Below are positions 1 through 32,137 of a stretch of 32,137 bases of DNA, piece after piece. The position numbers and the translations under genes were made by a program. Source of the stretch: a virus. The notes beneath the pieces were generated by a model, which saw only the letters and a program-made list of their open reading frames with translations, was not told where the DNA came from and did not search any database. The DNA lies in the IMG/VR virus record IMGVR_UViG_3300009024_000047, positions 1 to 32,137 of that record; one strand, written 5' to 3'. Numbering within the stretch: the first letter of the stretch is position 1; each line of letters begins with the position of its first letter.

Positions 1-51
1 GATGGATGTGGTTACTACAGTTGTGGTGGAGAACTTGCCACTAGAAAATAA
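1..51 (+). CDS. C-terminal end of an upstream gene (partial)
   Basis: Frame 1 is open from the window edge to a TAA at 49-51 and encodes 16 residues ending GGELATRK. It contains two Cys residues (GCG and SCG). It stops 16 bases before the next start, and a Shine-Dalgarno sequence lies between them, as expected for adjacent genes in an operon. The alternative is untranslated leader. Too little is visible to name the product. Confidence 0.35.
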   Translation, partial: DGCGYYSCGGELATRK

Positions 52-67
52 AAAAGGAGTGAAGAAC

Positions 68-808
68 ATGGAAGCACAATTAAGAAACTACCTTAGAATA
101 AAGCAACTCAAAGCAAACATAAAAGTATTCCTGACGATTAACGGCTTCTCGGTCGAGGAGATAAAAAAGATATCAGAAAATCCTCATCAGTATCAATGGA
201 AGAATTTTGACTATGAAGGCGCGCCATTCGGACTAAAAATTCTATCAGAAAGTCAAATGAGATCGGCTGCTAAGTACGCTGGTGGTTTATTTATTTCCTT
301 GCATTCCATCAAATTAAAAATGAAGTCCCGCAACATACAAAAGACTGTCATAGATAAAGCCATGGAAGCGACAGATTTGTACGCATCAACAGAGTTGAAG
401 TGCGCGTTCCCATCCTTTTCTTGGTATGTCACATCAAGCCTTAGCGGTGGGGTATCCGCCAATCTACAAAGGTCTTACATGTCAGATGTTGATGTTCACC
501 TACCAGCCACATGGGTAAAGAAGGTTCATGATAAAGGTATCTCACGAGTTAAGGCTGGTGATGGCATGAGGTTCATCATGAACTCTCAGGAGCGCAGACT
601 GTCTCGCATTAACGATGACGGCATCAGGGCTTGGTCAGTGGTCGCACTCAAGATCAAAGACAAGAAACCAGATATCGAAGCTGGCTGGGTAATGAGGTAC
701 AAAACCTCAGATGATGCTGTACTATCCTATCAAAAAGAATTCTCCCGCTGCGAGAGTTTGCTACGCAGAAGGATAAAGGATACCGTAATGAGGGAGCTGA
801 TGAATTGA
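68..808 (+). CDS. Phage protein of unknown function, 246 aa
   Basis: I do not recognise this protein. The frame is open from base 2, but the ATG at 68 is chosen because AAAGGAG lies 8-10 bases upstream; the earlier ATG at 2 has no visible ribosome site and overlaps the end of another frame. The product is basic and soluble, with no signal peptide or membrane segment. The N-terminal third is Lys-rich and looks helical. The middle has mixed strands, including a VDVHLPATWV stretch, and the C-terminus is Arg/Lys-rich. Its stop (TGA 806-808) overlaps the TTG start of the next gene, so the two are probably translated together. Position beside replication genes suggests a DNA-metabolism or host-takeover role, but this is inference only. 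Confidence 0.75.
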   Translation: MEAQLRNYLRIKQLKANIKVFLTINGFSVEEIKKISENPHQYQWKNFDYEGAPFGLKILSESQMRSAAKYAGGLFISLHSIKLKMKSRNIQKTVIDKAMEATDLYASTELKCAFPSFSWYVTSSLSGGVSANLQRSYMSDVDVHLPATWVKKVHDKGISRVKAGDGMRFIMNSQERRLSRINDDGIRAWSVVALKIKDKKPDIEAGWVMRYKTSDDAVLSYQKEFSRCESLLRRRIKDTVMRELMN

Positions 809-1041
809 GTGATCTAAAAAACGATGTGGGTTCAAGCATGGATGATGTATTAAGTTTTGAAGAGATACTAAAAATCTTATCGTACATGCCTGAACAGGCA
901 TCCCCTCAAGAGGTTACCGCGTTAATCACAAACATCGTTCTCGCATACAACCTACAAAGTGAGTGGGATATAATATCTCACACGACTGGTGAAACACTCA
1001 AGGACGTATTCAATATGGATGGGGGCAATACTGTTCATTAG
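805..1041 (+). CDS. Small acidic protein of unknown function, 78 aa
   Basis: The start is a TTG at 805 that overlaps the TGA stop of the preceding gene (TTGA). GAGGGAG a short distance upstream can serve as ribosome site, so translation is likely coupled. An internal ATG at 838 is an alternative start. The product is acidic and mostly helical, with MDDVLSFEEILKILSYM and a following hydrophobic helix around TALITNIVLAY. It has no recognisable domain. It is the last plus-strand gene before the convergent terminator region. Confidence 0.6.
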   Translation: MSDLKNDVGSSMDDVLSFEEILKILSYMPEQASPQEVTALITNIVLAYNLQSEWDIISHTTGETLKDVFNMDGGNTVH

Positions 1042-1065
1042 AAAAAAGGCCACCCGAAGGTGGCC
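1042..1065 (-). terminator. Rho-independent terminator for the primase-helicase transcript
   Basis: Read on the minus strand, a perfect 7-bp stem (GGCCACC/GGTGGCC) encloses a UUCG tetraloop, an especially stable loop, and is followed directly by six T residues (complement of 1042-1047). This is a textbook intrinsic terminator for the leftward primase-helicase gene, whose stop is about 125 bases upstream. The plus strand has the hairpin but no T run, so it would stop rightward transcription poorly. Confidence 0.85.
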
Positions 1066-1188
1066 TGAAGTTCAGAGTGGAGAACATTGCCTTCTAACAT
1101 TCAAAGAAGTCACACACAAAGGAGAACATATAGAAGCGGATCAATGTACTGACACAACATGTAGCACCACCACAAATAGCCGTCAACA

Positions 1189-2958
1189 TTAGAATGGATA
1201 ATCATCATCCACTTCAGTGTATGGGGTTGGTGCGTCCAGTATGGGGTCAGGGACATACTTCTTATAGGTCGATGTCGGCACATCAAACTCAAGGTTGGTA
1301 TCGCCTTGCTTGCCTATCCAAGAGAACCGACACTTCCACACATGAACCTCAGACACCCTAGAACCTGATGGGTTTGGTCTGTGAACCGTTAGTCCAACGT
1401 CAGCCTTTGCGAACCAAGCCGCACTCCCTGATATGTCATACCCCTTTGGTGCTGGCACCTTGCCAGTGTGATCCCGCATCATCTTGGTGGGGTGAGCAAC
1501 GAACCAAAGGTGTATGCCATGGGACTGAGCGAACACACGAAGCCTAGTCAGGACTTCTGATATCCAGTCGGTCTCGCTTATGTCTCCATTCTTTTGGATG
1601 TAGTTGTATGGGTCTATGATGGCACCCCTGATACCATGCCGCATTACAGCAACCCGCAACCTTTCGATGATGCTTTCAACAGAGGATAGCGATCCGTCCG
1701 CTTGGTAAAGAAAAGAAAAGTGCGATTGAACAAAATCCTTACCGACAGTCAGCTCGTCTTCAGTCATCCTTTCTGTTGCACCTTTAAAGAATGGCTTGCG
1801 CGTATACTTGCTTATCAACTTTGCGATGTGGATGCGTGGCTCATTTTCAAATGAGCAGATTGCAAACTTCCATCCAATATTTTGTGCCATGTTCACCATG
1901 ATCTGATCTATGAACTCTGACTTACCTGATGATGGATGTCCTGTAACAACTGTCAACTGGCCTGTAACAATCGTGTATAATTCATCGACGTTATCGTACC
2001 CAGTACTCTCGCCACGGCCCATACCTTTTTCGTATATGTCATCTATCTCTTCATAGAAATGGGACGCATCAAACAGACCAGCGATAGGCCATGCCTTTGC
2101 ACCTACGATGATTTCATCAACAGCTTCCTTACCGTGCTTCATCAACACATCGTTGGCATCCTTGCACCCTTCTGGGTACTCAACCTTGAAGCATCTGTCT
2201 TTACCTATGCGCCTAGCGATTTCCTCTGATGTAGCCTGACCCGCCTCGTCATTGTCGAGTGCCACTATCACACGAGCTGCCGACTTTATTTTCTTCTCAG
2301 CAGCCCATAAGAACTTGAATTTGTTATCATCTTTAGGGTCGATGGCCCCGTTAGTAATTTTGTTTACTGCACCATTTGGTATGGATACTACACTCTCGTA
2401 TCCTGTTTCCATGTAGGCCAGCGCGTCCATCTCCCCCTCACAAATTATGAGATCGTCGTTGCGTTGAACCGCTTCAATGTTGAAGAAGGTTTGAGGCGCA
2501 CCGTTGCAGATGAATGCTTTGGTTTCAATCGATCTGACTTTGTATGCGTACTCTTGTCCCTTGTTTGTGTAAGGGAACATGATGCTCTCTGTCTCTTTCC
2601 CGACAGGCTGCATCCATGATTTGGTTGATACTAATCCAGCCTTTAAGGCCGTGGCTTCACTGATACCACGGCTAGCTAACCAAGCTAATGCAGCTCCTGA
2701 TAGAGGCATCTTGTTTACGTTCTTTGCTACGGACATTGGCTCCACTTTCCTAGTCTCTGGCAACTTCTCCCGCATAGGTACAATTCCCTCCTGATCACAG
2801 TGCCAGCAGTTAAAAAGTATCTTGTCTTGTTCTATGCGGAGAGAAAGCGTTTTATCGTGTTTGTTTTTGCGGCCATGGCTACAGCTTGGGCATTTTATTT
2901 TGTGTTGTCCTTGCCCTAATCTGTAAGCCTCGCCACGAACTTGTTGTTCGATTTGCAC
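1189..2958 (-). CDS. Primase-helicase (T7 gp4 / Twinkle-like)
   Basis: This is the replicative bifunctional primase-helicase, which lays RNA primers and unwinds DNA at the phage fork. Domains in order: a zinc-binding region with C23xxC26 and C51xxC54; a Toprim core with E175 (CEGEMDA) and D235xD237 (ALDNDEAG); then a DnaB/RecA-type motor with Walker A GHPSSGKS (340-347), Walker B ending in D449 (AIIDP) and a VAHP sensor motif with H489. Its length of 589 residues fits the family. The start is GTG at 2958, preceded by AGGAG seven bases upstream. It is transcribed leftward, downstream of the RusA-like gene, and ends before a strong terminator. The C-terminal DDDYPF is acidic with a terminal aromatic residue, like tails that contact partner proteins; that role is inferred. 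Confidence 0.93.
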   Translation of the reverse strand: MQIEQQVRGEAYRLGQGQHKIKCPSCSHGRKNKHDKTLSLRIEQDKILFNCWHCDQEGIVPMREKLPETRKVEPMSVAKNVNKMPLSGAALAWLASRGISEATALKAGLVSTKSWMQPVGKETESIMFPYTNKGQEYAYKVRSIETKAFICNGAPQTFFNIEAVQRNDDLIICEGEMDALAYMETGYESVVSIPNGAVNKITNGAIDPKDDNKFKFLWAAEKKIKSAARVIVALDNDEAGQATSEEIARRIGKDRCFKVEYPEGCKDANDVLMKHGKEAVDEIIVGAKAWPIAGLFDASHFYEEIDDIYEKGMGRGESTGYDNVDELYTIVTGQLTVVTGHPSSGKSEFIDQIMVNMAQNIGWKFAICSFENEPRIHIAKLISKYTRKPFFKGATERMTEDELTVGKDFVQSHFSFLYQADGSLSSVESIIERLRVAVMRHGIRGAIIDPYNYIQKNGDISETDWISEVLTRLRVFAQSHGIHLWFVAHPTKMMRDHTGKVPAPKGYDISGSAAWFAKADVGLTVHRPNPSGSRVSEVHVWKCRFSWIGKQGDTNLEFDVPTSTYKKYVPDPILDAPTPYTEVDDDYPF

Positions 2959-3082
2959 GGCTATTCTCCTACTCTGATCCGGCGATCATACGAGACAAAA
3001 ACGGCACCAGTCAACGGGTCATATTTTTCCCGCCTAATATATTATATTATAATATACTCTACCGTTATAATTTATCGACTAC
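2959..3082 (-). promoter_or_regulatory. AT-rich intergenic region upstream of primase-helicase; possible promoter or origin
   Basis: This 124-base gap between the RusA-like gene and primase-helicase holds a perfect 14-bp palindrome of only A and T at 3043-3056, with several TATAAT-like hexamers on both strands. A 12-bp direct repeat lies beside it. On the minus strand, TATAAT-type boxes about 90 bases before the primase start could be a -10 element. AT-rich palindrome plus iterons next to a primase gene also fits a replication origin. Both readings are inference. Confidence 0.4.
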
Positions 3083-3095
3083 CTATACTCTACCG
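3053..3095. repeat. 12-bp direct repeat TATACTCTACCG, two copies
   Basis: Identical copies lie at 3053-3064 and 3084-3095, 31 bases apart (about three helical turns). The second copy covers the stop codon end of the RusA-like gene. The spacing would put both copies on the same face of the helix, as expected for a protein-binding site. Two copies in so short a space next to an AT palindrome are unlikely to be chance. Confidence 0.6.
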
Positions 3096-3481
3096 ATAAC
3101 AAGGTAGTCTGGAATATCTTTTACATCACATGAGCGGACACGAATTATTGTTCTTGGGTTCTCCCGGTCCAGTCCCCAGTATATAAATTTCTGCTTCACC
3201 TGACGATCATTTTTATAGATGCGGCACTGCATGCAATCTAGGATCAAGCTCTCATCCAGATCAGGCCTACGGCTGGCGTAGTAGATCATCATCTCAACCT
3301 GAACATCTTCAGTCGTTGGCACTTCTAGCTGGGGGCATTGCAGCTCAAACTGCTTAACGTAATCCCTAGCCTTCTGAGATTTGATGAGTGCTGGACGCCC
3401 ACGAATAGTAACCATTTTCCTAGAGTTAGCCTTAGAAGCTGGCTCTCCAAGAGCCGTAAATGTTATGTCGAAATGACTCAT
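3083..3481 (-). CDS. rusA: RusA-like Holliday junction resolvase
   Basis: This 132-residue protein matches the RusA family in length and motif layout. RusA enzymes are dimeric, metal-dependent nucleases that cut four-way junctions left by recombination or replication. The family signature is visible as RPDLDES (D74, D76, E77), then D82 and IYKNDRQV (D92), corresponding to the catalytic Asp cluster. An N-terminal strand (FTALGEPASKANSRK) also fits the fold. The ATG at 3481 has AAGGG a few bases upstream. It is transcribed leftward and followed by primase-helicase, while the exonuclease and annealing genes diverge to the right; together they would supply both ends of a phage recombination pathway. 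Confidence 0.85.
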   Translation of the reverse strand: MSHFDITFTALGEPASKANSRKMVTIRGRPALIKSQKARDYVKQFELQCPQLEVPTTEDVQVEMMIYYASRRPDLDESLILDCMQCRIYKNDRQVKQKFIYWGLDRENPRTIIRVRSCDVKDIPDYLVIGRV

Positions 3482-3552
3482 ATTGACCCTTAAACATTCT
3501 ATTTGACTTTACATTCTGCCTATGATCTAACATCAAAACAGTGGAGAAAACA
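3482..3552 (+). promoter_or_regulatory. Divergent promoter region for the RusA-like gene and the recombination operon
   Basis: This is the only divergent gene boundary in the window, so promoters for both directions should lie here. Rightward, TTGACT at 3503-3508 followed after 17 bases by TCTAAC (3526-3531) is a passable sigma70-type promoter; TATGAT at 3521 is a better -10 box but is too close to that -35. GTGGAG at 3541-3546 is the ribosome site of the exonuclease gene. No leftward promoter is convincing. Confidence 0.35.
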
Positions 3553-4443
3553 ATGAAAATTACAAACAATCACAACCTGCCGGATGCGTTCTTAAACTTT
3601 GCCAGAGATGATAAATACTCACGAGGCAAGGCAGACATCAGTGTCACGACATTGATCGATGGTCCTCGTATCAGGTTGATGAAAGACCTGCATGACGAAG
3701 AGATCGAGACCGATGTAGTTGATATGATCTGGGCTTTGTTTGGCACGGCTGTCCATCATGTTTTGGAGAGCGCCGACGATCCTGCGAATGTCCAAGTCGA
3801 AGAGCGACTGTACGCAGAGATTGCTAACTGGACCCTGTCTGGGGCGCTCGATCATCAAGAGGTTTTACCTGATGGCACCGTTCAAATTACGGATTACAAA
3901 GTTACCTCTGCTTGGTCTGTCATCCTTGGCAAGGTTGAGTGGGAACGTCAGCAGAATTGCTATGCTTGGCTGGTAGAGAACTCATTAGCTGGTGCCAACC
4001 GACAGAAGAAAGTTAGCAAGCTGCGCATCTGTGCGATACTCAGAGACTGGCAGAGACGCCGTGCGCAATTTGACAAAGAGTATCCCCAGTCACCAATCGT
4101 AATTGTGGAACTTCCCCTTTGGAGCGAGAAGGAACGCGAAGATTATATCTATGATCGTATCGACGTACATCAGTCCGCTCAGATGGACTACGATTTGTAT
4201 GACAAGGTTCCCCTTTGTTCTGACGGAGATCAATGGGCAAAGCCCAACCAATGGGCCGTGAAGGAGAAGGGAAAGAAGAGAGCGTTGAAGCTATGGGATA
4301 GCGAAGAAGACGCCAATGAACACGTTGCGTCCAGCGATAAGAAACTGGAGATAGAATTTCGCAAGGGCGATAAGACCCGGTGTGAAGGGAACTACTGCAA
4401 TGTCGCAGAGTTCTGTGAGCAATTTAAAGGATGGAGAACATAA
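3553..4443 (+). CDS. PD-(D/E)XK exonuclease (RecB/Cas4-like)
   Basis: This is a RecB-family nuclease expected to resect DNA ends for the annealing protein encoded next. Numbered from the ATG at 3553 (296 aa), the core has SGALDHQ with D100, then ITDYK with D114 and K116, and the QxxxY element around 133-137 (QQNCY), in the order of a RecB-type PD-(D/E)XK site. Four Cys are placed as in Cas4-like iron-sulfur or zinc sites: C222 (PLCSDGDQW), C277, C282 and C288. The upstream in-frame GTG at 3541 is rejected as start because GTGGAG there is the ribosome site. The stop overlaps the next start as TAATG, so exonuclease and annealing protein are co-translated. Confidence 0.87.
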   Translation: MKITNNHNLPDAFLNFARDDKYSRGKADISVTTLIDGPRIRLMKDLHDEEIETDVVDMIWALFGTAVHHVLESADDPANVQVEERLYAEIANWTLSGALDHQEVLPDGTVQITDYKVTSAWSVILGKVEWERQQNCYAWLVENSLAGANRQKKVSKLRICAILRDWQRRRAQFDKEYPQSPIVIVELPLWSEKEREDYIYDRIDVHQSAQMDYDLYDKVPLCSDGDQWAKPNQWAVKEKGKKRALKLWDSEEDANEHVASSDKKLEIEFRKGDKTRCEGNYCNVAEFCEQFKGWRT

Positions 4444-5183
4444 TGTCTGTATGGAAGACACTATCAGCGATCAATGTTAATGATCACACAGAAAAGAAGA
4501 ACGGGCTGACATACCTGTCATGGGCATGGGCTTGGGGTGTATTGAAGAGCCACTATCCAGAGGCAACATTTACCAAACACATACAGCCTGATGGCTCACC
4601 CTGCATAAGGGATGATGCTGGGTACTCATTCGTTCAAGTGACGGTTGATGTTGATGGGATTAGTGCAACGGAACTATTCCCTGTGCTGGACTACCGCAAC
4701 AAGGCAATCCAAAACCCAGATGCCTTCTCAATTAACACGGCGTTTCAGCGTGGGTTGGCTAAGGCAATTAGCTATCACGGTTTGGGTCATTACATCTATG
4801 CGGGTGAAGACCTACCTCAGAGCGAAGGAGAGGCCCGGCAGGAAGAGGTAAAGGAAAAGCCTAAGCCAGAACCAGTGGTGAAGCAAAAGGCTCCTGTACC
4901 GGCCCCCACAGCGGCTGACAAACCTATCCTTGGTAAGATGGTAAACACATTTGCCTACAAGGATGGAGACCGTGAGCCTCGTGCCGTGTCTGAGTGGGAC
5001 ACTTGGTCAGATGTCGCATGCTCATGGATCGGCTCCGCTCGGAGTGAGGACATGTTGAAAAAATTCTACGTTGCCAACCAAGCTATGTTTGGCCTAGCGA
5101 AGACCGAAGCAACCGCTGATTACGATAAGGTAATCGATTGCATTTCAGAAAAGAAAATCAAACTTCAGAAGGAGAAGAAGTAA
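4443..5183 (+). CDS. Single-strand annealing protein, Sak/DUF1071 (Rad52-like)
   Basis: This is a phage recombinase that coats single-stranded DNA and anneals complementary strands. The first 130 residues carry the DUF1071/Sak signature: LTYLSWAWAWGVLK, a YPEATF segment, a FPVLDYRNKAI stretch, then INTAFQRGLAKAISYHGLG and YIYAGEDLP. After residue 130 comes a Lys/Glu/Pro-rich linker (EEVKEKPKPEPVVKQK) and a C-terminal region of unclear fold. The start is the ATG at 4443, overlapping the exonuclease stop as TAATG with AAGGATGGAG upstream; an in-frame ATG 12 bases earlier is inside that ribosome site. Exonuclease plus annealing protein is the standard two-component phage recombination module. 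Confidence 0.88.
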   Translation: MSVWKTLSAINVNDHTEKKNGLTYLSWAWAWGVLKSHYPEATFTKHIQPDGSPCIRDDAGYSFVQVTVDVDGISATELFPVLDYRNKAIQNPDAFSINTAFQRGLAKAISYHGLGHYIYAGEDLPQSEGEARQEEVKEKPKPEPVVKQKAPVPAPTAADKPILGKMVNTFAYKDGDREPRAVSEWDTWSDVACSWIGSARSEDMLKKFYVANQAMFGLAKTEATADYDKVIDCISEKKIKLQKEKK

Positions 5184-5494
5184 TGGCTCAATATCCGGCA
5201 TCAGGTATCCTGTTCCAGAATGACAGGAAAGAAAAACCAACTCAGCCAGACTACACTGGCAACATAGAGCTAGAACCAGAGGTTATTCGTGACCTCATGG
5301 CGCAGATAGATGAGGGAGTGGAGCAACCAAAGGCCAACTTGGTTGGCTGGAGGAAGACAGGTAAGACTGGGCGTCCCTTCCTATCTCTTAGAGGTAGCAT
5401 TATGAGGGAGCGTCAGACAGAAGGCGCTGGGTATCAGCAAACGCCTAGTGGTAACCCCCCGTCCGCTGACTTGGACGATGAAATCCCTTTCTAA
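5183..5494 (+). CDS. Small protein with SSB-like acidic C-terminal tip
   Basis: The 103-residue product begins within a TAATG overlap with the annealing-protein stop, after GGAGAAG. It has a short N-terminal region (ASGILFQNDRKEKPTQPDYTGN) recalling small phage and plasmid proteins of the DUF736 type, a middle segment with RKTGKTGRPFLSLRG, and a disordered Gln/Pro-rich linker. It ends DLDDEIPF, the acidic-plus-Phe tip used by bacterial SSB to recruit partners. No full OB-fold is evident at this length. A single-strand DNA-binding accessory to the annealing protein is likely; the precise family is not established. Confidence 0.7.
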   Translation: MAQYPASGILFQNDRKEKPTQPDYTGNIELEPEVIRDLMAQIDEGVEQPKANLVGWRKTGKTGRPFLSLRGSIMRERQTEGAGYQQTPSGNPPSADLDDEIPF

Positions 5495-5509
5495 AATAGG
5501 AGAAATACT

Positions 5510-5755
5510 ATGCAAAATAACGCAGGTTCAGTTATTTTTTCTTTCTCACACGAGAAGGAAACTTGGAGAGTGGAACGCATGATGAAGGTCTATTCTTGTA
5601 TACATGAAAGCTATCATTGGTTGATTTCAAAAATGGATGACCACGAAGGTGAACTCACTGTAACCATCAAGAAACCAAATAAAGACCTTGCAGATAATAT
5701 TGCTAAGTTGTGGGATATACAGGGCGAAGTTCATGTAAAAGTAATATCCGAATAA
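5510..5755 (+). CDS. Protein of unknown function, 81 aa
   Basis: The ATG at 5510 follows TAGGAG, 7-8 bases upstream. The product is small and soluble with alternating strands and helices. It begins with VIFSFSHEKETWRVERMM and has a GELTVTIKKPNKDLADNIAKLW segment, which looks like a beta-alpha unit. I recognise no family motif. It lies between the SSB-like protein and the HNH protein in the recombination operon, so a role in DNA metabolism is plausible but unproven. Confidence 0.65.
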   Translation: MQNNAGSVIFSFSHEKETWRVERMMKVYSCIHESYHWLISKMDDHEGELTVTIKKPNKDLADNIAKLWDIQGEVHVKVISE

Positions 5756-5759
5756 CAAC

Positions 5760-6050
5760 ATGCTCATTCCGAAACATAAGAACATTCGGAATGAAGCGTA
5801 CCTGAATACTTTGCGAGGGGAACCTTGCTTAGTGTGTAGGCGCGGCGCGGAAGCACACCACCTGCTTTATGTTGGGGAACATGGAACAGGTATGAGATCG
5901 GGAGATAACTGGGCTGTGCCTCTGTGCCGCGACTGCCATTCAGAACTGCATCGATACGGTGACGAGAAGACTTGGTGGGACTTGATAGGAATAGACCCTG
6001 TCAATTGGGCAAAAGTAAATTGGGATAGATACAATGGTGACAGTGACTAG
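5760..6050 (+). CDS. HNH-type nuclease, DUF968/Ref-like
   Basis: This 96-residue protein has the zinc/HNH arrangement of DUF968, the family that includes P1 Ref, a RecA-dependent nuclease. Visible are C23xxC26, the paired H33-H34 in EAHHLLY, a conserved GTGMRSGDNWAVPLC stretch, then C56xxC59-H60 and H64 (CRDCHSELH). The Cys pairs should hold a structural zinc and the His residues the catalytic metal. The C-terminal TWWDLIGIDP segment is also typical. The start at 5760 lacks a strong ribosome site. The next gene begins inside its last codons, so translation is coupled. It likely nicks or cuts recombination intermediates; nuclease activity is inferred. Confidence 0.8.
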   Translation: MLIPKHKNIRNEAYLNTLRGEPCLVCRRGAEAHHLLYVGEHGTGMRSGDNWAVPLCRDCHSELHRYGDEKTWWDLIGIDPVNWAKVNWDRYNGDSD

Positions 6051-6240
6051 AGAAATGGTTCAGCAGGTTGAATGCCCCGCATGTGGTGCGAAGCCCTTAC
6101 AGACCTGTGGTCACAAGAAAGACAAGACAAAGAGCCATGTTGACAGACTGCAGGCAGCTCAGTTGCACTTCAACAGTGATGATGTGGCACCCGATAAAAG
6201 ATACATCGGAAGAAAAGTTTTTCATAGGAGTGAAAGATGA
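6034..6240 (+). CDS. Small phage zinc-binding protein, 68 aa
   Basis: The product has one compact metal site: C14-PA-C17 followed by C25 and H35 (CPACGAKPLQTCGHKK...SHVDR), matching a widespread phage zinc-finger family whose members typically read CPxCGAxPxxxC...SHxxR. The remainder is basic, consistent with nucleic-acid binding. Starts at 6034 or 6055 are possible; 6034 is preferred for GGGATAG upstream and gives a 17-base overlap with the HNH gene. Its TGA stop overlaps the ATG of a further zinc-finger gene. The target is unknown. Confidence 0.75.
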   Translation: MVTVTREMVQQVECPACGAKPLQTCGHKKDKTKSHVDRLQAAQLHFNSDDVAPDKRYIGRKVFHRSER

Positions 6241-6401
6241 CATCTCCAAATTTAAGAAAGTTAAATGAGAATTGTCGCAAATGTGGAGCTGTAGGTGGGG
6301 AATACTGCAAGCACTGTAGTGGCAAAAAAAGAGAAGTGAAACCAGAAGAGCTTATGTTTTTTAATCCTATAAACTTTTTAAGGGAGGACGAAGATGAGTA
6401 G
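6237..6401 (+). CDS. Very small zinc-ribbon-like protein, 54 aa
   Basis: A 54-residue frame runs from the ATG at 6237 to the TAG at 6399-6401. It starts in an ATGA overlap with the preceding stop, with AGGAG nine bases upstream, and runs 8 bases into the following gene. It carries two CxxC knuckles, CRKC (residues 13-16) and CKHC (24-27), eight residues apart, enough for one zinc site. The end is acidic (LREDEDE). Tight overlap on both sides, a good ribosome site and paired Cys motifs support a real gene despite its size. Partner or nucleic-acid binding is likely; the specific job is unknown. Confidence 0.72.
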   Translation: MTSPNLRKLNENCRKCGAVGGEYCKHCSGKKREVKPEELMFFNPINFLREDEDE

Positions 6402-6840
6402 CATTAAAGACGCAGCCATAGGCTTTGAGGCGGTGAAGGTGTCAATGTCTCAGGACAAGAATGGCATCATGCTGCGCCTCAATGTGCATCCAAATGATTG
6501 CCCTCAAGAACTTCACACTGACTGGGTTGGCACTAGGTACATGGTTGCCATGGTGAGGCTCAACGATCAGGACGAACCGGAGCCGCGAGAGGGAGCGGTG
6601 AATGTTGAGAGATTGATTGCATCGGCAGGTTTACTATGCCGCAATAATGACTTCCATGATTATCTGTACAGCATGGGCATGACTAAGAAGACGGATGTAT
6701 TTAATCAAGAGAACGAAGCAGTTAGTGCCGTCAGAACCCATTGCGGTATTAAGTCGAGATCGGAGTTTAGGGATAACCCTGATGCAGTAAACAAGTTTGA
6801 AGAATTAAGAGAGGGGTTCAAAGAATGGAAGAAAAACTAA
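6394..6840 (+). CDS. Conserved phage protein of unknown function, 148 aa
   Basis: The ATG at 6394 follows a strong ribosome site, AAGGGAGG, six bases upstream. The N-terminal half is a beta-rich domain (GIMLRLNVHPNDCPQEL, then WVGTRYMVAMVRLND) that resembles proteins common in marine phage replication clusters. The second half is helical (FHDYLYSMGM, AVSAVRTHCGI, FEELREGFKEW). The DCP and CGI Cys residues are isolated, so no zinc site is obvious. Position in the recombination operon implies a DNA-replication accessory role, but no function is established. Its stop overlaps the next ATG as TAATG. Confidence 0.72.
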   Translation: MSSIKDAAIGFEAVKVSMSQDKNGIMLRLNVHPNDCPQELHTDWVGTRYMVAMVRLNDQDEPEPREGAVNVERLIASAGLLCRNNDFHDYLYSMGMTKKTDVFNQENEAVSAVRTHCGIKSRSEFRDNPDAVNKFEELREGFKEWKKN

Positions 6841-7013
6841 TGAAGGTAAGCGAGATAGCAAAGATGCTGTCGATGAGCTTACGGTCTACCTACAGGTTCA
6901 TAAGCAAAACAGAAGACTTCCCAGAAGGAATTAACTTGGGCGTCAGAATGAAACGGTGGAAGAGAAGTGAAATCTTGGAATGGATAGAAAAGAAAAGTGA
7001 TGGAGAATCATGA
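6840..7013 (+). CDS. AlpA/excisionase-like helix-turn-helix protein
   Basis: This 57-residue protein is a single winged helix-turn-helix of the AlpA/MerR-like excisionase fold: KVSEIAKMLSMSLRSTYRFI forms the turn and recognition helix, followed by a wing (GINLGVRMKRWKRSEILEWIEKK). It could regulate transcription or bend DNA. The ATG at 6840 overlaps the previous stop as TAATG, the usual style here; an upstream ATG at 6825 with GAGGGG before it would add five residues and cannot be excluded. No integrase gene is present in the window, so a regulator is more likely than an excisionase. Confidence 0.78.
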   Translation: MKVSEIAKMLSMSLRSTYRFISKTEDFPEGINLGVRMKRWKRSEILEWIEKKSDGES

Positions 7014-7522
7014 GAGTTCGCTTGTCTCCTAGAGAGATATCTGTTTGTAAACAAGCGGCTACGTTTCGCTGGCAGTTAGCTAGGGCGTCTGGAGTTGTCA
7101 ATCAGAGAAGAGATCAGGGGCGAAACGATAATGATCTTGATCTTATAGGCATCAAGGCAGAGCTTAGTGTGGCAAAGGTATTCGACATAGATCACAATCC
7201 TTTCCAGCTTGGCGTTGATAGTGGTGAAGATATGTGGCTCGGTGATATATCTATAGACGTTAAGTCTACATTCTATCCAGATGGTCGCCTCCTCTTCAAA
7301 GACATTAATGCCTTCAAGGCAAACTGCGCAGTCCTTGTGTGCCAAGAGGATGAAGATACTTACAATGTATCAGGGTACTGCTCTAGGGACAGGTTCAAGA
7401 AAGACAGCAGGCAAATGGACTTGGGCCACGGAATGGGATCAGTTATGGATCAGATTGATCTAAGCCCATTAGAAAAGCTATGGTCATACTCCACCCAGAG
7501 AAGGCTACAAAAGTTCAACTGA
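7010..7522 (+). CDS. Probable PD-(D/E)XK nuclease, 170 aa
   Basis: A likely second restriction-type nuclease fold. After a basic N-terminal helix region, GIKAELSVAKVF supplies E51, GEDMWLGDI supplies D74 (or D79) and SIDVKST gives D83 and K85, the order E-D-DxK of the PD-(D/E)XK core. The segment AVLVCQEDEDTYNVSGYCSRD forms the next strands. The start is the ATG at 7010 in an ATGA overlap with the previous stop, with GGAG upstream. Last gene of the rightward operon, it ends 6 bases from the stop of the opposing giant gene. Junction or branch cleavage, or host DNA breakdown, are possible roles; assignment rests on motif pattern alone. Confidence 0.68.
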   Translation: MRVRLSPREISVCKQAATFRWQLARASGVVNQRRDQGRNDNDLDLIGIKAELSVAKVFDIDHNPFQLGVDSGEDMWLGDISIDVKSTFYPDGRLLFKDINAFKANCAVLVCQEDEDTYNVSGYCSRDRFKKDSRQMDLGHGMGSVMDQIDLSPLEKLWSYSTQRRLQKFN

Positions 7523-7526
7523 ACTT
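7511..7526 (-). repeat. Hairpin element, copy 1 (AAGTTC-loop-GAACTT)
   Basis: A perfect 6-bp inverted repeat with a 4-base loop (AGTT on the minus strand) spans the last codons of the rightward operon and ends 3 bases before the stop codon of the giant leftward gene. It is flanked by TTTATT on the plus side, so it may act as a weak bidirectional terminator at this convergent boundary. Near-identical elements occur at 21952-21967 and 32016-32031. Confidence 0.5.
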
Positions 7527-7528
7527 TA

Positions 7529-10500
7529 TTAAAACCCTGCTAAAATCTTGTTGGCACTTCCAATAAGAAACTGTTTGCGCTCGTCTAGCCTGTCAAGAAT
7601 AAGTTTCTTTTGATCGTCTGGCATTCTCATATTGCCCCTTACAGAGTTCATCTGACCACTTACTTTCCTTAAAGCGTTATCAATAGCCCTTATCCTTGGT
7701 AGGTATTTAATTTCTTCTGAGTATCTCTGTCTGGCTTTTTGTAACCGCTCAGTATCTCCAGATGATAGAGCGCCTTTAATCTCATCACCTGCGACAAGAA
7801 CCTTGTCTCTCTTCTCAATGTAATTGCCATAGTCTTCACGACTAGAAACGCTTCCTATTATCTTTCTGACAAACGGAATCTCTCGGAATATATCTTCATC
7901 GAGTCCCTCTTCATACACTCGAACTGGTAACTCGGCAGTACGCTGGACAAACCTACCAACACCACCTGTTGCATACTCAAGCCAGAAGTTCATCACATCT
8001 GGTGATACATCTACGAATCCCTTCGTGTCAGGTGTGCCACCAGTAAGATTGTTCAGCATGTTTGTTACCCATATTGCAGATGGGTTTGTTGTTGACCAAT
8101 ACCTTTGACTGTCTGGACCCCGGTCATTGAAAGCAGCCTCTTTGTAGACAGGCTTCTTCGCGTAATCTTCGTTCTCTATAACATCAATGAATGGGTCTAG
8201 GATTGTAGGAGCCGCAAAATTAGTGAAGCTCTCTGTCCCGCCAATCGGATTGATTACATCTACGATAGTTCCCACGATAGAAGACGTAGCTTTCCCAGCG
8301 GAGGTTCCGCCACGAGCGGTTTGACTGGTGGCACGACCTATGTTGTGAGCCATGTTCAAGCCATACGGCATAGGTATCGCTATGTATGATCTCTCCGTGA
8401 AGCCGAATGGATCAGGCAGAATTAAGTTATGTTCAAGAATGTACGGTTGTATCTTATCATAAACAAGACGGCCATCTTCATCCTCGTCAGACAGCATTCC
8501 GTTCAACTGGTCCTGAAGGAAGCCTGCTGCTATGGTGCCTGCCCAAATCTTTTGAACCTTCTTCGACTTCAGGGCTGCATTTAAAAGTGCAAATGAACCT
8601 TGTAGAGACGCATTGTAGAACAGGTAAAATGCGTTCATGAACGTCTTGTATTCACCGCCCTTGGCAAAGTTCACTGTAACATTACGAGCCGCTTGCGCTG
8701 CGCGTTCTCTGGAGAAGCCACGATCCAGCATAGCCTTGTAAGTAGAAACACGAATGCCGTTCTCAATGACTGTGTTGTAGTTCTCAATAGTGCTTAGTAA
8801 CGATCCAGCCTTCTTACCTATAAAGCTATTCTTTACAGAGTTCCATTTACCCCTGACTCCCTGATCAGATATATCACCAAGTAACCCTTGGATATTCTCC
8901 ATTTGATCTGCGATTGTAGTCATCTGGTTCGTAGCGTTTTGACCACCAGCCTCAACAAAATCTTTGTAGTACTTTGACCAGTCGGAAGAGTCATCATTGT
9001 TTATGATTGAACGCTTTATTCCTTTAAGCGCCCCAGCAACACCCTTCATAATCTCAGTAGTCATTGCCTTCTCATCATACTGGTTGATGTTCACACCAGC
9101 GGTTTGAAGGTCTCGCAACAAGTTGGTCACAAAGAACTCAGGGTTGTATGATGTATTAATGCTGGACAAGTATCTGTTGACCTTGCCCATAGCACGAACA
9201 ACACCAGCAAGGGGTGAGGAACCCAACCCGACATCACCCTTCAGAGCTTTAGCTATTCTTTCATCTTCAAGTCTAACATATACATCCTGTCCATTCTCTT
9301 TGACTGTGAATATGAAGGGGTCCAGATACGCTCTTTGATCTGTAGCCCTAACAACTTTCCCACCCCTTAGCTGTTCAGTCTTTGGTAGAGCTTTCAGTAT
9401 AGTACCAAACTCTTTTGTTACAGTGGGGTCTGAACGTAGCAGTTCTAGGAATGATTGACCAACCTTATTGCGCTCACTTCGTGCAACGGCACCCATGTTC
9501 TGGGTTAGTGTTGTAGCCAAGATGTCTGTTGCGTAGTCGTATCGACCTGTGACACGCCTATCTTCTCGTCCTCTGGCACCGAATGGAGCGCCCATGCTAG
9601 GGCGGCTAGGATCGGTGGTCTCATTGTCGGGATCAATCTTACCCCTCAATGGTACATAAGAATTGTAGTTTGACTTCTGTACTACAGTGCCGTCTTCAAG
9701 TTCTACTTGATTAAACTCAGCAGGTATTAGACCACCTTGAGTACGAGTGTTGTTGGTATCCCTGACTACATTTCTTACCGCACGATCCAAGGCACCAAGA
9801 GCCGCACTATTCTGGTTGTCCAAACGAGAGAACCAAATAAGGATTGCGTCTGCTTCAGCATCGCTCATTCCAGAGCCACTGTTATTGTCTGGGTTTATAG
9901 ACCTGACGTATGCGTTGCGTTCCTTCGCATGCTTGGCGTAAAGATATGCGTCACCTATTGTTTGGCGATCACTACCTGAAGTTTCAATAGCTTGACTTAT
10001 AAATCCTCTACCACTCTCTGATGCTGCATCAGATACAGAACGAAGGTTATTCACTTGATCCTTGGTAATGTTCAAATTCTTCAGAGCTTCACGAGCAGTC
10101 TGGTAGATTGTCTTCTCTCTTTTATCTACCTCGTTACCGACGATGCCATGATACAACTCTTCCTTCAGATAAGTGTCCATAGCATCAACGATGGTAAGAC
10201 CCTTCGCCTTCAGCTCTTGGATCATCCTACCTACAGGAAGCATAGAGTCTTGGAACTTGGTTAATATGCTGTCCGCTTGAGCTTGAGCCTTATCCTTGCC
10301 TACAATTCTACCAAGACCTTTAGCTATGAAGTCAGAAGAACGAGCATAATTTATGTCCACTTCCTTCTGATTTATCTGACCTGCTATGGTGCTGTTGTTT
10401 AATGGAGGCGGCGCAACACTATAACGCCTGCGACCATCCACAACGGCGCGATCTTTTTTCTCAAGATCAGGAAAGAATGTTTGTATATCAAAGATGTAAC

Positions 10501-13500
10501 CGCTTCCCAGCTTGCGTGGCTTCAATACCAGCTTCATGGGTGGAGCCTTGAAGGGAATATCATTCCTCCATTCAAGAACAATCCCACCCTGACTCGGATA
10601 GCTTATTACATTTTCCCCATCTTCATTTCCCTGTTTGTCCCATCTTTTCAATAGGTCATACATAGCGTTCAGTACATTGTACTTGCCATTAGAGAACCGA
10701 AGAAGCTCACGATCATGACCGCGTTGCTGAATGTGGTACAGGCCACGCCCAACTTCAGTGGCACCTTCACGTTGTTCAATGCGTCTATGCTCACCCGCTG
10801 GTAGAACTATGGGTATTCTTGTGCCTCTACTGTCTATCATAGACCCGAACACAGGAGAGGATGAACCATTCTTATTCTTTACAGGAGCTGCAACTAATTG
10901 ATCTGCATTGGATGGGCTGACTGAGAATTTGCGTTGTGTTGTTAAGTCTTGCCCAGAAAGAAGCTGTTCTATAGCGGATCGATCTACTGCGGGAAGCTCA
11001 TCAGCAGTGGATGTTTGATCAGTATCTTCATCTACTGCAGCCTCAACACTACCAGCCCTGCCTTCTTCCCATGTAAAGGATGGCATCAGACCTATCTTCT
11101 GATCGGCAAAGATAGTGTCTTCTATTTTAGCGTCTCTGTTTTGCTCACCATATGGGCCGAAGTTAAGCCAGCTATTCTGACCTCTTGTCTCTGATGTTAT
11201 CGCTGCAACGGCAGAGCCAGTAAACAAACGCACATGTGCTTGCCATGCATTCTCTTCCCCTGTGGCTCGGAAGCCAGACCCTTCAAGGCCGTGACCGAAA
11301 GCATCATGAACTGCACGGAACAAATCGTTTGCAACAACTTTTTTCTTTGGTCCATCTAGCGATCCAGACGGCCATTCTATTCCAGTATCCATCATCATTG
11401 GGTTGGATGATGTTTCTGTGTCTACCTCACCTGAACCATATCCCTCATCTGTAGGGAATACACCCATAGTCTTATTGGCACGAATATCCCTCATCGCATT
11501 GAAGGGGCTGGACAGGTATTCCACATTGTCTGGTATATTCAGGTCAGTAAACCAGAACCTATACCCTGCATCCTCCAACGCACGATACTGATCTATAGTT
11601 TGGCTTACTAAGTTTTCGTATGCCTCTCTGACCACTGGGTCTTCAGGTGCATTCTCCATCTCTTCGTATGCTTGGGCTATGCGTGTCGCAAGGTCTACAT
11701 TGGGAATAACAAACTCAGACTGTCTTCTTAGATCGATACCGTTATCAAGAGCATATTGCTCCGCTACCGCTACTAATTTTTCGTCTGGGCCTGTCGCGCC
11801 TTGGACTGTTGGCGCACCTTCAAGAGGCGCAAGGCTCCCTGACGAATCCCGTCCTCTTCCACTTCCTGACGGAACAGATTGGAAACTTGGGTCTGCGAGG
11901 AATCCAAGGCTGTATCTCCTGTCGATGGGAGAGTTTCCCCGCTGAGAGGCGTCTTGGAGTTCTCCAGTCCTCTCATCGCTCCTAAGAATTGATCCATTGG
12001 GCTTCGCATCTTCATACTCCCTTGCCGTTTCGTCTAATTTATTTCGGTTGACTTCTTTTCTTTCAAACCAAGGTATGTCAGCACGACCCGTAACCTTGAA
12101 GTCTCTGGGTATAATACCATTCTTTGGCTTCTTTATAAAGGCTTCAAACTCTTTCATTCTAGTGGGTGACATGTAGACAAACCCACCATCAGACAGTGGA
12201 TACCGAACAACAGGTGCGTTCTGTCCGCGTATGTACGTCATACCTGAAGAGAATGTATCAGTCTTTCCCTCAGTAACGGAGGTGCCGATAGGAGACCCAT
12301 TAATAATAGCCTGAAGGGTGCCGTGGTTTACAACTTGCTCACCCTCTATGACCCATGTTTCCCAGTGCCAACGCCCTAGACTTGCATCCTCTGGACGCCC
12401 AGCAAGTTCGTAAGCCTTTTGTACGTTCTTCCTCATACCATCTTCAAGAAGGCGTGTTGTTAATATGCCTCTCGGCCCACGGAAGATACCATTAAGACCT
12501 TCTTTGTTTGGCCCAATGCCATCGTATATATTGGCACCGCCGTACCTTCCGTCATCCCACAAGTGCCGACCCTGAATACGATCCATCACAAGAACATCGT
12601 CCTTGCCACCAACCAATAGAATGAACGACAGAACTTTGTTGTCTATCCCAGCACTCTTAGTGCCTGACAAGAATGCTTCCCGAATATCAGAAGCAGATAC
12701 GTTAGGATCAGTCATGCCCTCATGAATGACATCAATAACTGTTTGGTTAGAGTCACCGACCAACTGAGACATAGCCTTAACCAGTTTGGCTGCGGCATTT
12801 ACATTCATAGTAACTTGTTTACCCGGTGAACCCTCTGGGATTACCGATGAAACAGTAGTCATCCATCTGTCAACGTCATCATCCGTCAGTGGTTCGCGCG
12901 TTGCTTTCTCAAGAATTGGGTAGGCACTGTCTATGATGTCAATGAATGCACCCTCTTGCTGCACCGGACCAGCGCCTCTAGAGAGGATGCCCCATACGAA
13001 CAAGTCCATAGTCATGCGAGGAGATGCCTCGCCGCTCTGGTATATTCCTCTTATCTGGTCAACAAATTCAAATCCCTCATCAACACCCTTCTTCAGTTCT
13101 GGCGTTAGCTGATTCAGCTTGTCTGCCATGGCCTGCGGGTTTTGGGAGTACTTAATGGCAACCAATGGTGGGGCGGGGATGTAATCACCACCCAAACCTT
13201 CTTGCATTGCCTTCATCCAACCCTCTACTGACATCATAGCGTCTGGGTTGTTCGCAATGATTTGTTCAATTGAACTATTATTTCTGTTGGAATTGGCTGG
13301 GGTATAGGCCTGAGTGATTGGGAGGACCGCTGGAGAGCCGTTGCCTTGTATTAGCAGCTCGTATGGCAACTTATGCGCTCTCGCATCCTGTGGCGCTACA
13401 GGGAGCTTAGGGTCAAAGTTTCTTATTGACTTTCTATTTACATCTTCAGTTACTTCTGCATCAGGTTCAGGCAAACGATCACGCTTGCCAATGTTACCGC

Positions 13501-16447
13501 TCTTCACATCATTGAATATATCTTCGACACTGTTGATGCCGACATCTTGGTTGGCCTTAAAGATAGCTCCGAAGAAGTTCTTGATACGCTCGAACAGAGT
13601 TTTGGGACGACCAATAACCTTGATCTTACCGTCAGCATAATCACGGAACATCTCCGCTATAGCTTCTTCTTCTATAGATTCAGGAGTATAATTTAACTTG
13701 CCCGAATACATTGCTGTCGCACGATCAAGGTAAGTATACTTTCTTTCGACTGGCTGGCCGTTTTTTATTTGCACATACTTGCGCTGCTTGACTGCACCAG
13801 TGAGAGATGACCACTCAGCATCAGAGAACAGTCCAAGACTTTTAAGAGCGTGGATAACCTCATGGTTCATGACGCCCTTCAATATATCAAACTGCTCTTG
13901 AGCTGACTTACTTGGGTCAGCAACCTCCATAGACAGAGATATTACCCTGTTGGAAGGAGTGTTATGAAATTTGTTGGCTGCCGTGAAGTCGAACACACCT
14001 TCTGCAAGTTCAGGGTTTTCTTGCTGAAGAAGTTCAGGGGCAACCAACCTTTCAGCAGTCAGCTTAACGTCTGGAAGATTTAGATTGTTCAGGCGCTTAC
14101 GCAATGCATTGAATACTTGCTGTCGTTTGGCGTCGAACGAATCTTTTCTTGTCGTATTGACCGCTCTGTTTGCAATCTCACGAGCCTTGTTAGCCAAGTA
14201 TTGCTCAGAAGATACTTGAACTGGAGCGGACGGCTCTGTCAGTCTTGCCTGAGCTGCATCTCTTAAATACGTTTTGGTTTCTATGTCCGATTCAATTTCA
14301 GACAAGAGACCTTTGACCTCTTCGTTAAGGGCCACCTTCTTAGACTGCTTCTTCAGCTTTGCTAAGTTTTGTTTCTGTAAATTTATGTCACGATCATAGT
14401 TGCTTATGGACTGACGCAATGCATCTATTTGACCCTCAGTAGTCCCCGCTTGCTGAACCTCAGACGGCAATATGCTCCTTGGCTTTTCAGTTGATGGGAT
14501 ATTAACTGACTGAGGTCCGCTGTTTATCCTACCCTCTGTTTCAGCTATGACCTGCTGTGCTTCAGAGATTTGATTCCTTACCTCTTGTGCTTCAGTAGTA
14601 AGTCTCAAGAACTTTGCTCTATCGTTCTCTTGATCCAATGCGCGGCGAGCGTCTAAATCAATCTTCTTACTGAGTCCGACAAGGCCAGTCTTGCGCTGAA
14701 CGAAATCATTAGTTGACTCGCCCTTCTTCCTCTTGACTGAACTATTGCCGTATATATCTTTGTTCAGATTGGACAGAGTACTTCTGTAGGAAGCGATCTC
14801 ATCAGATACAGCTTCTACATCAGGCTCTATGTCATAGCCCTTTTGTGTTCTTCTCAGGATGCCACGGTTGACCATCTCATCTCGGATGTCTTTGGCAACT
14901 TGACGCGATACGTTCTTAACCCCCGTATCCCTCACTGCTTTCTGTATAGCTGGTTCAGTGTATTTCTTACGAGACTTTATCTCCTCCACGGCACGATCAT
15001 ATTGATCCTGTGTGAATGTCTTATTCTCTACAGGTTGGAACCTAGATGTCCCGCCAGACACAGGTTTCTGTTTGGTGGCTTCTCTGGTTGCCGCCCCTTC
15101 ACCTACGATACGGCGTATCTCATCAAGTGACGCAGGTTGCTGTTCATCCAGACCTTGAATCTTGCGGGTGTTCTGTATGATCTGGCGCTCTCCCAAAGGA
15201 AGCTCAGACATAGGCACTGAGTTGAAGGGTAGCGTTGCTTCACGAGCGGCTTTACCTAAAGTTACTATCTCTTGTTCAGGAGTTAGCCTGTCATTTTCTT
15301 CAGGACTAGGCGCAGGTAGTGCCAACATTTCCTGTGGCTCCACCTCTATTGTGGGTTCAACAGTAATGTCTTCGTTTTCACGCAGCTCTGATTCGTTTAT
15401 TCTGGCTATGGTTTCTTGAGTTCTTGCACTCTCTTCTTCAAAATCTTCCTGAAGTTCCGCAAACTTTTCCTGTTCTTCCTGAGCCGCTTTCTCCTTGCGT
15501 ATGTCTCCACCTATTACATTGGTAGTACCTCTTACAGTACCACCAGTAATACCTGCAGCTATCGCAACGTCCTCATAGACCTTCATGGCCTCGGCGTCAT
15601 CAATAGGTAGGCCAGCTTGATATCTGTTTATAACCTCTTGGCCTATCTCTGTAGGAACTTCAGCGACAGTACCTGCGCCCACGCCTTTGGCAGCGCGGGT
15701 GAAAACACCACCAGACCGAATGACCGCTGGGTTCAGTACTTTACCGATCAGCAACCTGTCCACAATAGAGTCAAGTGCCGCCTGTGGTAACGCTGACAGA
15801 AAGGCTGTGCCTTCGTTCATCTCTGTGCGAAGGCCGCGATCAATTGCTTCTTTCTGCGCTTCACGGTTATCACCATAGAAGTAAGGAATGTTCGCAGCAA
15901 AGCCACCGATCAAGGCACCCGCTACCCTAGCACCGGGTATTGGTATAGGCGCTGCAACTGCGGCACCTGCTGCCGCACCACCTAGACTTACACCAAGCTG
16001 TGGTACTTGCTGACCAAGTGTCTCGAAAAAGAAAGAAGCAGTCTCACCAACAGTGTCTATCTCTTCACGCTTTGTTAGCGCCTGTGCCTTCTCTGCTATC
16101 TGCTGTTCATTGGTCTCTACTACAGAACTACCGAAGTCTTGAAGACCCTGCAGGCCAGAGATGGAGCCTATGCCCTCTAGAGTTGAGCCGTATGCTTTCT
16201 GAAGGGCATCAAACCCAAGACCAACCGCTGTACCAAATCCACCTTTCGGTTCTGGTTCTACAGCCTCTTCCACCTGATCTTGTTGAGATGGCGCGTAACG
16301 ACCCTCTGCCCGTTGAGCAATTAAAGCCTCTTGCTGTCCTACGAATTGATTTATACGAGATTGCTCTTCAGGACTTGGAGTGTCGCCCGAAATATTTACG
16401 CTGTAAAACTGTCCAAACTGCGGTCCTTTTACGGATACAATACCCAT
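7529..16447 (-). CDS. Giant polyvalent virion protein, 2972 aa
   Basis: This multidomain protein resembles phage large polyvalent proteins, which are packaged in the capsid and ejected with the DNA to act on the host. Visible in order: a disordered start; a Gly/Ala-rich hydrophobic segment near residues 140-195 that could insert in membranes; a winged-helix-like region near 500-560; charged coiled-coil stretches; a metallopeptidase-like domain with H862-ExxH866 and downstream Glu (E926-E932); an unassigned domain near 1090-1440; a domain with H1714DAFGH1719 and E1753; a possible toxin-like nuclease region near 1870-2010 (H1905, H1911); and an LPD38-like helical region (NPEFFVTNLLRD near 2435). 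The ATG at 16447 follows AGGAG. No lysozyme motif is seen. Last gene of the leftward structural operon. Confidence 0.88.
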   Translation of the reverse strand: MGIVSVKGPQFGQFYSVNISGDTPSPEEQSRINQFVGQQEALIAQRAEGRYAPSQQDQVEEAVEPEPKGGFGTAVGLGFDALQKAYGSTLEGIGSISGLQGLQDFGSSVVETNEQQIAEKAQALTKREEIDTVGETASFFFETLGQQVPQLGVSLGGAAAGAAVAAPIPIPGARVAGALIGGFAANIPYFYGDNREAQKEAIDRGLRTEMNEGTAFLSALPQAALDSIVDRLLIGKVLNPAVIRSGGVFTRAAKGVGAGTVAEVPTEIGQEVINRYQAGLPIDDAEAMKVYEDVAIAAGITGGTVRGTTNVIGGDIRKEKAAQEEQEKFAELQEDFEEESARTQETIARINESELRENEDITVEPTIEVEPQEMLALPAPSPEENDRLTPEQEIVTLGKAAREATLPFNSVPMSELPLGERQIIQNTRKIQGLDEQQPASLDEIRRIVGEGAATREATKQKPVSGGTSRFQPVENKTFTQDQYDRAVEEIKSRKKYTEPAIQKAVRDTGVKNVSRQVAKDIRDEMVNRGILRRTQKGYDIEPDVEAVSDEIASYRSTLSNLNKDIYGNSSVKRKKGESTNDFVQRKTGLVGLSKKIDLDARRALDQENDRAKFLRLTTEAQEVRNQISEAQQVIAETEGRINSGPQSVNIPSTEKPRSILPSEVQQAGTTEGQIDALRQSISNYDRDINLQKQNLAKLKKQSKKVALNEEVKGLLSEIESDIETKTYLRDAAQARLTEPSAPVQVSSEQYLANKAREIANRAVNTTRKDSFDAKRQQVFNALRKRLNNLNLPDVKLTAERLVAPELLQQENPELAEGVFDFTAANKFHNTPSNRVISLSMEVADPSKSAQEQFDILKGVMNHEVIHALKSLGLFSDAEWSSLTGAVKQRKYVQIKNGQPVERKYTYLDRATAMYSGKLNYTPESIEEEAIAEMFRDYADGKIKVIGRPKTLFERIKNFFGAIFKANQDVGINSVEDIFNDVKSGNIGKRDRLPEPDAEVTEDVNRKSIRNFDPKLPVAPQDARAHKLPYELLIQGNGSPAVLPITQAYTPANSNRNNSSIEQIIANNPDAMMSVEGWMKAMQEGLGGDYIPAPPLVAIKYSQNPQAMADKLNQLTPELKKGVDEGFEFVDQIRGIYQSGEASPRMTMDLFVWGILSRGAGPVQQEGAFIDIIDSAYPILEKATREPLTDDDVDRWMTTVSSVIPEGSPGKQVTMNVNAAAKLVKAMSQLVGDSNQTVIDVIHEGMTDPNVSASDIREAFLSGTKSAGIDNKVLSFILLVGGKDDVLVMDRIQGRHLWDDGRYGGANIYDGIGPNKEGLNGIFRGPRGILTTRLLEDGMRKNVQKAYELAGRPEDASLGRWHWETWVIEGEQVVNHGTLQAIINGSPIGTSVTEGKTDTFSSGMTYIRGQNAPVVRYPLSDGGFVYMSPTRMKEFEAFIKKPKNGIIPRDFKVTGRADIPWFERKEVNRNKLDETAREYEDAKPNGSILRSDERTGELQDASQRGNSPIDRRYSLGFLADPSFQSVPSGSGRGRDSSGSLAPLEGAPTVQGATGPDEKLVAVAEQYALDNGIDLRRQSEFVIPNVDLATRIAQAYEEMENAPEDPVVREAYENLVSQTIDQYRALEDAGYRFWFTDLNIPDNVEYLSSPFNAMRDIRANKTMGVFPTDEGYGSGEVDTETSSNPMMMDTGIEWPSGSLDGPKKKVVANDLFRAVHDAFGHGLEGSGFRATGEENAWQAHVRLFTGSAVAAITSETRGQNSWLNFGPYGEQNRDAKIEDTIFADQKIGLMPSFTWEEGRAGSVEAAVDEDTDQTSTADELPAVDRSAIEQLLSGQDLTTQRKFSVSPSNADQLVAAPVKNKNGSSSPVFGSMIDSRGTRIPIVLPAGEHRRIEQREGATEVGRGLYHIQQRGHDRELLRFSNGKYNVLNAMYDLLKRWDKQGNEDGENVISYPSQGGIVLEWRNDIPFKAPPMKLVLKPRKLGSGYIFDIQTFFPDLEKKDRAVVDGRRRYSVAPPPLNNSTIAGQINQKEVDINYARSSDFIAKGLGRIVGKDKAQAQADSILTKFQDSMLPVGRMIQELKAKGLTIVDAMDTYLKEELYHGIVGNEVDKREKTIYQTAREALKNLNITKDQVNNLRSVSDAASESGRGFISQAIETSGSDRQTIGDAYLYAKHAKERNAYVRSINPDNNSGSGMSDAEADAILIWFSRLDNQNSAALGALDRAVRNVVRDTNNTRTQGGLIPAEFNQVELEDGTVVQKSNYNSYVPLRGKIDPDNETTDPSRPSMGAPFGARGREDRRVTGRYDYATDILATTLTQNMGAVARSERNKVGQSFLELLRSDPTVTKEFGTILKALPKTEQLRGGKVVRATDQRAYLDPFIFTVKENGQDVYVRLEDERIAKALKGDVGLGSSPLAGVVRAMGKVNRYLSSINTSYNPEFFVTNLLRDLQTAGVNINQYDEKAMTTEIMKGVAGALKGIKRSIINNDDSSDWSKYYKDFVEAGGQNATNQMTTIADQMENIQGLLGDISDQGVRGKWNSVKNSFIGKKAGSLLSTIENYNTVIENGIRVSTYKAMLDRGFSRERAAQAARNVTVNFAKGGEYKTFMNAFYLFYNASLQGSFALLNAALKSKKVQKIWAGTIAAGFLQDQLNGMLSDEDEDGRLVYDKIQPYILEHNLILPDPFGFTERSYIAIPMPYGLNMAHNIGRATSQTARGGTSAGKATSSIVGTIVDVINPIGGTESFTNFAAPTILDPFIDVIENEDYAKKPVYKEAAFNDRGPDSQRYWSTTNPSAIWVTNMLNNLTGGTPDTKGFVDVSPDVMNFWLEYATGGVGRFVQRTAELPVRVYEEGLDEDIFREIPFVRKIIGSVSSREDYGNYIEKRDKVLVAGDEIKGALSSGDTERLQKARQRYSEEIKYLPRIRAIDNALRKVSGQMNSVRGNMRMPDDQKKLILDRLDERKQFLIGSANKILAGF

Positions 16448-16461
16448 AATGCACTCCTAAT

Positions 16462-18864
16462 TTATTGAGTTGCGTCGAACTGAGCGCCGCCACCGCCTAT
16501 TGATATCCTTTGAAGCGTAGCAAGTCTCTCCCGTGCTGTATCAATATCACCTACCAATTTTTCCGGTATTTGCTCTATTACTCTGTCAACTGTTCCAAGG
16601 CCGGGATCGCCCCGAACAACGCTTCTATAAGATCGTGCCTCTGTCATTAGACTATTTAATTCCGCTTGAGCGTTATCTATCATTGTGTTTAGTGCCTTGC
16701 TGCCGCCAGTAGTTGAATTGGCTGCCCTAGAGGCATCCAAAGACTTGGCTGATTGTATCTTCTGCTGCATACCAAGCAAGCTCATGATGTCGGAGTCATA
16801 CGCTTTGCGGGACTTCTGTAAAGCACCAACCCCTGCAAGACCTGCCTCGCCCAGCGCACCACCGAATGTTGGACTCTTGGAAGCCATAAGGGCCATACCT
16901 GTTTGAGCCAGCGCCATCCACTTATCAGCCTCGGCACTGCTCTCACGATCCGAAAGCATTTTGGCTATGCGAGATTCTATAGAGCCGTATGCTCCACCAG
17001 ACGAAGTGCTTGATCCGCCTGAATCTTTATCATCAGAGACTACAGGGTTTAATGAGGTTATCCCCCCGCCATCTTCTGCGGTTTCTCTTCTTTTCTCAGA
17101 TTCAGAGGTTGGAATTACTTCGTCTTGAATGACTAAGTTAGGTCCGCCATCAGTGGCATCTTCAGCATCAACTGCTTCAACGTCCGCCACTGTTGCGTCG
17201 AATACTTGAAACTCAGAACGACGAGGTGTTGTGGATGGCGCAATGTCTTGAAGTGCTATTGATGTTTCTTTAGAAGTTTGAGCCTCAATCAATTGATCTT
17301 TTGCCTGCGCCAACTGAGCTTCAGCCTGTGGGTTACCGGGGTTTAATCTTAAATATTCCTCAAGACTAGTAATAGTATCTTGAGCGTTAGATATATCAGA
17401 TGGATTGTAAAGAGAAGCCGCGTATGCTGCATCAGAACGACCCTGACCAAGAGTCCCCCGCATAATGCTGTCCATATAGAGATCATCTCGACCAGTGCTG
17501 ATATCGCTTTGCGTTTGCAAACCACTAATTTCGTTCAATCTGAGTTGATTTATAGCGGAATCATCTCCTTCATCTGCAAGTCTATTAAGTGTAGCTATTG
17601 GTAGATTGCTATAATCAATACTTGTATCTGCTGCTATGACGCTCTCGGGTTTATCGGCACCTCCACTTGTGGAACTTGGCGTAGGGTCTAACTCACGGTC
17701 TCGATCCACTGCTTCTGAGCCTACACCCAAAAAGGCACTTAAATCGCCAGCTTCAGCCGCTGCGTTTCTTGCAGCGTCCTCGGAACGAATTTCGTTAATC
17801 CGATCCACAAGAGGATCAAACATTCCGAACGATGCAATACCTTGCGCCCTAGGTCTTTTGTCTGTTGCGTCATATGCTTCAGGAGCAGGTGCCAAAAGTT
17901 CTTCAACAGTCAATCTACCTGCGTTTTCAGATGCCATCTCACGATTGCGCAGAGCCATTTCGTTGGCAATGTCCGCCGCCGTTTGAGACGGCATACCCTC
18001 ACGGGAAACGGCTTCGTCAATTCTATTCATAATAGGATCAATGACCGAAGTTCCGATAACATTAGAGTCAAGACCCGTACCAGCCAAGGCATTTTCAAGC
18101 GGGTTGTTCGAGTACACACTGCTACGCAACTGATCTAAAATAGACATTGGTTCAGCAGGTGAAGTCTGCCTAATAAATTCTGCGTCTGGTTCTACTGAAA
18201 GCTCATTCAGAATTTGAGGCGAAAGTGATGATTCAGGGCGAGTAAACTCACCAGAGTTAGGCATGAAATCAGATACGTCAGAGCTAACTGAACCTAGTCC
18301 TTCTGGGCTTCTTTCAAAGCCTATTGCGTTGTCGTATATTCTTGGATTGTTATTTGGCCCTTCGGTGGCGTACTTATTGTCCATCGTTTCTTTTAAACGG
18401 GCAAACATATCTTGTGCATAAGGTGTATCGTTTAGATTATTTTCTTGTAGGAAAGTTTTGTAATTGTACAAAATATCTGTCCCAAATCGTCCACCCCTAG
18501 CCATCCGCAGAATGCCACCGCCCGACATCATCTGAGGTGCCTGTGGTTGTGGTGCTTGTGTCGGAGTTACAGGTGCAGCTTGGGCCAGACCTGTGTCCTG
18601 CGCCATGTTGGTATTGGGATTCAACGAACGAGCCATCTGCATGATGCCCTCTTGTGGCGCTCCCGCTGCAGTCACTACCTCTTCAGCGACAGTCTTCATA
18701 TCAGAGTTCTGCTGGCGATTGTAGTCATCGCGCATCTGCTTGCGGCGCTTCAACTCACCCAAGACAAGAAACTGTGGTGCGCTGCCAGTGGGCTGCTGCA
18801 TCTCCTGCATCAGAGCTTGCTCCGGCAGGTTCTTTAGATCGTCTTGGATGTCGATTATGTTCAT
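16462..18864 (-). CDS. Internal virion protein, 800 aa
   Basis: The product looks like a packaged or structural virion protein common in marine phages. It has an N-terminal helical segment (LPEQALMQEM, then FLVLGELKRRKQMR), a Gln/Pro-rich linker, a Gly motif GGGILRMARGG at 115-125, and a long acidic, low-complexity middle. Near the C-terminus a conserved helical block (EADKWMALAQTGMALMASKSPTFGGALGEAG) is mildly hydrophobic, resembling membrane-active segments of ejection proteins. The ATG at 18864 overlaps the preceding stop as ATGA. It is immediately followed by the giant polyvalent protein, which suggests they are assembled or ejected together. No enzymatic motif is visible. Confidence 0.78.
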   Translation of the reverse strand: MNIIDIQDDLKNLPEQALMQEMQQPTGSAPQFLVLGELKRRKQMRDDYNRQQNSDMKTVAEEVVTAAGAPQEGIMQMARSLNPNTNMAQDTGLAQAAPVTPTQAPQPQAPQMMSGGGILRMARGGRFGTDILYNYKTFLQENNLNDTPYAQDMFARLKETMDNKYATEGPNNNPRIYDNAIGFERSPEGLGSVSSDVSDFMPNSGEFTRPESSLSPQILNELSVEPDAEFIRQTSPAEPMSILDQLRSSVYSNNPLENALAGTGLDSNVIGTSVIDPIMNRIDEAVSREGMPSQTAADIANEMALRNREMASENAGRLTVEELLAPAPEAYDATDKRPRAQGIASFGMFDPLVDRINEIRSEDAARNAAAEAGDLSAFLGVGSEAVDRDRELDPTPSSTSGGADKPESVIAADTSIDYSNLPIATLNRLADEGDDSAINQLRLNEISGLQTQSDISTGRDDLYMDSIMRGTLGQGRSDAAYAASLYNPSDISNAQDTITSLEEYLRLNPGNPQAEAQLAQAKDQLIEAQTSKETSIALQDIAPSTTPRRSEFQVFDATVADVEAVDAEDATDGGPNLVIQDEVIPTSESEKRRETAEDGGGITSLNPVVSDDKDSGGSSTSSGGAYGSIESRIAKMLSDRESSAEADKWMALAQTGMALMASKSPTFGGALGEAGLAGVGALQKSRKAYDSDIMSLLGMQQKIQSAKSLDASRAANSTTGGSKALNTMIDNAQAELNSLMTEARSYRSVVRGDPGLGTVDRVIEQIPEKLVGDIDTARERLATLQRISIGGGGAQFDATQ

Positions 18865-20420
18865 GATGTCAGACCCTTATAAAGACCAAGCCCCGAAATA
18901 CCTGCACCTAGTGCCTGTTGCAGAGGATTATAAGAAACCATCCGCTGTTCCTCTACATTCGGCGTCACTGGAACACCTTGTAAGATGCTCGCCATCCGCT
19001 GATATTGCTGCATCGGATAATCTCGTTGACGGGCGAAGTCTTCGTAGGACATGTCGAGACGCGCTTGATCCTCTGCACGGATATCACGACCGATAGTCTC
19101 AAGTAGCTGTGCGCCCTGAATATCAGCGGCACGTTGTTGCTGGCCCAACCCTGCAAGGTTCTGACCAAATGCGCCTATGTTTGATGCCAACTGACCGTAA
19201 TTCAGGCCAGTCCTACCAATGTTCATACCTAAGCCACCAATACCTTGGCCTATAGTACTTAGTTGCCCCGCTCCAGACATAGCGGCCTGCTCTGCTGCAA
19301 GGGACTGACCTGCGCCGAACTGGCGAGATTGTTCCATTGCCTGCTGTATACGAGCCAATTCTGATGCTCTCAATGCGTCCATGCGAGATAGGTCTGAGTA
19401 TTGCCCTTGTTGAACCCTACCAGCCTCAGCGGCACGGCCTGCTTGTATTCTAGCCAAATCAGTGGCCTCACCAGTCTGCACCCTACCAAGCTCACCTGCA
19501 CGACCTGCTTGTATACGGGCCAACTCAGAGCCACGCAGACGCTCCATGTCCATCTGAGCCGCACGATCCGCGCCGAATTGAGTAGCCGCTTGCTGGTAAG
19601 CTTGTTGCTGTCCTGAAGCTTGAATGTCACCCATCTGACGGCTAAGGCCTTCCTGTGCCAGATAGTCTCCGACTGCTTGCCGTGATCCACCGAAGGCACC
19701 AGCTTGCACCGCCGAAGCATCGCGCCCTGCTTGTTGGCGATCAAAGTCTAACTGCGCTTGCTGCTTCTGAACATCAACAACATTCTGCATATACGGAGAC
19801 ATGTAGTTTTGAACCGCTTGACCAGTAAACATATCTGGTTGCTGAAAGTCGTATTCGTTGTAGTTGGCTTGGCGGAAACGAGAATAAGGATCGAAATCAG
19901 AAGACTGAAAACCCCCGAATTGTGTTGGGTCAAAAGAAGAGAACGTCCCCGGTGCGTACTGTCCAATGTCGCGAAGGCGGTTGATGCTATCTTCAGTATA
20001 CCCAGCACCTGTAATAGCTTCTGCCATACCTAATCGTTGTGCGTTGGCGGCTTCATCTTGCAGTCCGACACCGAAGCGAGATAGGTCCATGGCCTCGCGC
20101 TGTGCGTCCATGGCTTCCGGCATACCCTGTATACCAGACTGAGCAATACCTCGCGTCATGGCACGAGACGCTTGAATGTCGCCGTAATCTGAGGATGATG
20201 TTAGGCGCTCGCCAGAATAGGGTTGGTAGGTAGACTTCTGACCAAACCCAGTAATATTTCCAGCGTCATCATATATTGGACTACTTAGGTCATCCTGAAA
20301 CGGAGCAAGCGTGTCCTCGGCACCCTGAAGCAACCTGCGGAAGTACGGATCAGCGTACTCAGGTAGATTAGTCTGGCGTTGAGTCGTATCACCCGGTGCC
20401 TGCGCACTACTTTTACCCAT
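18861..20420 (-). CDS. Internal virion protein with 11-residue repeats, 519 aa
   Basis: A Gln/Ala-rich, largely helical protein. The N-terminal 200 residues are Asp/Phe/Gly-rich (repeated FDP and FG motifs). Residues 210-290 are Gln-rich helices. Then at least six perfect-length 11-residue repeats run from 299 to 364 with consensus ELARIQAGRAG. A Gly-rich region (IGQGIGGLGMNIGRTGLNYG) and a further helix follow. Repeats of this period form extended amphipathic helices or right-handed coiled coils, which suits a protein lining a DNA-ejection channel or lying on a membrane; this is inferred. GGAG precedes the ATG at 20420. It sits in the ejection-protein cluster after the GNAT-like gene. Confidence 0.78.
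   Translation of the reverse strand: MGKSSAQAPGDTTQRQTNLPEYADPYFRRLLQGAEDTLAPFQDDLSSPIYDDAGNITGFGQKSTYQPYSGERLTSSSDYGDIQASRAMTRGIAQSGIQGMPEAMDAQREAMDLSRFGVGLQDEAANAQRLGMAEAITGAGYTEDSINRLRDIGQYAPGTFSSFDPTQFGGFQSSDFDPYSRFRQANYNEYDFQQPDMFTGQAVQNYMSPYMQNVVDVQKQQAQLDFDRQQAGRDASAVQAGAFGGSRQAVGDYLAQEGLSRQMGDIQASGQQQAYQQAATQFGADRAAQMDMERLRGSELARIQAGRAGELGRVQTGEATDLARIQAGRAAEAGRVQQGQYSDLSRMDALRASELARIQQAMEQSRQFGAGQSLAAEQAAMSGAGQLSTIGQGIGGLGMNIGRTGLNYGQLASNIGAFGQNLAGLGQQQRAADIQGAQLLETIGRDIRAEDQARLDMSYEDFARQRDYPMQQYQRMASILQGVPVTPNVEEQRMVSYNPLQQALGAGISGLGLYKGLTS
19329..19526 (-). repeat. Six in-frame 33-bp coding repeats (11-residue units)
   Basis: The units begin ELARIQ, ELGRVQ, DLARIQ, EAGRVQ, DLSRMD and ELARIQ, each exactly 11 residues long, so the DNA repeats with a 33-base period. 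A degenerate seventh unit (AQMDMERLRGS, residues 288-298) precedes them. Leu/Ala at position 2, Arg at 4, Ile/Val at 5 and Gln at 6 are the most conserved positions. Confidence 0.85.
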
Positions 20421-20421
20421 C

Positions 20422-20835
20422 TTACAACTCCATTCGGTACGCTATGTACTCAGGATAGAAACCGTATTTCTTCAACGACCTACCCCAAGCCTTCCTGCCG
20501 TAGCCTTCTAAGTGACTACATCCTAACTCATTAGCATATTTACGCATAGTGTCGATCAACTGATCATTCCATTCCTTCATGCGCGTTCCGCCTACAAAAT
20601 CTAAGACCAATGCTTTCCGCTGAGGATATACTATAAGTCTTGTGGTGAATGCAGCTACGATGCTGTCATCTTCATCCATTACAACCCAAAGAACGTAAGT
20701 GCCATTAAGTATTCCAACTAGGACGTCAATCGTTTCCGACTTGTCTTTTGCTGTGGCTACGCTCTTCTTTAGTACCTTCTCAACGTCCTTCCATACATGT
20801 CTTACTGCCTCTGGAGGCACCAAGCTTACTCTCAA
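20422..20835 (-). CDS. GNAT acetyltransferase-like phage protein, 137 aa
   Basis: The layout resembles a GNAT fold: a helical start, strands YVLWVVMDEDDSIVAAFTTRLIVY and KALVLDFVGG, a helix KEWNDQLIDTMRKYANELGC, then HLEGYGRKAWGRSLKKYGFYPEYIAYRMEL. The classical acetyl-CoA loop (Q/R-x-x-G-x-G/A) is not clear, so it may be a structural relative rather than an active enzyme. Similar proteins sit among internal virion genes in many marine podoviruses, and a T7 gp13-like role is possible. The start is TTG at 20835, directly after the preceding TAA with GGTGGG upstream; a GTG five codons later is an alternative. Confidence 0.72.
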   Translation of the reverse strand: MRVSLVPPEAVRHVWKDVEKVLKKSVATAKDKSETIDVLVGILNGTYVLWVVMDEDDSIVAAFTTRLIVYPQRKALVLDFVGGTRMKEWNDQLIDTMRKYANELGCSHLEGYGRKAWGRSLKKYGFYPEYIAYRMEL

Positions 20836-21939
20836 TTATCCCACCATTTGTTGGAGTTTCTCAGGAGCTGCCTCTTCAGCACGGTTAACAATATCAAGGA
20901 ACCCACCACCATACGCTTTCTCAAGTGCATCAGTTGTGTTCTTCCTCAAGACAAATTCCCCATCAGACAAGAGTACATCTTGCTCCCCTTCAAGTGTCGC
21001 AGGGACCATATCGTCAACACCTGAACCATCTCCCGGTCCACGCACCATCCCCTTGTCACCTTCTTCAAAACGAGTGATAGTGTCATCTAGCTCTCCCGAC
21101 TGCACTCGTCCGACAAGGTCGCGTAGTGCTTCCTCGCCGTACTTCTGAACAAATAGTGCCAGAACAATCTCTGGCTGCTCAGACATTCCTTTAATCGCTT
21201 CTACGGCACCGACGATAACATCTTTCTCGTTCATGCCGCTCTGTGCCATCATCTGATCTGCTTCGGTCTCTCCACCTTCTCGAAAGGCCATTATGCCACC
21301 ATCTGCATAGTAGTATGGATATTGGATTGATTCCATAGGCCTTGGGTTTCTGGCGTATTGGAAGTACATACCCTCTCCACCGCCAGAAGCGAATGGGTCT
21401 TGATTTTGGGTAGTTATCAAAGGATTGAGCATGGGAACAGGATTCTTGGACTCCTCCTTCTTTTTTGCTCTATCTTCCGCTTCTTGCTGCGCCAACTGGG
21501 CGCTTGTCATCGATTGCCCCAACATGGCAGGTGTAAATGCAGCGGCCCCTGCAGTGAAGGCTTGACCCAATCCACCCTTAGCAGCTTCTGCGCCAAACAT
21601 GTTTGCAAACATTGGTGAAGGCGTTTTTGCTAAATCCAGTACAGACGGGCTTGGAGCTGTTGCTGCCTCTAGGAAAGATGCTTTTGGCGCTCCACCTACA
21701 GCGGCAGGTGCTGTGGAGTTTGTTAAACCTCCAAGCAGTTTGCCCCCAACAAAGGATGTAAGACCTGTCTGAATGCCCTTACCAAGGTCACCTGTCTGAA
21801 TGAAAGAGCCAAGCCCAGCGCCCAGCCCAGCTAAAACAGGGGTTGATAGCGCCCCCAGACCCGCTGCGAATGTTCCAGCTAACGCACCAGAACCCGCTAA
21901 TGCTGGCAGACCCATTCCTAATAACAGCGGTAAGACCAT
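20836..21939 (-). CDS. Gly-rich membrane-active virion protein, 367 aa
   Basis: The first 70 residues are a Gly/Ala/Leu-rich hydrophobic segment (LLLGMGLPALAGSGALAGTFAAGLGAL) fit to cross or disturb a membrane. A linker rich in Ala/Pro and a charged coiled segment (QLAQQEAEDRAKKKEESK) follow, then the motif DGGIMAFREGG at 213-223. The C-terminal part has a helical block and GPGDGSGVDDMVPATLEGEQDVLLSDGEFVLRK, a pattern found in phage virion and tape-measure proteins. GGAG lies before the ATG at 21939. It starts the ejection-protein group just downstream of the endolysin and is likely delivered into the cell envelope with DNA. Function is inferred. Confidence 0.75.
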   Translation of the reverse strand: MVLPLLLGMGLPALAGSGALAGTFAAGLGALSTPVLAGLGAGLGSFIQTGDLGKGIQTGLTSFVGGKLLGGLTNSTAPAAVGGAPKASFLEAATAPSPSVLDLAKTPSPMFANMFGAEAAKGGLGQAFTAGAAAFTPAMLGQSMTSAQLAQQEAEDRAKKKEESKNPVPMLNPLITTQNQDPFASGGGEGMYFQYARNPRPMESIQYPYYYADGGIMAFREGGETEADQMMAQSGMNEKDVIVGAVEAIKGMSEQPEIVLALFVQKYGEEALRDLVGRVQSGELDDTITRFEEGDKGMVRGPGDGSGVDDMVPATLEGEQDVLLSDGEFVLRKNTTDALEKAYGGGFLDIVNRAEEAAPEKLQQMVG

Positions 21940-21951
21940 GACTATCTCCAG

Positions 21952-21967
21952 AAGTTCAATAGAACTT
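21952..21967 (-). repeat. Hairpin element, copy 2 (AAGTTC-loop-GAACTT)
   Basis: A perfect 6-bp stem with a TATT loop on the minus strand lies between the endolysin stop and the Gly-rich virion gene, ending about 12 bases before its ATG and directly upstream of its GGAG ribosome site. There is no T run, so a role as terminator is weak. RNA processing, translation control or promoter function is more plausible. Confidence 0.55.
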
Positions 21968-21980
21968 TAACACGAAAATT

Positions 21981-22436
21981 TTAATCCATCAACTCAAAGT
22001 GCGGACCATCGATAAACGGACGTTTTCCTTGGCTACGGCGCAAGTCTACATAGGCGTTCATGGCCTCTTCCATCGTGCCATCCCAGTCCCGGATATCGTC
22101 AATATGCCAAGCGGCACCCCACCGTACAGCAACCCCAACATCGATAGCCCCCTGCTTTACAGCATCCGCAAGGTCATCGTACAGATTCAACTCCCACGAT
22201 CCACGCGAACCAATAAAGGCCATGAGGTCAAGAGCGTTGCCATCAATGTGTTTGGACTTCATCGTCTTCGAGGCACCTTTGGCTACGAGTTCACGCTGTT
22301 CTTCAATGGTTCTTAGCCCACAGATCACACCAAAATCTGTTTTTGTATGGCCTATAGCTGCTTTTGCAACGGCAACTAAACGCTCGTCTACGCCTTCCAT
22401 TCGGTCAAGGCTCCGTTGTGATAGTTTAAAAGTCAT
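21981..22436 (-). CDS. Endolysin, M15C L-Ala-D-Glu / D-Ala-D-Ala peptidase family
   Basis: This 151-residue protein has the zinc-peptidase signature of the VanY/M15 family used by phage endolysins: R42 in GLRTIEEQ, S61-K-H63 and D70 in SKHIDGNALDLM, and H146 in GPHFEL near the C-terminus. H63, D70 and H146 should bind zinc. It would cut peptide cross-links of the host cell wall at lysis. The start is the ATG at 22436, within an ATGA overlap with the holin stop and after AAAGGTGG; the longer frame from 22484 runs inside the holin gene and is rejected. There is no signal peptide, so release depends on the holin encoded just upstream. Confidence 0.9.
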   Translation of the reverse strand: MTFKLSQRSLDRMEGVDERLVAVAKAAIGHTKTDFGVICGLRTIEEQRELVAKGASKTMKSKHIDGNALDLMAFIGSRGSWELNLYDDLADAVKQGAIDVGVAVRWGAAWHIDDIRDWDGTMEEAMNAYVDLRRSQGKRPFIDGPHFELMD

Positions 22437-22894
22437 TTCATACCACCTTTCATGTACTTTGATACAGCGCGGCCACCAAACCAAAACGATATTATGGCAG
22501 CAAACAAACCAGATGTAGCATCATCCCAAATCAAAGAAAGAGACCTTCCAAGATCGTTCCCTTGTCCCATCAGAGCGATTATAGCCGTCACCTTGATGGC
22601 AACGAAAAGGCCAAAAAAAACATAAGTGATGACAGGCCGGACGCTACCTCGTAATGCGTTGATAAAACCTCCAGCATCCATGCTATCATGTTTATACAAC
22701 CCCTCCGTCTCTTTTATCTCAGCCTGCTTGTCCAGAATATCCAGCTTCAGCTCATTGCGCCGAGCCATCATATCCATCTCTAACTTCATGCGCTCAAGAC
22801 CATGCTTGTGTTCTTGACCCGCTCGAAAGAAATTAAGAACCTCCGGCAGAAAGGACGTACCGAAACCAAGCAAACTTCCTAGTAATGTAATCAT
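22433..22894 (-). CDS. Holin, 3TM GTA-holin type
   Basis: This inner-membrane protein fits the three-helix holin family also found in gene transfer agents. A first hydrophobic segment (LLGSLLGFGTSFLPEVLNFF, residues 4-23) is followed by a highly charged helix (25-65: HGLERMKLEM, NELKLDILDKQAEIKETE). Then a conserved RPVITYVFFGLFVAIKVTAIIALMG helix (86-110) and a final one (GLFAAIISFWFGG, 129-141) complete the set. It would make the membrane lesion that lets the endolysin reach the wall. Start at 22894 (ATG) overlaps the preceding stop as ATGA, and its own stop overlaps the endolysin ATG, so both are translated in step. Confidence 0.83.
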   Translation of the reverse strand: MITLLGSLLGFGTSFLPEVLNFFRAGQEHKHGLERMKLEMDMMARRNELKLDILDKQAEIKETEGLYKHDSMDAGGFINALRGSVRPVITYVFFGLFVAIKVTAIIALMGQGNDLGRSLSLIWDDATSGLFAAIISFWFGGRAVSKYMKGGMK

Positions 22895-23136
22895 TTGTCA
22901 TAACTTTCTTTGTGGACGATCTTGTTTGGAGTTACCGTGGTCGTAGACTCTTTGCCCATCCAGATACCGAAGGCTCCCGTGAAAGCCCCTGTTACAACTG
23001 AAATCAATCCAGCCTGACTAACAGACAAGTCAGGTTGCGACATCGCCCACTCCAAGCAACGTATATACATGATCGTCGTAACCAACATCATCAAACGTGG
23101 CAGAATTTTCCAATCATCTAAAACTGTTTGTGCCAT
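22891..23136 (-). CDS. Small membrane protein of the lysis cassette, 81 aa
   Basis: Two hydrophobic segments are visible, around LPRLMMLVTTIMYIRCLEWAM and VSQAGLISVVTGAFTGAFGIWMG, followed by a hydrophilic Lys-rich tail. Size and topology fit a holin, antiholin or accessory lysis protein, and it directly precedes the 3TM holin. The ATG at 23136 is chosen because it overlaps the preceding TGA as TGATG after GGGGAAGTGG; two GTG codons just upstream are less likely starts. Which of the two membrane proteins is the true holin cannot be decided from sequence alone. Confidence 0.75.
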   Translation of the reverse strand: MAQTVLDDWKILPRLMMLVTTIMYIRCLEWAMSQPDLSVSQAGLISVVTGAFTGAFGIWMGKESTTTVTPNKIVHKESYDK

Positions 23137-23603
23137 CACCACTTCCCCTGTTGTTTACCTAACAAATACAAAACTACGGCAAGTCCAGCGACACCCGCCA
23201 TCACGATTATCCCGCCGACAACCCACATGATTATAGCCTCCTTGATTTCAGCCTTGCGATACGCAGTCTTCTTGCGCTGCGCTCTGATCTTACGAAGCGT
23301 GTCCTTGTATTCTTCCAAACCTTTGGGGCCGTGCTGAAACATAATAATTGTTTCAATTTCTTTCTTCATAGCTTGCAGGCGCTTCTGCGCAGAGAAAGCA
23401 TCTATTGCAGCCTGCTCGGCAGACCCGGTGAGTGAAGCGAATATGCTTGGATTCTTAGCCTTTTCAGCCGCGTAGTTTACGTCACTGACAGCCCCAGCAA
23501 ATTTACTCAATGCGCCTGACGCATCGCGGCCAGCCGCCAACAAGGTCTTGGCACTAGATACAGCAGAGGCTGCGATTGAAAGGGCTGAGATAGGATCAAT
23601 CAT
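23136..23603 (-). CDS. C-tail-anchored protein of the lysis region, 155 aa
   Basis: The protein begins MIDPISALSIAASAVSSAKTLLAAGRD, an Ala-rich helical start, has a charged helical middle (VSDVNYAAEKAKNP, AQKRLQAMKKEIE, RKIRAQRKKTAYRKAEIKEA) and ends with one strong membrane segment (IIMWVVGGIIVMAGVAGLAVVLYLLG). Homologues of this shape are common near lysis genes of marine phages and are of unknown function; a spanin-like or lysis-regulating role is a guess. Start ATG at 23603 overlaps the TGA of the small upstream gene as ATGA, which excludes the longer frame starting at 23627. Confidence 0.75.
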   Translation of the reverse strand: MIDPISALSIAASAVSSAKTLLAAGRDASGALSKFAGAVSDVNYAAEKAKNPSIFASLTGSAEQAAIDAFSAQKRLQAMKKEIETIIMFQHGPKGLEEYKDTLRKIRAQRKKTAYRKAEIKEAIIMWVVGGIIVMAGVAGLAVVLYLLGKQQGKW

Positions 23604-23782
23604 GTATCTGTAAACCTTTTGGGGCAATAGGAATTATAGCTGACAACATACCTCCTGTCGTACAACTGGGAGTTTTTACCGCCCGGTGTTCCACAGTCGT
23701 AGTAACAGGCTTTGTAAAGCCTGTTACCTCCCCCTTGTATAAACGTATGCCCGTACCCCACAAAGGCCAGCACACAAAGCAC
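23600..23782 (-). CDS. Small exported Cys-containing protein, 60 aa
   Basis: The frame starts at GTG 23782, preceded by AAAAGGG nine bases upstream, and ends in an ATGA overlap with the next gene. The first 15 residues (MLCVLAFVGYGHTFI) look like a short signal or anchor sequence. The rest has three further Cys in ACYYDCG and SYCP, with a Tyr/Arg-rich region between them, resembling small exported phage proteins ending in a CP motif. There is no lipobox, so it is not an obvious o-spanin. Position at the head of the lysis genes suggests a role at the envelope, with disulfides forming in the periplasm. Its size makes it easy to miss. Confidence 0.68.
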   Translation of the reverse strand: MLCVLAFVGYGHTFIQGGGNRLYKACYYDCGTPGGKNSQLYDRRYVVSYNSYCPKRFTDT

Positions 23783-23808
23783 TATGGTTATCCCTTTTGT
23801 TGGATCAT

Positions 23809-24741
23809 CTAGAAGCCGAAACCACCGAACCGACTCGCAAGGATCGCACCAAGAGGAGCCTGCCCTTGGCCGGACGGTGAGCCGTACTGAGGGCCATACG
23901 ATTGAGGGGCATTCTGAGACGCGCCTTTACCACCGCCTTTACCACGCAATGCTGCCATCAATTCGTTTCCCGTTGCATCGCTGAACACTGGGTTTGCATT
24001 TTGTTGATCTGCCATTTGTTGATCTGCCATGGCTTGGGACATATCATTAATCTGAGTGCGCTCCGACGAACTCATCATTTCCATAGGTCGTGGTGCAAGA
24101 CGTTGTGAACCACCGAGAATATCGTAGTTCTGCGAAGCATGCATAAACGCTGGACTCATGTTTGGAGCTGCGTATCCTTGGCCGTATTGCTGACCGTATG
24201 GTGATCCGTATTGTTGACCGTATGGTGATCCGTATTGCTGACCGTATTGCTGCCCATACCCTTGGCCGTATCGTGATCCGTACGGCTCATACCTTTCATT
24301 TTGACCGTATTGAGGATATCGGTTGCGAGCCGCAGCCATGTAGTACGGCACCTGACCCGCACCCTGCTGCGATTCAAACTGACTGAGTGCGGCTTGGCGC
24401 ATCTCTGGAGTTATCTCTGTCGGAGCAGGTTGCCTTTGGCTATTTATGTAATCGTTGTAACGCTTTAGGTTCTCGGCATACATGTCAGCATCTGCTGTGG
24501 CACCGCTTAGTGAAGCTATCCCGCCCGGCATGGCTGAAGGGCCATCATCACTGTTGCCCACGTTTGCATGGAACGCATCTGCTGCAGCCTGAGCCGCTGC
24601 CGTTGGGGGTCCAGTGACACTATCCTTGAGCTTCTCAAAAAAGCTCTTTTCTTTTGGCACTGACGCCGATGATGTCTTTGGTTTTGGGTTTATTGATGTT
24701 GTTGGTGCTGATAGACTTACGCCGTAATCTGGTTCTGGCAT
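23809..24741 (-). CDS. Low-complexity virion protein with Tyr-Gly-Gln repeats, 310 aa
   Basis: The sequence is mostly disordered: a Ser/Pro/Lys start, a short helix (KSFFEKLKDSV), an Ala-rich stretch, a helical central block (ADMYAENLKRYNDYINSQ and TPEMRQAALSQFESQQ), then a Tyr/Gly/Gln-rich run at 144-190 with repeated YGQQYGSP units. The C-terminal third has Met/Gln-rich helices and a Gly-rich end (GKGGGKG, FGGFGF). No enzyme motif is visible. Its placement between the LysM protein and the lysis cassette suggests a minor virion or ejection protein. AGGAT precedes the ATG at 24741, three bases after the previous stop. Confidence 0.72.
   Translation of the reverse strand: MPEPDYGVSLSAPTTSINPKPKTSSASVPKEKSFFEKLKDSVTGPPTAAAQAAADAFHANVGNSDDGPSAMPGGIASLSGATADADMYAENLKRYNDYINSQRQPAPTEITPEMRQAALSQFESQQGAGQVPYYMAAARNRYPQYGQNERYEPYGSRYGQGYGQQYGQQYGSPYGQQYGSPYGQQYGQGYAAPNMSPAFMHASQNYDILGGSQRLAPRPMEMMSSSERTQINDMSQAMADQQMADQQNANPVFSDATGNELMAALRGKGGGKGASQNAPQSYGPQYGSPSGQGQAPLGAILASRFGGFGF
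24172..24312 (-). repeat. Coding repeats of Tyr-Gly-Gln units
   Basis: The run holds PYGQQYGS repeated in tandem plus looser YGQ and YGS units (residues 144-190). At the DNA level the tandem units are almost identical 24-base blocks, so slippage could change copy number. Confidence 0.8.
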
Positions 24742-24743
24742 AT

Positions 24744-26033
24744 TTAAAATCCTACGAATTGAGAGCCAACAGTACTTGAGCCTTTCCCGCCCTGCATCTG
24801 CGGTTGGAACGGAAACGAGTTCTGTGGCTGGTATTGTTGGTTGAACTGTGGCTGGTATTGTTGGTTGAACTGCGGTTGATATTGTTGGTTAAACTGCGGT
24901 TGATATTGTTGGTTAAACTGCGGTTGATATTGTGCATATGAACTTACTTGTTGAGGGTAAGGACTAGGCGGCGGAGGCAGCATACCGTAACTCTGCAACT
25001 GTTGGCGAGCCTGCAGGAAACCTCCCAGACCGGGTGGCATATCCATAGGAGCCATGGTTGGGAACCTAGGTCCGGCTTGAGGACCATCCATAGGTGGCAT
25101 GGTTGGGACCATAGAACCAGATTGAGGACCATCCATAGGTGGCATGGTTGGGCCTGCCTGAGAGAGCTGCCGAAGTTCTTCCGCTGTTCTGGGGTCTAGT
25201 GCGGCTTGAACCATCTTCGCCTTGTCGTCGTAACGATCATTCATAAGGCGTCCAACCCCCCCACGACGAAGACTACCACCACCTAGAGCAGCGATACCCC
25301 TATAATCTGAAGCGTCTATATCACGAAGTTGGGAATTAAGATTTTGAATTCTTTTTCTTGCCTTTGGATCACCAGTTAAGGGTGCGCCCTCCAAAACTTT
25401 TTTCGCTCTTTCGCTCTGCACTCGACCTCTAAGATTTTTTCGTTCGTCAAACAACCCGCGCATCTCTGCTAGAGACTCAACTTCGCTATCTACATTGCTC
25501 GCATCATAGCGCATCTGCTCGGCTAATGCGGCATCCTCGAAGCTTCTGCCTTCTCCAGTTACCCTAACAACGTCTCCAGCCAATACGTTTTGCTTCCCTG
25601 CGAACCTTGGATTCATAGCGACAAGCTGCTCAACGCTCATACCGTGTTTACTCGCAATGTCTTGAACGCTAGTCGGCTTCCTCAAGGCGTAGGAAAGGTC
25701 TCCCTCATACTGCCCCTCACCCCTTAAAGTGTTCCGTATGCTTTGACGATCCGGCATAACCTGACGAGCTAGTTGTCTGCGCGTCATTTCTGCTTGCCGC
25801 ATGACCGGGTCCAATGCTCCGCGTCGGACTATATCAAACAGCCCTCGTGGGTCATCTTTGTACTGGTCACGAACAGCGAACGCCGCTTGAAAAGTACCCT
25901 TCTCGTATTGGGGGTCTCGTCGTGCATCACGCATAGAAGCCCAGTAATCTTGCGTAAATTTCTTTACGTCAGCCTTACGTTGACTTTGAATTGCTCTCTG
26001 TTGAGCAATCTGCTGCTGTAAAGTTAACGCCAT
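24744..26033 (-). CDS. LysM-domain virion protein with Gln/Pro repeats, 429 aa
   Basis: A Gln/Arg-rich helical N-terminus (QQQIAQQRAIQSQRK, DYWASMRDARRD) is followed by a LysM domain at about 114-159 (TSVQDIASKHGMSVEQLVAMNPRFAG, then VLAGDVVRV). LysM domains bind peptidoglycan N-acetylglucosamine chains. A charged helical region then leads to three PTMPPMDGPQ-like repeats (295-333) and a tail of QYQPQFNQ repeats (368-404). The protein could anchor an ejected or tail-tip component on the host wall during infection; this role is inferred. ATG at 26033 has AGGTG just upstream. No catalytic cell-wall motif is seen. Confidence 0.8.
   Translation of the reverse strand: MALTLQQQIAQQRAIQSQRKADVKKFTQDYWASMRDARRDPQYEKGTFQAAFAVRDQYKDDPRGLFDIVRRGALDPVMRQAEMTRRQLARQVMPDRQSIRNTLRGEGQYEGDLSYALRKPTSVQDIASKHGMSVEQLVAMNPRFAGKQNVLAGDVVRVTGEGRSFEDAALAEQMRYDASNVDSEVESLAEMRGLFDERKNLRGRVQSERAKKVLEGAPLTGDPKARKRIQNLNSQLRDIDASDYRGIAALGGGSLRRGGVGRLMNDRYDDKAKMVQAALDPRTAEELRQLSQAGPTMPPMDGPQSGSMVPTMPPMDGPQAGPRFPTMAPMDMPPGLGGFLQARQQLQSYGMLPPPPSPYPQQVSSYAQYQPQFNQQYQPQFNQQYQPQFNQQYQPQFNQQYQPQNSFPFQPQMQGGKGSSTVGSQFVGF
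24822..24932 (-). repeat. Tandem 24-bp coding repeats (QYQPQFNQ)
   Basis: Four full eight-residue units plus a partial fifth make a 24-base DNA period. Units differ only at synonymous third positions, pointing to recent tandem duplication. Confidence 0.88.
25035..25151 (-). repeat. Tandem coding repeats (PTMPPMDGPQ-like)
   Basis: Three units, two of them nearly identical at the DNA level (GGACCATCCATAGGTGGCAT appears twice on the plus strand), encode Pro/Met-rich segments with a period of about 14-15 residues. Confidence 0.8.
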
Positions 26034-26041
26034 CTATGCAC

Positions 26042-26341
26042 CTATAAGTCCGTTACAGTGACAACGCCTACCTGAGCTACTGCTTCAGTGCCAGACGGGT
26101 GTGTCGAGTTCAGTTGAGTGATCTTAACATAACCACCATAGTTAAAGATAGCCCCCGCCTCTAAACCAACATCGTTGGTCTGCAACCCAGTAAAGACGGA
26201 AAACGTGTTGCGTCCTTCACCGGGGTTTGCGTTCTGCTCAAAGTAAAACGATATTGCTCTCACAACTTCCGAAAAATATTGCTGATTATACTCCTGCGGT
26301 GGAAGTGGGAAAAACGGTACTGGAACTAGACGATCAGACAT
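26042..26341 (-). CDS. Small virion-associated protein, 99 aa
   Basis: The first half has a Pro-rich start (LVPVPFFPLPPQEYNQQYF) and a helix (FSEVVRAISFYFEQ). The second half is beta-rich (NYGGYVKITQLNS, AQVGVVTVTDL). Proteins of this size and layout commonly follow the gp10-like gene in marine podoviruses, but their role is not known to me. The ATG overlaps the stop of the gp10-like gene as TAATG, so the two are co-translated and may act together in the tail or neck. Confidence 0.7.
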   Translation of the reverse strand: MSDRLVPVPFFPLPPQEYNQQYFSEVVRAISFYFEQNANPGEGRNTFSVFTGLQTNDVGLEAGAIFNYGGYVKITQLNSTHPSGTEAVAQVGVVTVTDL

Positions 26342-28557
26342 TACCTTCTCCCATCCTGCCTAACATCAATTCTTGGCGCTCCTAGTCTCCAACCAACTCC
26401 TGTGGTGTCTGACTCAACGCGCAAAGCTATAGATCGACCCCTAAGCCGCACAAAGTTTTGCTGAGTAAACTGCTCCACAGGCACTGACGCGGTCTTGATC
26501 ACAGAGCTGTCGTCTTCTTGTAAGTACTGACCGCCGGGAAAGTTCCGTGCCTTCAATGTAAAGATGGCGGTTGGACTAGCAGCCGTACTGTCCCTAAATG
26601 TAATGTCGGGTATCAATCTAGATACAAAACTAAACTCGTTCCCGTCACCGAGATCGACTTGAGAAGACTCGATGTACGCGGTCAAAGCACTAGCTGGGTT
26701 GGTACTTCCATCATCAAAGCCGTCTTCGTGATAATACAAGTAACCGTCCGTTCCCGCAGCAATTGGATTTTGGATGATGCCAACGTCAGTCCAAGCAGTT
26801 CGAGATAAAGTACCGTATGTCCACAAGTTAAGGTCGTAGTTGTAAGAAACGTACCGATCTACGTTTTGACTAGAGCTGGATGGGTAGAACCACCAGACTT
26901 CACTAAAAGAAGTATTGGTAGAGCAATACACTTTATCCGATTGAGACTCGTTAAAGTCGCTAAACACATAGTCCTTCACGCTGCAGGGTAGCTTTCGCAC
27001 CGTACCGTCGAACACAAAGAACTCATTCCGACCCATCCAGAAGACCCGGTCTTGTGCGCTGGCAGTGGCATTGATGCCTGCAATAGAGATGTTGTCGGAC
27101 AAAAGGTTTAGGCCAAACGTAAATGGTGGGCCTAGAAACTGCATCCCATGAAGAGAAGCGTCTGTAAATACCAAGGTTTGCTGTCGAGTCTCTACTGCAC
27201 ATACAATCTTTGAACCCACACCTACAGTCAGATCACCCGCTGTGTTTGTAGTAGTAGGAGTCCATTCCGCTACATTCTGCTGATCTGAAAACCGTATAAG
27301 AAGAGGGTCTTGTACAGAACTTCCTAAAGGGTTTGCGCCAAACGCGATAACATGCCGATCCCGATCTGACACCATGACTTGGGTCGCCACAGTTGGCACG
27401 TTACTAGCCCCAGCTAAACTGGACAAAGGCACTCCACGTTTTGTTTTCGGATTAGTGGCAGAAGCATCCCAATAGTACACTGGGCCGTTGGACACGTTGA
27501 AGATCAAGTCTTCACCGAAGTTATCATGCGACCATACCCGCAAGGTATCCGCCTCAGCGTTAATATCAGCGCCAGAACCCCACGTTCCTCGGCCCCAAGC
27601 TCCAGCGCCCCAACCGTTGCCTGAAATGCTAGTATCAACACCCACATTTATTTGGTAGGCTCCAATAGTAGACCCGCCACCTTCTCCCGTGTCTGACGCA
27701 TTGGCTACAACAGGACTAGGCGTGTATGTTCCGTCAACCGTTATGGAGCTTACACTAGCCACCGTTCTGGCGACAATCGTGTAGTTGTCCTCATCCACAA
27801 CTAAAGCGATTTGATACTCTTGGTTCAGGATTTCAGCGGTTATATTCCCGCCCAAACCGATGGCATCTGTAAAGGTTACAAAGTCCCCTGTTACCGCGCC
27901 GTGTTCTATGTCGTTCACAGAGATTGTAGAGGAACCATCCGTAGCAGAAAATATAATCTCACTGTCAAAATCTACTGCTGTCGTAACAACATTTACACCG
28001 CCAACTGCAGTCGTCGCCTCCAAGCCAGTAACTTCTACAGGCAACGTATTAATGAAAGTCCCGCCCCCAACTTCTCCAGTAGCAGAAGTCCCTGTTAGGT
28101 AAACAATATCCCCACCTTCGCTCTGCGCATCGACATAATTGATTTGGCTAAACGCCGTAACCCCGGTCAAGGTTACCGAAACATTCGCCATAGGGGTGGA
28201 GACTTCTCCCACTTCACCCGTTGCAGATGCGCCATATATAGACACTGCAACATTTCTGGAAACAGGAGTGATAGAACGGATAGGGGTTATGTCAAAGTAA
28301 CCTTCTCCCTCTTCGATGTAGTATTTAATATTAGTCCCAACACCGAGATAGTTGTTCAGGTTGACCGTTCTCCAAGAATGCAAGGCACGGCAAGCCCCTA
28401 GAAACGAATTGGAACCGAGCTTAGTCCACCCGCCAATCTTCTCAGGCATGCCGTCTCTGAAACGCACCATGTCACAGTCGAACCAACCGCCTTCGTTAGC
28501 ATACGAAGTCATTTCTCTGTTTACGCCGGGTCTAAACTGTAACTTTGATAGTGGCAT
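26341..28557 (-). CDS. Tail/head-tail protein, P22 gp10-like stabilisation family
   Basis: The N-terminal segment (LQFRPGVNREMTSYANEGGWFDCDMVRFRDGMPEKIGGW) is the typical opening of a large podovirus tail or neck family related to P22 gp10, which closes the head-tail channel after packaging. The remaining 738-residue protein is nearly all beta strand with propeller-like blades in the C-terminal half (VYYWDASATNPKTKRGVPL, DRVFWMGRNEFFVFDG, YVSYNYDLNLWTYG). Residues about 95-310 look like an insert with two copies of a SATGEVG-containing strand repeat. AGAGGAAC precedes the ATG at 28557. It lies downstream of tail-fibre genes. Exact placement in the virion is inferred. Confidence 0.8.
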   Translation of the reverse strand: MPLSKLQFRPGVNREMTSYANEGGWFDCDMVRFRDGMPEKIGGWTKLGSNSFLGACRALHSWRTVNLNNYLGVGTNIKYYIEEGEGYFDITPIRSITPVSRNVAVSIYGASATGEVGEVSTPMANVSVTLTGVTAFSQINYVDAQSEGGDIVYLTGTSATGEVGGGTFINTLPVEVTGLEATTAVGGVNVVTTAVDFDSEIIFSATDGSSTISVNDIEHGAVTGDFVTFTDAIGLGGNITAEILNQEYQIALVVDEDNYTIVARTVASVSSITVDGTYTPSPVVANASDTGEGGGSTIGAYQINVGVDTSISGNGWGAGAWGRGTWGSGADINAEADTLRVWSHDNFGEDLIFNVSNGPVYYWDASATNPKTKRGVPLSSLAGASNVPTVATQVMVSDRDRHVIAFGANPLGSSVQDPLLIRFSDQQNVAEWTPTTTNTAGDLTVGVGSKIVCAVETRQQTLVFTDASLHGMQFLGPPFTFGLNLLSDNISIAGINATASAQDRVFWMGRNEFFVFDGTVRKLPCSVKDYVFSDFNESQSDKVYCSTNTSFSEVWWFYPSSSSQNVDRYVSYNYDLNLWTYGTLSRTAWTDVGIIQNPIAAGTDGYLYYHEDGFDDGSTNPASALTAYIESSQVDLGDGNEFSFVSRLIPDITFRDSTAASPTAIFTLKARNFPGGQYLQEDDSSVIKTASVPVEQFTQQNFVRLRGRSIALRVESDTTGVGWRLGAPRIDVRQDGRR

Positions 28558-28583
28558 CTCTTGTTCCTCTAAGCATAGTATAC

Positions 28584-28603
28584 ACTAAGTTTTCACACTT
28601 AGT
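28584..28603 (-). repeat. Intergenic hairpin ACTAAGT-6-ACTTAGT
   Basis: A perfect 7-bp inverted repeat with a 6-base loop includes the TAA stop of the upstream adhesin-like gene and lies 27 bases before the gp10-like start. It has no T run on the minus strand, so it is more likely a processing or mRNA-stability hairpin than a strong terminator. A TATACT box just downstream could be a promoter element. Confidence 0.45.
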
Positions 28604-29378
28604 AAATCGGCGGATTTGCAGGGCGTAGTGCCATCGACATCGCAACAAGCGCACCGCTTGTGGTGGACTCACGGAAAACAGGGAGGGCAGGTGTCCCCGA
28701 TTTGTCGTAGTTTACAACTGCTATACTGGATAGGTCTTCTGCTCCAGAGGCAACGCTTTGCGTGTAAAAACCAACGGGGACGCTTGTCGATGTACCAAAG
28801 TTGTCCATAGACAACCCGTCCATACTGTTGCCTCCCGCGTTCCCTGTTTGAATAACCACCGATCCTTGAGTGGTTATCGTCAAAGACGGAGTAGTTATCG
28901 TACCTACGTTGTTTGCAGTGGCAGTAGTAGTTGTGACATCAAAAGGAGTTGATGTATCGACGTTCCTTAAAAAGTACACAATTACACTGTTCTTTCCGTC
29001 AGTGTCGCCGCTATAAACAAGAGGGACATACACCTGAGTATCGGGTGTTGACCCCATAAACTTGTAGAACAGCTTAACCTGACACCGATCTGTAGTCGCA
29101 GTATTCTCAGAACTCGCGTATGTCGAGCCTGTATAGTCCCCCGCAGCGGCAGAGCTTTCTACAACCATGTCCGATTCTCCAGCATTAGCTGTAAGATCGG
29201 TATTAACCATTATTGCAACTGCAAGATCATTTTCCTGCAGTGTCCTTGGCAATGACCCATTAGTAAAGGACTCTGTAATATTAGCACTACTACTTCCAGA
29301 CTCAGCTATAAAACCTAAGACCTCTATCCCCGGCCCGAATGTAGTGTTTGAGTTAAAAAGGGTTGCTGCAAGAGACAT
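28599..29378 (-). CDS. Beta-rich tail or adhesin-like protein, 259 aa
   Basis: The protein is rich in Ser, Thr, Gly and Val and predicted by eye as all-beta, with strands such as VKLFYKFMG, SVIVYFLRNVD, SLTITTQGSVVIQTG and LVAMSMALRP. Such composition fits a jelly-roll or concanavalin-like domain in a tail appendage or capsid decoration. No signal peptide or catalytic motif is visible. The ATG at 29378 overlaps the preceding tail gene's stop as TAATG, tying it to the tail-fibre group. Receptor or glycan binding is plausible but not shown. Confidence 0.72.
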   Translation of the reverse strand: MSLAATLFNSNTTFGPGIEVLGFIAESGSSSANITESFTNGSLPRTLQENDLAVAIMVNTDLTANAGESDMVVESSAAAGDYTGSTYASSENTATTDRCQVKLFYKFMGSTPDTQVYVPLVYSGDTDGKNSVIVYFLRNVDTSTPFDVTTTTATANNVGTITTPSLTITTQGSVVIQTGNAGGNSMDGLSMDNFGTSTSVPVGFYTQSVASGAEDLSSIAVVNYDKSGTPALPVFRESTTSGALVAMSMALRPANPPIY

Positions 29379-29728
29379 TAAGAAGCCCCCTCTATTGTCT
29401 TCTTACCAATGTAAGAAGTGCCATTGTCTACCGTCAGGAAATTAAAGACATCCACCTTCCCGCTCGCCGTAACGGGGGGAGTTGTGGCGCGGTCCCAGTC
29501 AATCGAGGTCGGCCACGTTATGGCGCTACCATCCCCAGTAATTTCAAGTTGAAACGCTTGCCCAAACCCTGAAGGGGGAGGGTTACTAAATGTTAACGTA
29601 GTCGCTCCGCTTATTGTCTTGGAAAAGTAAGTTCCAAGATTTAAATCTACGTCTGTTCCTGAAACACTTACTGCTCCCTGACCAAGGGATTTAGCCTGTA
29701 AGCCGTGCTTTATCTTGAAGTTAGACAT
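29378..29728 (-). CDS. Short tail protein with shared beta module, 116 aa
   Basis: The product opens MSNFKIKHGLQAKSLGQG, a common opening of marine phage tail proteins, and then has VDLNLGTYFSKTISGATTLTFSNPPPSG and a terminal FNFLTVDNGTSYIG strand. The same DLxTGxYF ... LxFxNPPxS and terminal strand pattern occurs in the two genes upstream, so the three are paralogous modules. ATG at 29728 is chosen over the upstream one at 29764: GGGG lies seven bases before it, and it overlaps the end of the propeller gene by 8 bases. Likely a trimeric tail-fibre component; binding target unknown. Confidence 0.75.
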   Translation of the reverse strand: MSNFKIKHGLQAKSLGQGAVSVSGTDVDLNLGTYFSKTISGATTLTFSNPPPSGFGQAFQLEITGDGSAITWPTSIDWDRATTPPVTASGKVDVFNFLTVDNGTSYIGKKTIEGAS

Positions 29729-31628
29729 CAGAGTACCCCGCATAGTAAGTAGCGCCGCCGTCATTAGTCGAGAAGGTAATCAACTTACTGTTGCTGTCCT
29801 CGTTGTATGTAGGCGCAGCGCCCCCCGTAAAGTTAACCGTGTCCTGATACACTGGGGCATAGTAGGTAACTCCGCTAGTGTAGAACTCAAAAAGAGATTG
29901 GTAAAAAGTATCTACTACAGTGCCATCTGTTAAGACAAATTTATTTTCGGACGGATACATCCCCGCTATGTCCCAATTCGTTCCGATTCCAGATGGAAGG
30001 TCTATAGAGCCAACAAGTGCGGCTGATGTAACATCCCAAGGGGTTGTAAGAACGTAGTTGTATATTCTATCCGGGATAAGATCCGTCCCGTAGTACAGGT
30101 GTGTGCCATCATCCGACAGAATAAACCCGATGTTGGTAACATCCGTCGCTAAAGTTAAGTTCTTTGATGCGTTTGAAGCAGTAGAGATATCCCAAGCGGT
30201 GGAGAGGTCAAACGTAGATATGGTCGAATTGTCAACTGGACCCGTCAAGAAAAACCTAGTTCCATCCGGTTTGAACCAAAGCCTTTCTGCATTAACCAGA
30301 CCCGTAGCCACGTTTTCTTCCGTGATCGTTCCCGTAAACGGAGGGTCTATCTCGTACTGATAGAGGGAGGATGCTTGCGTGGCGTAAGCATACCTGCCGT
30401 CATTTCTAAGATACCGACTCTTCGAGGCAAAACTCGGCGTGGTAACATAGTTAACTAAAGACATTGCCCTTAAATCAAAGGGCTTATCCAACTCCATCAA
30501 GCGGACTTGATTGTTTTCAAAACTAAGTGCATGTCTGCCGTCAGGTGTGAGAGTAAACTCAAACGTCCCGGTATCTTTATAGTAGGGGATAGCGGAAGTG
30601 CCGGACGTAAAGTTCGCTGTCGCACCGACATCCAACCCAAAACCCGTTCCACCCTTCTGGAGTACTTGGAACGTCTGGGAGGCAGGAGGATTTGTAAAAG
30701 AAAGCTCTTCGTAGCCGGAAGTGTCTACTTCAAAGTAATTTCCTGTAGACAAGTCTACAGACAACACATCTACTTCGGCATCATAAGCGTACAGATTATC
30801 ATCAATTCTATTTACAAAAATCACATTGTTTCCAGAGTCTCCGAACACAGGAGAGCGCAAATCTGTATCAATGTTAGTCTTGGTCTCCTTCAGCGTTGCG
30901 GTGCTGAGATCATACGCCGTAGACAAAGTGAAAAGCAGGAGGTTGTCGTTTGTTATATCAAGCCACAGCATCAGAGAGCCGTTGTCTGCAAAACTTATTT
31001 GCCCGTTTCCAGTCGCTCCAGAAATTGCCTGCGTACTTTCCGCACCCACGCTAGAGATGTCATACGGAGTACTTAGGGTGTAGAAGGACATCGTAGTGTT
31101 GGTTCCCTCTGTGAAGAAGATTTTAGTACCGTCATCGTTAAACGCGAAAGAGGTGAACCCTCCACCGCCACCGGGAACAAAGGACTGGGACTGAGTGAAT
31201 GTTGCCGCAGAAATGTCATACGCTGGATCAACGTCATACTCATACACCGTGTCTTCACCCGTGGACAAAACAAACATATGCCTCCCCGTGTCGGAAAGCT
31301 GCACCCATGTTGGGCTAGCCGTTTGAGTAGACACAGAAAAACTGTCTACTGGAGTTAGAGTGCTTGTAACGTCCCACGCCGTGGATAATGACAACCTCTC
31401 GACATTGTCGCTGGCCCCCCCGTCCAGAAGAAAAACCTGCAAGCCATCTGCTTTAAAAAAGATGTTATTTGGAGTACTAAGGCCTGCAATTGTGGAGGAA
31501 ACCGCCTCGTTGTCTAGGTCAATTACCCGGTAATTATCTTGAGAGGTGGAGGTTGTACCTGTTTTCAGAGTTGTTTGCCCTGACACCTGTACAATGTCTG
31601 CGACCTTAAAATCTTTTGTATTAGACAT
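29721..31628 (-). CDS. Tail-fibre protein with two beta-propeller segments, 635 aa
   Basis: About eight blade repeats of roughly 50 residues, each with a signature like LSTAYDLSTAT, are split into two groups: blades near 81, 133, 185 and 235, and blades near 381, 427, 475 and 527. Between them (about 290-330) lies the strand pattern DLSTGNYFEVDTSG ... LSFTNPPAS shared with the neighbouring small tail genes, and the ends carry the shared N-terminal KDFKV and C-terminal STNDGGATYYAGY motifs. It therefore looks like a short tail module enlarged by propeller insertions. Propellers usually bind glycans or proteins, so receptor contact is a reasonable inference. It starts and ends with tight overlaps to its neighbours. 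Confidence 0.8.
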   Translation of the reverse strand: MSNTKDFKVADIVQVSGQTTLKTGTTSTSQDNYRVIDLDNEAVSSTIAGLSTPNNIFFKADGLQVFLLDGGASDNVERLSLSTAWDVTSTLTPVDSFSVSTQTASPTWVQLSDTGRHMFVLSTGEDTVYEYDVDPAYDISAATFTQSQSFVPGGGGGFTSFAFNDDGTKIFFTEGTNTTMSFYTLSTPYDISSVGAESTQAISGATGNGQISFADNGSLMLWLDITNDNLLLFTLSTAYDLSTATLKETKTNIDTDLRSPVFGDSGNNVIFVNRIDDNLYAYDAEVDVLSVDLSTGNYFEVDTSGYEELSFTNPPASQTFQVLQKGGTGFGLDVGATANFTSGTSAIPYYKDTGTFEFTLTPDGRHALSFENNQVRLMELDKPFDLRAMSLVNYVTTPSFASKSRYLRNDGRYAYATQASSLYQYEIDPPFTGTITEENVATGLVNAERLWFKPDGTRFFLTGPVDNSTISTFDLSTAWDISTASNASKNLTLATDVTNIGFILSDDGTHLYYGTDLIPDRIYNYVLTTPWDVTSAALVGSIDLPSGIGTNWDIAGMYPSENKFVLTDGTVVDTFYQSLFEFYTSGVTYYAPVYQDTVNFTGGAAPTYNEDSNSKLITFSTNDGGATYYAGYSDV

Positions 31629-31996
31629 TACGCGGCCCCCTGAACGGCATACGCGCCGGAATAATTACTTCCACCATCCGATGTCTGGAGGGTGATAACC
31701 CACTGAGCGGTGGTTATGTCGTAAATTTCAGTGTCGTAGTTAACAGCTTTGTCGAAGTATATCCTATGCGTTCCACTGTCTGCTTTCAGCACAAAGGTTG
31801 CGTAGCCGCGTGACCCAGAAGCCGGAGCATTAGACAAAGTCACTAATGTGTCCTCGGTTAACGTAGACGTAAAGACTGAAGCAGTGGACAAGTCGGCTGT
31901 CATCGCTCCAGAAGCGGAGGTTAAAGCCGTCACCTTCTCGTGGAACGCTAAAGCCGTTACTCGGTTCTTGGCTTTGAAATCCTTGTCGTTTGCCAT
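31628..31996 (-). CDS. Short tail protein with shared beta module, 122 aa
   Basis: The N-terminal MANDKDFKAKNRV matches the opening of the next two tail genes, the middle has DLSTASVFTSTLTEDTLVTLSNAPASG, and the end has WVITLQTSDGGSNYSGAYAVQG. It is therefore the simplest form of the module seen in the propeller protein. AAAGGGA lies shortly before the ATG at 31996. Its stop overlaps the propeller gene start as TAATG, so the pair is co-translated. Probably part of the tail fibre or its attachment site. Confidence 0.77.
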   Translation of the reverse strand: MANDKDFKAKNRVTALAFHEKVTALTSASGAMTADLSTASVFTSTLTEDTLVTLSNAPASGSRGYATFVLKADSGTHRIYFDKAVNYDTEIYDITTAQWVITLQTSDGGSNYSGAYAVQGAA

Positions 31997-32015
31997 TTAG
32001 GTTCCCTTTCCCCTA

Positions 32016-32031
32016 AAGTTCAATTGCACTT
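32016..32031 (-). repeat. Hairpin element, copy 3 (AAGTGC-AATT-GAACTT)
   Basis: This copy has one mismatch in the stem. It overlaps the stop codon of the upstream partial gene and lies about 20 bases before the 122-residue tail gene, just upstream of its ribosome site, a placement like that of copy 2. Confidence 0.45.
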
Positions 32032-32137
32032 ATACTACAGCAGACATCTCCGCTCCACGAACAAGGAATGTTGTGGAGTTAGTACTGGCAGGAGTTGCAA
32101 GTATTCGTATGTTTCCGCTGTTTATATCAACATCAAA
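32030..32137 (-). CDS. C-terminal end of a tail protein (partial)
   Basis: A minus-strand frame enters at the window edge and stops at TAA (32030-32032). Its 35 visible residues include DVDINSGNIRILATPAST and end FLVRGAEMSAVV, beta-rich and similar in style to the tail proteins downstream. The stop lies 34 bases before the next ATG, in the same direction, so it is most likely the preceding gene of the same operon. The rest of the protein is outside the window. Confidence 0.6.
   Translation of the reverse strand, partial: FDVDINSGNIRILATPASTNSTTFLVRGAEMSAVV

Follow-up and report, generated by a model that had tools for sequence, protein, structure and literature searches.

Tandem tail genes of a viral genome share one module with two sites for exchangeable, putatively receptor-binding domains

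What relates a 635-aa propeller protein to the two short proteins encoded on either side of it? The question arises on a 32,137-nt stretch of viral DNA, here called the window (IMG/VR record IMGVR_UViG_3300009024_000047, positions 1 to 32,137), from a phage that is probably marine. An ORF check confirmed that three genes lie in tandem on the minus strand within 29378-31996, where the original prediction had placed them (Table 1). The 122-aa and 635-aa genes overlap by one base in a TAATG junction, as do the 128-aa gene and the gene next to it. For the 128-aa gene a start at 29728 (MSNFKIKHG...) is more likely, which gives an 8-nt overlap with the end of the 635-aa gene.

Table 1. Coordinates of the three tandem genes and of the parts of the 635-aa protein, in window positions.
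Feature	Position	Strand	Basis and content
122-aa protein gene	31628..31996	-	ORF; tag MANDKDFKAKN and module, both sites empty (NC)
635-aa protein gene	29721..31628	-	tag, predicted five-bladed propeller, N half, predicted five-bladed propeller, C half
128-aa protein gene	29378..29764	-	ORF and profiles; tag MSNFKIKHGLQAKSLGQG and module, both sites empty
635-aa protein: tag, residues about 1-34 (MSNTKDFKVADIVQVSGQTTLKTGT...)	31527..31628	-	alignment; low pLDDT in model
635-aa protein: propeller A, site 1, residues about 43-285	30774..31502	-	whole-propeller profile, E 7e-47; 20 modelled strands
635-aa protein: N half of module, residues about 291-326	30651..30758	-	profiles
635-aa protein: propeller B, site 2, residues about 348-589	29862..30587	-	profile 352-540, E 7e-25; 18 of 20 expected strands
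635-aa protein: C half of module, residues about 592-633	29730..29855	-	profiles

All three proteins combine a short N-terminal tag with a beta-module of about 90 residues, made up of two halves, N and C. Profiles of the halves, built without the window lineage, matched both halves in every one of the three proteins. The N-half profile matched the 635-aa protein at 291-321 (E 3e-7), the 128-aa protein at 39-77 (2e-15) and the 122-aa protein at 35-62 (2e-11); the C-half profile matched at 594-630 (2e-8), 81-124 (2e-17) and 100-118 (only 1.3e-3), respectively. Module sharing exceeds chance, because the observed scores (25.9-52.1 bits for N, 14.6-59.1 bits for C) lie above the best scores of 900 shuffled sequences (9.2 and 7.6 bits), and it is weakest at the C half of the 122-aa protein. 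The final-strand motif is loose across the three (DGGATYYAGY, DNGTSYIGKK, DGGSNYSGAY). The tail fiber protein families PHROG 9017 and 7760 matched the 128-aa protein (E 3e-10 and 1e-8) and the 122-aa protein (E 2e-4 and 5e-5) over most of the module, whereas the 635-aa protein as a whole had no PHROG match at E up to 1, its halves matching the module profiles built here. Fibre proteins from other phages likewise contain a propeller-free module (298 records with E no higher than 0.01, many of them weak), and in all six named-phage proteins that were fetched it forms the C-terminal end.

Comparison with related phages, most of them metagenomic contigs retrieved using these proteins as queries and with near-duplicates included, indicates that cargo can be placed at two sites, one separating the tag from the module (site 1) and one nested within the module at a hairpin turn (site 2). 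Both were seen empty, with a propeller or with a DUF7483 domain; LamG occurs at site 1, and two propellers at site 2. Among 84 distinct proteins with both halves detected, the gap from N to C measures 1-9 residues in 36 (empty), 262-298 in 42 (one propeller), 524-526 in four (two propellers), and 315 and 325 in the two whose other domain is DUF7483; these lengths are quantised. That propellers flank the central strand pair of the 635-aa protein, as previously claimed, holds along the sequence, but only the second splits the module and is a nested insertion, because the first sits before the module's first strand, between it and the tag.

Related genes include versions that lack propellers, in support of the propellers being separate domains added to a shared module. 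In one gene compared across three related phages, site 2 is empty in L115 and holds different propellers in L113 and L132; as far as the N half extends, the upstream DNA is 93.5% (L113/L132), 90.3% (L113/L115) and 84.4% (L115/L132) identical, similarity breaks after N, and it is back at C with 96.2%, 71.9% and 72.7%. A second empty/filled pair at site 2, L095 and L101, has halves 92% and 91% identical. At site 1, the halves of L022 (empty) and L091 (filled) are 92% and 87% identical, and L095 (empty) and L084 (LamG) are identical over the first 23 residues, with 70% identity in N and 93% in C. The profile detected no C half in L077/L008. Lentibacter phage ICBM2, whose laboratory host is Lentibacter sp. 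SH36, is the single cultured phage with the site-2 form; the protein is its gp51, and the C half there is weak (E 0.067). In the window lineage itself, no close relative with an unoccupied site turned up: both propellers are present in L001-L003, and L004 and L005 are truncated where their contigs end.

Beyond the window lineage, the double-propeller form is present in 22 distinct proteins, a count that includes near-duplicates, so that its creation by this phage is not supported; judged from sequence comparison, the layout is a widespread grammar. A history that starts from this form and derives the empty ones by deletion would suit the first gene of the KDFK operon, where both propellers are present in 11 of 12 proteins and the second is missing in one, a pattern that fits deletion in L115. 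It appears unlikely in view of the propeller-free module in the fibre proteins of other phages and of the occupation of the same sites by cargo of another fold.

The propellers had been described as four-blade sets; the evidence points to five blades in each, with the fifth blade of propeller B only partly modelled. The number of units is divisible by five in 169 of the 192 repeat runs of relatives, and the other 23 runs are presumed to contain missed or partial units. The whole-propeller profile, of 262 positions, covers residues 50-285 of the protein with positions 20-259 (propeller A) and residues 352-540 with positions 20-219 (propeller B). In the AlphaFold model, propeller A has 20 strands within 43-283 (5 x 4), and propeller B has 18, amounting to four complete blades and, at lower confidence, two strands of a fifth; the strand list describes two separate propeller sets rather than one continuous eight-blade propeller. 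On these three lines of evidence the four-blade reading was dropped; it is understandable, because the single-repeat profile alone finds four clear units in propeller A and two in propeller B. Across 19 double-propeller proteins, the distances of the first and second propellers are uncorrelated (r=-0.08), so that recent duplication does not generally account for the pair within a protein. One exception is L091:2965-4905, whose two propellers are each other's best match.

Pfam Lactonase, a seven-bladed family, matched the 635-aa protein at 22.7 bits against a cut-off of 21.7, over residues 104-283 only; a seven-bladed propeller of this kind is contradicted by the five-unit runs and by the 20 strands of propeller A. 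The match bears on the idea that, instead of binding the host surface, the propellers attack it as lactonase- or gluconolactonase-like enzymes. Lactonase or SGL scored above cut-off in five scanned proteins, the 635-aa protein among them, but the Lactonase match is partial, the repeats come in fives, and in seven scanned proteins no NCBIfam model reached its cut-off, so that we regard an enzymatic role as distinctly unlikely.

Structure prediction bears on whether the halves form one domain. The model of the 128-aa protein reaches a pLDDT of about 91 over residues 31-128 and folds the empty module as a single predicted beta-sandwich, in which site 2 maps to the hairpin turn 78-81. Structural matches of the module are middling: the best has Z 7.9, T4 gp9 Z 6.5 (rmsd 3.2, 88 aligned) and CBA120 TSP4 Z 5.7-6.0, values below 8 that may reflect a common arrangement. 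Of the best eight rows, seven are phage virion proteins, TSP4 alone accounting for three of these rows, and one is a non-phage chain. The full-length model of the 635-aa protein leaves both halves mostly below pLDDT 50 and does not confirm their assembly around the propeller. With this model, Foldseek returned 1555 matches (E no higher than 0.001); the best 50 of them are general propeller proteins or their complexes and uninformative on blade number, and the best PDB matches among those listed are other propeller types, which do not decide the number. A PDB sequence search with the 635-aa protein gave nothing at E up to 1, the module profile gave one weak match (E 0.7), and a profile of double-propeller proteins matched six PDB sequences, the best being 1l0q_A (E 3.9e-13).

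The unassembled halves could instead mean that N and C are independent small domains with propellers merely strung between them. Some genes indeed encode a tag and propeller without the module, and in seven propeller ORFs N is present but no C was detected, four of these ORFs being truncated at a contig end. This arrangement is nonetheless very unlikely: the halves lie next to each other in the 36 empty proteins, one empty protein was modelled with high confidence as a single sandwich, and the halves co-vary across unrelated cargo.

The co-variation of N and C (r=0.70) contrasts with the correlations between the halves and the propeller between them (r=0.10 and 0.18; p 0.05 and 0.01) and between N and either propeller in the 19 double-propeller proteins (r 0.24-0.27, p 0.02-0.03). 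The correlations with cargo, though weak, nominally exceed zero, so that the independence of chassis and cargo is incomplete; the sequences nevertheless show that they are inherited largely separately. Among the 67 pairs whose halves both reach 75% identity, 61 have site-2 propellers less than 60% identical. Module-half identity is 0.75 for genes at the same operon position and 0.46 for genes at different positions, against 0.52 and 0.49 for propellers, in a comparison restricted to genes with detected halves and motif-recognised tags (thus omitting, for example, L021:5001-6938 and two of the three window genes), with identical genes and other window-lineage copies dropped. Similarity endpoints fall within 36 nt of a cargo boundary in 76 of 192 cases, against 24.4 expected if uniform; the endpoints are not independent and include near-identical loci (L101/L103, L115/L116, L085/L087), and slower divergence of the chassis would likewise place them there, so this excess counts as weak support. 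Assembly chimeras, which repeats of about 50 residues easily invite and which a gene broken in L101 and intact in L103 might suggest, are scarcely credible as the source of the contig differences, given that the same boundaries recur in many contigs, that gap lengths are quantised and that the isolate ICBM2 has a propeller after N, albeit with a weak C half.

Taken together, the common module, the two sites, the differences in occupancy between relatives and the largely separate inheritance of chassis and cargo emerge from the sequences, while the module's fold in its empty state and the count of five blades are predictions. We assign a probability of roughly 0.77 to an explanation in which the three genes encode short tail-fibre subunits that share one chassis, composed of a tag at the N terminus and a beta-sandwich module at the C terminus, with two sites for exchangeable, putatively receptor-binding cargo. 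Each tag would probably dock its subunit at a distinct position on the tail, and the subunits may assemble as trimers. Both sites would hold a five-bladed propeller in the 635-aa protein and be empty in its neighbours, while related phages would retain the gene-specific tag and module and exchange the cargo, be it one propeller, two propellers, DUF7483, LamG or nothing. Receptor binding by the propellers is plausible; the cargo most likely binds bacterial surface glycans, in which case a swap would retune adsorption and could affect host range. The paralogues themselves look old and the cargo changes, because the double form is widespread and the tags and module halves are position-specific across phages. 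The original proposal of a new protein arising from a duplicated short gene is thus only partly supported: domains appear to have been added to a shared module, and an origin in this phage is not borne out.

The closest parallel in print that we found is the evolved Dit of lactococcal skunaviruses, whose internal insertions encode one or two carbohydrate-binding domains and are present in some phages only, the ends aligning with the uninserted form; in experiments with recombinant phages, adsorption and plaquing were affected (PMC10688798). The likeness lies in cargo domains inserted inside a virion protein and present or absent among relatives, whereas the chassis there is a distal tail protein with other cargo, and the present system offers a pair of sites, cargo of three folds and several tagged genes in tandem. 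Gp45, the receptor-binding protein of Staphylococcus phage phi11, likewise contains a five-bladed beta-propeller, its last blade closed by the N-terminal strand; that propeller differs in lying between helical stem and tower domains, and the portion of the report available describes no empty or exchanged form (PMC4901313). Domain shuffling is general in phage tail fibres and spikes, and the words "propeller" and "nested" are absent from the main text of that account of receptor-binding-protein mosaicism (PMC10684548). The main texts of the cobavirus and CRP-9/CRP-13 papers do not contain the word "propeller", a search combining pelagiphage and propeller gave nothing related by title and abstract start, and no text on DUF7483 was found.

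The favoured two-site chassis would constitute a clear natural case of nested insertion into a domain of a phage fibre, at a site open to cargo that differs in fold. The occurrence of one gene in both empty and filled states among relatives would make changes of receptor specificity in marine phages testable gene by gene, the defined boundaries would allow cargo to be studied separately from chassis, and the layout would supply annotation rules for many unnamed phage proteins. A broader reading, which we hold tentatively and at somewhat less than even odds, is a plug-and-socket adhesin array: three or four fibre subunits per operon, every one bearing a docking tag of its own and at most two standard sockets, would give up to about six exchangeable putative adhesion heads per phage, with whole five-bladed propellers, DUF7483 and LamG moving between sockets, genes and phages at precise boundaries. 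Large proteins encoded by SAR11 and other marine bacterial genomes contain the same propeller family, which could represent a shared pool for the cargo of such an array.

An N-terminal tag followed by a beta-module of about 90 residues, with halves N and C, is common to three adjoining minus-strand genes of the window. Using profiles made without the window lineage (the window and its close relatives), we detected N in all three proteins and C likewise, though in the 122-aa protein at just E 1.3e-3, confirming the original prediction that the three tandem proteins share one module. The 122-aa and 128-aa proteins match tail-fibre PHROGs; at a cut-off of E 0.01 the latter also matched 298 phage records, in many cases weakly. 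The module formed the protein end in all six named records fetched. Genes overlap by 1 base (122-aa/635-aa), 8 bases (635-aa/128-aa; likely start 29728) and 1 base (128-aa/259-aa), and these short overlaps suggest that translation along the operon is coupled.

The 128-aa protein was modelled as a single beta-sandwich (23 sequences, mean pLDDT 81.9; ~91 over residues 31-128). In relatives, further domains (cargo) lie at site 1, between tag and module, or at site 2, between N and C. In the model, strand 69-77 is joined to the short strand after it by the turn 78-81, in which site 2 falls; site 1 lies ahead of the first module strand, behind the poorly ordered tag. Because site 2 falls within the sandwich and site 1 precedes it, the model points to nested insertion at site 2 only; the proposed placement on both sides holds along the sequence. 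The best eight solved chains for the module model scored Z 5.7-7.9. Seven chains come from phage virion proteins, three of them from TSP4 and one each from T4 gp9, a baseplate protein, a tailspike and a capsid spike; the eighth (6o38_C, Z 6.4) does not, and the resemblance is no more than suggestive.

The 635-aa protein has two propellers, as first described, A at site 1 and B at site 2, but with five predicted blades rather than four, since relatives' runs come in fives. Among 192 repeat runs in closed ORFs of relatives, 147 had five units, 19 ten, 3 fifteen and 23 other numbers; the loci were found by searching with such proteins (one search covering the best 80 of 525), and near-duplicates are included. 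The AlphaFold model of this protein (22 sequences, mean pLDDT 66.5, pTM 0.47) places 20 strands over residues 43-283 and 18 over 356-568, with pLDDT <50 for most of the module halves. On these strand counts and pLDDT values, predicted propeller A is well supported and B less well, and the model lends no support to an assembled module. One double-propeller gene, intact as a single ORF in locus L103, reads as two ORFs in L101 (PNppp and ppC), which may reflect a frameshift or a sequencing error.

Both halves were found in 84 distinct proteins, a count that includes near-duplicates, 12 members of the window lineage and 2 proteins of named phage records. Of these, 36 have an N-C gap of 1-9 residues, 42 have one propeller there (262-298 residues), 4 have two (524-526 residues) and 2 have another insert (315 and 325 residues). 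The last two inserts are both DUF7483, which was named in no paper found in our literature search and which also precedes N in L087; LamG (Laminin_G_3) precedes N in L084 and L082. Seven further propeller ORFs have N without a detected C, four of them cut by contig ends. The DUF7483-bearing protein P0002 was matched by 62 phage records, 26 of them Pelagibacter phages, among the matches listed mainly over the DUF7483 part.

In related phages, as anticipated, one gene occurs both with a site empty and with it filled. Loci L113, L132 and L115 share their first gene, with site 2 empty in L115 and holding different propellers in the other two. DNA identity up to the end of N is 93.5% (L113/L132), 90.3% (L113/L115) and 84.4% (L115/L132); similarity breaks after N and returns at C (96.2%, 71.9% and 72.7%, respectively), where protein identity of L115 to the others is 89-96%. 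L095 and L101 form a second empty/filled site 2 pair (halves 92% and 91% identical). At site 1, L091 has a propeller and L022 none (halves 92% and 87% identical), and the site left empty in L095 is occupied by LamG in L084 (first 23 residues identical, N 70%, C 93%). The site 2 cargo class differs between L096 and L151, and in L124 an empty gene adjoins one with two propellers.

Inheritance of chassis (tag plus module) and cargo is largely separate. Over 36 proteins (38 minus two near-duplicates), N and C distances correlated at r=0.70 (p 0.0002), and site 2 propeller distances at r=0.10 with N (p 0.05) and r=0.18 with C (p 0.01). Among 19 proteins with both propellers, N against either gave r 0.24-0.27 (p 0.02-0.03), and propeller against propeller r=-0.08. 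Since the propeller correlations are low but nominally above zero, cargo is not wholly independent of the chassis, yet is tied to it far more loosely than N to C. Site 2 propellers were <60% identical in 61 of 67 pairs with both halves >=75% identical. In KDFK-type operons, 31 tandem fibre genes were assigned to three positions by tag motif, the module halves playing no part in the sorting. Module-half identity was 0.75 within positions vs 0.46 between (permutation p 0.0002), and propeller identity 0.52 vs 0.49 (p 0.015 for all; 0.13 for site 2). First genes carried cargo at both sites (11) or site 1 only (1); second genes were empty (1) or had site 2 only (6), DUF7483 at site 2 (2) or both (2); third genes had site 1 only (4), site 2 only (1), other sequence before N (2, one of them DUF7483) or were empty (1, the window lineage). 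By eye, the window trio resembles this order; only the 128-aa protein has the tag motif, the other two being placed by eye.

In two cases the same fibre anchor is joined to N plus propeller in one phage and to a tail collar in another. L008 and L154 are 85% identical over the first 128 residues, after which L154 continues as Collar (E 9e-23); ICBM2 gp51 and ICBM1 gp53 (Lentibacter phages; gp53 annotated tail collar) are 81.5% identical over the first 27. The C half after the propeller, visible by eye in both, gave no profile match in L077 (same gene as L008) and just E 0.067 in ICBM2. By inference, these cases fit an end that contacts the receptor.

As read from sequence, the system is a fibre chassis whose two cargo sites accept exchangeable domains, known in kind but unusual in its clarity. 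Domain shuffling is general in fibres (PMC10684548); inserts in evolved Dits, the best functional parallel, are shown experimentally to affect adsorption (PMC10688798); and Phi11 Gp45 parallels a five-bladed propeller within a receptor-binding protein (PMC4901313). We found no description of this two-site chassis in the literature searched, mostly without subscription papers. Nesting in filled proteins is predicted and receptor binding by cargo putative.

Among 77 bacterial genome loci (L155-L231, the best of 128 relatives), 82 of 109 runs had five or ten units, and record titles named Pelagibacteraceae or Pelagibacter in 36 and other Alphaproteobacteria in 14. SAR11 and other genomes there carry five-unit propellers, often in long proteins, and one Flavobacteriales-binned 6.6-kb contig has the phage-like double form. 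Because these loci hold such runs, the propeller family appears also outside phage records; some of the contigs may be viral. Roseobacter phages CRP-13, CRP-9 and CRP-2 have a protein with three five-unit propellers on another scaffold without N or C, and in CRP-738 ~440 residues of other sequence separate runs of four and five units.

The window is an entire virus record, and its proteins match primase/helicase, exonuclease, Sak annealing protein and endolysin. The 2972-aa LPD38 protein is perhaps an internal virion protein. By eye, residues ~100-270 of the 738-aa protein seem to be an additional segment carrying VxVTGxxATGEVG-like repeats, and the C-terminal part of the 743-aa L001 protein resembles the 259-aa protein.

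Coordinates of the genes discussed, in the window and in related loci
Locus	Position	Strand	Feature
Window	31628-31996	-	122-aa protein
Window	29721-31628	-	635-aa protein
Window	29378-29764	-	128-aa protein
Window	28599-29378		259-aa protein
Window	26341-28557		738-aa virion protein, match to PHROG 3287 (profile length 524)
Window	24744-26033; 23809-24741		Two proteins with low-complexity repeats (QYQPQFNQ; QQYGSPYG)
Window	7529-16447		2972-aa protein, LPD38 domain near C-terminus
L001	1137-3368		743-aa protein upstream of the window's right end, tail-fibre PHROG matches; NC module at residues 419-503
L001	3368-4477		369-aa protein filled by repeats similar to VxVTGxxATGEVG
L101	7219-9149		Split double-propeller gene
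L014	5443-9081		CRP-13 multi-propeller gene
L016	2907-6629		CRP-9 multi-propeller gene
L017	2829-6494		CRP-2 multi-propeller gene
L019	1026-4421		CRP-738 multi-propeller gene
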